From Xenorhabdus bovienii (GTDB lineage: Bacteria > Pseudomonadota > Gammaproteobacteria > Enterobacterales > Enterobacteriaceae), in assembly GCF_024721015.1 (NCBI RefSeq), contig NZ_JANAIF010000013.1, forward strand, positions 1 to 64,000: a DNA stretch of 64,000 bases. The letters are read 5' to 3'. The position numbers and the translations under genes are program-made. Below are positions 1 to 64,000 of this stretch, in pieces. The notes under the pieces were generated by a model. It was given only the letters and a program-made list of their open reading frames with translations, had not been told where the DNA came from and ran no database searches. The stretch's first letter is position 1. Every line of letters begins with the position of its first letter.

Positions 1-227
1 TGGATGGGATAATGGTTATATGCTGAAGGTTCTAACGGGAGGGTTTACGTCAGTATAATTTAGACCCGTTTGCCCTAGGTAGTTATTGATGCAACCGATA
101 TCGTCATACTGTTTTTTTGCTGAAAAAATTTTCAACTGGGATAAATCGCCTATTGATATTTCTGATACCAATCCGCATTATTCAGTAATCGGCAGAAGCC
201 GTCACATTAAAAGGTAAAATAAACTGT
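1..227. other. Leader region upstream of yegH
   Basis: I see no gene in this stretch. It is AT-rich towards the yegH start and should hold the yegH promoter, but I cannot place -35 and -10 boxes with confidence. Confidence 0.4.
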
Positions 228-1808
228 ATGGAATGGATCGCTGATCCTACGATATGGGCCGGTTTGGCCACACTTATCGTTTTAGAAATTGTTCTCGGAA
301 TTGACAACTTAATATTTATTGCCATTCTGGCAGACAAACTTCCTGAAAAACAGAGAGACAAAGCTCGCCTAACAGGTCTGACCTGTGCTCTGGTCATGAG
401 ATTGCTCCTGTTATTCAGTCTTTCTTGGCTTATTTCCCTGACAACTCCATTACTAACTTTATGGGATCATCCTTTCAGCGCCCGTGATTTAATTATGCTG
501 ATAGGGGGAATATTCTTGCTGTTCAAGGCCACAATGGAGTTAAATGAGCGGTTGGAAGGTAAAATGCTACATAACAACCAACAGCGCAAAGGTGCAAACT
601 TTTGGGCAGTTGTTGTGCAGATTATCGTCTTAGATGCCGTCTTCTCGCTGGATTCTGTCATTACTGCCGTGGGTATGGTCAATCACATTGGCACCATGAT
701 GGCTGCTGTCATCATTGCCATGATCCTGATGATATGGGCCAGCAAGCCGCTGACGAAATTTGTTAATGCTCATCCGACCATTGTTATCCTGTGTCTCAGC
801 TTTCTGCTGATGATCGGTTTCAGTCTGGTGGCTGAAGGCTTTGGCTATGTCATTCCAAAAGGCTATCTCTATGCCGCCATCGGCTTCTCAATTATGATCG
901 AAGCGCTGAACCAGTTTTCCCAGTTCAATCGCCGTCGGTTCCTGAGTGCTTCCCGTTCCTTGCGCGAAAGAACCGCAGAGGCTGTACTTCACATTTTAAA
1001 TGGCAAACGTGAAAACGCCGATCTGGACAATCACGCTTCCAATCTGATCGCAGACCATGAAGATCATAAAGCCGTCTTTGAACCGCAGGAACGTCATATG
1101 ATCGCCCGTGTTCTCAGCATGGCGCAACGCACAGTCAGCAGTATCATGACCTCACGCCACGATGTGGTTTACCTCGATATCCATGCACCAACTGGAAAAT
1201 TGACAACACTACTGGAAAAGCAACCGCATACACGAATTGTAGTAACGGATGAGCAAGCCAGTGACGAACCACTCGGCGTAGTGCATGTTATTGATATCCT
1301 CAACCAACAACTGACGCATAAGTCATTTGACTTACGGAAGCTCGTGCAACAGCCTCTGATCTTCCCTGAATCACTCTCTCTGCTTCAGGCGCTGGAGCAG
1401 TTCCGTCAGGCACAGACGCACTTCGCCTTTGTTGTTGATGAATTCGGTTCCGTTGAAGGTGTGGTCACAGTGACTGACGTGATGGAAACCATTACAGGCA
1501 ACCTGCCTGCGGGGGGTGGAGAGATCGACGCCCGCCATGATATTCAGGTAACGGAAGAGGGATACTGGATCGCCAATGGATTTATGCCACTGGATGACCT
1601 TGTGCTCTATGTTCCATTGCCATTGGATGAAAAGCGCGAGTACCAGACACTGGCCGGCTTGTTGATGGAAGACCTGCAGCGTGTTCCACAACAAGGTGAG
1701 CAGTTACAGATCGGCGAATATCTGTTTGAACCGCTCGAAGTAATCAGCCACCGCATCAATAAAGTGAAAATCACGTCCCTGAAAACGGAAGAAAAGATAG
1801 AAGCATAA
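228..1808 (+). CDS. yegH: TerC-family membrane protein with CBS pair and CorC_HlyC domain
   Basis: This 526-residue inner-membrane protein has a TerC-like N-terminal half with about seven hydrophobic segments, including the acidic stretch EIVLGIDNL near residue 20 and [16 protein letters not shown] near 130. A CBS-domain pair follows at about 300-425 and a CorC/HlyC transporter-associated domain to the C-terminus. Length and architecture match E. coli YegH (and its paralogue YoaE). In E. coli yegH lies next to asmA, as here apart from the inserted tail-fibre gene. The substrate is unknown; the family is often discussed in connection with metal export. A clear hairpin terminator follows. Confidence 0.88.
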
Positions 1809-1840
1809 TTCACTGCATTAAACCCATCACTAACTGACAA

Positions 1841-1865
1841 AAACCGACATAATGTCGGTTTTTTC
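1841..1865 (+). terminator. Rho-independent terminator of yegH
   Basis: The stem AACCGACA/TGTCGGTT around a TAA loop is followed by a T run, about 35 bases after the yegH stop codon. Confidence 0.85.
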
Positions 1866-2273
1866 AGCTCTGACAAATTTTATTGTATCGTTTTAACCTT
1901 TATTTTTAGATAATTTGTCTGAGCAGCTTCGCAGGTGCAATTGAATGTCTCATTTGACATTGCCTGCAAGATGTCTCTACGAACACACATTCACCCAGTT
2001 TATGACGCAGGCTGATTAAACCAGCGCCATAACTCAAACGGATATCACAAGGGGATGTGTGTCGTGGTAGGTAGTTTTGACACTGACCATTCTCCACGAC
2101 AGGAAATTCACGCACAAGGTGTGCTATCCAGTGTTAATGAGCAGGTTTGATGATTTACTCATGGGCGGAGAAGTCACCACCGCCTTCATATTGCCCCAGG
2201 ATCTTTTCAGCAAAATTTCCTGTGGCTGGGTTAGCAATACGTCTATTTATTGTTGATAAAATGAGGGTTTCAT
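1866..2273. other. Intergenic region upstream of the tail-fibre gene
   Basis: About 400 bases contain no convincing gene. A 69-codon minus-strand frame at 1906-2115 has five cysteines, but I see no ribosome site or family. On the minus strand the segment around 2020-2040 (TTATGGCGCTGGTTTA) resembles a segment on the far side of the tail-fibre gene near 8200-8220, which may be a remnant of the event that placed the gene here. A usable Shine-Dalgarno (TGAGGG) lies just before 2274. Confidence 0.5.
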
Positions 2274-5200
2274 ATGAGTACGAAATATTTTGCATTACTA
2301 ACACATGTAGGCACTAGTAAACTGGAAAATGCTACGACATCGGGGACGAAACTTGAGATTACCCATATGGCCGTTGGTGACGGCGGTGGCAGCTTACCCA
2401 TCCCAAACGTCAATCAATCCAAACTGATTAATGAAAAACATCGCGCTGAAATTGATGTACTGACCATTGATCCCAAAAAACCCAACCATATTATCGCCGA
2501 GCAGGTACTTCCTGAGGGTCAAGGTGGCTGGTGGATCCGTGAAATCGGCCTGTTTGACAAGGATGGAACGCTGGTTGCTGTCGGGAACTGCGCAGATCTC
2601 TACAAGCCTCAATTGCAAGAACAGACCGTTAGCATGGCGCTACCCGTCAGCAACTCAGATTGGCCGGGCTGGGTAAACGAGCTATTTTCTGGTCTGGCAA
2701 CACGCAATTATGTGAGAGAGAAAATTAAAGATCATGCCGAAAGCCGCAATCACCCAGATGCAACATTGAAAGAGAAGGGTCTTGTCACTTTGAGTAACGC
2801 AGTAGATAGTGACAATGAAACTCATGCTGCAACATCAAAAGCGGTGAGAACAACCTATGCTCTGGCGACTAAAGCCTATGACTTGGCTAATGTAACCAAG
2901 CCTACCGACAAGTGGGTACCTTTGACCCGCAAAGTTAATGGCAAAGAGCTGTCATCGGATATCAATATTAATGCAGTTGATGTCGGTACCTATAACAAGG
3001 CTGAGATTGATATTCAAGTCAATAAAGCAGTAGAAACCGCTGGCAGCAAAGTCCCCTTGACCCGCAAAGTTAATGGCAAAGAGTTGTCATCCGATATCAA
3101 TATTAATGCAGTTGATGTCGGTACCTATAACAAGGCTGAGATTGATACTCAAGTCAATAAAGCAGTAGAAACCGCTGACAGCAAGGTTCCCTTGACCCGC
3201 AAAGTCAATGGCAAAGAACTGAAAGAAGATATCGTACTCAGTGCGGCTGATCTCGATACCTATAAGAAAGATGAAATTGATCATAAAGTCGGCAAAGTTG
3301 AAGCTCTGGCTGAAACTGCCAATAAGAATGCAACCTCCGCAATTCAAAGCGCTGACAGTAAAGTGCCATTAATCCGCAAGGTGAATGGTAAAGAACTGTT
3401 AACAGACATTGAACTGACCGCACTTGATGTAAATGCCTACAACAGACCGGAAACCGACGAGCTTATCGGCATAGTTAAAAAACAGGCTGATACTGCTAAC
3501 CAAAATGCGACTGCTGCCCTCCAAAGTGCTGACAGCAAAGTCCCCTTGACCCGCAAGGTAAATAACAAAGAACTGCTAACTGACATTGATCTGAACGCGG
3601 CGGATGTCGGTACTTATAACAAGTCGGAAATTGATGCTCATATCAACAAAGTTGAGCAATTGGCTGATACCGCCAATAAGAATGCGACTTCCGCTATTCA
3701 AAACGCTGACAGCAAAGTGCCATTAACCCGCAAGGTAAATGGCAAAGAACTGTTAACAGATATTGAACTAAACGCGACTGATATCGGTACCTATAACAAG
3801 GTGGAAATCAATGAGCATATCAGCAAAGTTGAGAAGCTAGCTGAAACCGCCAACCAGAATGCCACGACCGCGATCCAAAGTGCCGACAGCAAAGTGCCGT
3901 TAACCCGTAAAGTCAATGGCAAAGAACTGTCAGCCGATATTCAATTGAGCGCGGCGGATGTCGGTGCCTATACCAAAGTAGAAACGGACGACCGTATTAG
4001 TGACGTTAAAACTCAGGTTGATAATGTCAATAAGCTGGCTGAAACCGCCAACCAGAATGCCACGACCGCGATCCAAAGTGCCGACAACAAAGTGCCGTTA
4101 ACCCGTAAAGTCAATGACAAAGAACTGGCAGCCGATATTAAACTGGACGCGGCGGATGTCGGTGCCTATACCAAAGAAGAAACTGACACGCATATCAATA
4201 TCGTCAAAACTCAGGTTGATAATGTCAATAAACTGGCTGAAACCGCCAACCAGAATGCCACGACCGCGATTCAGAATGCCGACAGCAAAGTGCCGTTAAC
4301 CCGTAAAGTCAATGGCAAAGAACTGTCAGCCGATATTCAACTGAGCGCAGCGGATGTCGGTGCCTATAGCCAGAAAGAAACTGACGATCATATCAATATC
4401 GTCAAAACTCAGGTTGATAATGTCAATAAACTGGCTGAAACCGCTAACCTGAACGCCACGACCGCGATTCAGAATGCCGACAGCAAAGTGCCGTTAACCC
4501 GTAAAGTCAATGACAAAGAACTGTCAACCGATATTAAACTGAATGCAGCGGATGTCGGTGCCTATACCAAAGAGGACACTGACGCTCATATCAAAGACGT
4601 CAAGGTTCTGGCGGAAACTGCCAACCAGAACGCCACCACCGCGATCCAACGTGCCGACAGTAAAGTGCCGTTAACCCGTAAAGTTAATGACAAAGAGCTG
4701 TCAGCTGATATTAAACTGAGCGCGGCGGATATCGGTGCCTATAGCCAGAAAGAAACTGACGATCATATCAATAACGTCAAAACTCAGGTTGATAATGTCA
4801 ATAAACTGGCAGAAACTGCCAACCTGAACGCCACCACCGCGATCCAAAGTGCCGACAGCAAAGTGCCGTTAACCCGTAAAGTTAATGACAAAGAGCTGTC
4901 AGCCGATATTAAACTGGGCGCGGCGGATGTCGGTGCTTATACCAAAGAGGAAACTGACGCTCATATCAATAGCGTCAAAACTCAGGTTGATAATGTCAAT
5001 AAGCTGGCGGAAACTGCCAACCAGAGCGCCACCACCGCGATCCAACGTGCTGACAGCAAAGTGCCATTAACCCGTAAAGTCAATGACAAAGAGCTGTCAG
5101 CCGATATTCAACTGAGCGCAGCGGATATCGGTGCCTATACCAAAGTAGAAACTGACGATCATATCAATAACGTCAAGGTTCTGGCGGAAACCGCCAACCA

Positions 5201-8039
5201 GAACGCCACGACCGCGATCCAAAGTGCCGACAGCAAAGTGCCGTTAACCCGTAAAGTTAATGACAAAGAGCTGTCAGTTGATATTAAACTGAATGCGGCG
5301 GATGTCGGTGCCTATACCAAAGAGGACACTGACGCCCATATCAAAGACGTCAAGGTTCTGGCGGAAACTGCCAACCAGAACGCCACCACCGCGATCCAAA
5401 ATGCTGACAGCAAAGTGCCGTTAACCCGTAAAGTTAATGACAAAGAACTGTCAGCCGATATTAAACTGAGCGCGGCGGATATCGGGGCCTATAGCCAGAA
5501 AGAAACTGACGATCATATCAATAACGTCAAAACTCAGGTTGATAATGTCAATAAGCTGGCGGAAACTGCCAACCAGAATGCCACCACCGCGATCCAAAAT
5601 GCCGACAGCAAAGTGCCGTCAACCCGTAAAGTCAATGGCAAAGAACTGTCAGCCGATATTCAACTGAGCGCAGCGGATGTCGGGGCCTATAGCCAGAAAG
5701 AAACTGACGACCGTATTAGTGATGTCAAAACTCAGGTTGATAATGTCAATAAACTGGCTGAAACCGCTAACCTGAACGCCACCACCGCGATCCAAAATGC
5801 CGACAGCAAAGTGCCGTTAACCCGTAAAGTTAATGACAAAGAACTGTCAGCCGATATTAAACTGAATGCGGCGGATGTCGGTGCCTATAGCCAGAAAGAA
5901 ACTGACGATCATATCAATAACGTCAAGGTTCTGGCGGAAACTGCCAACCAGAACGCCACCACCGCGATCCAAAGTGCCGACAGCAAAGTGCCGTTAACCC
6001 GTAAAGTTAATGACAAAGAACTGTCAGCCGATATTCAACTGAGCGCGGCTGATGTCAATGCCTATAGTCAAAAAGAAACTGACGACCGTATTAGTGATGT
6101 CAAAACTCAGGTTGGTAATGTCAATAAGCTGGCGGAAACCGCCAACCAGAACGCTACCACCGCGATTCAGAATGCCGACAACAAAGTGCCATTAACCCGT
6201 AAAGTCAATGACAAAGAACTGTCAGTCGATATTAAACTGGACGCGGCGGATGTCGGTGCCTATACCAAAGTAGAAACTGACACGCATATCAATATCGTCA
6301 AAACTCAGGTTGATAATGTCAATAAACTGGCTGAAACCGCTAACCTGAACGCCACCACCGCGATTCAGAATGCCGACAGCAAAGTGCCGTTAACCCGTAA
6401 GGTCAATGGCAAAGAACTGTCAGCCGATATTCAACTGAGCGCGGCGGATATCGGGGCCTATAGCCAGAAAGAAACTGACGATCATATCAATATCGTCAAA
6501 ACTCAGGTTGACAATGTCAATAAACTGGCTGAAACCGCCAACCAGAATGCCACCACCGCGATTCAAAGTGCCGACAGTAAAGTGCCATTAACCCGTAAAG
6601 TCAATGATAAAGAACTGTCAGTAGACATTAGACTGGGCGCAGCGGATGTCGGTGCCTATACCAAAGAGGACACTGACACGCATATCAATAACGTCAAAGT
6701 TCTGGCTGAAACCGCCAACCAGAATGCCACGACCGCGATCCAAAGTGCCGACAGCAAAGTGCCGTTAACTCGCAAAGTCAATGGCAAAGAGCTGTTAACT
6801 GACATTGAGCTGAGCGCGGCTGATATCGGTACCTATAACAAAACCGAAATCGATGAACGTATCAACAAAGTTGACAAACTGGCTGATACCGCCAATCAAA
6901 ATGCCATTTCTGCCATCCAGAATGCCGACAGCAAAGTGCCAGTAACTCGCAAAGTGAACGGCAAGGAACTGTTAACAGATATTCAACTGACTGCGGATGA
7001 TGTTGGTGCCTATAACAAGAAGGAAACCGATGATCGTATCAACATAGTTGATAAACTCGCTGATACTGCCAATAAGAATGCTATTTCTGCCATTCAAAAT
7101 GTTGACAGCAAAGTGCCATTAACTCGCAAAGTGAACGGCAAAGAACTGTCAACAGATATTGAACTGACCGCGATTGATATCGATGTCTATAATAAAGCAG
7201 ATGTCAACATTCTTTTCGAGGACGTTAAAGAACTGGCAAATAATGCAAATAACAATGCGGATAACAAAGTACCATTAACTCGTACAGTAAATGGTAAGTC
7301 GTTGTTAACAGACATTAAACTGCAAGCATCTGACCTCAATGTCTATAGCAAAGGAGAGGTTGATAGCCGCATCGAAGATGTTAAGGAACTGGCAAATAGC
7401 GCAAATAATAATGCGGATAGCCGAGTGCCGTTAACTCGTACAGTGAATGGCAAGGCGCTGTTATCGGACATTAAACTTATAGCATCTGATGTGGGCGCTT
7501 ATACTAAAGCGGAAACTGATCTCCGTATCAGTAAAGTTGAAGACTTGGCTAAGAGCGCCAATAATAACGCCAGCGGCCGACTGGAGAAAGGCCAAAACGG
7601 GGCGGATATCCCAGACAAGAAAGCGTTTGTAAAAAATCTTGGCCTGTCCGATCTCATTGGGTTAGGTATAGAATCCCGTCGAGTCGGAACAGATGTCACC
7701 ATAATCAAGCTTGGTGATATCATCAAGATCAACGGGCTTGCAATAGCTAGTGAACCGATTGGTGAAGTTAATTCATTCGTTATCGGTGGGATTACATACT
7801 ATACCCACTACTACAAAATACAGCTACCAACCAGCTTGCCAAACGGCATAATTTCATGCCATGCAAGTATTGTCGGGAATAATTTTGATAATCAACAACC
7901 GGGTTACCTTGCTGATGTAAAAACACAGCGAAATAATCCAAATGGCGTGGGAGTGTCGAAAGATACATTGACAATATCTGTCACAACGCCACAGGTTGGC
8001 TGGGTGCCTCACTTCGATTATCAGGTTATAGGGTATTAA
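2274..8039 (+). CDS. Giant phage-type tail fibre protein with 26 repeats
   Basis: This 1,921-residue protein begins like P2-type tail fibres (tail-collar fibre/DUF3751 type: MSTKYFALLTHVG, GGWWIREIGLFD, ADLYKP), which attach to the baseplate. Residues about 213-1767 are 26 head-to-tail copies of a unit starting KVPLTRKVNGKEL and ending in a helical stretch such as LAETANQNATTAIQ. The final ~150 residues begin with EKGQNGADIPDKKAFVKNLGL, the usual link to a gp53-like receptor-binding tip. Such repeats probably form a long trimeric shaft. No other tail, lysis or chaperone gene is nearby and the gene has its own terminator, so it stands alone. It may serve a tailocin (xenorhabdicin-like) or prophage encoded elsewhere, or be a variable tip reservoir; both are inference. 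Confidence 0.88.
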   Translation: MSTKYFALLTHVGTSKLENATTSGTKLEITHMAVGDGGGSLPIPNVNQSKLINEKHRAEIDVLTIDPKKPNHIIAEQVLPEGQGGWWIREIGLFDKDGTLVAVGNCADLYKPQLQEQTVSMALPVSNSDWPGWVNELFSGLATRNYVREKIKDHAESRNHPDATLKEKGLVTLSNAVDSDNETHAATSKAVRTTYALATKAYDLANVTKPTDKWVPLTRKVNGKELSSDININAVDVGTYNKAEIDIQVNKAVETAGSKVPLTRKVNGKELSSDININAVDVGTYNKAEIDTQVNKAVETADSKVPLTRKVNGKELKEDIVLSAADLDTYKKDEIDHKVGKVEALAETANKNATSAIQSADSKVPLIRKVNGKELLTDIELTALDVNAYNRPETDELIGIVKKQADTANQNATAALQSADSKVPLTRKVNNKELLTDIDLNAADVGTYNKSEIDAHINKVEQLADTANKNATSAIQNADSKVPLTRKVNGKELLTDIELNATDIGTYNKVEINEHISKVEKLAETANQNATTAIQSADSKVPLTRKVNGKELSADIQLSAADVGAYTKVETDDRISDVKTQVDNVNKLAETANQNATTAIQSADNKVPLTRKVNDKELAADIKLDAADVGAYTKEETDTHINIVKTQVDNVNKLAETANQNATTAIQNADSKVPLTRKVNGKELSADIQLSAADVGAYSQKETDDHINIVKTQVDNVNKLAETANLNATTAIQNADSKVPLTRKVNDKELSTDIKLNAADVGAYTKEDTDAHIKDVKVLAETANQNATTAIQRADSKVPLTRKVNDKELSADIKLSAADIGAYSQKETDDHINNVKTQVDNVNKLAETANLNATTAIQSADSKVPLTRKVNDKELSADIKLGAADVGAYTKEETDAHINSVKTQVDNVNKLAETANQSATTAIQRADSKVPLTRKVNDKELSADIQLSAADIGAYTKVETDDHINNVKVLAETANQNATTAIQSADSKVPLTRKVNDKELSVDIKLNAADVGAYTKEDTDAHIKDVKVLAETANQNATTAIQNADSKVPLTRKVNDKELSADIKLSAADIGAYSQKETDDHINNVKTQVDNVNKLAETANQNATTAIQNADSKVPSTRKVNGKELSADIQLSAADVGAYSQKETDDRISDVKTQVDNVNKLAETANLNATTAIQNADSKVPLTRKVNDKELSADIKLNAADVGAYSQKETDDHINNVKVLAETANQNATTAIQSADSKVPLTRKVNDKELSADIQLSAADVNAYSQKETDDRISDVKTQVGNVNKLAETANQNATTAIQNADNKVPLTRKVNDKELSVDIKLDAADVGAYTKVETDTHINIVKTQVDNVNKLAETANLNATTAIQNADSKVPLTRKVNGKELSADIQLSAADIGAYSQKETDDHINIVKTQVDNVNKLAETANQNATTAIQSADSKVPLTRKVNDKELSVDIRLGAADVGAYTKEDTDTHINNVKVLAETANQNATTAIQSADSKVPLTRKVNGKELLTDIELSAADIGTYNKTEIDERINKVDKLADTANQNAISAIQNADSKVPVTRKVNGKELLTDIQLTADDVGAYNKKETDDRINIVDKLADTANKNAISAIQNVDSKVPLTRKVNGKELSTDIELTAIDIDVYNKADVNILFEDVKELANNANNNADNKVPLTRTVNGKSLLTDIKLQASDLNVYSKGEVDSRIEDVKELANSANNNADSRVPLTRTVNGKALLSDIKLIASDVGAYTKAETDLRISKVEDLAKSANNNASGRLEKGQNGADIPDKKAFVKNLGLSDLIGLGIESRRVGTDVTIIKLGDIIKINGLAIASEPIGEVNSFVIGGITYYTHYYKIQLPTSLPNGIISCHASIVGNNFDNQQPGYLADVKTQRNNPNGVGVSKDTLTISVTTPQVGWVPHFDYQVIGY
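2910..7574 (+). repeat. Array of 26 in-frame repeats, 45/52/59/66 codons each
   Basis: By hand alignment I count 2 units of 45 residues, then 59- and 66-residue units mixed (11 and 10 copies), and 3 of 52 at the end. These sum to 1,555 residues and fit the span exactly. Central copies are nearly identical in DNA; outer copies are diverged. All length classes differ by multiples of seven residues, and the variation sits in the helical part (KTQVDNVNKLAETA versus KVLAETA). Confidence 0.9.
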
Positions 8040-8111
8040 CATACACTAGAAGTTTAGTCCTACCCCGTTATTTTGTAGTGAAGTCGTACCACTATAGAAT
8101 TGGCATAAATC

Positions 8112-8135
8112 AGGTGATCGCCTCGGCGATCACCT
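8112..8135 (+). terminator. Hairpin terminator after the tail-fibre gene
   Basis: A perfect inverted repeat, AGGTGATCGCC/GGCGATCACCT, lies 72 bases after the stop codon and is followed by TTTA. The T run is short, so termination strength is uncertain. Confidence 0.7.
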
Positions 8136-8239
8136 TTAATATGCGGTAGTTTAGACCCAGTCTACCAGCCAAGCACATTTTCCTTTGCATCTCCCTACAA
8201 ATAAACCAGCACCATAATCTCATTAGGTATGTTGAAAAC

Positions 8240-10099
8240 TCATTTATTCAACAAATTCTCAAATTCCTTACGATCTTCAGCACGACTATTCTGTTCAATC
8301 CAATTTCTGATGGATTGTTTGGCTTTTTCCTGTAATTCATCACTCAGCAATGCTTCAACATTGAGCTTATATTGCAGGTTATCCCAATTACCATAAACCC
8401 GCAGGGGCACTTTTAATTTCTGTAGCTTACGCACAAATTCGTTTTGTTTTCCCCAGCCGCCTGTCAATTGCACCCACAACGACATATCGGTGTTTTGTTT
8501 CAGCAAATTCGCCTTGCCCTGCCCTGTGATATTTAACATGCCCGATATCGCAGAAAGGTTATCAACCTTAAGCTCACCTTGATTCAGTTGCGCTCTGACA
8601 GACATATTTTTTGCTTCGGTAAAATCATCAGTATTCTCTGGCTGATTAACTTGATCAGTCGCCCTCGAAAAAGACTGCTGAATAAGCTGAGGAATGTTCA
8701 ATCCCTCCAAACGCGCATTTTCCAGGCCAATATTCAGATCACCCTGCCAGTAATGGGTAATAGCATATTCGTCATAGCCTTCCCCCAGAAGATCACCATC
8801 CAGCTCAAGTTGCCCACTGAATACCGGTGGCAGAGCCAGAGCCGTCAACAGTGGTTTCAGCTCTATATTTTGCAATAGCGGTTTAGTATGTAATTTAGCT
8901 GGGTTAACCGTGGCATCAATCGTCGTGGGGAGCGCAAAATGCCCACCAAATACATCGCCGCTTAATTTCAAGATTTCTGCCATTCCATCATTATTGACGG
9001 CTTTCAAGGCAAAATTATCAATATCCATGCCCTGATAAATAAACTTATCTGCCACAAACGAAAGATTGGCCTCAAATGCCTTCAGTAAACTCAGATCATA
9101 ATTTGATAACGGTGAAACAGACGTCGCAATCACCGGTTTCAATAAACTGTTTTCAATTCGATAATCATGCCTTGCCTGCAAATCATTTTGCGGTAATGCA
9201 TCCCATCCCAGCAGATTATCTAAATTCAGTTTTGGCGAACTCAGGTTGATGGTGTATTGTGGCTTATTTTGCAAATTAACAGCAATATTGCCGTTAAGTT
9301 CGCTTTCATTTACCGTCAACGCTAGTTTTTGCAGCGAAATGAATGAAGGAGATGATTGGTACGCCAAGCTAACGCTGCCTGTTCCTTTGATACCCTCAGA
9401 CGGTAACCCGACTCCCTTCAGTTGATATTTGAGCGAACTGACATCAGCCGCCAAGCGCTGCGGATAATCAGAGATATCAACAGAAGTATTGAATTCGAAT
9501 GCCAACTCCTGCTGGTTTTTATTGATCTTGCTGCTGAATTCAAGATTGACGTGATCCTGATCCCTACGCTCCATCAGGAAATTGATATCACGGATATTTA
9601 ATTGGGAATCAGTATCGGTTTGCCAGACCAGTAAGCTATCCGCTACCTTGATTCTGGCAATATCCAGTTTCCAACCTTGACCCCCTGCCACCGGATATTG
9701 GATATCACTTTTCGGCGCAATCGGGGCTTCAGCCTGTTTCTGCGGCTGGCTGTCCGGCATAAATCGCAAAACTGCACCTTTCAGCATCACTTCTTTGACT
9801 ACAAACTGGTGGGATAACAGCGGCAGTAATTCGACATCCAGACGCATGTTCTCTGCCACCACCGCAGGGATTTCGGCATCAGGGGCCGTCAGTGATATCT
9901 GCCCAGTCAAAATGCTCAGTTTTGGCCAGATATGCCAGCGCAAATCATCCTGTAACACGAGATGATAACCACTCTTCTTTTGTACCTGTTCGACTATGTA
10001 GCCACGAAAATCATTCGGATTAATCAGCACAACTAACGCAGCTAAACCAGCAACAATGACTACTAACAAAATAACGAGTGTCGTCAACAATCTTTTCAT
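8240..10099 (-). CDS. asmA: AsmA, outer-membrane biogenesis protein
   Basis: This 619-residue protein has one N-terminal membrane anchor (residues about 4-27) followed by a long periplasmic region of the AsmA/TamB-like repeating beta-groove type. E. coli AsmA is 617 residues. Family members are thought to help move phospholipid between inner and outer membrane and affect outer-membrane protein assembly. It is followed in E. coli by dcd and udk, and the same block is kept here on the minus strand (udk, dcd, asmA in transcription order). The start is fixed by the typical MKRLLTTLVILL signal-anchor. Confidence 0.93.
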   Translation of the reverse strand: MKRLLTTLVILLVVIVAGLAALVVLINPNDFRGYIVEQVQKKSGYHLVLQDDLRWHIWPKLSILTGQISLTAPDAEIPAVVAENMRLDVELLPLLSHQFVVKEVMLKGAVLRFMPDSQPQKQAEAPIAPKSDIQYPVAGGQGWKLDIARIKVADSLLVWQTDTDSQLNIRDINFLMERRDQDHVNLEFSSKINKNQQELAFEFNTSVDISDYPQRLAADVSSLKYQLKGVGLPSEGIKGTGSVSLAYQSSPSFISLQKLALTVNESELNGNIAVNLQNKPQYTINLSSPKLNLDNLLGWDALPQNDLQARHDYRIENSLLKPVIATSVSPLSNYDLSLLKAFEANLSFVADKFIYQGMDIDNFALKAVNNDGMAEILKLSGDVFGGHFALPTTIDATVNPAKLHTKPLLQNIELKPLLTALALPPVFSGQLELDGDLLGEGYDEYAITHYWQGDLNIGLENARLEGLNIPQLIQQSFSRATDQVNQPENTDDFTEAKNMSVRAQLNQGELKVDNLSAISGMLNITGQGKANLLKQNTDMSLWVQLTGGWGKQNEFVRKLQKLKVPLRVYGNWDNLQYKLNVEALLSDELQEKAKQSIRNWIEQNSRAEDRKEFENLLNK

Positions 10100-10148
10100 G
10101 ACTTCCTCAGTCTCATGTCTACAAGATGAATACCTTCACCAGAAAAAA

Positions 10149-10730
10149 TTAGTCCTCACTAATTCGGCTGCCTACAGCTCCCTGCTGATTTTTGTACTTG
10201 GCATCCTGACGTCGGTTGTAAGGGCGGTCAGCTGAACCCGAAAGGGGTTCAAAGCTCAGCGCCCCAATCACCATGCCTGGGCGCAACGCCAAAGGTAATT
10301 TGCCTGAGTTATAAAATTCCAAAACAATTTGACCATGCCAGCCTGGATCAATCCGGTGGGCAGTGACATGTACCATCAGGCCGAGGCGGGCAAGAGATGA
10401 ACGCCCATCCAGCCAGCCAACCAAATTATCGGGCAGTGTGACCGATTCCAGCGTTACCGCCAGTGCAAGTTCGCCGGGATGGAGGAAAAAAACTTCTCCC
10501 TCCGGCAAAACGATTTCATCGCTCATGACACGATCAAGTGCTGCATTGACTTCAGCTTTGGGACCACTCAAATCAATGTAGGCAGCAGTATGACCACGAA
10601 AAACGCGAAACTGATTCCCAAGGCGCACATCAGCAGTTGCCCCATTTATACGTTCGATAGGGGGACGTGGGGTAATTACCAGTTTACCTTCATCAAGCCA
10701 TTTAATAATGTCACGGTCACAGAGTCGCAT
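10149..10730 (-). CDS. dcd: dCTP deaminase
   Basis: Dcd converts dCTP to dUTP and ammonia, feeding dTMP synthesis. The 193-residue length equals that of the E. coli enzyme. Visible family segments are the N-terminal [17 protein letters not shown], the nucleotide-binding [25 protein letters not shown] (residues about 110-134) containing the catalytic-region Arg and His, and the closing [18 protein letters not shown]. It lies between udk and asmA with short gaps, consistent with co-transcription. Confidence 0.96.
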
Positions 10731-10777
10731 TATTTCCTCTCAAATACGATGATGCTTATGAATGCCTGAATGGCAAA

Positions 10778-11419
10778 TTATTCGTAAAATTGGCCAATCT
10801 TAGCTTTCAATATGTCGATAGCCACGCGGTTCTTCCCACCACGGGGAACAATAATATCGGCATATTGTTTTGATGGCTCGATAAATTGCAGGAACATTGG
10901 ACGAACGGTTTTCTTATACTGTTCGATGACAGAATCCAATGTACGTCCACGCTCATTCACATCACGCTTAATGCGGCGCATCAGGCAGATATCCAATGGT
11001 GTATCTACAAAAATAGAGAAATCCATTTCCTGACGCAAACGCTTATCCGTTAATAGTAGGATACCTTCAAGGATGATGACGCGTTTTGGTTCAAAATGGA
11101 TGGATTCGGTTTTGCGGGTATGAGCAACATAGTCATATTGAGGCAATTCAATGGATTTTCCGGCTTTCAATGCTTGGATATGTTCGAACAGTAAACTGTG
11201 ATCCATTGAACTTGGATGATCGTAATTAACTTTATAACGTTCTTCCAGAGGAGTGTTTTTTTGGTCTTTATAATAGCAATCTTCTGGAATAACACCGATA
11301 TTGTGATCACCAACCTGAGCCCGTAATTCTCTATAAAGTGTACTGGCAATAAGACTTTTGCCTGAGGCAGAGGCACCTGCAATACCTACGATTGTACACT
11401 TATGTGCTTCATCAGCCAT
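10778..11419 (-). CDS. udk: Uridine kinase
   Basis: Udk phosphorylates uridine and cytidine for pyrimidine salvage. The P-loop [11 protein letters not shown] sits near residue 12. Downstream are the nucleoside-binding and lid segments ([33 protein letters not shown]). Starting at the ATG at 11419 gives 213 residues, the E. coli length; an upstream in-frame extension of 15 residues lacks conservation and is rejected. It leads the udk-dcd-asmA group. Confidence 0.95.
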
Positions 11420-11799
11420 AATAGAAGTAACCTGGTTAAAAAAGAAAAAATAAAGTGGGGACATAGCATTCAGTAACGCTATGTTTGGCGGATTATAGGG
11501 AGTTAATGACTTCTATTCCAGAGTAAACAAGATAAGTCTCGTTTTTTTCTATACGCCCCGCATAAAAATTCCGCGATTTCGCCTTGAAAAATGAAAAAAT
11601 GGCCCTGTATAAACAGAGCCATTGATCGGCGATGCTGATATAGGCTTCATGAACCGATCACAGGCCAGATAGCGACAATACCAACAAAATCACACTAAAA
11701 TACGGATGTAAATACTTATACCGTATTCGTAGCGAGGGATTACAATAACTGTTACTAATCAACAACGTTCCGTCGCATATCGACACGAAATTGCCTAAC

Positions 11800-12912
11800 T
11801 CAAACTGCGCGGAAAGAAATTTCCGTAGGAATTTTCTCTCCCTGCCAGTACATCTGAGCAGAGATATTGGCGGCAATGTCACGGTAAATATCTGCCAATT
11901 CACTGCCAGGCTGGCTGATAACGGTCGGTTCGCCGCGATCAAGATCTTCACGCAGTGAGATATGCAACGGAATCTGCCCCAACAGTTGACAATGGTATTT
12001 TTCCGCCAGTTTCTCTGCACCACCCGTACCAAAAATCGGCTCCTGATGGCCACAGTTGCTGCATATGTGGATGCTCATGTTTTCAATAATGCCCAATACT
12101 GGCACATTGACTTTCTGGAACATGGCGATGCCTTTTATCGCATCGAGCAGAGCAATATCCTGCGGCGTTGTAATAACCAACGCGCCAGTCACCGGAATAT
12201 TCTGGGACAGCGTTAACTGAATATCCCCTGTTCCCGGCGGCATATCGATGACCAGATAATCCAGATCCGGCCACAGTGTATCCTGTAACATCTGCATCAG
12301 AGCCTTGCTCGCCATTGGCCCGCGCCAGATCATCGCGTTGTCATCTGTGACAAGATAGCCGATGGAATTCGTCGCCATGCCGTGCACCATAATCGGCGCC
12401 ATGTGCTGACCGTCAGGTGAGGTTGGGCGTTCTTGAGCTGTGCCAAGCATATTGGGCACGGACGGACCATAAATATCCGCATCCAGAATACCCACCTTTG
12501 CCCCTTCCTGCGCCAGCGCCAGCGCCAGATTCACCGCCGTGCTGGATTTCCCCACACCGCCTTTCCCTGAGCTGACCGCCAGAATATTGCGGACACCGTT
12601 GACGCCCTGCAGATTATTGGCACGGCGCAGAGTACAGATATCATGGGTAAGCCGCCAGTCAACAGATTTTGCTCCCGTAGCCGTTTGCAAAGATTGAGTC
12701 GTTTCTTCCTTCAGTTTTGCAAAAGCACGCTTCCAGACGAACGGCATCATTAATTCAATATGCAGTACCCCATCAAGCATGGCGCAATGATGCAATGCTT
12801 TCAGAGCTATCAAGTCTCGCTCTAAAGTCGGATGCTTGAACGTTGCCAGTATTTTCACAACGTGTTCTTTCAGCAGGTCAGGACTGGTCTGCTCGGGGGA
12901 TTGTGAGTTCAT
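11800..12912 (-). CDS. apbC: ApbC/Mrp iron-sulfur cluster carrier ATPase
   Basis: This 370-residue P-loop NTPase of the Mrp/NBP35 class binds and delivers [4Fe-4S] clusters. It has an N-terminal MIP18-like domain (about 15-90), a deviant Walker A in SSGKGGVGKSSTAVNLA near residue 115, and the metal-binding CSNCG motif near 287. The start at 12912 follows a strong GGAGC ribosome site and matches the E. coli protein length (369); the longer frame up to 12996 is not supported. It is divergent from metG, the same arrangement as in E. coli. Confidence 0.95.
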   Translation of the reverse strand: MNSQSPEQTSPDLLKEHVVKILATFKHPTLERDLIALKALHHCAMLDGVLHIELMMPFVWKRAFAKLKEETTQSLQTATGAKSVDWRLTHDICTLRRANNLQGVNGVRNILAVSSGKGGVGKSSTAVNLALALAQEGAKVGILDADIYGPSVPNMLGTAQERPTSPDGQHMAPIMVHGMATNSIGYLVTDDNAMIWRGPMASKALMQMLQDTLWPDLDYLVIDMPPGTGDIQLTLSQNIPVTGALVITTPQDIALLDAIKGIAMFQKVNVPVLGIIENMSIHICSNCGHQEPIFGTGGAEKLAEKYHCQLLGQIPLHISLREDLDRGEPTVISQPGSELADIYRDIAANISAQMYWQGEKIPTEISFRAV

Positions 12913-13123
12913 CCCGGCTCCTTTTGATTTGTCTTTTTTTAACCGAAAACCGTTTTGTCCATCATAGCAGAAGCGGGCGGTTTGGGATAAGACCAAAATT
13001 GAAATCGACGCCGAATAGCGCCTTAAATAAAAGTAACGAAGATCTTGCGTTACCCTAGCGACAATGTTCTTGATCAGGTAACATCAAAAGCCCTTTTCAA
13101 TATACGGAAGTCAGATCCTAACT

Positions 13124-15151
13124 ATGTCTCAAGTCGCGAACAAATTATTGGTGACCTGTGCGTTGCCTTATGCTAACGGTCCCATTCATCTCGGTCATAT
13201 CCTAGAACACATTCAGGCTGATATTTGGGTTCGTTATCATCGAATGCGCGGCAAAGAGGTTCACTTTATCTGCGCTGATGATGCCCACGGCACGCCAATT
13301 ATGCTGAAAGCCCAGCAGAGTGGGATCTCGCCAGAAGAAATGATTACCAAAGTGAGCCTAGAGCATCAGCAGGATTTTGCCGGCTTTGCCATCAGCTACG
13401 ATAACTACCACTCTACGCACAGCGAAGAGAATAAAGAGCTTGCCACCAAAATTTATCTGGAACTGAAAAAGAACGGTCACATCAAGAACCGGAAGATTTC
13501 TCAACTGTACGATCCAGAAAAAGGCATGTTCCTGCCAGACCGTTTCGTCAAAGGTGCCTGCCCGAAATGTAAGGCCGAAGATCAGTATGGCGATAACTGT
13601 GAAGTCTGCGGAACCACTTACAGCCCAACGGAATTGATTAATCCTCGTTCGGCAGTATCCGGTGCGACGCCAGAAATGCGCGATACGGAGCACTTCTTCT
13701 TTGATCTACCTGCTTTCAGCGACATGCTGCAAAAATGGACGCGTTCCGGCAGCTTGCAAGAGCAAGTCGCAAACAAAATGCAGGAATGGTTTGACTCAGG
13801 TCTGCAACAGTGGGATATCACCCGTGATGCACCTTATTTCGGTTTCGAAATTCCTGACGAACCAGGCAAATTTTTCTATGTCTGGCTGGATGCGCCAATT
13901 GGTTACATGGGGTCGTTCCAAAACCTGTGCAGCAAACGTGATGACCTGAATTTCGACGAATTTTGGTCGAAAGATTCCGAAGCCGATCTCTACCACTTCA
14001 TCGGTAAAGATATCGTTTATTTCCATAGCCTGTTCTGGCCAGCCATGTTGGAAGGCAGCAACTATCGCAAGCCGACCAATCTGTTCGTTCACGGCTATAT
14101 CACGGTTAACGGCACGAAGATGTCCAAGTCGCGCGGGACGTTTATCAAGGCTGAAACGTACCTGAAGCACCTTGATGCAGATTGCCTGCGTTATTACTAT
14201 GCTGCGAAGCTCTCCTCCCGTATTGATGACATCGATCTCAATCTGGAAGATTTCATTCAGCGCGTTAACAGCGATATCGTGAACAAAGTAGTTAACCTTG
14301 CTTCACGTAACGCAGGTTTTATCAATAAACGTTTTGCGGGCAAATTGGCTGACCAACTTGCTGATCCTGCTCTGTACCAGCAATTTGTTGATGCGGCTGA
14401 AGGTATTGCAGAAGATTTCACCAACCGTGAATTCAGCAAAGCTATCCGTGAAATCATGGCACTAGCCGATTTGGCAAACCGCTACGTTGACGAACAGGCA
14501 CCGTGGGTTGTTGCCAAGCAAGAAGGTCGGGATGCCGATCTGCAAGCCATCTGCTCAATGGGTATCAACCTGTTCCGCGTTCTGATGACTTACCTGAAAC
14601 CGGTTCTTCCAAGCCTGACTGACCGTACAGAAGCGTTCTTGAATACCGAACTGACTTGGGATGGCATCCGACAACCATTGCTTAACCATGAAGTTTCACC
14701 ATTTAAGGCACTATTTAACCGTATCGAGATGGCAAAAGTTGACGCTATGGTGGCTGACTCCAAAGAAAGCATCGAGCCACAAAAAACCCTGACAGGCCCA
14801 CTGGCCGATGATCCCATTCAGGACACCATCGCATTTGATGATTTTGCCAAGGTTGACCTGCGTATCGCACTGATCAAGCAAGCTGATTTTGTCGAAGGTT
14901 CAGATAAGCTGCTGAAACTGACCCTTGATCTTGGTAGTGAAACGCGTCAAGTCTTCTCCGGTATCCGTTCAGCCTATCCAGATCCAAAAGCGCTGGAGAA
15001 CCGTCTGACAGTGATGGTAGCCAACCTCGCACCACGTAAGATGCGTTTTGGCATTTCTGAAGGCATGGTAATGGCGGCTGGCCCTGGCGGAAAAGAGATT
15101 TTCCTGTTAAGCCCAGACAGCGGTGCACAGCCGGGAATGCAGGTTAAATAA
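13124..15151 (+). CDS. metG: Methionyl-tRNA synthetase
   Basis: MetG charges tRNA-Met with methionine. The 675-residue protein has the class I HIGH-type motif ([10 protein letters not shown], near residue 21), a zinc knuckle (CPKC...CEVC, about 146-162), the KMSKS loop ([12 protein letters not shown], about 330) and a C-terminal tRNA-binding/dimerisation domain (from about 575). E. coli MetG is 677 residues. A strong terminator follows at once. Confidence 0.97.
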
Positions 15152-15193
15152 CCATCAGATACCTTGTGAAATTAAGGTATAATGATAAACAAC

Positions 15194-15223
15194 AAAGCGG
15201 GCTCAAAAAAGAGTCCGCTTTTT
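15194..15223 (+). terminator. Rho-independent terminator of metG
   Basis: The 11-bp stem AAAGCGGGCTC/GAGTCCGCTTT with an A6 loop is followed by T residues, about 40 bases after metG. Confidence 0.88.
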
Positions 15224-15288
15224 AATGTGACGTATGGCACATTTACAGAGTTAGTCGTATGATAAAACCCTCGTTATATTGAGGAATT

Positions 15289-15738
15289 ATGTTTATGTCT
15301 TTCCGAAACATGCTGGTGATAGGCTGGCAATACCTGCGTGCATTCGTGCTGCTCTATTTGTGCCTCATCGCAGGAAATATCATTTCAGCACTACTTCCCT
15401 TCTCTCTCCCCGGCAGCATTATTGGCTTACTTCTTCTGTTTTGTTTACTTGCATTCCAGCTTATTCCTGCATATTGGGTGAAACCGGGCTGTAGCCTGTT
15501 GATGAAAAACATGACATTGCTGTTTTTACCTATCGGGGTGGGTGTTATGGATTATTACCCGCAACTTAGCCAGCAAATGTTCCCGATTGTTCTCTCCTGT
15601 ATCGTCAGTACAGTAATTGTCATGATTGTCGTTGCTTACAGTTCCCATTATGTCCATCGCGAACGCATCATTATTGGCGCTCAACGAAAAGAACCCGATC
15701 TCAGCTCCCCGCCATCACAACAATCGGACAAAAGATAA
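15289..15738 (+). CDS. yohJ: LrgA/CidA-family membrane protein YohJ
   Basis: This small holin-like inner-membrane protein has four hydrophobic segments and the family signatures [16 protein letters not shown] and [14 protein letters not shown]. coli YohJ is 132 residues; here the tail after YVHRER is longer and polar. Two in-frame ATGs (15289 and 15295) sit behind GAGGAA. The second gives MSFRN at the position of E. coli MSKTL, so 15295 is a credible alternative. The gene is followed by yohK with a 2-base gap, the conserved LrgA/LrgB-type pair. Such pairs have been linked to murein hydrolase control and to export of small metabolites such as pyruvate. Confidence 0.9.
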
Positions 15739-15740
15739 AA

Positions 15741-16436
15741 ATGTTAAGCCATATCTGGTGGTCACTGCCATTAACACTGCTCGTATTTTATTGCGCCAAA
15801 AAATTGTCACGGCAACTCAAACTTCCCATCTTTAATCCATTGTTGCTATCGATGGCCGTTATCATTCCTTTGCTACTGATGACTCACACCCCCTATGAGC
15901 ACTATTTTACCGGTAGCAGGATCTTAAACGACTTACTGCAACCCGCCGTTGTCGCATTGGCCTTCCCTCTTTATGAGCAGCTCCATCAAATCCGCGCTCA
16001 ATGGAAATCCATTATTAGCATCTGTTTTATCGGTAGTATTGTCGCGATGGTGACAGGTACAGCTATCGCGTTATGGGCGGGAGCCAGCCCTGAGATCGCT
16101 GCCTCTGTGCTGCCCAAATCCGTCACAACACCAATTGCCATGGCCGTTGCGGATTCCGTTGGCGGAATTCCGGCTATCAGTGCAGCCTGCGTAATTACTG
16201 TCGGTATTTTGGGCGCGATCTTTGGTCATAATTTGTTCAATCTTCTAGAAATAAAAACGTCGGCTTCAAGAGGATTAGCCATGGGAACGGCATCCCACGC
16301 CGTGGGTACTGCACGCTGTGCCGAACTCGATCATATTGAAGGTGCATACAGTTCTTTGGCGCTGATGACCTGCGGCATTATCACCTCATTAATGGCACCT
16401 TTTTTATTTCCTGTACTGCTTCATCTATTTGGCTAA
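15741..16436 (+). CDS. yohK: LrgB-family membrane protein YohK
   Basis: This 231-residue polytopic membrane protein is of the LrgB/YohK class. The family segments FNPLLLSMAVIIPLLL (near 30), LPKSVTTPIAMAVADSVGG (near 125) and the glycine-rich ASRGLAMGTASHAVGTARC (near 177) are all visible. It is co-transcribed with yohJ, whose stop lies two bases upstream, and it precedes cdd as in E. coli. Confidence 0.93.
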   Translation: MLSHIWWSLPLTLLVFYCAKKLSRQLKLPIFNPLLLSMAVIIPLLLMTHTPYEHYFTGSRILNDLLQPAVVALAFPLYEQLHQIRAQWKSIISICFIGSIVAMVTGTAIALWAGASPEIAASVLPKSVTTPIAMAVADSVGGIPAISAACVITVGILGAIFGHNLFNLLEIKTSASRGLAMGTASHAVGTARCAELDHIEGAYSSLALMTCGIITSLMAPFLFPVLLHLFG

Positions 16437-16619
16437 TATTTTGCTAGTTAGCAGCTCGTGATCAAACGGTGAAAAATTCATAAAAATAGTAAAAATTTGA
16501 TATAAGTTACTAAAATAATGTATCTATTACACTCATTTCACTGATTATATGGCGTTTATCACATTACAAACCTGAGCAGACATCCTAGAATGACCTTCAA
16601 TTAATTTGGAGATCATTCT

Positions 16620-17504
16620 ATGCAAGCTCGTTTTCACGCTATTTGGTCAGAAATTACCCCTAAACTGCAAGAAGCCCTGTTACCCTATATCGGCAATGAC
16701 GATTTTCCAGCGATGCTGACCGCAGAGCAGGTTGAATCAATCAGGCAAATCTGCGGTTTTGATGATCATGCGCTGGCACTTGCTCTATTACCACTTGCAG
16801 CGGCCTGTGCCATTACACCTATCTCGCATTTTTACGTCGGGGCAATCGCACGGGGAGAAAGTGGCAACCTTTATTTTGGTGCCAACATGGAATTTGCTGG
16901 AGTCCCCTTGCAGCAAACCGTTCATGCCGAGCAATCAGCCATCACCCATGCTTGGCTGCGCGGTGAAAAAAAGCTGGTTTCCATCACCGTCAATTATTCG
17001 CCTTGTGGGCACTGCCGCCAGTTCATGAATGAATTGAACAGTGGAACACAATTGGAAGTCTGTTTACCCAACCGCCCACGATTGACGCTGGCTGACTACC
17101 TGCCGGAAGCCTTCGGCCCACGCGATTTGCTGGACGCACCATTACTGCTGGATACCGTCAATCACGGCTACCAATTGGATACCTGTGACGCATTAGTGCT
17201 GGCAGCACTGGATGCAGCAAACCAAAGTCATGCTCCTTACAGCCAATCCCATGCCGGTATCGCGCTGCTGGATGAACAAGATCAGGTTTATACCGGCCGC
17301 TATGCGGAAAATGCCGCATTTAACCCAAGCCTACCACCTTTACAGGCAGCCCTGATCTTAATGAATATGTCTGGTGGCAATTGTCAGTCCATCAAACGGG
17401 CAATACTAGTGGAAGGAAAAAATAGCCATCTATCCCAATCAAACGCGACCGAATCCACATTAACTGCCCTCGGTTGCACCAAAATAGAATGCCATAGATT
17501 TTGA
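16620..17504 (+). CDS. cdd: Cytidine deaminase
   Basis: Cdd hydrolyses cytidine and deoxycytidine to uridine forms in salvage. The 294 residues match the two-domain, dimeric enterobacterial form. The zinc site is seen in [11 protein letters not shown] (catalytic Glu, about 103) and the SPCGHCRQF cysteine pair (about 128-131). The C-terminal domain has lost the zinc ligands, as in E. coli. Start at 16620 follows GGAG. In E. coli the gene is under CytR/CRP control; I could not define those sites in the 180 bases upstream. Confidence 0.96.
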
Positions 17505-17774
17505 CTACCCATCTCAAAAAAACAACAATTCAGCAAAAAATTCGGGCAAACATGAAATAAAGATAACTTAACAAAATGGCAAAATTCCCCTCTGGATCGC
17601 TCGGAGGGGGTAAAATCGAAAAAACTCATAACATTTAATTAGCTAATTCTGTAAGTTATCTCTCATTTTTGCTCATGATAAACATAATTAAGTAACATTT
17701 ACTGTACTTATTTTTTTTATCTTCTTAGGATCTACAGCTGATTTTGTTATTGATTAGTCCAAAGAGTAAGTATC
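17505..17774. other. cdd-maeA intergenic region
   Basis: About 270 AT-rich bases hold no gene. They should contain the maeA promoter, but I could not identify boxes with confidence. Confidence 0.4.
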
Positions 17775-19472
17775 ATGGAACTGGAACACGAAAGTAAACG
17801 TCCTCTCTATATTCCCTATGCCGGCCCTATCTTGTTGGAATTTCCTCTTCTGAATAAAGGCAGTGCCTTTACTGAAGAAGAACGCAGCAATTTCAACTTA
17901 CATGGTTTATTACCTCAGATAGTTGAAACGATAGAAGAACAAGCCGAGCGTGCCTACCGTCAATTTTGCGATTTTAAAAGTGACGGTGACAAACACATTT
18001 ATTTAAGAAATATTCAGGACACCAACGAAACCCTGTTCTATCGGCTTCTTGATGCCCATCTCAGCGAAATGATGCCTATCATCTACACCCCTACGGTGGG
18101 TGAAGCATGTGAACACTTCTCTGATATTTATCGCCGCGCCCGTGGGCTGTTTATTTCCTATCCAAACAAAGCGTCTATCGATGACATGCTGCAAAATGCC
18201 ACCAAGCAGAATGTTAAAGTCATCGTTGTTACCGATGGTGAACGTATCCTTGGTCTGGGAGATCAGGGCATTGGCGGCATGGGTATTCCTATCGGTAAAC
18301 TCTCGCTGTATTCCTCTTGTGGTGGGATCAGCCCAGCTTACACCCTGCCAGTTGTACTGGATGTTGGTACAAACAACCCGCAGCGCTTGAATGACCCACT
18401 GTATATGGGCTGGCGTCATCCACGCATTACCGGCAAAGAATATGATGAATTTGTCGATGAATTTATCCAGGCTGTGAAACGCCGCTGGCCAAACGTGCTG
18501 CTGCAATTTGAAGATTTTGCCCAAACCAACGCCATGCCGCTGTTGACACGCTATCGTCATGATCTTTGCTGTTTCAATGATGATATTCAAGGCACGGCAG
18601 CCGTTGCCCTCGGCAGCCTGATTGCCGCCAGCCGCGCCGCTGGCCGCCAGTTGAGAGATCAAACCGTGACCTTCCTCGGAGCAGGTTCTGCCGGTTGTGG
18701 TATTGCCGAACAGATCGTCGCTCAGATGAAATCTGAAGGATTGAGCGATGAACAGGCCCGCGCCCGCGTGTTCATGGTTGATCGCTTTGGGCTGCTGACT
18801 GATAAACAGCCAAACCTACTGGACTTCCAGAGTGTACTGGTACAGAAAAGCAGCGTCCTGCAATCATGGGATGTCAGCAATGACAGCCTTTCACTGATGG
18901 ATGTGGTTCGCAATGCCAAACCTACCGTTTTGATTGGTGTTTCCGGCCAATCGGGTCTGTTCACGGAAGAGATTATCCGTGAAATGCACAAACATTGTGA
19001 GCGTCCAATCGTCATGCCACTGTCCAACCCGACATCACGTGTGGAAGCGCGTCCTGAAGACATCATTAACTGGACAGATGGCAAAGCGCTGGTCGCGACT
19101 GGCAGCCCATTTGCCCCTGTGAAGTATGATGGGCAAGAATACCCAATCGCACAGTGCAACAACTCCTATATCTTCCCGGGCATCGGTTTGGGCGTCATTG
19201 CTTCCGGCGCCAGACGTGTTACGGATGATATGTTGATGGTAGCCAGCCGCGCATTGGCGGATTGTTCACCGTTGGCACAGACGGGTTCAGGTCCATTACT
19301 GCCACCGATTGATGATATTCAAAACGTTTCCCGCAAAATAGCTAAAGAAGTGGCGAAAAAAGCCCAGATTCAAGGCATGGCTACCGTCACGTCAGAAGAT
19401 GCGCTAGAACAAGCCATTGAGCGCAATTTCTGGAAACCAGAATATCGCGTCTATAAACGCACTTCATTCTGA
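17775..19472 (+). CDS. maeA: NAD-dependent malic enzyme
   Basis: MaeA oxidatively decarboxylates malate to pyruvate with NAD. The 565-residue length equals E. coli MaeA (SfcA). The family landmarks are [35 protein letters not shown] (about 155-178), the divalent-metal site [12 protein letters not shown] and [12 protein letters not shown] (about 243-275), and the Rossmann motif [15 protein letters not shown] (about 300). It is monocistronic with its own terminator. Confidence 0.97.
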
Positions 19473-19497
19473 TCTAAGACCTGCTAAGATCAGCTAC

Positions 19498-19528
19498 AAG
19501 CCTGTCAGCACCGTTGGCAGGCTTTTAT
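19498..19528 (+). terminator. Rho-independent terminator of maeA
   Basis: The 9-bp stem AAGCCTGTC/GGCAGGCTT (one G-T pair) is followed by a T run. Confidence 0.85.
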
Positions 19529-19605
19529 TACAGTCCGAAAACTTGCTTCAATATTTCAAGTAAAGTAGCCTTTAAGACATTGAATCATGAGTACACACAA
19601 GGTAA

Positions 19606-20334
<729 letters not shown>

Positions 20335-20351
20335 TAAAAGTAGAAATAGAA

Positions 20352-20376
20352 TAAGAGCCTATTGGATAGGCTCTTA
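20352..20376. terminator. Bidirectional terminator between sanA and yeiB
   Basis: A perfect 11-bp inverted repeat, TAAGAGCCTAT/ATAGGCTCTTA with a TGG loop, sits between two converging genes. Confidence 0.85.
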
Positions 20377-20385
20377 CCTTTTCAC

Positions 20386-21537
20386 TTAAACCCTGCCAGC
20401 CAGTTTTCCGGTTAAACCACGCCAGAGCTTTTCAATCGGCCCTTGCTGATAACGTTTTAACCACCAGCAGGCAAACCAGATATTGAAGGCCCAGATCAAC
20501 GGAATAAACACCAGCAATTCCAAACGGGTAAACTGATCAAACAATCCCCAACGATAAAAAATCGTGGTGCAAATCAACGTTTGCAGCAAGTAACTGGTCA
20601 GCGCCATTCTGCCAACTTGTCGTAACCAGAAATTCACTCGCCAATGGGAAATGATTGGCCAAAAACCATAAATCAACGCGATATAAGCCAATGCCAGCAA
20701 GGGTGTCGCCAGTTCGGAGATAGTATGACGAATCGTCCATGAGGCAAAATAGCTGAAGGGATATAAACACTGTATTGACAGAGCAATAACCTGAATGACC
20801 ATACCCAACGGAAGTAGCCATAATGCCACCCTGCGGTAATGACTGAGGCTAAACTCCCCTTTCAGCCAGCCATTGCGCAGCAACATCGCCCCACAGAGCA
20901 TCGTCCCAACCATTTGCCAGCCATATTGCACGATAACCACTATCATCATGCCACTTACCTGACGAAAACGATGCTCGATAGCCAATAACCCACCCTGGGT
21001 TTTCCAATGACTTTCATGAAATATATCCTGCGGTGTTGGCTGCCAGAAGGCACTATTTTCTCCCACTGGAAACAACCCCAGAAGATAAAACATCATCAAA
21101 CCAAACAGATAAAAAATAATTCCTTTACCAAACAATCTATGGCGAGTATGGATAAAGTGCCATGCCAAAAGACCAACAATGCCATATAACAGTAAAATAT
21201 CACCATCCCACAGCAAGATACCGTGCAACAAGCCAATAACAGCCAGAATAATCAGTCTGGGAATATTCCATTCACTCCCCCGCTGCCACAGTAATTCAAG
21301 TGAAGCACCAAATAACAAGGTTAAAATGAATAAAAATTTTCCCTGAGTAAAAAAACTCAGGACAGACCATGTCATCACATCAGAAAATGAGATCGAATCT
21401 TTATAAAAAAGATTCATAGAAGCGGCATATGGCAAGGCAAAACTGAAAATATTCAAAATTAATATTCCCAGAATAGCGAAACCACGCATACTATCAATTG
21501 CCTCAATCCGCTGACCCATTACCTCACTATTTTCCAT
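20386..21537 (-). CDS. yeiB: DUF418 family membrane protein YeiB
   Basis: YeiB is a 383-residue polytopic inner-membrane protein of the DUF418/acyltransferase-3-like group. It opens with the family signature RIEAIDSMRGFAILGILILNI, has about nine hydrophobic segments, and ends with the DUF418 signature GRMALTSYLLQTLICTTIFY. Function is unknown. It lies 15 bases after folE on the same strand, as in E. coli, so the two are probably one transcript. ATG at 21537 is used; a second ATG at 21519 behind GAGG is possible. Confidence 0.92.
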   Translation of the reverse strand: MENSEVMGQRIEAIDSMRGFAILGILILNIFSFALPYAASMNLFYKDSISFSDVMTWSVLSFFTQGKFLFILTLLFGASLELLWQRGSEWNIPRLIILAVIGLLHGILLWDGDILLLYGIVGLLAWHFIHTRHRLFGKGIIFYLFGLMMFYLLGLFPVGENSAFWQPTPQDIFHESHWKTQGGLLAIEHRFRQVSGMMIVVIVQYGWQMVGTMLCGAMLLRNGWLKGEFSLSHYRRVALWLLPLGMVIQVIALSIQCLYPFSYFASWTIRHTISELATPLLALAYIALIYGFWPIISHWRVNFWLRQVGRMALTSYLLQTLICTTIFYRWGLFDQFTRLELLVFIPLIWAFNIWFACWWLKRYQQGPIEKLWRGLTGKLAGRV

Positions 21538-21552
21538 GGCAATAAAAGTTCA

Positions 21553-22221
21553 TCATGATAAGTGCAGGTGACGCACGGCACGCAGAAATTCCTGTCGTGT
21601 ATTCTGACTAGATTTAAACAAACCGCCGAGAGAAGTTGTCGTCGTCGTGCTGGTCGCATCGCGGATGCCACGGGCTTTCACGCAGTAATGAACAGCATCA
21701 ATGGAAATGGCAACGTTATTTGTACCGAGCAGCGTTTGCAGTGCAATCAGGATCTGCTGTGTCAACCGCTCCTGCACCTGTGGGCGCTGCGCAAAAAATT
21801 GCACGATCCGATTAATTTTCGACAGGCCAATCACCTTATCCTTAGGGATATAAGCAACCGTGGCTTTGCCATCGATAGTGACGAAATGGTGTTCACAGGT
21901 GCTGGTCAGCGTGATATCCCGCACCGTTACCATCTCATCTACTTTCATTTTATTTTCTATCAAGGTGATTTTCGGAAAGTTGTTGTAATCCAATCCTGAA
22001 AATATTTCATCTACATACATTTTCGCAATACGACTCGGCGTATCCGCCAGACTGTCATCACTCAAATCGAGATTTAACAGTTTCATAATTTCTGTCATGT
22101 GTTCCTGAATCCGTACCTTACGCACTTCTGGTTCCAGAGTTTGTTCACGCAATGGGGTTTCAAGGCCACGGGAGACCAGTGCCGAGTGCACCAGCGCAGC
22201 TTCTGTACTTAGGGATGACAT
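21553..22221 (-). CDS. folE: GTP cyclohydrolase I
   Basis: FolE converts GTP to dihydroneopterin triphosphate, the first step of folate synthesis. Zinc ligands appear in STCEHH and in HYCVKARG, with the family segments [25 protein letters not shown] between them. Starting at ATG 22221 gives 222 residues, the E. coli length, with GGAG seven bases upstream. The in-frame TTG at 22233 lies inside that ribosome site and is rejected. Confidence 0.96.
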
Positions 22222-22438
22222 CAGTTTCTCCAAGAATAATACTTTCCGTTACTTGACGGGGAATCGAGACGCATATTTTACGCAGATATCTGTGAATCTA
22301 ACACCTTACATACAATACGGGTTCATACAATACGGATTCACAAAACACCTGCTGGCATGGTATCCACTCGCGTGGTATGTGTTTACATTGTATCTGTGTA
22401 CAACTCTATCTGCACGTTATCAATGCGCCAAATTTGGA
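22222..22438. repeat. folE leader and MFS 3' flank with short direct repeats
   Basis: This gap holds no gene. CATACAATACGG occurs twice (22309-22320 and 22324-22335), each followed by [G/A]TT, and a partial inverse (CATTGTAT) occurs near 22387. The copies could be operator sites in the folE leader; the role is unknown. Confidence 0.45.
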
Positions 22439-23617
22439 TTACTCACTGTGGATCTGATTGCGCCTGAATACCAGTAATCCCGCAACGACCAGGCCAATAA
22501 ATGCGATATACAAAGCAGGCTCCAGTTTGCCCGTCAGCCACGTCGAAATAGCTGACAACATTGGCCCGACTAATTGCCCCAGCGCATAACCCGTGGTCAG
22601 CAGCCCCGCCATATAACGAGCCTGATTCGGCGCTAATTCACGCCCATACAACAAGGCCAGTTGCACGACACACATAAACCCACCACCCACCAGCAATGCC
22701 CCGATCACAAGGCCTCCAATACCCGGCAGCACTTCAGCAATCAATATGCCAATTGCCTGAAGCCACAAGGTGATCGCCAAACGGATTTGAGTCGTCGATA
22801 CATGGCTCAACAAAATTCCCAGTACAATGCCGAGTACAGAAGCGCCACCAAATATCGGCCAGACAAATTGTGCAAACAGGCTGTCAGGAAAACGCTCTGT
22901 TGCCATTTGAGAAAGGAATGTGGCGGGTAGGATATAACCAAATCCAGCCAGGCTGTAGCTCCATATCAACCGTTTGATTTCCGGTGTCAGAGTAAGTTTT
23001 TGGATGTTAGTCTGTGGGCGGTGCAGTTCACCACGACGAGGCAGATAGCGGCTGACATAGATACTGCATAACAACGCCAACATGCCATAAATCACCCAAG
23101 CGTTGGCTGCACTCATCTCCCAAGATTGAATAGCAACAGCCAGCACACCACTGATTAAAATCCCTATTCCGGTTCCGGCAAAGACAGCGGCACTCAATCC
23201 CGGCCGATGCAGTTTTGCCAGTTCATCGTTCGCCCATGCAGCGACCAATACCAACGTCCAACCACTCGCCCAGCCAATAAAGAAACGAGCAATACTATGC
23301 AATATTGGCCCATCCAGCAGGGCCGAAAGCAACGTGATCATCACCGCCCCCCACAGCCCACTCCACAGGCGGTATTCCACGAATCGCTGTGCTCGCATCG
23401 CATCATAAGAGCCAGCCAGATAACCAAGGTAATTAAATGCAGCAACAATTCCCGCTCCCGTCAGTGTAAATTGGAATTCAGCAATCATCAGCGGAACTTG
23501 TGGAGTAAAAGTGAAGCGTCCTATTCCCATTGCAACAACTAAAGCGAGAAAACCGCTCAATGCAATTTGGAAGGCTTGATAATGACGACGGCCAGAAGTG
23601 ATGATTTGATTTCTCAT
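22439..23617 (-). CDS. YbfB/YjiJ-family MFS transporter
   Basis: This 392-residue protein has twelve hydrophobic segments. Its N-terminus (ALSGFLALVVAMGIGRFTFTPQVPLMI, then FNYLGYLAGSYDAMR) is the signature of the YbfB/YjiJ (DUF1228) subgroup of the major facilitator superfamily; E. coli YjiJ is also 392 residues. The substrate is unknown. The gene is divergent from moeA, and there is no sign of a partner enzyme. Confidence 0.85.
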   Translation of the reverse strand: MRNQIITSGRRHYQAFQIALSGFLALVVAMGIGRFTFTPQVPLMIAEFQFTLTGAGIVAAFNYLGYLAGSYDAMRAQRFVEYRLWSGLWGAVMITLLSALLDGPILHSIARFFIGWASGWTLVLVAAWANDELAKLHRPGLSAAVFAGTGIGILISGVLAVAIQSWEMSAANAWVIYGMLALLCSIYVSRYLPRRGELHRPQTNIQKLTLTPEIKRLIWSYSLAGFGYILPATFLSQMATERFPDSLFAQFVWPIFGGASVLGIVLGILLSHVSTTQIRLAITLWLQAIGILIAEVLPGIGGLVIGALLVGGGFMCVVQLALLYGRELAPNQARYMAGLLTTGYALGQLVGPMLSAISTWLTGKLEPALYIAFIGLVVAGLLVFRRNQIHSE

Positions 23618-23820
23618 AGTGATTAAAAAATAATGGGATTAATTGTTTTAATTAACATTATTCAGTTATAACAAATCATAAATATAATACACGTCTTTTC
23701 TTAACATTTCGTTTTTTCTCTGATATGACAACAATTCCCCATCAAAGCGATCTTTGCCATAATGCGGCCAGCACAGGAATAAACGTTTATCCGCTATCGG
23801 CGGCATATTGGGAGTTCTTT

Positions 23821-25062
23821 ATGGATCATTGTCATACCTCAGGCTTAATCTCGCTCGAACAAGCGCTGGAAAAACTATTGGCACAAGCTGTTGCCCTGAC
23901 TCACACAGAGACCATCAGCCTGATGCAAGCCGCTGGCCGGATCACCGCTACAGATATTATTTCGCCAATCAACGTTCCCTCTTTCGATAACTCAGCAATG
24001 GATGGTTATGCTGTTCGTCTTGCCGATCTAAACGGAAATCAGGCTTTGCCAATAGCAGGCAAGGCATTCGCTGGTGCGCCGTTTCAAGGAGAATGGCTTG
24101 CCGGCAGTTGCATTCGTATCATGACTGGCGCTCCCATTCCCGCTGGTGCCGATGCGGTGATAATGCAGGAACAGGCTGAAGTTACAGAAGCAGGTATTCG
24201 ATTCCCCTATCCCGCTCAACCAGGGCAGAATATTCGTACCATTGGAGAAGATATCGCTCAGAATGCGGTCGTATTGCCAAAAGGAACCAAACTATCCACA
24301 GCACAGTTGCCGGTGATCGCCTCTCTGGGCATTGCAAAGGTTAAGGTTATTCGCAGGTTGAAGGTTGCCATTTTTTCTACAGGTGACGAATTACAGGCGA
24401 TTGGTGAGCCATTACAGGCAGGTCAAATTTACGACACTAACCGTTTTGCTGTGCGCCTGATGCTGGAAAAACTAGACTGTGAGGTAATCGATCTCGGTGT
24501 GATTTCCGATGATCCTGACGCATTGCGCGATGCCTTTGCCAAAGCCGATAAACAAGCAGATTTAGTGATTAGCAGTGGCGGGGTTTCTGTCGGTGAAGCC
24601 GATTACACCAAAGCGATTCTGGAAGAAGTTGGCAAAATCAATTTCTGGAAACTGGCGATTAAGCCCGGCAAGCCTTTTGCGTTTGGCAAATTGGAAAACG
24701 CGTGGTTCTGTGGTTTACCGGGAAATCCTGTCTCAGCCGTGCTGACTTTTTATCAACTGGTACAACCGCTGATTGCCCGTCTGTCAGGTTTTACAGCATG
24801 GCAAGCGCCAATGCGCCTCAATGCTAAGGCCATCACACCACTGAAAAAGTCCCCAGGCAGGCTGGATTTCCAACGCGGCAACGCTTCCATTAATGAACAT
24901 GGCGAATTAGAAGTACAAACCACCGGGCATCAGGGTTCCCACATTTTCAGCTCATATAGCCTCGGTAATTGCTTTATTGTGCTGGAACGAGAGCGTGGAC
25001 ACATTACGACTGGCGAAACAGTGCAAATCGAATTTTTCAACCACTTACTGAAAAACCAATAA
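23821..25062 (+). CDS. moeA: Molybdopterin molybdenumtransferase
   Basis: MoeA inserts molybdate into adenylylated molybdopterin. The 413 residues match the E. coli enzyme (411), with the signatures [18 protein letters not shown] (about 45), the central GDEL and [12 protein letters not shown] (about 257), and [24 protein letters not shown] chose ATG 23821, which has GGGAG upstream and aligns with the family start; the in-frame extension to 23725 is not conserved. It is followed by moeB with a 14-base gap. Confidence 0.96.
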
Positions 25063-25076
25063 CTAACGGAAAAATA

Positions 25077-25829
25077 ATGGCTATCGAGCTCACCGATGAA
25101 GAAATCCTGCGCTACAATCGGCAGATTGTCCTGCATGATTTCGATTTTGACGGACAGGAAAAGTTAAAATCAGCCAAAGTGTTGATTGTCGGTGTGGGCG
25201 GTCTCGGCTGTGCCGCCTCCCAGTATCTTACTTCGGCTGGCGTTGGGGCAATCACCCTGCTGGATTTTGATGCCGTTTCCCTCTCCAACCTGCAACGACA
25301 AATCCTTCATCGCGATGAGCGCATCGGTATGCCCAAAGTGCATTCGGCCGCCCAGACACTGCGGGAAATAAACCCGCACGTCACCTTACATCCCATTGAG
25401 GGATTATTGGATGATCCATCACTGGATGAATTGATTGGCCGACATGATCTTATTCTGGATTGTACGGATAACGTTGCCATTCGCGAACAGCTCAACCGCC
25501 TGTGTTACGGGCGTAAAGTTCCCTTGGTTTCCGGTGCTGCTATTCGCATGGAAGGGCAACTGGCCGTGTTTACTTATCAACCGGATGAACCCTGTTATCG
25601 CTGCTTGAGCCGATTATTTGGTGAAAACAGCCTGACCTGTGTTGAAGCGGGCGTGATGGCGCCACTGGTGGGAATTATCGGCTCCCTGCAAGCGATGGAA
25701 GCGATTAAATTACTGACTCAATGCGGGAAAGTCAGCCGTGGCAAAGTGCTATTGTTCGATGCCATGACCCTGCAATTTCGTGAGATCAGGCTGCCTAAAG
25801 ATCCTCAGTGTGAGGTTTGCCAGAGCTAA
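25077..25829 (+). CDS. moeB: Molybdopterin-synthase adenylyltransferase
   Basis: MoeB is an E1-like enzyme that adenylates the C-terminal Gly-Gly of MoaD, here encoded at 53.1 kb. The 250-residue protein has the ATP-binding GVGGLGCAASQYL (about 42), catalytic-region residues in LQRQILHRDERIGMPK, and zinc cysteine pairs (CYRCL and CEVCQ). E. coli MoeB is 249 residues. It is the second gene of the moeAB operon. The longer frame from 24969 lies in moeA and is rejected. Confidence 0.96.
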   Translation: MAIELTDEEILRYNRQIVLHDFDFDGQEKLKSAKVLIVGVGGLGCAASQYLTSAGVGAITLLDFDAVSLSNLQRQILHRDERIGMPKVHSAAQTLREINPHVTLHPIEGLLDDPSLDELIGRHDLILDCTDNVAIREQLNRLCYGRKVPLVSGAAIRMEGQLAVFTYQPDEPCYRCLSRLFGENSLTCVEAGVMAPLVGIIGSLQAMEAIKLLTQCGKVSRGKVLLFDAMTLQFREIRLPKDPQCEVCQS

Positions 25830-26128
25830 TTTTAACAACAAACCCTATTCTATACTCACTGCCTTTCCTACCTGAAAAAACGCGGGTTAAGGGGAATAAA
25901 AATATTGATGATGATTTGATAACGTTATCTGATGAAGATCAAATTTCTTTACCCGAATACTCATGTGATGACCACATACAGACATTACTCCCTTCTTTTA
26001 TATTCCTTCCTTAGAATCGTATTCGAGCTATGGTGAGATTTCCCTGGTCTTGTATTATAAAATCTTAATAGATAACATAGTATTATAAAGCACCATCAAT
26101 GATAATATAATATCAACGAGATTATATA
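25830..26128. promoter_or_regulatory. Island boundary and presumed operator region of the XRE gene
   Basis: No gene is supported here. Base composition drops sharply after moeB. The decamer GTATTATAAA occurs as two direct copies, 26052-26061 and 26080-26089, 28 bases apart and just upstream of the XRE-type regulator, a plausible autoregulatory operator pair (inference). Confidence 0.45.
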
Positions 26129-26782
26129 ATGCAAGAACTGAATGGTAAAAAATCAACTGAAGCTGATGCCTTGTTATCCAACATTGCTAAAAATATTGAT
26201 TTTTTGATGAAAAATAACAACATAGACTCACAGACTCTGAGCAGATTAACAGGTCTCGGAATTGCGACTATCAACAGCCTCAGACGTGGAGTTGGAAACC
26301 CCACTATTGCTACTGTTTCATCAATTGCAGATGTATTTGGTGTCAATGTGGGTGAAATTACCGACGGGAAATTATCTGAATCAAATGGAAATGAAGAAAT
26401 TATCTCCTCAGTACCTCTGGTTAGGTATGATGAATTGGATGGTTACGTATCTGGCAAAATAATCACCAAAAATTTATATAAGCTCAGTATTCAGGATAAT
26501 CATGAAGATTCTCTTTTTGCCGTAGAATTTGGAAATAACCTTTTATTTCCCTATTTTGACAGCAACACCATCGCAATAGTTTCTAAAACCGAGGCAGTTT
26601 GTGACAGTGATGTCGTTCTCGTAAAAATTAAAGATGCTCCCATTTGTTTTAGACAAGTTTTTGTCGGCGAAAGTGGAATTTACTTTTCAATATTAGGCAT
26701 TGAGAACGAACGGAAAACGGTTTTAACGCAGAATTACACAATAATTGGAGTTGTAATTAGGTCGATTAGAAACTTAAAATAG
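26129..26782 (+). CDS. XRE-type regulator with S24-like domain lacking the dyad
   Basis: This 217-residue protein has an N-terminal helix-turn-helix of the Cro/CI class (about 17-76: LSRLTGLGIATINSLRRGVGNP) and a C-terminal region shaped like the LexA/CI S24 domain (about 125-210). Where active members have the nucleophile serine (G-D-S-M-x-P), this one reads GNNLLFP, with Leu138 in its place. The general-base lysine position reads CFRQ (Phe174/Arg175). It should therefore be unable to self-cleave and may instead sense a ligand or act by dimerisation. It heads a tightly packed four-gene run and is the likely regulator of that run. Confidence 0.8.
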   Translation: MQELNGKKSTEADALLSNIAKNIDFLMKNNNIDSQTLSRLTGLGIATINSLRRGVGNPTIATVSSIADVFGVNVGEITDGKLSESNGNEEIISSVPLVRYDELDGYVSGKIITKNLYKLSIQDNHEDSLFAVEFGNNLLFPYFDSNTIAIVSKTEAVCDSDVVLVKIKDAPICFRQVFVGESGIYFSILGIENERKTVLTQNYTIIGVVIRSIRNLK

Positions 26783-26791
26783 GATTTAATT

Positions 26792-27274
26792 GTGGGTAAA
26801 ATAATAAGTTTTCTCAAAAAAATATTCGAAACTCGTTATATATACAGTTTACAAAAATTCGAGCCCATAAAGGAAAACGGATTTTATATCTTGAAAGAGC
26901 TAGGCACCCATACATGCATAAAAGCAAAAGCAGAAGATATTTTTGACGGCGATTTATTATACAATATCAACCCTGAAGATATCATATTCATAGCAAGGTT
27001 TGAAGAATATGATATGAGAGAAAAACAAAAATTCAAAATCATAGAGGAGAGGAGAGATCTTTCATTTATCATACAGAATGCGTATTCTCGCAGACAAATT
27101 CATGGAAAAGAACTGCTTATAGAACAGAATATAGTAGAAAAAATAGATCCGACGAGCCTTGTGAGAATAGCCTATATGTCAGGATTAAAGGATGGAAGGA
27201 AAATTTCTGACGATATCTCAAAAGCTGAAAAAATAAAACCCTCTAAATCTCCAAATTTAAAGGTAATAAAATGA
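26792..27274 (+). CDS. Unknown 160-residue protein of the AT-rich island
   Basis: I do not recognise this protein. It starts with GTG nine bases after the regulator stop, behind AGGA. It is charged and soluble-looking: a basic N-terminus (GKIISFLKKIFETRY), an acidic-hydrophobic middle (AEDIFDGDLLYNINPEDIIFIARFEEYD), and a lysine-rich C-terminus. No membrane segment, cysteine cluster or catalytic motif stands out. Its stop overlaps the start of the VUT gene by four bases, so translation is probably coupled, and its role is likely tied to the transporter or regulator. Confidence 0.7.
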   Translation: MGKIISFLKKIFETRYIYSLQKFEPIKENGFYILKELGTHTCIKAKAEDIFDGDLLYNINPEDIIFIARFEEYDMREKQKFKIIEERRDLSFIIQNAYSRRQIHGKELLIEQNIVEKIDPTSLVRIAYMSGLKDGRKISDDISKAEKIKPSKSPNLKVIK

Positions 27275-27969
27275 CTCAGAATTATCCCACTCATTCAAGG
27301 TTTAAGTATGATTCGTTGTTTGTTTCTCTATCTGTAACAATAATGATAACTTGTGATGTTCTTGTATATAAAACACTAGACTTTTATGATTTTAAAATTA
27401 CATTTAGTGGAATTTTGTTCTCGTTCTACTTTCTTATATCCACGATTCAGACGGAGGTTTATGGATACAGACAAGGCGTAAAAACGGTCTGGATCATGGT
27501 GTTATGCCAATCAATCTTTGTCATGGTTATCTTTGTAGCATCGCATATGCAACCCGAAAACAATCAAATATCAATGAACTTTAAGTCATTATTCGGAGAA
27601 TTTTGGCGTGTTATGGTAGGGACATGGACTTCTGTACCCATTTCTTACTTTATTAACGGATTTGTTATATCCAGCCTGAAAAAAGTCTTTCTTGGCAGGT
27701 TCTTTTTCATCAGGTATCTCATTGCCTCGATGACGACTCAGGCGGCTCTTCTGTTATCAGCTTATCCTATAAGCCTCTCTTCAAAATATAATTTCAATGA
27801 ATTAATAACAATAATCACAACAACATGGTCTTACAAAGTCGTAATGTCCATTATTCTTCTGCCTATAGGGATCATCTTAGCGGATAAGATAAAAAAATTA
27901 GAGTCGGCTGATGTATATGATTGGGGCATATCATACAATCCATTTTTCCTCAGAGGTAATAAAAAATGA
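27271..27969 (+). CDS. VUT-family (YhhQ-like) membrane transporter
   Basis: This 232-residue protein has about six hydrophobic segments. The first pair is followed by STIQTEVYGYRQGVKTVW, the E-x-Y-G pattern seen in the VUT/YhhQ family, and the last by WSYKVVMSIILLPIGIILADKIKK, as in E. coli YhhQ (221 residues). YhhQ imports queuosine precursors (preQ0/preQ1). The present protein is divergent, and the host should have its own yhhQ, so another small heterocyclic substrate is possible. It overlaps both neighbours by four bases (ATGA type). Confidence 0.72.
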   Translation: MTQNYPTHSRFKYDSLFVSLSVTIMITCDVLVYKTLDFYDFKITFSGILFSFYFLISTIQTEVYGYRQGVKTVWIMVLCQSIFVMVIFVASHMQPENNQISMNFKSLFGEFWRVMVGTWTSVPISYFINGFVISSLKKVFLGRFFFIRYLIASMTTQAALLLSAYPISLSSKYNFNELITIITTTWSYKVVMSIILLPIGIILADKIKKLESADVYDWGISYNPFFLRGNKK

Positions 27970-28709
27970 AAGTTGTTAATTTGACAGACATACATCTGAC
28001 CAGAAACAGAGATAAAAAACTATTTGATGTAAATCCTTATGATAACTTTGATTTTGTTTGTGAGGAAATACGTAGAATACAGAATCTTACTGGGATAGAG
28101 TTAATTATCGTATCCGGTGATATTGCAAATGACGGTGATATTGACGCCTACAGATATTTTTTAAATAGAATGGAGTCACTAAAAATACCTTATATTTCCA
28201 TACTCGGCAATCATGATCTCAATAAAAACTTTGAAATAGCACTGGCGGAAGAAAAACCAAAATACATTATTACCTCCCGTGAATATAATAACAATAATTG
28301 GTATATGACTTCCGTCGACACTGTCGTTGAAGGAGAAGATTATGGTTTTATAACTCAAGATAACCTTGCTGAATTAGAAAGAAAAATTATCACAAACAGA
28401 AATTTTAATATCGCCATATTTATGCATCATCATGCCATGCCGGTTGGTACGCCAATTGTAGATAGCTGCATGCTGAACAATGCCAAAGCAGTATTGGAAC
28501 TTTGTGAGAAACATAAGGTTAAATTTATTGGTAGCGGTCATGCGCACACACCACGCATTTGGCATCATAATAATATGACAGCATGTGTTTCTCCTGCTGT
28601 TTCATTTCAATGGTTATCAGGCACCGATACAGTGAAAATATCAAAAGGCTTTGGCTTTAATGTTATAGATTTTGTGCCAGATTTATCTATAACGTCATGT
28701 ATTTATTAA
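27966..28709 (+). CDS. CpdA-like metallophosphoesterase
   Basis: This 247-residue calcineurin-type phosphoesterase keeps every metal ligand motif: D8-x-H10 (LTDIHL), GD at 51-52, GNHD at 81-84, H154-H156 (MHHHAMP) and GHAH at 191-194. The overall line-up, including DVNPYDNF and SPAVSFQW, resembles E. coli CpdA, the class III 3',5'-cAMP phosphodiesterase, so a cyclic nucleotide or other phosphodiester is the likely substrate. It is the last gene of the four-gene run, overlapping the VUT gene by four bases. Confidence 0.85.
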   Translation: MKVVNLTDIHLTRNRDKKLFDVNPYDNFDFVCEEIRRIQNLTGIELIIVSGDIANDGDIDAYRYFLNRMESLKIPYISILGNHDLNKNFEIALAEEKPKYIITSREYNNNNWYMTSVDTVVEGEDYGFITQDNLAELERKIITNRNFNIAIFMHHHAMPVGTPIVDSCMLNNAKAVLELCEKHKVKFIGSGHAHTPRIWHHNNMTACVSPAVSFQWLSGTDTVKISKGFGFNVIDFVPDLSITSCIY

Positions 28710-28731
28710 TCGTCAATAATGGCAAATAAAA

Positions 28732-28753
28732 AAGCGCTTCATATGAGGCGCTT
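28732..28753 (-). terminator. Terminator between the island and ybiT
   Basis: The 9-bp stem AAGCGCTTC/GAGGCGCTT (one G-T pair) has an ATAT loop. The T run is on the minus-strand side, so it best serves ybiT, but it may also stop the island transcript. Confidence 0.75.
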
Positions 28754-28888
28754 ACTTATTGGTTGATACCTGATAGGGTACTTTATCGGGGAATTACATC
28801 CTTGTATTCACTTCAGCCATTCCGCCCCCAATCCTCAAACTGAAAAATAATATTCTCTTTTAAGATTCATGCGGGCAGAAAAAAGGCT

Positions 28889-30484
28889 TTACTCAGCAAT
28901 TCCCTGGCTTCTCAGATACTCATCATAAGTACCTCTGAAATCAACCACTTTGTCGGATTTAATTTCTAAAATACGGCTTGCTAATGAGCTAACAAATGAA
29001 CGGTCATGGGAAACGAAAATCAACGTACCTTGGTAGAGTTCCAGCGCAAGGTTAAGGGATTCGATGGATTCCATATCCAGATGGTTGGTTGGCTCATCCA
29101 TAATCAGAATATTCGGTTTGTGCATCATCAGCTTACCGAACAGCATCCGTCCTTGTTCACCACCGGACAGTACCTTGACCTTCTTCTTGATGTCATCCTG
29201 GCCAAACAACAAGCGTCCCAGCGCACCACGCACGGCCTGCTCATCGTCTCCTTCGCGCTTCCACTGACTCATCCATTCAAATACCGTCAGATCGCAGTCA
29301 AAATCGCTAGCGTGATCCTGCGCATAATAGCCAATCGTATTATTTTCAGACCATTTGATCGTACCGCTGCTCGGCTCTGCTTCACCTACCAGCGTTTTCA
29401 GCAGCGTAGTTTTACCGATGCCGTTTTCACCAATAACCGCCATTTTTTCGCCAACTTCCATCAGCAGGTTCAGGTTCTTAAACAGTGGTTCGTTATCATA
29501 GCCCTTGGTTACACCTTCCAACTCTAGCGCATTACGGAACAGTTTTTTCTCCTGCTCAAAGCGGATATATGGGTTTTGACGGCTGGAAGCTTTCACTTCT
29601 TCTAACTGGATTTTGTCAATCTGACGAGCACGGGACGTTGCCTGCTTAGACTTAGACGCATTGGCACTGAAACGACTAACAAATGACTGTAAATCGGCAA
29701 TCTGTGCCTTTTTCTTGGCGTTGTCTGCCAACTGACGTTCACGAGCCTGCGTCGCCGCAGTCATGTATTCATCATAGTTCCCCGGGAACAGACGCAATGC
29801 GCCATAATCCAGATCTGCCATGTGGGTACAGACCATATTCAGGAAATGGCGGTCATGGGAAATAATAATCATAGTGCTGTTGCGTTCGTTGAGCACTTGT
29901 TCCAGCCAGCGGATAGTATTGATATCCAAGTTGTTGGTTGGCTCATCGAGCAGCAGAACATCAGGATTAGAAAACAGTGCCTGTGCCAGCAAGACACGCA
30001 ATTTCCAACCCGGTGCCACCGCGTTCATCAAACCATAATGCTGATCCACAGGGATACCGACACCGAGCAGCAATTCTCCCGCACGTGCCTCTGCACTATA
30101 GCCATCCATTTCACCGTAGGCGACCTCCAGATCAGCCACACGATAGCCATCTTCTTCGCTCATTTCTGCCAAGGCATAAATGCGGTCACGTTCCTGTTTC
30201 ACTTCCCACAGTTCCGCGTGCCCCATGATGACCGTATCCAGCACCGTGTAGGTTTCGAAAGCGAACTGATCCTGACGCAGCTTACCCAACCGCTCATTGG
30301 GATCAAGACTGACATTACCGGCGGTTGGCGTTAAATCTCCACCCAGGATTTTCATAAAAGTAGACTTACCCGCCCCATTCGCGCCAATCAGACCATAACG
30401 ATTGCCGTTGCCGAATTTGGCAGAAATGTTTTCAAATAGTGGCTTACTGCCAAACTGCATGGTGATGTTGTTTGTACTTAACAC
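28889..30484 (-). CDS. ybiT: ABC-F family ATPase YbiT
   Basis: YbiT is a soluble ABC-F protein with two nucleotide-binding domains and no membrane part; the class acts on ribosomes. Walker A motifs are GANGAGKS (about 35) and GENGIGKTT (about 350). Signature and Walker B regions are visible ([31 protein letters not shown]), with the linker between the domains at about 240-310. The 531-residue length matches E. coli YbiT (530). It uses GTG as start, giving the N-terminus [20 protein letters not shown] expected for the family. Confidence 0.95.
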
Positions 30485-30754
30485 AACTTTTGCTCTTAAA
30501 GTGGATAAAAGGGAATTTGGAAAAAAATCGATAGTCGCGCATTATGCCACAACAAGAAAAAAGTATCGCCAGAATACCTCGACCTCTATCTCAAAAACCA
30601 AAACACAGACCCCGTTCACATAAAAAAGATAAATAAAATTTTCTTATAAAACGACCTAAGTTGTCCGCTAAGAAAGCATAGAATAAGGCCAATAATTATT
30701 ATAGACTTTCGATAAATTTTGCGGCTCAACAATTTGATATACCGGAAAAAGAAA

Positions 30755-31765
30755 ATGCAAAAAATCAGATGGGGTATTATTGGTTGTGGTGATGTAACAG
30801 AAGTAAAAAGTGGCCCTGCTTTTTATAAACTGGAGGGTTCAGAATTAATTGCAGTTATGCGGCGCAACGCAGATTTAGCAAAAGAATTTGCCAAACGGCA
30901 TAATGTCCCAAAGTGGTATTCTGATGCCGAATCGCTGGTTAATGATCCTGAAATTGATGCGATATACATTGCGACACCGCCCTCGACACACAAAGAATAT
31001 ACTCTATTAGCCGCACAAGCCGGAAAAATAGTGTATGTTGAAAAACCCATGGCGCTGACATTTGAAGAATGTAATGAAATGATCGCTGCCTGCCAATCTC
31101 AGAATGTGCCACTGTTTGTCGCTTATTATCGAAGGGCACTACCAAGATTCCTAAAGATAAAAGAATTAATTGATTCTGGTGCCATTGGTACTCCGCGCAT
31201 TGTAAATTGCCAACTCTTCAGAGAAATGGAATCTCGCTACCAAGATCCTGATAATTTACCCTGGTTCGTAAAACCAGAAATATCCGGTGGTGGGTTATTT
31301 GTTGATTTAGCCTGCCATACACTTGATATATTAGATTTTCTGTTGGGAAAAATCATTTCGGTCAAAGGGCATGCCAATTCACAGGCAAAAGCCTATCCGG
31401 CGGAAGATTGTGTCTCAATGTCATTTATGTTTGAAAACCATATCCAAGGCGTTGGTATATGGAATTTTGCCGCTGGCACCCGTGAAGATAAGGTAGAAAT
31501 TATCGGCACGAAAGGCAAAATAGCGTTTGCGACATTCGGTGATGCAGCTATTTCATATTATGACGAAAATAATCAGCTGCACCAATTCCATTTTGAAAAT
31601 CCCAAACATATTCAGATGCCATTTATTCAAACGGTTATACATCAATTACAGCGCAATAATATCAGTTCATCCAATGGGGAAGCCGCCGCAAGAACCAGTT
31701 GGGTTATTGATGAAGTCCTAAAAGAGTATCAAACTGCCCTATACATAGAAAACAAAGAAAAATAA
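30755..31765 (+). CDS. Gfo/Idh/MocA-family oxidoreductase
   Basis: This 336-residue NAD(P)-dependent dehydrogenase has a Rossmann fold at the N-terminus (GIIGCGDVTE, about 7-16) and the family motif VEKPMALTFEECNEMI near residue 95. The C-terminal alpha/beta substrate domain includes GGGLFVDLACHTLDILDFLLG with the usual acid and histidine positions. Substrates in this family are usually sugars or inositols; I cannot choose one. ATG 30755 is preceded by GGAAAAAG. The TTG further upstream at 30719 is rejected. It is a single gene with no pathway partners adjacent. Confidence 0.85.
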   Translation: MQKIRWGIIGCGDVTEVKSGPAFYKLEGSELIAVMRRNADLAKEFAKRHNVPKWYSDAESLVNDPEIDAIYIATPPSTHKEYTLLAAQAGKIVYVEKPMALTFEECNEMIAACQSQNVPLFVAYYRRALPRFLKIKELIDSGAIGTPRIVNCQLFREMESRYQDPDNLPWFVKPEISGGGLFVDLACHTLDILDFLLGKIISVKGHANSQAKAYPAEDCVSMSFMFENHIQGVGIWNFAAGTREDKVEIIGTKGKIAFATFGDAAISYYDENNQLHQFHFENPKHIQMPFIQTVIHQLQRNNISSSNGEAAARTSWVIDEVLKEYQTALYIENKEK

Positions 31766-31772
31766 CCCGTCA

Positions 31773-31790
31773 GGCCAGCATTGGCTGGCC
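31773..31790 (+). terminator. Hairpin after the oxidoreductase gene
   Basis: The stem GGCCAGC/GCTGGCC with loop ATTG lies a few bases after the stop. No T run follows, so it may be a weak terminator or only an mRNA-end hairpin. Confidence 0.45.
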
Positions 31791-31875
31791 AAAGTAATAT
31801 CATTGCCCCAAGATTAAGTCGTTTTGTTATTTCACCATATTGATGGTCAGAGTTAATTTAATAATTAAAAATGGT

Positions 31876-32019
31876 TCATCGCACTTTGCCGGGAGACGCG
31901 GCACGAATCCTCAGAAAGAAGTAATCCGTGTCGCGGTATCCGTAAGCCATCCGCTTAATGACTTTTATCCGATGGTTCATGCCCTCTATTGTCCGACTGC
32001 GAACTACCCATTCCCCGTG
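31876..32019 (-). mobile_element. ISL3-type transposase C-terminal remnant
   Basis: Read on the minus strand, this gives HGEWVVRSRTIEGMNHRI, then KVIKRMAYGYRDTDYFFLRI and a stop after PGKVR. This is the C-terminus of ISL3-family transposases, with the E-G-x-N region carrying the last catalytic acid and the K-R-x-A-Y-G-[FY]-R signature. The rest of the transposase is missing. The fragment overlaps the 3' end of the CmlA-like gene in another frame, so it joins directly onto that gene. Confidence 0.8.
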
Positions 32020-33241
32020 GCACAAGAGCATCATGCTCTTCACTGCTAATATCGCGTCTGTTGGAATTAAAGCAGGACAGACAAAGCGCTGCTGTTGCTA
32101 AGATTAGGCAATAAGCGATAATCAGCCAGGCAGTAGCGCTGGATAAAAGTGTAATGGCAAGCGTTCCGCTCCCCCCTAACAGTAGCCCCCCCAAGCAGAA
32201 GTAAACTGCTGTAGCCGTCCCAGCCATATGATCGAAACCTCGAAGCGCACCATTAGGCGCCACAGAAACCGCAGTAGCGATACCCACACCGACAAGCCAC
32301 ATTGGGACGATAAAGCCAAATACCGATTTAGGTATAAGTGTCTCTCCAACAGCCAGCAGCAGTGCTCCTGCCATCAGGCAGCACATTCCCGCCCGTAACA
32401 TGTTCAGGCTTCCCCACCGGACAACCAGACCTCCCACGATCCGCGAAGTCACCATCATAGCGATAGCCACTGTTGCAAATAACAAGCTGAAGGTAAGCTG
32501 CGATAACCCTTGTCGGCCCATCATTAACCAGGGGGCAGTCGAAAGAAAGACGAAGAAGCTACCCATTCCTGCGCTGTAGCAAAGCGTGTACAGCCAGAAA
32601 TTCAGGCGTTTTACAGGAAGAAGTAACTGCGACCACTGCAAGTCTGACTTCCGTTGCCATCGGGTCTCTGGCCAGAGTTGCCAGGCGGCAATAACAGCTA
32701 CTGTCATTGCGCCTCCTAGCAAACCAAAGATTGCGCGCCACCCCAGCCAGGTGTCAACCAACACTCCTAGCAGTGGGCCTACTGCCGGAACCATAGCAAG
32801 CATAGAGCTGAGCAAGCCATAGATGATGTTGCTTTCCTCACGGCCCGAATAGATGTCGCGTATAGTCGCGAAAGTGGCTACGAGACATGCCGAAGCACCG
32901 CAGGCTTGAATAACCCGGAAGCTCAGAAAAATTTCTGGTGATGAAGCGACGGTGAGACCGAATGAAGCCACAATGTAAACAATCCCACCACTAAGTAAAA
33001 CAGGGCGGCGACCAAGCCGATCTGACAGCGGGCCGAATAGAAGCTGACCGGCTCCTAACAGAACCAGGTATGCCGTCAACGTTAGCTGGATCGTCCCTGC
33101 TCCGGCACCAAGTACACCGGCTATGAAAGGCACTACCGGCAGATACATATCCATGCCCAGTGATGCCAGTAAATCGAATGGTGATAACAGTAATATTGTG
33201 GCGGTAAGAGAATATCGCCAAGAAAAATCTTTTGAGTGCAC
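31955..33241 (-). CDS. cmlA: CmlA-type chloramphenicol exporter (MFS)
   Basis: This 428-residue, twelve-segment MFS drug/H+ antiporter tracks the CmlA chloramphenicol exporters closely along its length: SKDFSWRYSL, LLLSPFDLLASLGMDMYLPVV, GQLLFGPLSDRLGRRPVLL, CGASACLVATFATIRDIYSG, REESNIIYG, SMLAMVPAVGPLLG and VSVAPNGALRGFDHMAGT. The start is GTG at 33241, eight bases after GAGGAG. The final 22 or so residues (from VPRGMG) come from transposase sequence read in another frame, so the native C-terminus is lost; the membrane core is intact and probably functional. Expression should be controlled by the upstream leader peptide and attenuator. GC is higher than its neighbours, supporting transfer. 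Confidence 0.88.
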   Translation of the reverse strand: MHSKDFSWRYSLTATILLLSPFDLLASLGMDMYLPVVPFIAGVLGAGAGTIQLTLTAYLVLLGAGQLLFGPLSDRLGRRPVLLSGGIVYIVASFGLTVASSPEIFLSFRVIQACGASACLVATFATIRDIYSGREESNIIYGLLSSMLAMVPAVGPLLGVLVDTWLGWRAIFGLLGGAMTVAVIAAWQLWPETRWQRKSDLQWSQLLLPVKRLNFWLYTLCYSAGMGSFFVFLSTAPWLMMGRQGLSQLTFSLLFATVAIAMMVTSRIVGGLVVRWGSLNMLRAGMCCLMAGALLLAVGETLIPKSVFGFIVPMWLVGVGIATAVSVAPNGALRGFDHMAGTATAVYFCLGGLLLGGSGTLAITLLSSATAWLIIAYCLILATAALCLSCFNSNRRDISSEEHDALVPRGMGSSQSDNRGHEPSDKSH

Positions 33242-33248
33242 GAGCCCA

Positions 33249-33323
33249 TCTCCTCAAGTGAAGGATTTGGCGGTACTCTCGTAGAACGATGTGGTTCTTG
33301 AGAACACCGCAACAACCGAAAAA
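33249..33323 (-). promoter_or_regulatory. Translational attenuator of the CmlA-like gene
   Basis: On the minus strand, TTCTCAAG (33304-33297) can pair with CTTGAGGA (33258-33251), hiding the GAGGAG ribosome site. TTTTTCGG (33323-33316) can pair with CCGAGAAA inside the leader ORF. GGTTGTTG (33317-33310) can instead pair with CAAGAACC (33300-33293, 7 of 8 bases), which would free the ribosome site. This is the 1:2, 3:4 versus 2:3 logic of drug-induced ribosome-stalling attenuators. Pairings were found by eye. Confidence 0.72.
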
Positions 33324-33339
33324 CTATGGCTGCCGCGGC

Positions 33340-33369
33340 TTATTTCTCTGCTTTCTCGGTAGTGCTCAT
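33340..33369 (-). CDS. Nine-residue leader peptide of the CmlA-like gene
   Basis: The ORF reads MSTTEKAEK then TAA, about 100 bases upstream of the exporter. The class 1 integron cmlA gene is preceded by a nine-residue leader, which I recall as MSTSKNADK; length, first three residues and overall pattern agree. The ribosome stalling on this leader in the presence of chloramphenicol is expected to open the exporter ribosome site. Confidence 0.75.
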   Translation of the reverse strand: MSTTEKAEK

Positions 33370-33645
33370 ATGCGAGTTATCTCATGAATGAATCCATATC
33401 GTAACAATCTTCACACTAAGATGCGAAGAACCTTAACAATATCATCCCTGTATTAATCACACGATTATGTTATGAGTAGATCACATAATGATGAAATTTA
33501 TCCTATGATGTCATCTAATTCTGGAATAAAAATATTTTTTTAGCAAGGGTTTGAAAAACATTAATGTTAAAAATGACAACAGTAGAAATAAAAAAATATC
33601 AACTATCAGAATATTATTCTGATAGTAAAATAGACTGTTAATTTA
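33370..33645. other. AT-rich gap between leader and GNAT remnant
   Basis: I see no gene here. The region should hold the promoter of the leader/exporter transcript. ATTATGT and ACATAAT form an imperfect inverted pair near 33465-33490. No second IS end was recognised. Confidence 0.4.
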
Positions 33646-33951
33646 TTACAGAGTAATTGCCATCAATTTATTGATTTCGTTATATCCTTCTCTTTCATAA
33701 AAACGAATGGCTTCAACATTGTGCGACAAGACTGTCAATTCCAGATGCGAATAATTATTTTCCTGCGCCCATTTTTTCATTCCAACCAACAGTCGCTGGC
33801 CAATTCCTTGGCTTCTGGCATCCTGACTGACGATCAAATCAAAAATATAACCATAATTTCGTGGTATCAAACAATTAAACGGCGGTGTATTTTGCTCTTG
33901 CGCAATGGAAAAAACCGCCGGGTAGTGCCACAAAATCCTCTGCCAGTTCAA
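33646..33951 (-). pseudogene. N-terminally truncated GNAT acetyltransferase
   Basis: The reading frame contains the acetyl-CoA binding part of a GNAT enzyme: YGYIFDLIVSQDARSQGIGQRLL (the [RQ]-x-x-G-x-G/A loop) and the C-terminal LTVLSHNVEAIRFYEREGYNEI. The first ~30 residues of the fold are missing: the frame opens with TTG directly after two stop codons (TAA TGA) and has no ribosome site. About 100 residues remain of the usual ~145. It is probably a decayed gene; a short functional form is less likely. Confidence 0.65.
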
Positions 33952-34062
33952 TCATTACTTTTTGATTATACGTTACACAACTGATAATACAGTTGAGTTG
34001 CACCTGTTTCGCTGCGAAGATGGTAGCCCTAAATAACATGTTGTAACCGAGGTTTTCTGTAA

Positions 34063-34953
34063 ATGTCTCTTTCCAAACACCGGGCGGCTTCTTTTCCACT
34101 GCTTCCTGTCGTTTTATTATTACTTTCAATGACATCAATTCAAGCGGGAGCTTCACTGGCCAAAACAGTATTTCATGTCATTGGCGCACCTGGTGTCACC
34201 GCCCTGAGACTGGCGTTGGGGACGATTATTTTATTTCTGATTTTTAAACCTTGGCGTCTGAAATTCCAGCGAGAGTCTCTTATTCCTCTTTTTGCCTATG
34301 GCATTTCATTGGGCGCAATGAATTATCTGTTTTACATGGCATTGTCCCGTATTCCTCTTGGTGTTGCTGTTGCGCTTGAATTTACGGGGCCTTTAGCTGT
34401 TGCTATGTTCTCTTCCCGACGCCCGCTGGATTTCCTTTGGATCGCCTTGGTCATTGCAGGATTAGGTTTTCTGTTACCGGTCGGAGATGGCGTCAGCACA
34501 CTTGATCCTATCGGAGTCTTATATGCATTGGGAGCCGGTGTTTTCTGGGCACTCTACATTATTTTCGGGCAACGTGCTGGTGCTGGCTACGGTGCTGCAA
34601 CGGTTTCCATTGGATCATCGATTGCCGCCATGATTTTTTTCCCTGTGGGATTGATACAAACTGGCCCAGAGTTACTGTTTGATCCCTCATTGCTGCCTAT
34701 TGCACTAGGGATCGCCATTTTATCTACCGCATTTCCCTATACACTGGAAATGATTGCCCTCACCCGATTACCTGCCAAAACGTTTGGGACATTGATGAGC
34801 CTTGAGCCTGCCTTGGGAGCATTATCGGGAATTATCTTCCTGAATGAGCATTTGACGATGACTCAGTGGATTGCCCTGTTCTGTATTATTTTCGCTTCAA
34901 TAGGCTCTACCTCAACCATTAAGCGGAAGGCTAAAATAGAAAAAGTAGAATAA
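34063..34953 (+). CDS. rhtA: Threonine/homoserine exporter RhtA
   Basis: RhtA is a 296-residue inner-membrane EamA/DMT-family exporter with ten hydrophobic segments in two repeated halves; E. coli RhtA (YbiF) is 295. It exports threonine, homoserine and related amino acids. Signature regions include LLLSMTSIQAGASLAKTVF, PLGVAVALEFTGPLAVA and the end LPAKTFGTLMSLEPALGALSG. It lies upstream of dps, as in the E. coli rhtA-dps neighbourhood. Confidence 0.93.
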   Translation: MSLSKHRAASFPLLPVVLLLLSMTSIQAGASLAKTVFHVIGAPGVTALRLALGTIILFLIFKPWRLKFQRESLIPLFAYGISLGAMNYLFYMALSRIPLGVAVALEFTGPLAVAMFSSRRPLDFLWIALVIAGLGFLLPVGDGVSTLDPIGVLYALGAGVFWALYIIFGQRAGAGYGAATVSIGSSIAAMIFFPVGLIQTGPELLFDPSLLPIALGIAILSTAFPYTLEMIALTRLPAKTFGTLMSLEPALGALSGIIFLNEHLTMTQWIALFCIIFASIGSTSTIKRKAKIEKVE

Positions 34954-34986
34954 TCAATTAGTCATAAACAAGCTGAAGTTATCCAG

Positions 34987-35020
34987 AAAAACCGGAGAGT
35001 TTCGAAACTCTCCGGTTTTT
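34987..35020 (+). terminator. Perfect 17-bp palindromic terminator of rhtA
   Basis: The arm AAAAACCGGAGAGTTTC is followed by its exact complement, ending in T5. It could work on both strands. Confidence 0.88.
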
Positions 35021-35154
35021 CTATTATTGAAATATGAAGGGTATATCAACTATCAATGTAATAGAAACAAGCAATATGACTCCCGGAGAGTTATCAACTA
35101 ATCTTATTTCATCCAATGAGATAACTCATTATTCGGCATTAAGGGAACATCATT

Positions 35155-35661
35155 ATGAGTACAGCAAAATTAATCAGCCCCAACACTTCCCACCTGATTT
35201 ATACCCGCAACAACATTAATGAAGATGTAAAGCAGAGATCGATTACTGCCCTGAATCATATGGTGATCCACTTTATCGACCTCTCCATGATGACTAAACA
35301 AGCCCATTGGAACATGCGTGGCAGAAACTTTATTGCCATCCATGAGATGCTTGATGGTTTCCGCACTGCTCTCACTGATCACCTTGATACATTCGCAGAA
35401 CGTGCGGTTCAATTGGGTGGCACCGCGCTAGGAACGGTTCAGGAGGTTCACAGCCGAACCCGGCTGGAAAATTACCCAACGGGCATCCATGATGTGCAGG
35501 ATCACTTAAAAGCACTGGCAGACCGCTACGCCGTTGTTGCAAATGATATCCGTCAGGCGATTGTTGATGCAGAGGATGAAGATACGGCGGATATGTTTAC
35601 CGCAGCTTCCCGTGATCTCGACAAATTTTTATGGTTTATCGAAGCAAATATTGAGCAATGA
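35155..35661 (+). CDS. dps: Dps, DNA-binding ferritin-like protein
   Basis: This 168-residue Dps (E. coli 167) oxidises and stores iron with hydrogen peroxide and coats DNA in stationary phase. The ferroxidase ligands lie in [24 protein letters not shown] and [15 protein letters not shown]. The N-terminal tail has few lysines compared with E. coli, which may weaken DNA binding (inference). Start ATG 35155 fits the family. A hairpin terminator follows. Confidence 0.96.
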
Positions 35662-35690
35662 AATAAAAATATTATTTTTCATCATCTTAT

Positions 35691-35709
35691 GGCCGCATCT
35701 GCGGCCTTT
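35691..35709 (+). terminator. Terminator of dps
   Basis: Stem GGCCGCA/TGCGGCC with a two-base loop, then TTTC. Confidence 0.75.
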
Positions 35710-35851
35710 CTACATCACGGATAATCTCCAATAAGAAAAAACATCGAAAAATAGCCGCTACAATGTCAAAGATTAGACTAACCTTTAAAAAAATCATTTT
35801 TCTCTCTATAATCTCTTTTTGATTTAAAAATCAACATGAGGACGCTATACG

Positions 35852-36073
35852 ATGGATACCGAAGTCAAAGATTCTAACGGCGCATTATTAAATGATGGTG
35901 ACACCGTTCAAGTTATCAAAGATCTGAAAGTCAAAGGTACTTCTAAGACGCTGAAACGCGGCACATTGATCAAAAACATTCGTCTGACTCACCGTGAAGA
36001 TGAAGTTGAATGTAATTCGGATAAAATCAAAGGGTTAGTGCTTAAAACCTGTTTCTTGAAGAAAATTGGGTAA
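35852..36073 (+). CDS. PhnA-domain protein lacking the zinc ribbon
   Basis: This 73-residue protein matches only the C-terminal half of E. coli YjdM/PhnA (VKDSNGALLNDGDTVQVIKDLKVKG, then GTLIKNIRL, and the basic end). The N-terminal CxxC...CxxC zinc ribbon of the 111-residue form is absent, and no coding sequence for it precedes the ATG, which has its own TGAGGA ribosome site. It looks like a complete short family member rather than a fragment. Despite the name, a role in phosphonate use is not established. Confidence 0.82.
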   Translation: MDTEVKDSNGALLNDGDTVQVIKDLKVKGTSKTLKRGTLIKNIRLTHREDEVECNSDKIKGLVLKTCFLKKIG

Positions 36074-36100
36074 ATAGCAGTTACAAACCGATTTTTGCTT

Positions 36101-36144
36101 AAAAGATAAATAATATTAATTTTTATATTATTTATCTTTTTTTA
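36101..36144. terminator. 16-bp hairpin terminator after the PhnA-domain gene
   Basis: AAAAGATAAATAATAT pairs perfectly with the copy at 36125-36140 around an 8-base loop, followed by T residues. It can act on both strands and isolates the next cassette. Confidence 0.85.
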
Positions 36145-36639
36145 TAAAAAGTTTGGAATAAAATGGAATATTTTTCCAATTTTCAACGAATATCAGAAAA
36201 ATAATTCTTACAATTCATAATATAACCCCGCTTTAGAATACCTTCTCAACAAGTATCAAGTATCATCATACAAATGTACTATCAGCCTTCTTTTTTAATA
36301 CATTAACTCACTAACGATTATTTATATTTTCTGAAGCAAATTAAATAGTAAAAATTCACTACAATCATTGATAATTACATCACGTATAACCAGACTGTGT
36401 TTCTTTGTTTACTTCGAATCAATTACACACTTAATAACGAAAAAAATTCAAGTTATTATAAACTTTAATTTTAGTTAAAAAACAAAATTATGTTTGAGAT
36501 TAAAATAAATTATATGGAAACATCCTACTAATATTTTACAATGATTCACTATAATCATTATAATTTAAACCTATCTTATCGATAGCTCACCGCTATATTC
36601 AACAAAACCTAAACAACATTTATTATATAAAAAAACACA
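36145..36639. other. Very AT-rich intergenic region before the RiPP-like cassette
   Basis: About 500 bases of strikingly low GC contain no ORF I can support and no IS end. Its composition matches the cassette that follows, so it was probably acquired with it. Confidence 0.5.
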
Positions 36640-36667
36640 TTGACATAGAAGAAGCAAAGAATAGAAT
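36640..36667 (+). promoter_or_regulatory. Sigma-70 promoter of the RiPP-like cassette
   Basis: A consensus -35 box TTGACA (36640-36645) and a -10 box TAGAAT (36662-36667) are separated by 16 bases, about 70 bases before the peptide start codon. Confidence 0.75.
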
Positions 36668-36675
36668 TACCATTG

Positions 36676-36724
36676 TTAGCAAGCATGCTAATATAAATTA
36701 AATCTGATATTTTATTTAATATCA
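36676..36724 (+). promoter_or_regulatory. Two inverted repeats in the cassette leader
   Basis: TTAGCA/TGCTAA (36676-36691) lies just after the -10 box, where a repressor could bind. TGATATT/AATATCA (36705-36724) would form an RNA hairpin four bases before the AGGAG ribosome site. Function is inferred only from position. Confidence 0.5.
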
Positions 36725-36739
36725 AATAGGAGTCAAAAA

Positions 36740-36811
36740 ATGGAAATTGAATTTATTGAAGAATCTGAATCATCTGTAGAAGTTCTTTGCAATAGTCTTG
36801 GATGTCCATAA
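36740..36811 (+). CDS. Putative RiPP precursor peptide, 23 residues
   Basis: This short ORF has an excellent ribosome site (AGGAG, spacing 7) and a near-consensus promoter. The first 15 residues are strongly acidic (MEIEFIEESESSVEV) with no basic residue, like a leader; the last eight are LCNSLGCP, with two cysteines and a C-terminal proline, like a core. It is followed by an mRNA hairpin, an oxygenase gene and an ABC transporter pair, the usual setting of a ribosomally made, modified peptide. I do not recognise the family. An unmodified regulatory or leader peptide is the main alternative. Confidence 0.62.
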   Translation: MEIEFIEESESSVEVLCNSLGCP

Positions 36812-36821
36812 TAAAATATAT

Positions 36822-36845
36822 TACCCTCCTTATTACAGGGGGGTA
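36822..36845 (+). promoter_or_regulatory. mRNA hairpin between peptide and oxygenase genes
   Basis: TACCCTCC pairs with GGGGGGTA (one G-T pair) around an 8-base loop. There is no T run, so it is more likely a stability or partial-termination element that favours peptide expression over the downstream genes. It is conspicuous in such AT-rich DNA. Confidence 0.65.
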
Positions 36846-36860
36846 CATTAGGTGTTCATC

Positions 36861-37538
36861 ATGAATATAAAAGAAATAAACATTTATTTATCTAAATTGA
36901 TATCAAATCCTAAATATTCCATAAAAATGTATGAAAACCCTAATAAGTTCATGGAGATATATCACATATCTCAGTCTAGTCGAGGTATTTTAATAGATTT
37001 TTTTAGGCAAAATGGTAGTAAGTTTGTTAACTCTTCAATCTTACAAAAAACAAAAAGAATGGATGGATTAATAATGTCACTACCAAATTTATACAACTAT
37101 TTGAATAAAGATAATTTTGAATTAGAATTTGAAAAATACCTTATAAATATTGACTTCAATAATGAAGTAAAAAAGAACCCTATTATTGAATCTACTTTCT
37201 TTTGTGAACATATAATTCAAAAGACTGGAGATGACCTTTTGAGAACTATTGCCTTATATGAAAAAGAAAAAAATAATCTATTAAAGGATAAAATTAATTT
37301 TAAATTGAGTGGTGGTGGTGGATTTCTTCCACATCAAGATCATCCAGCGTTTACTAGATTTATTAAAGAAGAAATATTTAACATTATGATCCCAGTTGAT
37401 GATATGAATATAGCAAATGGTTGCCTATATATTTCAAAAATTCCATTTAAAAAGAAATCGATCCCTCATAATAGTGGACAAACATTAAAAAGCGCATATA
37501 AAAATTATCACTGGATTCCTATTCAAGCTAAGTTATGA
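36861..37538 (+). CDS. PhyH-type Fe(II)/2-oxoglutarate oxygenase, truncated
   Basis: The 225-residue product has a helical N-terminal region (about 1-120, with KTKRMDGLIMSLPNLYNYL) that I cannot assign. The second half is of the phytanoyl-CoA dioxygenase kind: the iron-binding HxD is H158-Q-D160 in GGGGFLPHQDHPAF, and NGCLYIS (186-192) is the usual following strand. The protein stops after HWIPIQAKL, exactly where homologues continue with a G-D strand, the distal iron His and the 2-oxoglutarate Arg. No frame downstream supplies them. As written it should be inactive. ATG 36861 has AGG at good spacing; the GTG at 36852 is an alternative. Confidence 0.68.
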   Translation: MNIKEINIYLSKLISNPKYSIKMYENPNKFMEIYHISQSSRGILIDFFRQNGSKFVNSSILQKTKRMDGLIMSLPNLYNYLNKDNFELEFEKYLINIDFNNEVKKNPIIESTFFCEHIIQKTGDDLLRTIALYEKEKNNLLKDKINFKLSGGGGFLPHQDHPAFTRFIKEEIFNIMIPVDDMNIANGCLYISKIPFKKKSIPHNSGQTLKSAYKNYHWIPIQAKL

Positions 37539-37617
37539 ATTAAGATTATTCTCTTTTCTTAGTCTATCTGTTATTTTTATTTTATTTTTTATCTTTAAAC
37601 ATGGGCCATTATATAAT

Positions 37618-38199
37618 ATGGCTTATACTGCCATTATCTTATTGGTGGCTTTGAATTTGTTTATCAGAACTAACGATAATATAAGTCACCGAATAACAGA
37701 AAAATCTTTTTTGCCTTCATTTCTTTTATTCCCTTACTTTATAAATTTATTATACTTTATAAAAAACAAAAAAATATTCACCATAAATTTAATTATCTCA
37801 GTGATACTCTCCTATCTGGTTTGCTATATTGCTTATCAGCAAACACCCGATAGAATAATCTATATAACAATAATATATCTCAGTTTTACACTTTATATAT
37901 TCACCCTATTTTTCTACAATATCATTCACATAGAAAATAAACACCTATCTTATCTTGTTAATTTCTCATCAAAAAGAAAATTTATTTTCATTAATTATAC
38001 TCTGTGTCTTTTATTATTTATAATATGTGGCCTGTATTATATTATAATGACCAAATCAACTGCGATATTAATTTTTTATTATTCAGGAATTTACTCTTTA
38101 ACAGCACTAATAAATTTATCAAGATCGCAATATACAAAATTAATCACCCTGTGTGTTATTGTTTTATTTTCTTGTTTAGGAGGATATATTTATGCTTAA
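37618..38199 (+). CDS. ABC transporter membrane protein, start uncertain
   Basis: This product of 193 or more residues is very hydrophobic, with about seven membrane segments, and overlaps the ATPase gene by eight bases, so it is probably the transporter's membrane subunit. The reading frame is open back to 37489 and encodes another good hydrophobic segment (LRLFSFLSLSVIFILFFIF), but no ATG, GTG or TTG occurs there, and the ATG at 37618 has only a weak ribosome site. The true N-terminus may have been lost in the same event that cut the oxygenase. Confidence 0.62.
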   Translation: MAYTAIILLVALNLFIRTNDNISHRITEKSFLPSFLLFPYFINLLYFIKNKKIFTINLIISVILSYLVCYIAYQQTPDRIIYITIIYLSFTLYIFTLFFYNIIHIENKHLSYLVNFSSKRKFIFINYTLCLLLFIICGLYYIIMTKSTAILIFYYSGIYSLTALINLSRSQYTKLITLCVIVLFSCLGGYIYA

Positions 38200-38821
38200 T
38201 ATTATCGGATTAGATATTTCAGTTGGCCATAAAAAAATATTCTCTGATATTAATTGCCAGTTTGATATTGGGCTAAATCGTATTGTAGGTGTTAATGGTT
38301 CTGGAAAAACCACGTTTCTTTCCTGTATTTCTGGTATTAACAAAATTGATAAAGGGAAAATAAACCTTATTAAAGACAATAAAAATCATCCATTCAAGCT
38401 ACAAAAGCAGGGTTTTTATCTTTCTGATCATATTGATTTTTATCATTTTCTTACCGGACTGGATATCATAAAACTCATTAAACGTTATAAAAAAATAAAT
38501 TGCCATCATCAGTTAGATGATTATTTAACAGGATTTGGCATATCCGGTTATCTGAATACTAAATTTGGTGATATGTCACTGGGAACCAAAAAGAAACTAT
38601 TACTGACATCAGCATTAATGACTGATGTCGATGTTTACATTTTAGATGAACCCACCAATGGCCTTGATGTGACATCAATTAGTTTTCTAAAAGAAAAATT
38701 CAATTCTCTTGCTGACCAGAAAATTATCATTTTCAGTTCACATGACGAAAATTTCTTAAAAGATCTCAACATACATGATTACAAAATACATGAAAACCGT
38801 ATTTCCAAAACGGGAAGTTAG
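38192..38821 (+). CDS. ABC transporter ATPase of the RiPP-like cassette
   Basis: This 209-residue single ABC domain has Walker A GVNGSGKTT (33-41), a variant signature MSLGTKKKL (normally LSGGQ), Walker B VYILDEP followed by TNGLD, and the switch histidine in FSSHDE. Its size fits small two-subunit peptide exporters or immunity pumps. It overlaps the membrane-protein gene by eight bases. Export of, or self-protection against, the cassette peptide is the obvious inference. Confidence 0.85.
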   Translation: MLNIIGLDISVGHKKIFSDINCQFDIGLNRIVGVNGSGKTTFLSCISGINKIDKGKINLIKDNKNHPFKLQKQGFYLSDHIDFYHFLTGLDIIKLIKRYKKINCHHQLDDYLTGFGISGYLNTKFGDMSLGTKKKLLLTSALMTDVDVYILDEPTNGLDVTSISFLKEKFNSLADQKIIIFSSHDENFLKDLNIHDYKIHENRISKTGS

Positions 38822-38834
38822 CATAACTTATCGT

Positions 38835-38870
38835 GGTCAATAACGCTTCGTCACGTTATTGACCTTTTTT
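38835..38870 (+). terminator. Terminator of the cassette, overlapping the dinG stop
   Basis: The stem GGTCAATAACG/CGTTATTGACC with an 8-base loop is followed by T6. The minus-strand dinG stop codon lies inside it. Confidence 0.88.
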
Positions 38871-40991
38871 CATTTGCAGTAATTCATCTTCTGACGGCAC
38901 ATCCGGTTGCTCAATAGGAAATACCGGTAAAGCATTCAACAGACGGGAACCATAACTTTTGCTCAGTAGGCGCCGGTCATAAATCACCACCTCACCATAA
39001 CATTCATGACTGCGGATCAATCTTCCCACTTGCTGAATAAGGCTGAAAGACGCACTCGGCAAACTTTGTACTTCAAAAGGGTATCGCTTTAGGGATTTCA
39101 GCCATTCACTTTCCGTAATGATGACCGGATTGGTCACAGGAGGAAAAGCTATTTTATGGATATGTACTTGTGAAAGATAATCACCTTTCAAGTCCAGTCC
39201 TTCCGCGAATGACTGCAATCCAATCAACACGCTGGGCTGCCCTTCATCAATACGTCTGCAATGAGTTTCCACCAATCGATAGCGCGGCTGATCACCTTGC
39301 ACCAATAACATAAGCCGCAATTCTTTCACGAAAGTGAGAAAACCTTCCATTGCACGCTGGCTACTAAATAGCACCAACATTCCCCGATAGGCTCCCATCA
39401 GTACCTGCGAACGAAAATAACGCGCCATTTCTTCAAGATGCTGCATTTCATTTTGAATAGTGGGTTCCTGCGTCATCTGGGGAATAATAATACGTCCCTG
39501 GCGTACATGTTCGAAAGGAGATGACAAGGTGATAAAGCGATCATCATAATTTTCATGCAGCCCAGTCAGCTCCTGAATACGAGAGAAGCTATTTAGAGAA
39601 CGTAATGTCGCTGATGTCACCACAACATGGGGAATATTACGCCATAACAACTGCGTTAATTGCTCGCTGACTCGAATGCCTGCACAGTGAAAATAAAGAT
39701 GCGATTGGTTTTTCTCATAACGGCGAGTGAGCCATTTCGATATTGGTGCATGGGAAGATTCTTCCTGTGATGCTAAACGCCACAGTTTCACCATATTTTC
39801 AAAGTAACCCGATGTTCGGCTGGTTTGCAGAATAGCATGATGCAACCTGACAATATCCTGTTTGGCTGTTTGATCGGTAAGATCATTTAAAATCGCTTCA
39901 GACAGGCCACGCAACCCATCAGTAAGTTTGAATAATTGCTGGCAGCATAACAGCAAATTTTCAGGTAATTTTCCCAGTTCAAATAAATATTCTGCTGTTT
40001 CACGGCGCTCGGGCAATAATACCTGTGTGATATCCGCCAGCTCCTTAAAACATTCACGAATTTTTTCACAATGCGCCTGCAAACGGGTGATATTTGCCAA
40101 AGCTGGCGGTTTGGCCGGGCGAAATTGAAGCAAGTATTGCTCTACATGGCGAACAAAGGTATCCAACTGCCCATTAAGTTGAAATAACGTGATTTCGCCT
40201 TCAACTTCCAGCGAATCCCTTGCAACATCAGGAATATGATGCCCTTCATCCAAAATCAGCAACAGGTTTTTCGCGTCCGGCAAAACGGATTCATTTTCCA
40301 GTGCAGCTATGACCAGAGAATGATTGGCAACAACAACATCCGCATTTTCAATTTCCCGACGGGCAAGGAAAAATGGGCAGCGATGGTAAAACTGGCAATT
40401 TCTCGCCAAACAATTCATTTTATCGGTGCTGATCTTTGCCCACAGCGAATCCGATAACGCCAGTTGATGATGGTCACGCAGACCATCCCAGGCAAAAGTG
40501 GTGTAATCACTGCGCAGCCTACGGCACAGTTCCCGCTCTTCACTATTGGCGATTTCAGTTTTGTCTTCGACCAAAAGCATCAGATCAATCTGCTCCCCCT
40601 CCGCAGCACAGATAGCTTCCAAATTGCGGGGGCAAACATACCGCGCACGGCCAAAAGCCCCGGTGAATTTCAGGTCAGGGATGAGCTTGCGTAACAACGG
40701 CAAATCTTTGCTGTAAATCTGATCTTGCAAAGCAACATTGGCTGTACTGACCACTAGCGGCTTTTTTTCCGCCCGACTGACGGCAATACCCGGGATCAGG
40801 TAAGACAGCGTTTTACCGACCCCGGTCGGGGCTTCTATCACCAAATGTCGTCCCTCTTCATCTGCCAGTGTCTTTGCAACCTCTGCAATCATCTGACGCT
40901 GAGGCTCGCGTGGAATGAAGCCATCAATATGGATGGATAATGCCTTATACCATTGGCTAATCTGATTTTTTATTGAACTGGAAAGTGCCAT
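38856..40991 (-). CDS. dinG: ATP-dependent DNA helicase DinG
   Basis: DinG is an XPD-like superfamily 2 helicase (5'-3') with an iron-sulfur cluster that clears R-loops and other structures. The 711-residue protein (E. coli 716) shows Walker A APTGVGKTLSYL (about 54), four cluster cysteines spread through YVCPRN and CLARNCQFYHRC, the DEGH box (ILDEGHHIPD, about 248) and the C-terminal motifs QSFAEGLDL and QQVGRLIRS. In E. coli it is SOS-induced; I found only a poor LexA-like sequence upstream. Confidence 0.95.
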   Translation of the reverse strand: MALSSSIKNQISQWYKALSIHIDGFIPREPQRQMIAEVAKTLADEEGRHLVIEAPTGVGKTLSYLIPGIAVSRAEKKPLVVSTANVALQDQIYSKDLPLLRKLIPDLKFTGAFGRARYVCPRNLEAICAAEGEQIDLMLLVEDKTEIANSEERELCRRLRSDYTTFAWDGLRDHHQLALSDSLWAKISTDKMNCLARNCQFYHRCPFFLARREIENADVVVANHSLVIAALENESVLPDAKNLLLILDEGHHIPDVARDSLEVEGEITLFQLNGQLDTFVRHVEQYLLQFRPAKPPALANITRLQAHCEKIRECFKELADITQVLLPERRETAEYLFELGKLPENLLLCCQQLFKLTDGLRGLSEAILNDLTDQTAKQDIVRLHHAILQTSRTSGYFENMVKLWRLASQEESSHAPISKWLTRRYEKNQSHLYFHCAGIRVSEQLTQLLWRNIPHVVVTSATLRSLNSFSRIQELTGLHENYDDRFITLSSPFEHVRQGRIIIPQMTQEPTIQNEMQHLEEMARYFRSQVLMGAYRGMLVLFSSQRAMEGFLTFVKELRLMLLVQGDQPRYRLVETHCRRIDEGQPSVLIGLQSFAEGLDLKGDYLSQVHIHKIAFPPVTNPVIITESEWLKSLKRYPFEVQSLPSASFSLIQQVGRLIRSHECYGEVVIYDRRLLSKSYGSRLLNALPVFPIEQPDVPSEDELLQMKKGQ

Positions 40992-41272
40992 GAGTTTTGC
41001 TACGTAAAATTGGAGGGCTATTCTCCCATAGAGCGACCCTCAGATCAGCTTTATATCGCTATTATTGGGAACACGTTTCCAGCTTTTTCATTGGAGAAGC
41101 AAGAAAATCGGTTATTACTTGTTTGGAATACAGAAGCCGATATACTTTTGGCTTTCCGTGTCGGCTATAAACCATGACTAGAAGCTATCACTGAGAACCA
41201 CGACTTAAAAATATAGCTTTTAAAAACATAGCGGCTAAAAATTCTGATTAAAAATCTTATTGAGAACTAAAG
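40992..41272. other. dinG upstream region
   Basis: About 280 bases contain no gene. They should hold divergent promoters for dinG and the 51-codon gene. No convincing LexA box (CTGT-N8-ACAG) is present; the best is CTTG-N8-ACAG near 41118. Confidence 0.4.
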
Positions 41273-41428
41273 ATGAAAAAAATCCTGCTTATTATCATCG
41301 TGTTATTTTCCCTCGGCTCTATTGGCGGTGTCTTTTTGGCAGGGCTGAATATGTACACTCGCTCAACAACTCCGGTAGAAGAGCCACAGCAGTCACAGCA
41401 GGAAAACGCCCCGATAGGGCAACAATAA
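41273..41428 (+). CDS. 51-residue membrane-anchored peptide
   Basis: The ORF starts ATG AAA AAA ATC and encodes one N-terminal membrane helix (KILLIIIVLFSLGSIGGVFLAG) followed by a short polar Gln/Glu/Pro-rich tail (STTPVEEPQQSQQENAPIGQ). The upstream AAAGATG gives only a weak ribosome site, but the clean anchor-plus-tail pattern and the position just before sseA support a real small inner-membrane protein facing the periplasm. I do not recognise its family. Confidence 0.65.
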   Translation: MKKILLIIIVLFSLGSIGGVFLAGLNMYTRSTTPVEEPQQSQQENAPIGQQ

Positions 41429-41488
41429 CCGTCAATACATCCGCTTTTATTGCAATATCCGGCATTGCAACATCATGTGAGAAAGCTC

Positions 41489-42328
41489 ATGAAAAATGAA
41501 TATTTTGTTAGTCCGCAATGGTTAAACGACCATCTCCATGATGAGAATGTCGTCATTGTTGACGCCAGCGCCCCCATGCCTACCCAAACTATCGATTATC
41601 ACCAGTTATGGCTAGATAACCATATTCCGGGTGCCCAGTTTTTTAACCTGGATAAAATCGCCAATCTCCAGACTAACCTGCCACATATGCTGCCAGAACC
41701 GGAGATTTTCCGTCAGGCCGTTAGCGCGATGGGGATCAGTGAAAACCATCTGGTGATAATTTACGATCAGGGGAATATGTTCTCTGCCCCACGAGCATGG
41801 TGGACTTTCAAGATCTTTGGCACTCGCAATATCCGTATCCTTGAAGGGGGTTTACAGGGCTGGCAGCAAGTGGGTTATCCAACGGAATCAGGTGAAGTTA
41901 CCCGTCAGCCCCAAATTTTCAATAGCCAATTCACCCCTGAAAAAGTCTGTTCTCAGGAACAGATCCTTGATGCTCTCCATAATAAAGCGCCAATACAGTT
42001 TATTGATGCCAGAGCCGAAGACCGTTTTCAGGCTAAAGTACCAGAACCTCGCCCCGGTTTGAGAATGGGGCATATACCCGGCTCAAAAAATGTCCCGTGG
42101 ACAGCATTGATTGATAATGGAAGTTATAAGTCACCAGACGAAATTGCAGCTATATTCAAAAAGCAAAGCGTTGATTTAAAACAGCCAATGGTGACTAGCT
42201 GTGGTTCTGGAATGACAGCCGCAGTTTTAGTATTAGGGCTGGATATGATTGGTCACAAAGAAGTGGGATTATACGATGGCTCTTGGGCGGAATGGGGTGC
42301 CGATGATTCTCTTCCGTTAGAAAAATAG
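41489..42328 (+). CDS. sseA: 3-mercaptopyruvate sulfurtransferase SseA
   Basis: SseA transfers sulfur from 3-mercaptopyruvate to thiol acceptors or cyanide. The 279 residues (E. coli 281) form two rhodanese domains. The active cysteine is in the C-terminal domain loop TSCGSGMTA (about 233-240), and this CG[S]G motif separates mercaptopyruvate from thiosulfate enzymes. I start at ATG 41489 (MKNEYFVSPQWL), which aligns with the family; the frame from 41450 adds 13 unconserved residues. Confidence 0.93.
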   Translation: MKNEYFVSPQWLNDHLHDENVVIVDASAPMPTQTIDYHQLWLDNHIPGAQFFNLDKIANLQTNLPHMLPEPEIFRQAVSAMGISENHLVIIYDQGNMFSAPRAWWTFKIFGTRNIRILEGGLQGWQQVGYPTESGEVTRQPQIFNSQFTPEKVCSQEQILDALHNKAPIQFIDARAEDRFQAKVPEPRPGLRMGHIPGSKNVPWTALIDNGSYKSPDEIAAIFKKQSVDLKQPMVTSCGSGMTAAVLVLGLDMIGHKEVGLYDGSWAEWGADDSLPLEK

Positions 42329-42338
42329 ATAAAACAGC

Positions 42339-42368
42339 AAAGGGCATCAAAATATCATGCCCTTTTTC
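42339..42368 (+). terminator. Terminator of sseA
   Basis: Stem AAAGGGCAT/ATGCCCTTT with a 9-base loop, followed by TT. Confidence 0.85.
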
Positions 42369-42406
42369 CTATCAAGCATATGAATCCTACTGCTTTTATA
42401 AGACGA

Positions 42407-42655
42407 TTAATTAGAAATTTTATGGTATACAAATAGGACAACTATCGCACCCACGACTGCAATGGCAAAACTTCCCAGATTAAATCCATCAACTTTTCCC
42501 ATGCCGAAGAATGTACTGATATATCCGCCAACGACTGCACCAATAATTCCTAAAATCACCGTCATGATGATACCGCTGCTGTTATCCCCCGGCATAACCC
42601 ACTTCGCAATAATTCCAGCAATTAAGCCAAAGATAACCCATGACAGGATACCCAT
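42407..42655 (-). CDS. GlsB/YeaQ/YmgE-family small membrane protein
   Basis: This 82-residue protein has three hydrophobic segments and the glycine-rich family pattern (GILSWVIFGLIAGIIAKWVMPG, then ILGIIGAVVGGYISTFFG). It belongs to the family labelled transglycosylase-associated, whose members are general-stress membrane proteins of unknown activity. ATG 42655 has GGAGG six bases upstream; the TTG at 42661 lies too close to that site and is rejected. Confidence 0.9.
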   Translation of the reverse strand: MGILSWVIFGLIAGIIAKWVMPGDNSSGIIMTVILGIIGAVVGGYISTFFGMGKVDGFNLGSFAIAVVGAIVVLFVYHKISN

Positions 42656-42661
42656 ATACAA

Positions 42662-42980
42662 CCTCCAGAATTGATTAGATGATTTGCTTAAGAACCTTAG
42701 TATAGGCTCTAATAGGATTTTACTGTATATTTCTCTTCTATGCCCTAATTTAAGACACTAAATAAAAGAATTGCAAATAGTAAAAGAAAATATATTTATA
42801 AGTCATTAGCCATATTTATATAAAAATTAACATTAAAAATCAGAATCCATTAATGAAATTTAAAAGTTAATTTTTCCAAATGAATAATTATCACAGGTCA
42901 GTTAGCAAAATATTTTTCAGTATAATGGGAAATATTCGGACAATATAATAAAGATGAAAGGGATATAGCAGATAATTTAA
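42662..42980. other. AT-rich region between glsB-type gene and dusC terminator
   Basis: About 320 bases show no gene or repeat I can support. The promoter of the small membrane protein gene should be in the part nearest 42662. Confidence 0.4.
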
Positions 42981-43007
42981 TAGCGGCTGGGTGAGTCCCA
43001 GCCGCTA
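42981..43007 (-). terminator. Terminator of dusC
   Basis: A perfect 11-bp stem, TAGCGGCTGGG/CCCAGCCGCTA, with a 5-base loop lies about 25 bases after the dusC stop. Confidence 0.75.
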
Positions 43008-43031
43008 CGTTCTCTCAATTTATAGCAATAA

Positions 43032-43973
43032 TCATGCTTCTGCAGCTGAAGAGATAATATTTGAGATAGCAGCAGACGTTTTCAATGCTCTAATCTGCAT
43101 AAATAACTCATCGGCTTCATCATACTCTTTACGTAGATAGCCAAGCCACTGCTTGATGCGGGCAACGTGATACATACCTGTATCACCCCGCTTTTCCAGA
43201 TAAGTATATTTTTGCAATAACTGAAGCACACCATTCCACGGCATTCTTGGTTCGTTATATTTAATAACACGACTCAAGTTTGGCACATTCAGTGCGCCAC
43301 GGCCTATCATCACCGCATCACATCCCGTCACCTTCATGCACTCCTGAGCACTGTGCCAATCCCAGATTTCACCGTTGGCAATCACTGGAATGGCGAGGCG
43401 ACGCCGGATTTCACCAATCGCCTGCCAGTCTATGCGTTCTGCTTTATAGCCATCTTCTTTAGTACGCCCATGCACCACCAGTTCGGTCGCACCCGCCTGC
43501 TGAACGGCATCCGCAATTTCAAACTTATGATCACCGGTATCCCATCCCAGACGCACTTTTACCGTAACCGGTAACTCTTCAGGTACCGCGTCCCGCATCG
43601 CTTTGGCACCACGGTAGATGAGTTCAGGATCTTTCAATAATGTGGCTCCCCCACCGCCGCCATTTACGGTTTTAGAAGGGCAGCCGCAGTTTAAATCAAC
43701 GCCCCAAGAGCCCAATTCAACTGCCCTGACAGCATTTTCGGCCAGCCATTCTGGATATTGCCCCAGAAGCTGCACCCTGACGGGTGTTCCTGATGGTGTC
43801 CGGCTCTGGTGCTCCAGTTCAGGACACAACCGGTAAAAGGATTTCACCGGCAGCAGACTGTCCACCACACGTAGAAATTCCGTGATACAGAGGTCATAAT
43901 CGTTGACCTCACTCAACAGTTCCCTGACCAGATGATCCAGAACACCTTCCATCGGAGCCAGTAAAACGCGCAT
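43032..43973 (-). CDS. dusC: tRNA-dihydrouridine(16) synthase DusC
   Basis: DusC is an FMN enzyme that reduces U16 of tRNA to dihydrouridine. The 313-residue protein (E. coli 315) starts with the flavin-fold signature [18 protein letters not shown]. It carries the catalytic cysteine in [18 protein letters not shown] (about 98-115) and phosphate-binding segments ([31 protein letters not shown]). Subfamily choice (C rather than A or B) rests on length and overall likeness to E. coli DusC (YohI). It is transcribed downstream of rhlE. Confidence 0.94.
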
Positions 43974-43993
43974 GGATTATTTTCCCGATACGG

Positions 43994-45352
43994 CTAGTTT
44001 GCTTTGGATGAAGTACGCGGCCAGCCCTGTCGCGATGGTGCACCTTTACTACGCGGACGATCACTGTTTTGTTTGGCACTGCCTTGGCTAGAACGGTTCT
44101 GGCTGGAACGGCTCGGCTTGGTACTACCCTGATTGGAAGGGCTTTGTCTGCCGTTGCCACGCTGACTGCCACGGGAATTACTTCCGTTCAGAATGGGCTC
44201 AGCTTTAATGGAAGGATCAGGGTCATAACCCGAAATCGCAATACGTGGAATTTCACGCTTCAGCAGTCGTTCAATATCGTGCAGGAGTTTGTGCTCATCG
44301 ACACAAACCAGCGATATTGCCTGTCCTGTCGCTTCCGCACGGCCAGTACGACCAATACGATGTACGTAATCTTCCGCAACATTAGGCAATTCAAAGTTAA
44401 CGACGTGGGGCAGCTGATCGATATCCAATCCACGGGCAGCAATATCTGTCGCCACCAGCGCGCGTATCCGGCCTGACTTGAAATCGGCCAGCGCACGGGT
44501 TCTGGCTCCCTGGCTTTTATTACCATGAATCGCGGCAGCAGTGACACCATCTTGACTGAGCTGTTCCGCCAGACGGTTTGCGCCATGTTTGGTGCGGGTA
44601 AAGACCAATACCTGCTGCCAGTTCTGGTTGCCTATCATATGAGAGAGCAATTCTCCCTTACGTTTTTTATCCACAAAATGAACAGCTTGATCGATTTGTT
44701 CAGAAGCCGAATTACGACGGGCAACTTCTATGCTCACCGGATCACACAGCAGTTTATTGGCAAGGCTCTTGATATCATCGGAAAAGGTCGCCGAAAACAG
44801 TAAATTCTGGCGTTTTGCGGGCAATTTGCTCAATACCCGACGAATGTCATGAATAAAGCCCATGTCCAACATGCGGTCGGCTTCATCCAAAATAAGGATT
44901 TCAACATGGGATAAGTCCACCGCATTCTGGTGTTCTAAATCCAACAGACGCCCCGGAGTTGCCACGAGAATATCGACACCACCACGTAATTTCATCATTT
45001 GTGGATTAATGCTGACACCACCAAATACAACCAGTGAACGCAATCTGAGATATTTACTGTAATTGCATACATTTTCACCCACTTGAGCCGCCAGCTCACG
45101 GGTCGGTGTCAAAATCAGCGCCCTGACCGGACGACGACCTTTTGCCTGAGCCGGAGATTCACTCAGTAATTGCAAAATTGGCAAAGTAAACCCTGCCGTT
45201 TTCCCCGTTCCCGTCTGGGCACTAGCCAAAAGATCTTTACCGGACAACACAACAGGTATGGCTTGCTGCTGAATAGGGGTGGGTTCCACGTAACCTTGTT
45301 CTTCAACGGCACGTAAAATATCAGCCTTCAAGCCGAGTGACTCAAAATTCAT
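43994..45352 (-). CDS. rhlE: ATP-dependent RNA helicase RhlE
   Basis: RhlE is a 452-residue DEAD-box helicase linked to ribosome assembly and RNA decay. All motifs are readable: the Q motif with F2-S-L-G and [10 protein letters not shown], Walker A AQTGTGKT (about 45), PTRELA, the DEAD box [12 protein letters not shown] (about 154), SAT, and HRIGRTGRA (about 330). The C-terminal tail from about 385 is disordered, rich in Ser, Arg and Gln, and is a likely RNA-binding extension. E. coli rhlE is also near dinG and ybiH. Confidence 0.95.
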
Positions 45353-45728
45353 AAATAAGAAATGCTCCAGACTTCACCATTCCTGAAAACCAGTTCAGGA
45401 GCAGTTTTATGGGAAGAAAACAGACGCGATAAATCGCAAAGAAATTACACAAACTGCAATGCATCATAAGCTGGCATTATAACAGATATGTTTTTCTAAA
45501 CAGCATAGAAGAAAAGAATAATTGACTTTTATATGCTAATAAACGTGCCTATTGGCAGAAAACGTTTGCAGGAAATGACAAAAAATAGGCATATTATTTT
45601 TTTTTGGTGGCGATTTAACGTAAATTTATGCCAGCTTTACATCAGGTTACTTTAGTTTTAAAGTTAATCATATGATTGATATATCGATGGCATTTTCGAA
45701 AATTTTTTGTAACAGGATACCGCATAAC
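45353..45728. other. rhlE-cecR divergent intergenic region
   Basis: About 375 bases contain no gene. Both promoters must lie here. An in-frame extension of cecR from 45672 is open but unconserved. Confidence 0.4.
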
Positions 45729-46406
45729 ATGGCAGCTAAAACGACTCAAACATCGCGAGGCGAACAGGCCAAACAGCAACTTATTGAATCAGCGATAGAA
45801 ATTTTCGGGAAGTCCGGTCTGGAAGGGGCGACCACCCGTAATATTGCCCAGCACGCAAAACAGAATATCGCCGCTATTTCTTATTATTTCGGCTCTAAAG
45901 AAGGGCTATACCTTGCTGTCGCACAATTTATTGCCGATAAGCTAAAATCGGAATTTTCCCCACTCGTTGAAGCGATTGACCGTTTTTTTGTCGAAACTTC
46001 TCAGCCTTATCCACAAGCGCAGATACTGGCATTTATCCATGAAGGAATGACGAGGTATAACTGTCTGATTTTCGAAACAAGCAGCATCAATCTCAGTCGA
46101 ATCATGTCACATGAGCAGTTGACGCCCACAGCGGCTTACAGCGTTATCCATGAACAGGGGCTTGCCCCGGTTTATTCCCGTCTGAATAAACTCATCGCCA
46201 ATTATATCGGCGCGGATGAACGCCAGATTTCAACACAGATCCACACACATGCCCTGTTGGGGGAAATTCTTTCTTTCCGTCTGGCACGAGAAGCGTTACT
46301 ACGCCAAACGGGTTGGGACAATCTTGGCACCAAAGAATACGAATTAATCAATCAAGTGTTATCTCAACACATCACTTTATTGCTTAACGGGTTACGGCAG
46401 AAGTAA
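45729..46406 (+). CDS. cecR: TetR-family regulator CecR (YbiH)
   Basis: This 225-residue TetR repressor has an N-terminal helix-turn-helix (EQAKQQLIESAIEIFGKSGLEGATTRNIAQHA, then ISYYFGSKEGLYLAVAQ) and a C-terminal ligand and dimer domain. E. coli CecR controls ybhGFSR and rhlE and affects sensitivity to chloramphenicol and cefoperazone. The same genes flank it here. I start at ATG 45729 (MAAKTTQTSRGEQ), the family position; the ORF extends upstream to 45672 without conservation. Autoregulation of the downstream operon is likely. Confidence 0.92.
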   Translation: MAAKTTQTSRGEQAKQQLIESAIEIFGKSGLEGATTRNIAQHAKQNIAAISYYFGSKEGLYLAVAQFIADKLKSEFSPLVEAIDRFFVETSQPYPQAQILAFIHEGMTRYNCLIFETSSINLSRIMSHEQLTPTAAYSVIHEQGLAPVYSRLNKLIANYIGADERQISTQIHTHALLGEILSFRLAREALLRQTGWDNLGTKEYELINQVLSQHITLLLNGLRQK

Positions 46407-46463
46407 CTCACCCAATGCCATACAGGCTGAAAATTAAAAATTGAATAACGCATAAGGGATGGT

Positions 46464-47456
46464 ATGAACAGTAAAAAGTTTGCTCTTTTCCTATTAGCGA
46501 TCATCGTTGTTATCGGAGCTATTGTCGGCATTGATTATTATCAGGAACAAAATGACAAGGAATTAATGCTGTATGGCAATGTTGATGTCAGAACCGTCAA
46601 TCTTGGCTTTCGAGTCGCGGGTAAGCTGGCAGCCCTGCAAGTAGATGAAGGCGATGCAATCACTGCGGGTCAGGCACTCGGCCAACTCGACAATGCCCCC
46701 TTCATCAATGCCCTGAACCAGGCGAAAGCAACCCGTGACGCCGCCAAAGCAACTCTTGCCAAAACCGAAGCCGGTTATCGCACTGAAGAAATTGCTCAAG
46801 TACGTGCCGAGACCACGCAAAAAGAATCCGCATTCCGCTTCGCTGATAGCTTCCTGAAACGTCAACAGGGGTTATGGCAACGTAAAATGATTTCCGATAA
46901 CGAGCTGGACAATGCCAAAACCGGCCAACATCAGACGCTGGCGGCCTATCAAGCGGCAAAAGATAAGTTACGTCAGTTTGAGGCGGGTTATCGTAAAGAG
47001 GAAATTGCCGCCGCCAAAGCGCAACTGGCACAAGCAGAAGCTGCCGTGGCACAGGCAGAGCTTAATTCACAGGATACGCAACTGACTTCACCGTCAGCAG
47101 GTGTCATTCTTACCCGAGCCATCGAACCCGGCACGATGCTGGCAGCCGGAAACACCGTCTTTACACTCTCGCTGACCAAACCTGTCTGGATCAGAGCGTA
47201 TATTGATGAACCCAATCTGAATCAAGCGATAGCAGGGCGCGAAATCCAAATTTATACCGATGGGCGGAAAAATCAGCCCTATCACGGCAAAATCGGCTTT
47301 GTTTCTCCAACGGCTGAATTCACGCCCAAAAATGTCGAAACACCTGACTTAAGAACCGATTTGGTCTATCGGCTGCGCATTATTGTCAACGATCCCGATG
47401 AAGGGCTAAAACAGGGAATGCCTGTCACTCTGCGTTTCACTGATTCTAATAAGTAA
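46464..47456 (+). CDS. ybhG: HlyD-family membrane fusion protein YbhG
   Basis: YbhG is the periplasmic adaptor of the YbhGFSR exporter. The 330 residues (E. coli 332) begin with a membrane anchor (about 5-23), then a biotinyl-lipoyl half ([29 protein letters not shown]), an alpha-helical coiled hairpin (about 85-200, rich in A/K/Q/E), the second lipoyl half ([18 protein letters not shown]) and a beta domain. It follows cecR by about 57 bases. Confidence 0.94.
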
Positions 47457-47465
47457 GGCGCGAAC

Positions 47466-49202
47466 ATGACCAGTTCGGCTTACACGATAATACTGAACGG
47501 CGTAGAGAAAACATTTCCGGGGTTGGAAGTTCCTGCCGTATCACACTTGAATGCAGAAATTCAAGGGGGATCAGTTACCGGTCTTGTCGGGCCGGACGGT
47601 GCCGGAAAAACCACGCTGATTCGGATGCTGGCAGGGCTATTGAAGCCCGATAACGGCAATATTAAAATCATGGGGCTTGATCCCATCAAAGACAGCGTTG
47701 AAGTGCGTTCTGAACTGGGCTATATGCCGCAGAAGTTCGGTCTGTATGAAGATTTAACCGTGCTGGAAAATCTCAATTTATATGCAGAGCTGCGGGGTGT
47801 GCTTCGCGAAGAGCGCAAGGCCACTTTTCAAAAACTACTGACTTTCACAGACTTAACCCATTTCACCGGGCGGCTGGCGGGAAAATTGTCCGGAGGCATG
47901 AAACAGAAACTGGGGCTTGCCTGTACACTATTGGGAAGCCCGAAAGTTTTGCTGCTTGATGAGCCGGGAGTGGGTGTTGATCCCATTGCCCGTCAGGAAT
48001 TATGGCAGATGGTGCACGAACTCGCTTCCGACGGAATGTTGATTCTGTGGAGCACGTCTTATTTAGATGAAGCAGAGCTGTGCCGTGATGTTTTACTGCT
48101 GAACCGTGGTGAATTGCTCTATCGCGGTCAGCCGCAGAAATTGACCCAGAATATTGTCGGACGATCTTTTCTACTCGATGTCAAACAAGGTTCCCGCCGT
48201 AAAATCCTGCAACATGCGCTTACGCTGCCACAAGTGACGGATGGAGTGATTCAGGGAAGATCTGTGCGTCTGATCTTAAAAGCTGGTGTAGACCAAAGCG
48301 ATCTACTCCAGCAAATAGGGCTGCCTGATGCCAAGCTATTTGACTCCGAACCTCGCTTCGAAGATGCCTTTATCGATCTACTGGGTGGCGGCCCTTCCCA
48401 TCGCTCTGCACTGGCAGAAATCATGCCGCAGATACCGCCCAATCCGACGGAAACCGTTATAGAAGCCCGTAGCCTGACCAAAAAATTTGGTGATTTTGCA
48501 GCAACTGATCATGTGGATTTTCAGGTGAAGCGCGGGGAAATTTTTGGCTTGCTCGGGCCTAATGGTGCTGGAAAATCGACAACCTTCAAGATGATGTGTG
48601 GGCTGATCGTCCCCACTTCGGGCAATGCGCTGGTTCTGGATATGGATTTAAAAACCAGTTCAGGCAAAGCTCGCCAGCGTCTCGGTTATATGGCACAGAA
48701 ATTTTCCCTCTATGGCAATCTGACCGTTGCACAGAATCTTAAGTTCTTCTCCGGTGTTTACGGGCTGAAAGGCCGCCATCAGCGGGAGAAAATGGCTGAT
48801 ATGGTCAATGCCTTTAATCTCGAACCGATCTTGCATCAAACCACCGACAGCCTTCCGCTCGGCTTTAAACAGCGTCTTGCCCTTGCCTGCGCCTTGATGC
48901 ACGAACCCGATATTCTGTTTTTGGATGAGCCAACGTCGGGCGTCGATCCACTGACTCGCCGCGAGTTTTGGCTACATATCAACGGAATGGTAGATAAAGG
49001 TGTTACCGTGATGGTGACCACCCACTTTATGGATGAGGCAGAGTATTGTGATCGTATCGGGCTGGTATTTCGGGGAAAATTGATCGCCGCAGGGACACCT
49101 GATGAGCTGAAACAGTTGGTCACTACTCCTGAGCGTCCCAATCCTTCAATGGAAGAGACCTTTATCGATCTTGTGGTGAATTATGATAAGGAGCCGCAAT
49201 GA
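47466..49202 (+). CDS. ybhF: ABC ATPase with two nucleotide-binding domains, YbhF
   Basis: YbhF is a 578-residue protein, identical in length to E. coli YbhF, with two complete ABC domains: Walker [10 protein letters not shown] (about 40) and GPNGAGKST (about 360), signatures LSGGMKQKL and LPLGFKQRL, and Walker [14 protein letters not shown] and [13 protein letters not shown]. It powers the YbhSR permeases for drug or cation export. It overlaps ybhS by four bases. Confidence 0.95.
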
Positions 49203-50374
49203 GTCATCCTGAACGCATTCGCCCTGAATATCAGGGATCCCATAAAGCTGTCAGTTTTTCATGGCGTCGGTTAAAAGCACTGTGCATTAAGGAGAGCAAA
49301 CAAATTGTCCGCGATCCCAGCAGTGCCTTGATTGCGGTAGTTATCCCGTTGATGCTGCTGTTTATCTTTGGTTATGGCATTAACCTTGATTCCGGCAAAC
49401 TGCACCTCGGCATTCTGATGGAACAGCAAAGTGAAGATGCCCGTGAACTCGTTCATGCATTTACAGGCTCGCCCTATATCGATGCCACTGTCAGCGACAA
49501 TCGCCAACTCTTGATCAATAAAATGCAGATGGGTGGGGTTCGCGGTATCATCGTGATACCGGTAAATTTTGATGTTCAGCTCGCCCGTGTTGATGGTTAT
49601 GCCCCTATACAAGTGATCACCGATGGCAGTGAACCCAATACCGCCAATTTTGTTCAAGGCTATGCGAAAGGCGTCTGGCAAATCTGGTTACAGCAACGGG
49701 GGCAAAATCGCGCGGTTTCAACGGCTCCACTCATTGACATCCAAATCCGTTACTGGTTTAACCCCGCAGCCATCAGCCAGCATTTTCTCATCCCCGGCGC
49801 CATTTCAATTATTATGACGGTGGTAGGAGCGATCCTCACTTCTCTTGTGGTCGCCCGCGAATGGGAAAGGGGAACAATGGAAGCACTGCTGTCAACCCAA
49901 GTCACCCGAACTGAATTACTGCTCGCCAAATTATTACCCTATCAAGTGCTGGGTTCTTTCGTCATGGTGCTTTGCATGATATTCACCGTGTTTGTACTGG
50001 GCATTCCCTATCGCGGCTCACTCTGGCTATTGGCACTGATTTCCAGCCTCTATCTCGCTACCGCCTTGGGTATGGGCTTGCTGATTTCTACTGTGACACG
50101 CAATCAATTCAATGCAGCAATGATTGCCCTGAATGCCGCTTTTTTGCCTGCCATTATGTTATCCGGCTTTGTTTTTGAAATAGACAGTATGCCCGCTTTC
50201 ATTCAGGCAACGACTTATGTCATCCCTGCCCGCTATTTTGTCAGCAGCTTACAAACGCTATTTCTGGCGGGTAACATCGGCACTGTGCTGATCACGAATT
50301 TGCTTCTGCTGATTGCCAGCGCCATCGTTTTTATTGGCTTGACCGCATGGAAAACCCGTCGGCATCTGGATTAA
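49199..50374 (+). CDS. ybhS: ABC-2 permease YbhS
   Basis: This 391-residue ABC-2 type inner-membrane permease has one N-terminal membrane helix ([18 protein letters not shown]), a large periplasmic domain (about 65-180) and five C-terminal helices, with the signature [31 protein letters not shown]. It begins in ATGA overlap with ybhF. The N-terminus is about 14 residues longer than E. coli YbhS. Confidence 0.94.
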
Positions 50375-50386
50375 GAAGGAAAGAGC

Positions 50387-51493
50387 ATGTTTTACAGCCT
50401 GTATACGCTAGTCATAAAAGAGTTGCAGTCTCTCCTGAGAAATCCCCAGACACGAGCCACTCTGATTGTGCCGGTTCTCTTTCAGATGACCCTGTTTCCT
50501 TGGGCGGCCACGCTGGAGGTCAAGAATGCCACGATTGCCATTTATAATGAGGACAAGGGGCAGGCTTCCATTGAATTAACCCAGCGTCTGGCAAAATCGA
50601 AAGCATTTCCTGACATTATTTTGCTGACCAGTTCACAGGAAATCCGCCCGACGTTAGATAACCGCAAGGCACTGCTATTGGTGCGCTTTCCCCAAAATTT
50701 CAGTGCCAATATTGCCAGCCAGACACCGACTTCAATTCAGGTTTTACTGGATGGACGCAACTCAAACAGCGCACAAATTTCCGCTAATTATATCCAGCAG
50801 ATTGTGATGAATTATCAGAAGGAATTATTAGGCAATTCGGCCAGTCTCAACAATAGCGACTTGATCATTCGTAATTGGTATAACGCCAATCTGGATTATA
50901 AATGGTTTGTGGTGCCATCACTGGTTGCCATGATTACGACAATTGGCGTTTTGATCGTGACCGCACTTTCCGTTGCCCGTGAAAGGGAACAGGGAACACT
51001 GGACCAATTGCTGGTTGCTCCGTTGGCGACATGGCAGATTTTCCTCGGTAAGGCGATCCCCGCATTGGTTGTGGCAACCACTCAGGCAAGTATTGTTTTA
51101 CTTATCGGGACATTGTTTTACCAAATTCCTTTTGCCGGTTCCTTGCTGCTATTTTATGGCTGCACTCTGGTTTATGGTCTATCGCTTGTTGGTTTTGGCT
51201 TACTTATCTCCGCTGTCTGTTCAACGCAGCAGCAGGCTTTCATCGGCGTGTTTGTGTTTATGATGCCAGCTATTCTGCTGTCTGGTTATATTTCTCCCGT
51301 CGAAAATATGCCCGTTTGGTTACAGGATATTACGTGGGTTAATCCTATTCGGCATTTTACTGATATCACTAAGCAAATTTATTTGAAAGGTGCGGATTTT
51401 TCGGTGATTTGGCACAGCTTATGGCCGTTATTAGTTATTACCGTGACAACTGGCGGGATCGCTTATCGGTTATTCCGTAGTAAAATTGCTTGA
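50387..51493 (+). CDS. ybhR: ABC-2 permease YbhR
   Basis: YbhR is a 368-residue partner permease of YbhS with the same layout: N-terminal helix, periplasmic domain and five C-terminal helices, plus the signature [30 protein letters not shown]. It is the last gene of cecR-ybhGFSR, 12 bases after ybhS. A terminator shared with ybhL lies 220 bases downstream. Confidence 0.94.
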
Positions 51494-51716
51494 TGAATTA
51501 TGGAAAATTATTTTCTCCCGAACTTTTGGCTGATTTTTCCAGTCATGTATTCCACAGGGACAACTCTTGACCGGAGGTGCAAAAAGAGGAAAGCATAATC
51601 GATCATCATTCTATTTTTACATTCTCTCTAAAAATAATTAACAAAAAAATAATGGGAAATAATATATCAACAATTAATCAGAAAAAGATCTTCTTACTTT
51701 CTTTTATTTCTAATAT

Positions 51717-51744
51717 AAAAAAACCTGCTGGTGCAGGTTTTTTT
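51717..51744. terminator. Bidirectional terminator between ybhR and ybhL
   Basis: AAAAAAACCTGC pairs with GCAGGTTTTTTT around TGGT, with A and T runs on both sides, between converging genes. Confidence 0.9.
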
Positions 51745-51763
51745 CCAAAATATTCAGTGGTGA

Positions 51764-52474
51764 TTAACGACGATCACCGAGAATACGTAACAACATCAGG
51801 AACAGGTTGATGAAGTCCAGATACAGAGTCAATGCGCCAGTAATGGAATATCTGCGCAGGTTCTCTTTATCGTTAACATCCAGCTCTGCACCCATTTCTT
51901 TCAGTTTCTGGGTGTCATAAGCAGTCAGACCCGCGAAGACTAAAACACCAATATAGGTGATTGCCCACATCAGTGCCGGGCTTTTCAGCCAGATGTTTAT
52001 CAGAGAAGCCAGAACGATACCAATCAGCCCCATAAACAGGAAGCTACCTAAACCACTCAGGCTGCGCTTAGTGGTGTAACCGTAGACACTCAAAGCACCA
52101 AACATCGCCGATGAAATGACAAAAGTACTGGCAATCGAGCCAAGAGAATAGATCACAAAGATACTGGAAAGCGTCAGTCCCGTCAGCATGGAATACAGCA
52201 TAAACAGCCCTGTCGCCAGCGCACCGCTCATTTTATGAACCAAGCCAGACAGCACAAATACCAATGCAAGCTGTGCAATGATCAGGCCATAAAATACAAT
52301 GGAACTGCTAGAGATTGCGTTTAAGATTTCAGGGCTATTCGCTACATATCCTGCAACAAATGCAGTTAACAGCAGACCACAAGTCATCCAGCCGTAGACT
52401 TGTGCCATATAAGTTTGTACACCAGAGCCAGCTTTCTGGACAATCGAACCACTAGAACGTTGATATCGGTCCAT
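51764..52474 (-). CDS. ybhL: Bax-inhibitor-1 family membrane protein YbhL
   Basis: This 236-residue protein (E. coli 234) has seven hydrophobic segments and the BI-1/YccA signatures VYGWMTCGLLLTAFVAGY (about 28) and YDTQKLKE (about 190), ending in TLYLDFINLFLMLLRILGDRR. The family includes calcium-leak channels in other organisms; the role in bacteria is unclear. Single gene, converging on ybhR. Confidence 0.94.
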   Translation of the reverse strand: MDRYQRSSGSIVQKAGSGVQTYMAQVYGWMTCGLLLTAFVAGYVANSPEILNAISSSSIVFYGLIIAQLALVFVLSGLVHKMSGALATGLFMLYSMLTGLTLSSIFVIYSLGSIASTFVISSAMFGALSVYGYTTKRSLSGLGSFLFMGLIGIVLASLINIWLKSPALMWAITYIGVLVFAGLTAYDTQKLKEMGAELDVNDKENLRRYSITGALTLYLDFINLFLMLLRILGDRR

Positions 52475-52680
52475 GACGATTACCTTTTTATAACAAGTTA
52501 AGGGAAATTGAGACTAATTGAGACTGCTTAAAAATAAACAGTCTATTCAATTGTTATACATTAGCATAGAACATTAACAAAACCATCCGCCAATTAATGG
52601 CAATTTCAGCGATATATTATTTAACTATCCAGTTTTAGAGATAGGCCGCAAAATTATCAGCCAAAAGATTTTACCGTTAT

Positions 52681-53139
52681 TTACCAGCGCCCAGCCGCTT
52701 CCTGATCACTCTCTCGCGTTGCTACCCAGCGCTCTCCTTCCACCAGAGACTCCTTTTTCCAGAATGGTGCTCTGGTTTTCAAATAATCCATAATAAATTC
52801 AGCCGCAGCAAAAGCCATGCTGCGGTGAGCGCTGGTGACACCAACGAACACAATCTCCTCACCCGGATACAATGCACCGATGCGATGAATGACACTGATT
52901 CGTTGCAGCGGCCAGCGCTGACGAGCTTCGTCAATGATAGCCTGCAACATTTTTTCCGTCATACCCGGATAATGCTCCAGTGTCAGTGCCTTGACGCTAT
53001 CCCCCAGATTATGATTACGCACTTTGCCCGTAAAGGTAACGACTGCGCCATCATCATCGCACTGCGAGAGCCATTGGTATTCATCACCAACGTTGAATAT
53101 CTCCCTTTGGACACACACTCGTGTGTTTTCCATGATCAT
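52681..53139 (-). CDS. moaE: Molybdopterin synthase large subunit
   Basis: MoaE dimerises and, with two MoaD subunits, converts precursor Z (cPMP) to molybdopterin. The 150-152-residue protein matches E. coli MoaE closely: GAVVTFTGKVRNHNLGDSVKALTLEHYPGM, HRIGALYPGEEIVFVGVTSAHR and the active-site lysine in KTRAPFWKKE. ATG 53139 overlaps the moaD stop; ATG 53133 lies six bases after GGGGGG and may be the real start. Last gene of moaACDE. Confidence 0.95.
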   Translation of the reverse strand: MIMENTRVCVQREIFNVGDEYQWLSQCDDDGAVVTFTGKVRNHNLGDSVKALTLEHYPGMTEKMLQAIIDEARQRWPLQRISVIHRIGALYPGEEIVFVGVTSAHRSMAFAAAEFIMDYLKTRAPFWKKESLVEGERWVATRESDQEAAGRW

Positions 53140-53381
53140 CCCCCCGTAACTGGCGGGAAAAAAGCCACTTCATCACCATCCTTCAAAGGGTGTTCAGCAT
53201 GTACAAAAGATTGGTTCACTGCGGCAAGTAATTTGCCCTCCTCCAGTGCCAGCGCCCATCGTTCTCCTTTCTCAATCAGAGAGTGACGAAGATCCGCAAC
53301 CGTTGGGTATTCATGAGGCAGTTCGAGTGAATCAGCCCCTACCAGTTCACGAATCTGTGCAAAAAATAGGACTTTTATCAT
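53136..53381 (-). CDS. moaD: Molybdopterin synthase small subunit
   Basis: MoaD is an 81-residue ubiquitin-like sulfur carrier with the required C-terminal Gly-Gly (FFPPVTGG). It is activated by MoeB (25.1 kb) and hands sulfur to cPMP in the MoaE active site. It overlaps moaC by four bases. Confidence 0.95.
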
Positions 53382-53857
53382 GATCCCACCTTAAAATTTC
53401 CTGATTTGCCGCCGCTTTTTTCCAGCAAACGTACCGGCCCAATCACCATATCTTTTTGCACAGCCTTACACATGTCGTAAATCGTCAAAGCCGCCACAGA
53501 AGCAGCGGTCAAGGCTTCCATTTCCACGCCGGTTTTCCCCGTCAGGCGGCAGCAGGATTCGATTCTGACACGATGATGTTCGGCTTGTGCTTCTAGTTGT
53601 ACTTCAACTTTACTCAGCAGCAGCGGATGGCACAGTGGGATCAATTCCCAAGTTCGCTTCGCTGCCTGAATCCCCGCAATACGGGCAGTCGCAAAAACAT
53701 CGCCTTTATGGTGATCACCAGCAACAATCATGGCCAGCGTTTCCGCCTGCATTTCAACAAAGGCTTCTGCCCGTGCCTCTCGCACGGTTTCCGCTTTGGC
53801 AGAAATATCCACCATATGGGCTTCACCCGCAGTATTGATATGGGTCAGTTGGGACAT
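53378..53857 (-). CDS. moaC: Cyclic pyranopterin monophosphate synthase
   Basis: MoaC acts with MoaA to make cPMP from GTP. The 159 residues (E. coli 161) show the signatures [47 protein letters not shown] and [23 protein letters not shown], the last containing the catalytic Lys and Asp region. ATG 53857 ([13 protein letters not shown]) follows GGAGCGGAG; the long frame up to 53977 runs into moaA and is rejected. moaB, which lies between moaA and moaC in E. coli, is absent. Confidence 0.95.
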
Positions 53858-53891
53858 TCTCCGCTCCTGAAAAATGAATTGAGCCGTTAAA

Positions 53892-54872
53892 TTAACCGCC
53901 AATGAAAGAAAGATTAGGGGTAATGCCACTATCCCCCTGATGTAAAAAGTGAGTCTCACGCTTATGGCGCAACCCACCTTGAATGCGCAATTTTAGATCA
54001 TCAAGTAACGTGTCATCGGACAATAAATCACGCAATGGAATTCCCTGCTCACCAAACAGGCACAGGTGAAGATTGCCAATCGCAGAAACCCGCAGGCGGT
54101 TGCAGCTTTGGCAGAAGTTTTTTTCATACGGCATGATAAGGCCAATTTCGCCCTGATAATCGGGATGACTAAAGACCTGAGCCGGCCCGTCACTGCGGGC
54201 GCGTTGCTGTTGCTGCCAGCCCTCTTGCAGCAGATGGCGACGGATCACTTCACCGGAAAGATGGCGACGGCGGAACAATTCACTGCCTTCCCCCGTTTCC
54301 ATCAATTCAATAAAACGCAATTGGATCGAACGATGTTTAATCCACTCCAGAAAAACGGGCAGGCTAGTATCATTGACGTTTTTCATCAATACGGCGTTGA
54401 CTTTCACTCCACTGAACCCTGCGTCAAAAGCCGCGTCAATGCCACGCATAATCTGGAAAAATTTATCCTGTCCGGTAATGGCGTGGAATTGGCGGGGATC
54501 AAGGCTATCCACACTGACGTTGATCGCCGTCAGCCCCGCCTCTTTCCAGCGGGCAACATCGCGCTCCATTCGGTAGCCATTGGTCGTAATGGCGATTTTT
54601 TTGATCTGTGGGTTTTCATGCACTGTCGCGATGATATCGCAGAAATCACGACGCATAGTGGGTTCTCCGCCCGTCAGGCGAATTTTTTCCGTCCCCAGTT
54701 CAGCAAATGCACGGCTGACGCGGCGAATTTCTGGCAGGAACAGGAACGATTGGTGCCCATGAGGGTGATAGCCATCAGGCAGGCAATATGTGCAGCGAAA
54801 ATTACACACATCGGTAATCGATAATCTCAAGTAATAAAATTTGCGGGCAAATGCATCTACGAGTTGTTCCAC
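53892..54872 (-). CDS. moaA: GTP 3',8-cyclase (radical SAM)
   Basis: MoaA is the radical SAM enzyme that opens molybdenum-cofactor synthesis. It has the N-terminal cluster CNFRCTYC (CxxxCxxC, about residue 21) and the C-terminal cluster region ([21 protein letters not shown]), ending in the conserved GG tail (SFIGG). I take GTG at 54872 (then [11 protein letters not shown]), seven bases after AAGG, giving 326 residues (E. coli 329). The TTG at 54887 falls in the ribosome site. A Moco riboswitch precedes it. Confidence 0.94.
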
Positions 54873-54888
54873 AATAACACCTTCCAAA

Positions 54889-55006
54889 TACGGGAGATGC
54901 AGGCATTTCTACCTTGCACCCTGGTGACTCAGGAGCCACGGCCAAAGCATCATATCAATGTGGTATCCGTGTGATAGAACAACGACTTAGACACAGAGGC
55001 TAGGAG
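54889..55006 (-). promoter_or_regulatory. Molybdenum-cofactor (Moco) riboswitch of moaA
   Basis: The minus-strand leader carries the conserved pieces of the E. coli moaA Moco RNA in order: CTAGCCTCTG, GATACCA, GCTTTGGCCGTG, CACCAGGG, GTAGAAATG and CTCCCGTA, directly before the moaA ribosome site. In E. coli this RNA lowers moaA expression when cofactor is plentiful. Confidence 0.85.
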
Positions 55007-55309
55007 TTAATACCAATTTCAATCATTATATGAATAATTGTGTGAGTAACGAGATTCTCGTTGCTGATTCTAACGTTTAAGATAATAAAAAGCTAACACC
55101 AACCTTCGATATATATCTTATTACACAACGAGTTAATGAAACATTGTCACATCTACTTCCGAAGATGCATCACTCTGTTATCAATCAAAATATTCGGCAA
55201 AAGATCGGATAAAATCACGGCAATTTCTCAAAGCATCATATTTTATGATAAATTACACCCGATTTATTAAGGCCATATAAGTTTAGTCAATATCAGTAAC
55301 AGGAACCCT
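55007..55309. promoter_or_regulatory. Divergent promoter region of moaA and ybhK
   Basis: About 300 AT-rich bases between divergent transcripts contain no gene. Promoters of both units must lie here, but I could not fix the boxes. Confidence 0.4.
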
Positions 55310-56218
55310 ATGCGAAACCGCACATTAGATGATTTAGATCGTGTGGTCGCCCTCGGTGGCGGTCACGGACTTGGGCGCGTCATGTCTTCCCTTTCATCTC
55401 TCGGTGCCCGTCTGACCGGTATTGTCACAACGACTGACAATGGGGGATCAACCGGAAGAATACGGCGTGCTGAAGGTGGGATCGCCTGGGGTGATACCCG
55501 CAATTGTCTGAATCAACTGATCACTGAACCGACGGTCGCTTCCGCCATGTTTGAATATCGATTCAGTGGTAATGGCGAGCTGGCCGGCCATAATCTGGGC
55601 AATTTGATGTTAAAGGCGCTGGATCACCTGAGTGTCCGCCCCCTTGAGGCCATTAACCTGCTCCGCAGTCTGCTAAAAGTCAATGCACATCTTATCCCGA
55701 TGTCCGAACACCCTGTCGATTTAATGGCTGTCGATGATCAAGGCAATATGGTGTATGGGGAGGTCAATGTTGATCAACTCAATTGTGTACCACAGGAGTT
55801 AATGCTCTATCCCCATGTCAACACGACCAAGGAAGCGCTGGAAGCCATCGAGCGGGCAGACTTGATTTTGATCGGACCCGGTAGTTTTTTCACCAGTCTG
55901 ATGCCGTTGTTATTGCTGGAAGATTTAACTCAATCTCTGCGCCGTAGCAATGCCAGTATGATTTATATTGGCAACTTGGGGAAAGAACTCAGCCATGCTG
56001 CCGCAGGTCTGTCGTTGAGCGATAAGCTTGAAATGATGGAAAGTAAAATTGGCCGCAAGATGATTGATGCGATTATTGTTGGCCCTTGTACTGATATCAG
56101 CTCTTTAAGTGACCGGATTGTGGCTCAACAAATTTTAGAGGCTCAGGATATTCCCTATCGCCATGATCGTGAATTATTACGACAGGCTATCGAAAATACC
56201 CTGCAAAAATTGGGCTGA
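55310..56218 (+). CDS. ybhK: YvcK/CofD-like family protein YbhK
   Basis: This 302-residue protein is the same length as E. coli YbhK. It starts with the glycine-rich nucleotide-binding stretch [17 protein letters not shown] and [14 protein letters not shown]. The family (YvcK, gluconeogenesis factor) binds UDP-sugars and affects carbon use and cell-wall synthesis. Divergent from moaA, as in E. coli. Confidence 0.94.
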
Positions 56219-56274
56219 CTATTTTGCAAGTGGAGAGTGATGCTATTCACTCCCCACATTCCATTCTATTTCCA

Positions 56275-58302
56275 TTACGAGTTAGCAATAAACTGTGCCC
56301 GCAATGCCTGTACCTGATCACGAATATTCGCCGCCTGTTCAAATTCCAGATCCCGCGCATACTGGTACATTTTTTCTTCCAGTTCACGAATTTTGTTTTC
56401 CAGCTCTTTTGCCGACAATTTACGGTAATCATCAGTGTCGGGAGAAGCTTTACCTCTTCCTTTGGCTTTTCCTTTACCATGCGCTGGTTGACCAATTTTC
56501 AGGAGATCACCGATTTTTTTATTCAGCCCTTTCGGTACGATGCCGTGTTCCTCGTTAAATGCCTGTTGTTTGGCACGACGGCGCTCAGTTTCATCAATGG
56601 CTTTTGCCATAGAATCGGTGATCCTGTCACCGTATAAAATCGCCTTGCCGTGCAAGTGACGCGCCGCTCGACCAATAGTCTGGATCAGGGAACGCTCTGA
56701 GCGCAGGAAACCTTCTTTATCCGCATCCAGAATTGCCACCAGAGAAACCTCCGGCATGTCCAAGCCTTCGCGCAGTAAGTTAATGCCCACCAGTACATCA
56801 AACTCGCCCAGGCGAAGATCACGGATAATTTCCACCCGTTCCACGGTATCGATATCAGAATGGAGATAACGCACTCGCTCGCCGTGCTCTTCCAAATATT
56901 CAGTCAAATCTTCTGCCATCCGTTTTGTCAGCGTCGTCACCAGTACTCGCTCGTTTTTCTCGGCACGGATACGAATTTCAGATAGCAGATCATCAACTTG
57001 CGTGGCTACAGGACGAACTTCAATTTCAGGATCAATAAGACCCGTCGGGCGCACCACCTGCTCAACCAGTTCGTTACCTGATTTTTCCAATTCATAACGG
57101 CCAGGGGTTGCAGAAACATAAATCGTCTGGGGCGCCAGTGCTTCAAACTCCTCAAACCTCAATGGGCGGTTATCCAATGCTGATGGCAGGCGAAAACCAT
57201 AATCCACCAGCGTTTCCTTTCGGGAACGATCGCCACGATACATGCCGCCAATCTGCGGGATAGTGACGTGAGATTCATCTACCACCAGTAAACCATCCGC
57301 TGCAAGGTAATCAAACAACGTTGGCGGTGGCTCACCTTCGGCACGGCCAGAGAGATAACGGGAGTAGTTTTCAATGCCAGAGCAGTAACCCAGTTCGTTC
57401 ATCATTTCGAGGTCAAATTGTGTTCTCTGGGTGATACGCTGTTCTTCCAGCAGTTTATCCGTCGCCAGAAGCATTTTGCGTCGCTGTTCCAATTCAACTT
57501 TAATGTCTTCCATCGCCTGAGTAATACGCTCACGCGGTGTGACATAGTGAGTCTTGGGATAGACGGTATAACGCGGCACGTTGTACTGAATCTGACCGGT
57601 CAGTGGATCAAACAGGGAAAGCCGCTCCACTTCATCATCAAACAGTTCAACACGCAGCGCATGTTCATTAGATTCTGCGGGGAAGATATCAATCACTTCG
57701 CCACGCACCCGGAAGGTCCCGCGCTGGAATGCCTGATCATTGCGGGTATATTGCAGCTCTGCCAGACGATGCAAGATGGCGCGCTGATCAATGAGCATGC
57801 CATCGGTCAGATGAAGCATCATTTTCAGGTAGCTATCGGGGTCACCCAGACCATAAATCGCAGAAACCGAGGCAACCACCACCACATCCCGACGTTCGAG
57901 CAGGGCTTTTGTTGCCGACAAACGCATTTGTTCGATATGCTCGTTCACAGAAGCGTCTTTTTCGATAAAGGTATCTGAGCTGGGTACATAAGCTTCTGGT
58001 TGGTAGTAGTCATAATAGGAAACAAAGTATTCCACCGAGTTTTCAGGGAAGAATTCTTTCATTTCGCTATAAAGTTGAGCCGCCAGCGTTTTATTGGGAG
58101 CAAGGATCATCGTTGGCCGATTCAGATTTGCAATAACATTAGCTATCGTGAAAGTTTTGCCTGATCCCGTCACCCCCAAAAGCGTCTGGTGGGCAAGACC
58201 ATCTTCCAGCCCTTCCTGTAATTTCCGGATAGCCTCTGGCTGATCCCCTCCCGGTTCGAAATCAGAATGTAACTTGAATACTTTGCTCGTTTCTTTGCTC
58301 AT
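56275..58302 (-). CDS. uvrB: Excinuclease ABC subunit B
   Basis: UvrB is the damage-verifying helicase-like subunit of nucleotide excision repair. The 675 residues (E. coli 673) show Walker A GVTGSGKT (about 40), the beta-hairpin [21 protein letters not shown] (about 92-112), DESH ([11 protein letters not shown]), motif [11 protein letters not shown] and the C-terminal UVR motif ([19 protein letters not shown]). I start at ATG 58302 ([15 protein letters not shown]); the extension to 58365 is unconserved. LexA and DnaA sites lie upstream. Confidence 0.97.
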
Positions 58303-58379
58303 GCTCCACTTCCACCTGATATCATTTACAACAAAAAGCCCCTGCACATCCAAATGCCGACCCAAACTCTCTTATAATA

Positions 58380-58395
58380 CTGGATAAAAAACCAG
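58380..58395 (-). promoter_or_regulatory. LexA (SOS) box of uvrB
   Basis: CTGG-N8-CCAG, reading CTGGTTTTTTATCCAG on the uvrB strand, followed by GTATTATAAG, a probable -10 region. The E. coli uvrB operator has the same core (CTGTTTTTTTATCCAG). Confidence 0.82.
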
Positions 58396-58733
58396 CTTCA
58401 AGTGAGTTAATAAAATAATATTGTTTTTTATTGCAAAGGAAGCATGTGGAGGTTTGGCAAAAGAAACCAAAATAACTTTATCGTGATATTAACTTTTAGT
58501 TAACACCTGACGTGACTATTTTTATCCCCAGATATTCGTCTTGATTTTTCCCATTCTTGTATTAGCGACTGAAATGATGAAGCACTGAATCGCAAAGGGG
58601 AGTGGAAAGGGATTGATTTTATATAATCAACTGATTCTGATAAAAAAAATATCAGAGGAGAGAATAACAGCAAATCTTGCGCAAGCCGCGTATTATCTTG
58701 TGTCAGAGTACTTTTATAAAACTAATACACAAG

Positions 58734-58758
58734 GTTATCCACAGGAATAGTGGATAAC
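58734..58758. promoter_or_regulatory. Inverted pair of DnaA boxes
   Basis: GTTATCCAC and GTGGATAAC form a perfect 9-bp inverted repeat with a 7-base spacer. The left arm contains the consensus DnaA box TTATCCACA (58735-58743); the right is TTATCCACT on the other strand (58757-58749). A weaker TTATCCCCT lies near 58794. A DnaA site upstream of uvrB has been described in E. coli. Confidence 0.75.
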
Positions 58759-58972
58759 TCAGCAAACCCTATTAGGCATGGGAGGTTACGGAGTTATCCC
58801 CTTTTATAAATTTCTTCAGTAGTGGAATATTTTCATGCTGTTTTAGCATTGATTCGCACTATTTGTTGCTCAAAAATGGCTCAATCGTTGTTGAAATGAA
58901 GTACTTTCTATACCTGAATACCCACTTTCCCAACGGCCTAGTTATCAATTTTAACTGACGCTAAGTAAACAA

Positions 58973-59656
58973 TTAGTTAACCAATAAATCAATATTTATA
59001 TATTCGCCGATATTATTGTTATCACTCAATTCGCTCAAGTGAGGGATAACCCCTAGTAAAGGTGCGGGAATCATCCGTTCCAACGTCTCCAAATACGCTG
59101 TCTGACGTTTACCGGCGGGTTCAATTTCATTGGCAATCCAGCCGGCTAACCTCAATCCAGAATGTTGAATCGCTTTTGCCGTCAATACCGCATGGTTAAT
59201 ACAGCCCAGTTTGACTCCCACCGTCAAAATCACAGGCAGTTCTTCCTGAATCACCCAATCAGCAAAAGTGGTATTTTCCGACAAAGGTGTATACCAACCG
59301 CCTGCACCTTCAACCAAAACCCAATCAGATTTTGCCGTCAATCTTTCCAAACCCTGTGATATCACCTCAAACTCAATCGGCTGGTTAAGTTCAGCACTCA
59401 CAATATGGGGAGATGTCGGTTCAACAAATACCAGTGGGTTGACTTCTTGATAAGCCAAGGATACGGAACTGTTGCGCTGTAAGGCCAGTGCATCTCCATT
59501 GCGTATTCCTTCTGAGGTGATCTCACTGCCCGATGCCACGGGTTTGTAACCTGCGGTTTGATATCCTTGCTTATTTGCCGCTTGCAGCAACGCGCAACTG
59601 ACGATAGTTTTACCGACTTCAGTGTCGGTTCCGGTAAGAAAATATTTATTTGTCAC
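58973..59656 (-). CDS. bioD: Dethiobiotin synthetase
   Basis: BioD closes the ureido ring of dethiobiotin from DAPA, CO2 and ATP. The 227-residue protein has the P-loop LTGTDTEVGKT (about 7-17), KPVASGSE and VEGAGGWYTPL. GTG 59656 (then TNKYFLTG) overlaps the bioC stop and follows GGAG; the TTG at 59677 inside bioC is rejected. Last gene of bioBFCD. Confidence 0.94.
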   Translation of the reverse strand: MTNKYFLTGTDTEVGKTIVSCALLQAANKQGYQTAGYKPVASGSEITSEGIRNGDALALQRNSSVSLAYQEVNPLVFVEPTSPHIVSAELNQPIEFEVISQGLERLTAKSDWVLVEGAGGWYTPLSENTTFADWVIQEELPVILTVGVKLGCINHAVLTAKAIQHSGLRLAGWIANEIEPAGKRQTAYLETLERMIPAPLLGVIPHLSELSDNNNIGEYINIDLLVN

Positions 59657-60419
59657 AGTAAATAACTCCAAAAGCAATCTGATAGCTTAATGGGTAATCC
59701 TCATTATTCCGTGGATACGCTTCAGCCAGAGTGTTCAGGCGTTTTCGGGTCATGAGTCCATGCTGGCGACCATGATGAAGGTGCGTAGCCCCTATTCCTT
59801 TCAGCGAGTTCAGCAAAGGCAGCAGTTGCGGGTAATATTGGCAATATTGTCGGCTTATTATCTTGTGTCGATAGGCGTGGCACGCGTCAGTGATCGCTTG
59901 TAAAGGCAGAAATTGGTTGATATGCCGATAAGTGTCAACCTGTCTCCACGCCGCTTCCAACTCATACAGCGAACCTTGCGCAAGTGTGGAGAATAAAATG
60001 AGGCCACCGGGACGGGTAACCCGATGAAATTCCTGCAATGCACATGGCAGTTCATTACACCACTGCACGGCCAAGTTGCTGAAACAGATATCTACGCTAT
60101 TATCCGCCAGCCCCAAGTGCTCAATATCCCCTTGCAGGTAGTAATCGGCAACTTGCTGCTCCTGCGCATGATTTAACATACCAGAAGCCAGATCCAGTGC
60201 GATAACCTGCTTGCCCCGCTGCTTCCAGTGCGCACTGAAAAAACCTGTTCCACAGCCTGCATCCAATACCCGGACACCGAGATTTTCTGCCTGCGCCAGT
60301 TCCATCAGGTATTCACCTGTTTGCTGTTGCAATTTAGCAGCCGTATCGTAACGAGAAGCGGCGCGCCCAAAAGCGCCTGCAATCGCCTGCTTGTCAACGG
60401 CCTTAACAGCCAGATCCAT
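59646..60419 (-). CDS. bioC: Malonyl-ACP O-methyltransferase
   Basis: BioC methylates malonyl-ACP so that fatty-acid synthase can build the pimeloyl chain. The 257-residue SAM-dependent enzyme has the glycine-rich motif [16 protein letters not shown] (about 48-62), then LDLASGML and [16 protein letters not shown] 60419 ([21 protein letters not shown]) fits the E. coli alignment (251 residues) and overlaps the end of bioF by 17 bases. Confidence 0.94.
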
Positions 60420-61554
60420 GCAACGCCTCCAGTAATATCTCAATATCCTGTTGTGTATGGCTCGCCGTCAGTGTGATACGCAAACGGGCACTTTCCAGTG
60501 GAACCGTTGGCGGGAGAATCGATTTTACCCACACTTTCTGCTGTCTGAGCACATGGGATAGAGCAATGCAGCGTTCATTGTCACCAATGATCAAAGGCTG
60601 AATGGCCGTCTCTGAATCCATCAGGGTAAAAGGCAAATAATGAGCTTCGCGGCGAAAATATCTGATGTTGTTTTGTAATCTCTGACGCAATTCATCGCCT
60701 TCCTTGATTTGCCGTACCGCTTCAGACAGTGCTACCGCCTGTGCGGGTGGCATGGAGGTGCTGTAAATTAAGTGTCTGGCATACTGGATCAGGTATTCTG
60801 CGGTTTGTTCATCACACAGTACCGCCGCCCCACTCAATCCGAACGCCTTACCAAAGGTGACAATCAAAATTTCCGGTTTGACATTCTGCGCCCAGCAACT
60901 GCCCCGCCCTTGTTCACCGTGGATCCCGATACCGTGGGCATCATCTACCATCAACCAACTGCCCGTGGATTTTGTCTGCTGTGCAAGGGATGCAAGCGGC
61001 GCACAATCCCCATCCATGCTAAAAATACCTTCCGTCACTACCAGCGTTTTGCCCGCACAATCTTTTGCCAGATGCTGCTTCAGGGAATTTGGATCGTTAT
61101 GCAGAAAACGTCGAAGCTGTGCGGGAGAGTGCATGGCGGCTTCTATCAGCGAGGCATGGCTCAGGCGATCAGCAATAATCCGGTCGTCTTTTTCCATCAA
61201 AGCCGCTATCACACCTTGATTGGCCGCATAGCCAGAAATAAATAGTAAGGCGCGGGAATAACCCAACCATTCCGCTAATTGCTGTTCCAATGTGTGGTGA
61301 ACTGCGGTGTAACCTGTAACGTGTCCCGAACCCCCACTGCCTACACCGTACTGTTCAGCTCCCTGCTGCCAGGCAGCAATAATCTGGGGATGCTGACTCA
61401 GCCCAAGATAGTCGTTGCTGGAAAAATTCAGGTATTGACCGTCTGAAGTATGTAATAAACGCCCATCTGAACCCAGATGGGCTTGTCTGCTACGCCATAG
61501 AGATGTTCCCCGACGTTCAGTCAATCGTCGGGAAATCGTGTCTGACCAGTTCAT
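60403..61554 (-). CDS. bioF: 8-amino-7-oxononanoate synthase
   Basis: BioF is a PLP enzyme condensing pimeloyl-ACP with alanine. The 383 residues (E. coli 384) show the expected segments: [38 protein letters not shown] and the PLP lysine in [13 protein letters not shown] (about 236). It overlaps bioC and abuts bioB (one-base overlap). Confidence 0.96.
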
Positions 61555-62594
61555 TATACTGCCGCATTATAGAATTGTTCGTAATCAACATTATTGATAA
61601 TGGCTTCAGTCAGATTCTGCTGTTGTTGATTGTCACCAAATGCCGTCTGAGTCTGTTGAGGATTGATGCCCAGCCTGCGGAACAGTTGCAGATCTTTGTC
61701 TTCATCCGGGTTCGGTGTGGTCAGTAATTTACAACCGTAGAAAATGGAGTTAGCACCCGCCATAAAACACATCGCTTGCGTCTGCTCATTCATCTGCTCA
61801 CGTCCTGCGGATAAACGAACATGGGATGCTGGCATCATGATCCGAGCCACAGCAATGGTGCGAATAAAGTCGAAAGGATCAACATCATCGTTGTTTTCCA
61901 ACGGGGTTCCCTTTACTTTCACCAGCATATTAATGGGCACACTTTCCGGCGGCTTCGGCAAATTCGCCAGTTGCACCAGCAGTGCCGCACGGTCACGGAT
62001 TTGTTCTCCCAGACCGACGATGCCACCAGAACAGACTTTGATGCCCGCATCCCTGACATTTCCCAACGTATTCAACCGATCCTGATAGCTGCGAGTGGTG
62101 ATGATATTGCCGTAAAATTCCGGGGAGGTGTCTAGGTTATGGTTATAGTAGTCTAAACCAGCCTCTGCCAGACGTTGTGCCTGAGTTTGATTCAACATTC
62201 CCAGAGTCATGCAAGTTTCCATACCTAATTCTTTAACTTCCTTGACCATGGTCTCCAGATACGGCATATCACGCTCGTGAGGGTTCTTCCATGCTGCCCC
62301 CATGCAGAAACGGGTTGAACCGGCATTTTTGGCCTTACGCGCAGATTCGATGACTTGCTCAACTTCCATCAAACGCTCTTTTTCCAAGCCTGTTTTGTAA
62401 CGGGAGCTTTGCGGACAATATTTGCAGTCTTCTGGACAGGCGCCGGTTTTTATTGAAAGAAGCGTACTGACCTGTACTTGCTGCGGATCAAAATGTTCAC
62501 GGTGTACCTGCTGTGCCTGAAATAACAATTCGAAAAAAGGTTGATCAAACAAAGCCTGAGCCTGTTTGATAGTCCATTGCTGACGCTCATTCAC
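61554..62594 (-). CDS. bioB: Biotin synthase
   Basis: BioB is the radical SAM enzyme inserting sulfur into dethiobiotin. The 346-residue protein has the cluster motif CPEDCKYC (CxxxCxxC, about 53-60) and the ligands of the second, sacrificial cluster spread through the barrel ([38 protein letters not shown]). First gene of bioBFCD, facing bioA across the BirA operator. Confidence 0.97.
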
Positions 62595-62647
62595 AATAAC
62601 ATCCTCCAGTGTGAAAAAATGTTGTCAGTTTAAATAACGCCGCTATC

Positions 62648-62681
62648 ATGTCAACCAAAATGAACCAAGAAAGGTTTACAA
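62648..62681. promoter_or_regulatory. BirA operator (bioO)
   Basis: ATGTCAACC and GGTTTACAA are inverted half-sites separated by 16 bases, centred between the divergent bioA and bioB starts. This is the enterobacterial bioO arrangement, with spacing and half-sites as expected (the left half is off by two bases). Confidence 0.82.
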
Positions 62682-62691
62682 CAAACTTATT

Positions 62692-63960
62692 ATGAATCCT
62701 TCAGATCTTGAATTTGACTTACGCCATATCTGGCACCCGTATACATCAATGACTCATCCACTCCCCACTTATCCTGTAATTTCAGCCGCAGGGGTTGAGC
62801 TGGAACTGTCAGATGGCCGCAGACTGATCGATGGTATGTCTTCATGGTGGGCGGCGATCCACGGTTATAATCATCCTGTGCTCAATGAAGCAGCAAAGTC
62901 GCAGATTGACAGGATGTCTCATGTGATGTTTGGCGGTATCACCCATCCTCCCGCGATTGAATTATGTCAGCAATTAGTCGCGATGACGCCGGCCGCACTG
63001 GAGTGTGTTTTTCTAGCGGATTCAGGATCTGTCGCTGTAGAGGTTGCCTTGAAAATGGCGCTGCAATACTGGCAAGCCAAAGGAGAAAAACGCCACAGAT
63101 TCCTGACCCTGCGTCATGGTTATCATGGAGATACTTTCGGTGCCATGTCTGTCTGTGATCCCGACAATTCGATGCATAACCTGTATAAAGGTTATCTCCC
63201 TAACCATCTGTTTGCTGATGCACCACAATCCCGGTTTGAGGGTGAATGGCAACCTGAGGATATCACTTCGTTCCGACAGTTATTGCTCCAACACCACAAT
63301 GAAATCGCGGCCGTAATTCTGGAACCGATTGTGCAGGGCGCAGGTGGGATGCGTATTTATCATCCTGAATATCTACGTCAGGTTCGTAAGCTGTGTGATG
63401 AATACCAGATCTTGCTGATTGCGGATGAAATCGCCACGGGATTTGGGCGGACTGGCAAACTATTCGCCTGCGAGCATGCACAGATCGAGCCGGATATTTT
63501 GTGTCTGGGCAAGGCGTTGACAGGCGGTTATATGACATTATCGGCCACATTAACCACTCGTCATGTGGCTGAAACTATCAGTCAAGGTGAAGCTGGCTGT
63601 TTTATGCACGGCCCAACGTTTATGGGAAATCCTCTGGCTTGTGCCGTTGCCAGCGCCAATCTGAAATTGCTCTCTGATAGTCAGTGGCAACCACGCATTC
63701 AATCCATTGAGGCCCAGTTGAAAGCAGAATTGCTCCCGTTGAAATCACACACTACCGTCAAAGATGTTCGGGTATTGGGTGCTATTGGTGTCGTAGAGAT
63801 GAAACAGCCCGTTGATATGGCTTCGCTACAACGCCGCTTTGTACAGCATGGTGTTTGGATCAGGCCATTTGGCCGGTTAATTTATTTAATGCCACCTTAC
63901 ATTACCCGGTCTGAGCAATTATCTAAACTGACAAATGCAATTAATGATGTAATAATTTAA
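62692..63960 (+). CDS. bioA: Adenosylmethionine-8-amino-7-oxononanoate aminotransferase
   Basis: BioA is the PLP aminotransferase making DAPA with SAM as amino donor. The 422 residues (E. coli 429) show [15 protein letters not shown] at the N-terminus, [46 protein letters not shown] and the PLP lysine in [11 protein letters not shown] (about 271). Divergent from bioBFCD and under the same BirA control. Confidence 0.97.
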
Positions 63961-63999
63961 AAAATAAAGCCAGCATTAATAACATGCTGGCTTTATTTT
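63961..63999 (+). terminator. Terminator of bioA
   Basis: AAAATAAAGCCAGCAT pairs perfectly with the copy at 63984-63999 around a 7-base loop, ending in T5 at the window edge. Confidence 0.88.
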
Positions 64000-64000
64000 T

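What the first reader, a model, noticed from the sequence alone, without database searches (positions are those of the whole stretch)
36640..38821. Candidate minimal RiPP (ribosomal peptide) cassette not matching a family I know
Seen directly: a consensus promoter, a 23-codon ORF with a strong ribosome site whose product has an all-acidic first half and a Cys-containing end (LCNSLGCP), a GC-rich mRNA hairpin, a PhyH-type Fe/2-oxoglutarate oxygenase gene, a membrane protein and an ABC ATPase, closed by a terminator. Established: RiPP systems pair a short leader-core precursor with a modifying enzyme and an exporter or immunity pump. Inference: the oxygenase would hydroxylate or otherwise modify the CNSLGCP core. 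The precursor is among the shortest I would accept, and the very low GC and insertion between dps/phnA-like and dinG point to horizontal gain.
Basis: partly seen in the sequence, partly recalled or inferred. Interest (0 to 1): 0.85.

Follow-up and report, generated by a model that had tools for sequence, protein, structure and literature searches.

The report
Broken relic of new RiPP cluster
The short peptide gene is real and belongs to a family of ribosomal peptides also found in Photorhabdus and Legionella relatives, but here most of the genes needed to modify and export the peptide have been deleted, so this copy is almost certainly dead.

Summary
The cassette, however, is a deletion relic. 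Five named records (Photorhabdus khanii, P. akhurstii, three Legionellales) hold a larger cluster: precursor, partner B, an MNIO (DUF692) enzyme, a PIG-L-like gene, PhyH, a HEXXH-like and a TauD-like gene. In the window, ORF 36861-37538 is a chimera: about 137 residues of B, without its RRE-like domain, fused to a middle piece of PhyH that ends before the distal His and Arg. The membrane gene is the 3' part of an ABC permease. The MNIO and the other enzyme genes are gone, and the genome shows no MNIO match. Promoter, precursor, hairpin and ATPase look intact. The partner's model matches TglI and NGO1945. By the tests run, the family is not methanobactin or bufferin. Paper searches found no description. 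Product chemistry is inferred.

The parts
36640..36667 (+). promoter-like -35/-10 (TTGACA-16-TAGAAT)
   Evidence: TTGACA at a similar distance in 4 of 4 loci
36740..36811 (+). RiPP precursor, 23 aa, MEIEFIEESESSVEVLCNSLGCP; looks intact
   Evidence: 9 of 9 aligned peptides share I3 E4 E7 E8 V13 E14 V15 C17 N18 S19 C22 P23; excess of synonymous changes
36822..36845 (+). hairpin between precursor and next gene, -14.0 kcal/mol
   Evidence: 6 consensus pairs, 5 of them formed in 4 of 4 loci, 0 compensatory changes
36861..37273 (+). N-terminal fragment of MNIO partner protein B (about 137 of 285 aa); C-terminal RRE-like domain lost
   Evidence: 74% nucleotide identity to P. khanii; 95 of 137 residues identical; fold of whole B
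37274..37538 (+). internal PhyH (Fe/2-oxoglutarate oxygenase) fragment fused in frame to B; HxD present, distal His and Arg lost
37533..38199 (+). 3' part of ABC permease gene (about 221 of about 375 codons); no ATG in frame before 37618
38192..38821 (+). ABC transporter ATPase, 209 aa, whole ORF
   Evidence: PF00005; 58% identity to the P. khanii cluster ATPase
38835..38864 (+). terminator-like hairpin

Best explanation
The window holds the remains of a large RiPP gene cluster of the MNIO type. Two internal losses, both keeping gene order, removed about 2.8 kb and about 3.5 kb measured on the intact P. khanii copy: the end of partner B, the MNIO, the PIG-L/glycosyltransferase-like gene, both ends of PhyH, the aminotransferase, the HEXXH-like gene, the TauD-like oxygenase and the first part of the permease. 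In intact copies the pathway most likely works as follows (inferred): the acidic leader IExxEE...VEV is held by the RRE-like domain of B; the MNIO oxidises one or both cysteines of the CNSxxCP core; the three other Fe enzymes hydroxylate side chains; the GT2/PIG-L-like protein adds and deacetylates an amino sugar; the ABC transporter exports the product or protects the producer. In the window the peptide may still be transcribed, but it cannot be processed by its own pathway.
For: Shown: blastn maps window 36720-37273, 37279-37531 and 38252-38748 in order onto the P. khanii cluster, and tblastn maps 37534-38196 to residues 153-375 of its permease. The P. khanii cluster runs precursor, B, MNIO, PIG-L/GT2-like, PhyH, aminotransferase, H270, TauD, permease, ATPase. 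P. akhurstii has the same order up to TauD, where the held DNA ends. Three Legionellales loci have B, MNIO, PIG-L-like, PhyH, H270, TauD and an ABC ATPase plus the same peptide. 9 of 9 peptides keep CNSxxCP. The B model (pLDDT 79.7) matches TglI (Z 15.8) and NGO1945 (Z 12.8); the next entry is at Z 6.1. The own genome has no MNIO match at E<=1e-5; 8 of 30 genomes of the genus have one. A second decayed copy in G1093 keeps the precursor, a broken B and pieces of B, MNIO and ATPase.
Against: The chimeric ORF is open for 225 codons and could have gained some other role. The precursor, promoter and ATPase are intact, so some use cannot be excluded. The genome is a 517-contig draft, so an MNIO could be missing from it. 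No other genome of the same species was available. That the losses were two single events is inferred, and the order of events is unknown. The PIG-L and GT2 matches are below Pfam's cut-offs. The chemistry of the intact pathway is untested.
Confidence: 0.92

Rival explanations
1. Functional minimal RiPP cassette: the chimeric oxygenase modifies the peptide and the truncated permease plus ATPase exports it.
For: All ORFs are open; the HxD half of the iron site is kept; the precursor and ATPase are intact.
Against: Distal His and Arg are lost, while these are invariant in 5 of 5 intact PhyH rows; the RRE-like domain of B is lost; no MNIO match in the genome; the permease lacks its first ~150 residues and has no ATG, GTG or TTG start listed before 37618.
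Confidence: 0.04
2. The short ORF is only a regulatory leader peptide whose translation controls the hairpin and the genes behind it (attenuation).
For: A hairpin directly follows the ORF in 4 of 4 loci.
Against: In 9 of 9 loci the conserved part is a Cys-containing C-terminus, and in the 7 loci not known to be decayed the ORF lies upstream of an MNIO gene and a B relative (the fold of B was tested on one protein), the usual RiPP setting. The hairpin may well tune expression in addition.
Confidence: 0.03
3. An addition to the best explanation, not an alternative to it: the transporter is kept as an immunity system after loss of biosynthesis.
For: Permease and ATPase without biosynthetic genes are whole in G016 and at another site of P. 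khanii.
Against: In the window the permease is truncated; elsewhere in the genus it is frameshifted in G022, interrupted in G017 and a remnant in G028.
Confidence: 0.3

Closest known systems
MNIO (DUF692) RiPPs with RRE-type partner: pearlin TglHI (PDB 8hi7/8hci) and PME-type 2 partners (PMC12452194)
   Same: MNIO plus a partner with an N-terminal helical domain and a C-terminal RRE-like domain; small Cys-containing precursor without a signal peptide
   Different: No lanthipeptide-dehydratase/PEARL-like family among the 9 non-precursor proteins of the P. khanii cluster scanned with Pfam; acidic 23-25 aa precursor with CNSxxCP; PIG-L/GT2-like, PhyH, HEXXH-like and TauD genes; partner gene lies before the MNIO gene
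Methanobactin, incl. Group V of P. luminescens TT01 and V. caribbenthicus (PMC3621798)
   Same: Very short precursor (23-35 aa in that paper); LC at the core start as in the M. trichosporium peptide; an aminotransferase in some clusters; Group V also has an ORF between precursor and MNIO
   Different: Leader acidic instead of Lys/Arg-rich; CNS instead of C(G/A/S)(S/T); two Cys where Group V has one; ABC instead of MATE; MbnB model far below its cut-off
Bufferins / captophorins (PMC12452194, PMC13097082)
   Same: The MNIO is closest to the BufB/HvfB models by score
   Different: Below those cut-offs; no Pfam DUF2063 hit for the partner; precursor of 23-25 aa, too short for a signal peptide followed by Cys repeats
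HEXXH plus MNIO clusters of Pseudomonas, pfl (PMC12636437)
   Same: A HEXXH-type enzyme and an MNIO in one cluster
   Different: There the MNIO is fused to a nitroreductase; the precursor and other genes differ

Membership tests
MNIO RiPP (class level), intact relatives | MNIO enzyme gene (PF05114) | tested here: met
   P. khanii gene E=3.1e-79; homologues in 5 of 5 named cluster loci
MNIO RiPP (class level), intact relatives | Partner protein with helical domain plus RRE-like domain | tested here: met
   One model (P. khanii B, 5-row alignment): 8hi7_A Z 15.8, 8hci_A 15.4, 3dee 12.8; next entry 6.1
MNIO RiPP (class level), intact relatives | Short precursor with conserved core next to the enzyme | tested here: met
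   9 of 9 peptides, the window's included, keep C17 N18 S19 C22 P23
MNIO RiPP (class level), intact relatives | Modified peptide product | not testable with these tools
   needs expression and mass spectrometry
MNIO RiPP, the window copy itself | MNIO and full partner present | tested here: not met
   No MNIO match in the own draft genome at E<=1e-5; B cut to ~137 aa
Methanobactin | MbnB equivalog (TIGR04159, cut-off 325 bits) | tested here: not met
   44.4 bits for P. khanii, 37 bits for F. gormanii
Methanobactin | Lys/Arg-rich leader and C(G/A/S)(S/T) core motif (PMC3621798 passages) | tested here: not met
   Leaders acidic; core CNS in 9 of 9
Bufferin / captophorin | BufB or HvfB equivalog cut-offs (310, 360 bits) | tested here: not met
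   230.7 and 214.3 bits; 228.1 and 224.3
Bufferin / captophorin | DUF2063 signature in the partner | tested here: not met
   No such Pfam match at E<=1 for P. khanii B, although the fold is related
Pearlin (tgl) | PEARL amide ligase (TglB type) | tested here: inconclusive
   None among the 9 non-precursor gene products of the P. khanii cluster scanned with Pfam; no directed search was made
PhyH 2OG-Fe(II) oxygenase (window ORF) | HxD, distal His and 2OG-binding Arg (roles recalled from the family) | tested here: not met
   HQD present; the protein ends before the columns of H194 and R205, invariant in 5 of 5 intact rows

The most novel reading that the evidence does not exclude
The CNSxxCP clusters define an undescribed MNIO RiPP family with a nearly fixed core shared by insect symbionts and Legionellaceae: a product of about 8 residues whose cysteines are remodelled by an MNIO, hydroxylated by up to three further iron enzymes, and decorated with a glucosamine-type sugar by a GT2/PIG-L-like protein. 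That would be the first amino-sugar-bearing MNIO RiPP known to me (recalled). The near-fixed core would mean a conserved, specific target.
Probability: 0.33. Interest if true: 0.82.

Novelty: new variant of a known kind. Interest (0 to 1): 0.62.

Why it matters
The window copy is only a wreck, but its 23-codon ORF leads to a RiPP family that I could not find described: one short precursor with an almost invariant core kept between Enterobacterales and Legionellales, whose MNIO proteins are only about 46-50% identical to that of P. khanii. The P. khanii cluster combines an MNIO with three other iron-enzyme types and sugar-type genes, so it is a good place to look for new peptide chemistry, and the precursor is short enough for direct in vitro tests. 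It also shows that intact precursor genes can outlive their clusters (the window and G1093), a trap for short-ORF genome mining.

Tried and rejected
The first genome-contig scan with the chimera alone found nothing, probably because its exact patterns were drawn from two unrelated genes; the profile scan solved it. Viral contigs: nothing. Plasmids: no DNA match, no match to either precursor or to B, only weak PhyH matches in 6 records and two weak HEXXH-annotated Acinetobacter matches to H270. Phages: nothing with the B fragment. Order search with the chimera: 5 of 394 at E<=0.01, the four besides the own genome weak; phylum search: 6 of 398 at E<=0.001, the five others matching only the PhyH part. 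Solved-structure sequence searches gave nothing useful for the chimera, H270 or B.

B: the model from 2 sequences was useless (pLDDT 44.6); hhalign of B against BufC-type proteins of the Photorhabdus genus and against a partner-like family of the window's genus gave no support, nor did a pairwise comparison. Only the 5-sequence model showed the relation. Two dN/dS lines for the PhyH part used a wrong frame and were dropped; they were redone as raw proportions (pS 0.54-0.60, pN 0.146-0.148). For B against P. akhurstii, dS was saturated, so no ratio is given.

Considered and rejected: methanobactin and bufferin membership (see the tests; pearlin is left inconclusive); the hairpin as evidence by covariation (0 compensatory changes); the promoter and terminator matches by themselves (no clear excess over shuffles). 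VIA-align listed no further MNIO-partner entry beyond 8hi7, 8hci and 3dee among the chains compared; this excludes nothing.

Full report
WHAT IS THERE. A TTGACA-16-TAGAAT site starts at 36640, a 23-codon ORF with AGGAG before it lies at 36740-36811, a hairpin at 36822-36845, an ORF at 36861-37538 with a PhyH match (E=3.7e-7), a membrane frame ending at 38199, an ABC ATPase at 38192-38821 and a terminator-like hairpin at 38835-38864. GC is about 0.25 here and about 0.4-0.5 around it.

THE SAME SITE IN THE GENUS. The window's genome is one of 30 held for its genus. No call names the genus; it is not Photorhabdus, which is a different group, and I take it to be Xenorhabdus. A phnA match was found in 28 of 30 genomes. 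In the 28 loci around it, and in longer stretches taken for 12 of those genomes, only the window's own has pieces of B or PhyH, and none has a precursor match other than the window's or an MNIO match at E<=0.01. A permease match (E<=0.001) occurs in 7 of 30 genomes. At this site it is whole, with ATPase, in G016, frameshifted in G022, interrupted in G017 by an insertion that looks like an IS by eye, and a remnant in G028 and G018; G020 keeps an ATPase piece; G005's match lies at a contig edge. The whole G016 permease has 373 residues; the window's frame aligns only to its last ~223.

THE INTACT CLUSTER. The best two, Photorhabdus khanii NC19 (L061) and P. akhurstii DSM 15138 (L062), begin with nearly the same 23-aa ORF. 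The P. khanii order is precursor; B (285 aa, no family); MNIO (PF05114, 3.1e-79); a 412-aa protein with PIG-L and GT2 matches, both below Pfam's cut-offs (23.1 against 28.2 bits; 21.7 against 23.3); PhyH (1e-21); class I/II aminotransferase; a 270-aa protein (H270, no family) with HQxxH; a TauD-type oxygenase (8.7e-20); permease (375 aa, no family); ATPase. Two weak plasmid relatives of H270 are annotated as HEXXH putative peptide modification proteins. Of the 80 loci, 5 carry the gene set: the two Photorhabdus, Fluoribacter gormanii, Legionella shakespearei and a Legionellales MAG; the other 75 match PhyH, one of them also the aminotransferase, and nothing else of the set at E<=1e-6. An ABC ATPase match lies in the three Legionellales loci and behind the P. 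khanii locus; the held P. akhurstii DNA ends at TauD, so its transporter was not seen. The Legionellales loci show no aminotransferase match. In the MAG the PIG-L-like and GT2-like parts are separate ORFs; in the two Legionellaceae loci only the PIG-L-like part is seen, at the edge of the held DNA, and there are a further acetyltransferase-like gene and a larger ABC transporter. B relatives occur in 3 of 392 genomes of the wider family, the own included, 2 of 12 of the Photorhabdus genus and 4 of 143 of the family of L. shakespearei; these sets overlap.

THE PRECURSOR IS REAL. I found nine loci with the start of B: the window, P. khanii, P. akhurstii, G1093, the MAG, F. gormanii, L. shakespearei, G1252 and G1250. 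All nine have the peptide (two of the nine are identical); they align without internal gaps, and I3, E4, E7, E8, V13, E14, V15, C17, N18, S19, C22 and P23 are invariant (peptides). Of the changed codons, 5 of 8 are synonymous against P. khanii and 6 of 11 against P. akhurstii; dN/dS 0.115 and 0.157. The chance of such a synonymous share is about 0.01 in each comparison by a simple binomial; there are only 23 codons. The degenerate core pattern hits 19 of 183 loci, each a copy of one of these peptides, and 0 of 100 shuffles of the window.

THE REST IS WRECKAGE. Window 36720-37273 matches the P. khanii precursor and B start (74%), 37279-37531 a middle part of PhyH (77%) and 38252-38748 the ATPase (70%), in the same order; 37534-38196 matches permease residues 153-375. 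The joined ORF ends at PIQA-KL; the intact PhyH of P. khanii goes on with NAGDLLIFSSFLLHMSK and an Arg-rich stretch, which hold the distal His and the Arg (roles recalled). B loses its C-terminal half, which in the model is the RRE-like part. No MNIO match was found in the own genome at E<=1e-5; 8 of 30 genomes of the genus have one. G1093, of the Photorhabdus genus, is a second wreck: the precursor intact, B with a stop and cut off after ~79 codons, and on another contig the B end, 82 residues of MNIO and ATPase pieces. P. khanii has a third remnant: a TauD end with whole permease and ATPase beside genes that I recognise by eye as relA and mazG; the P. akhurstii cluster sits beside the same two genes.

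HOW THE INTACT SYSTEM PROBABLY WORKS. Shown: the P. khanii B model has the fold of MNIO partners (TglI Z 15.8 over 254 residues, rmsd 4.3; NGO1945 Z 12.8; next entry 6.1). MNIO, PhyH, H270 and TauD keep invariant acidic, His and Asn residues in the rows compared (7, 5, 5 and 5 rows). Inferred: leader binding by B, cysteine oxidation by the MNIO (MNIOs act often on Cys: PMC13097082 and PMC11002830 passages), hydroxylations, amino-sugar addition, export or immunity.

KNOWN OR NEW. By cut-offs the MNIO is none of the NCBIfam equivalogs it matches. The P. luminescens Group V operon of PMC3621798 (passages) has a single-Cys precursor and a MATE exporter. The MNIO landscape paper PMC12452194 (abstract and outline, sections 17 and 18, term searches of the main text) does not mention Photorhabdus or PIG-L, and mentions Legionella only for bufferins. 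PMC9177418 (4 passages) does not name this cluster in what I saw. PMC12636437 was seen in passages; other papers only in listings. Paper searches gave no description that I could see in listings or passages; one search found no paper with the core strings. Most subscription papers and all supplements were out of reach.

VERDICT. The finding's core claim, a RiPP precursor, is right; its functional claim for this copy is wrong. The interest lies in the intact family.

Noticed in passing
L176 (G029) 2682-9293, L177 (G022) 410-7181: A different MNIO cluster in the window's genus: 41-aa candidate precursor ending LACLSCS in both, with AMP-ligase, cupin-like, partner-like and DegT-like genes in L176 (names by eye), MNIO (41-42% to P. 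khanii) and an ABC ATPase; a similar MNIO and partner also in G017 and G014.
   Followed up: partly
L039 1854-2051, and in L040, L046, L042, L043, L045: A family of ~65-aa Cys-containing proteins that look secreted (MKTSLTLCTAILLL...) at the phnA-dinG site in several species; one member scanned, no Pfam match.
   Followed up: partly
L044 7350-11910, L045 1719-5010, L042 and L043: The phnA-dinG interval is a hotspot: NRPS-like genes with a transposase in G013, a 529-aa protein in G014, a cupin-like gene in G010 and G029 (names by eye).
   Followed up: no
window 26001-29000: Second low-GC island (GC about 0.34) with four co-directed ORFs.
   Followed up: no
L163, L164 (Photorhabdus genus): Further distant MNIO-like genes; in L163 two ORFs side by side look MNIO-like by eye; possible other RiPP clusters.
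   Followed up: no
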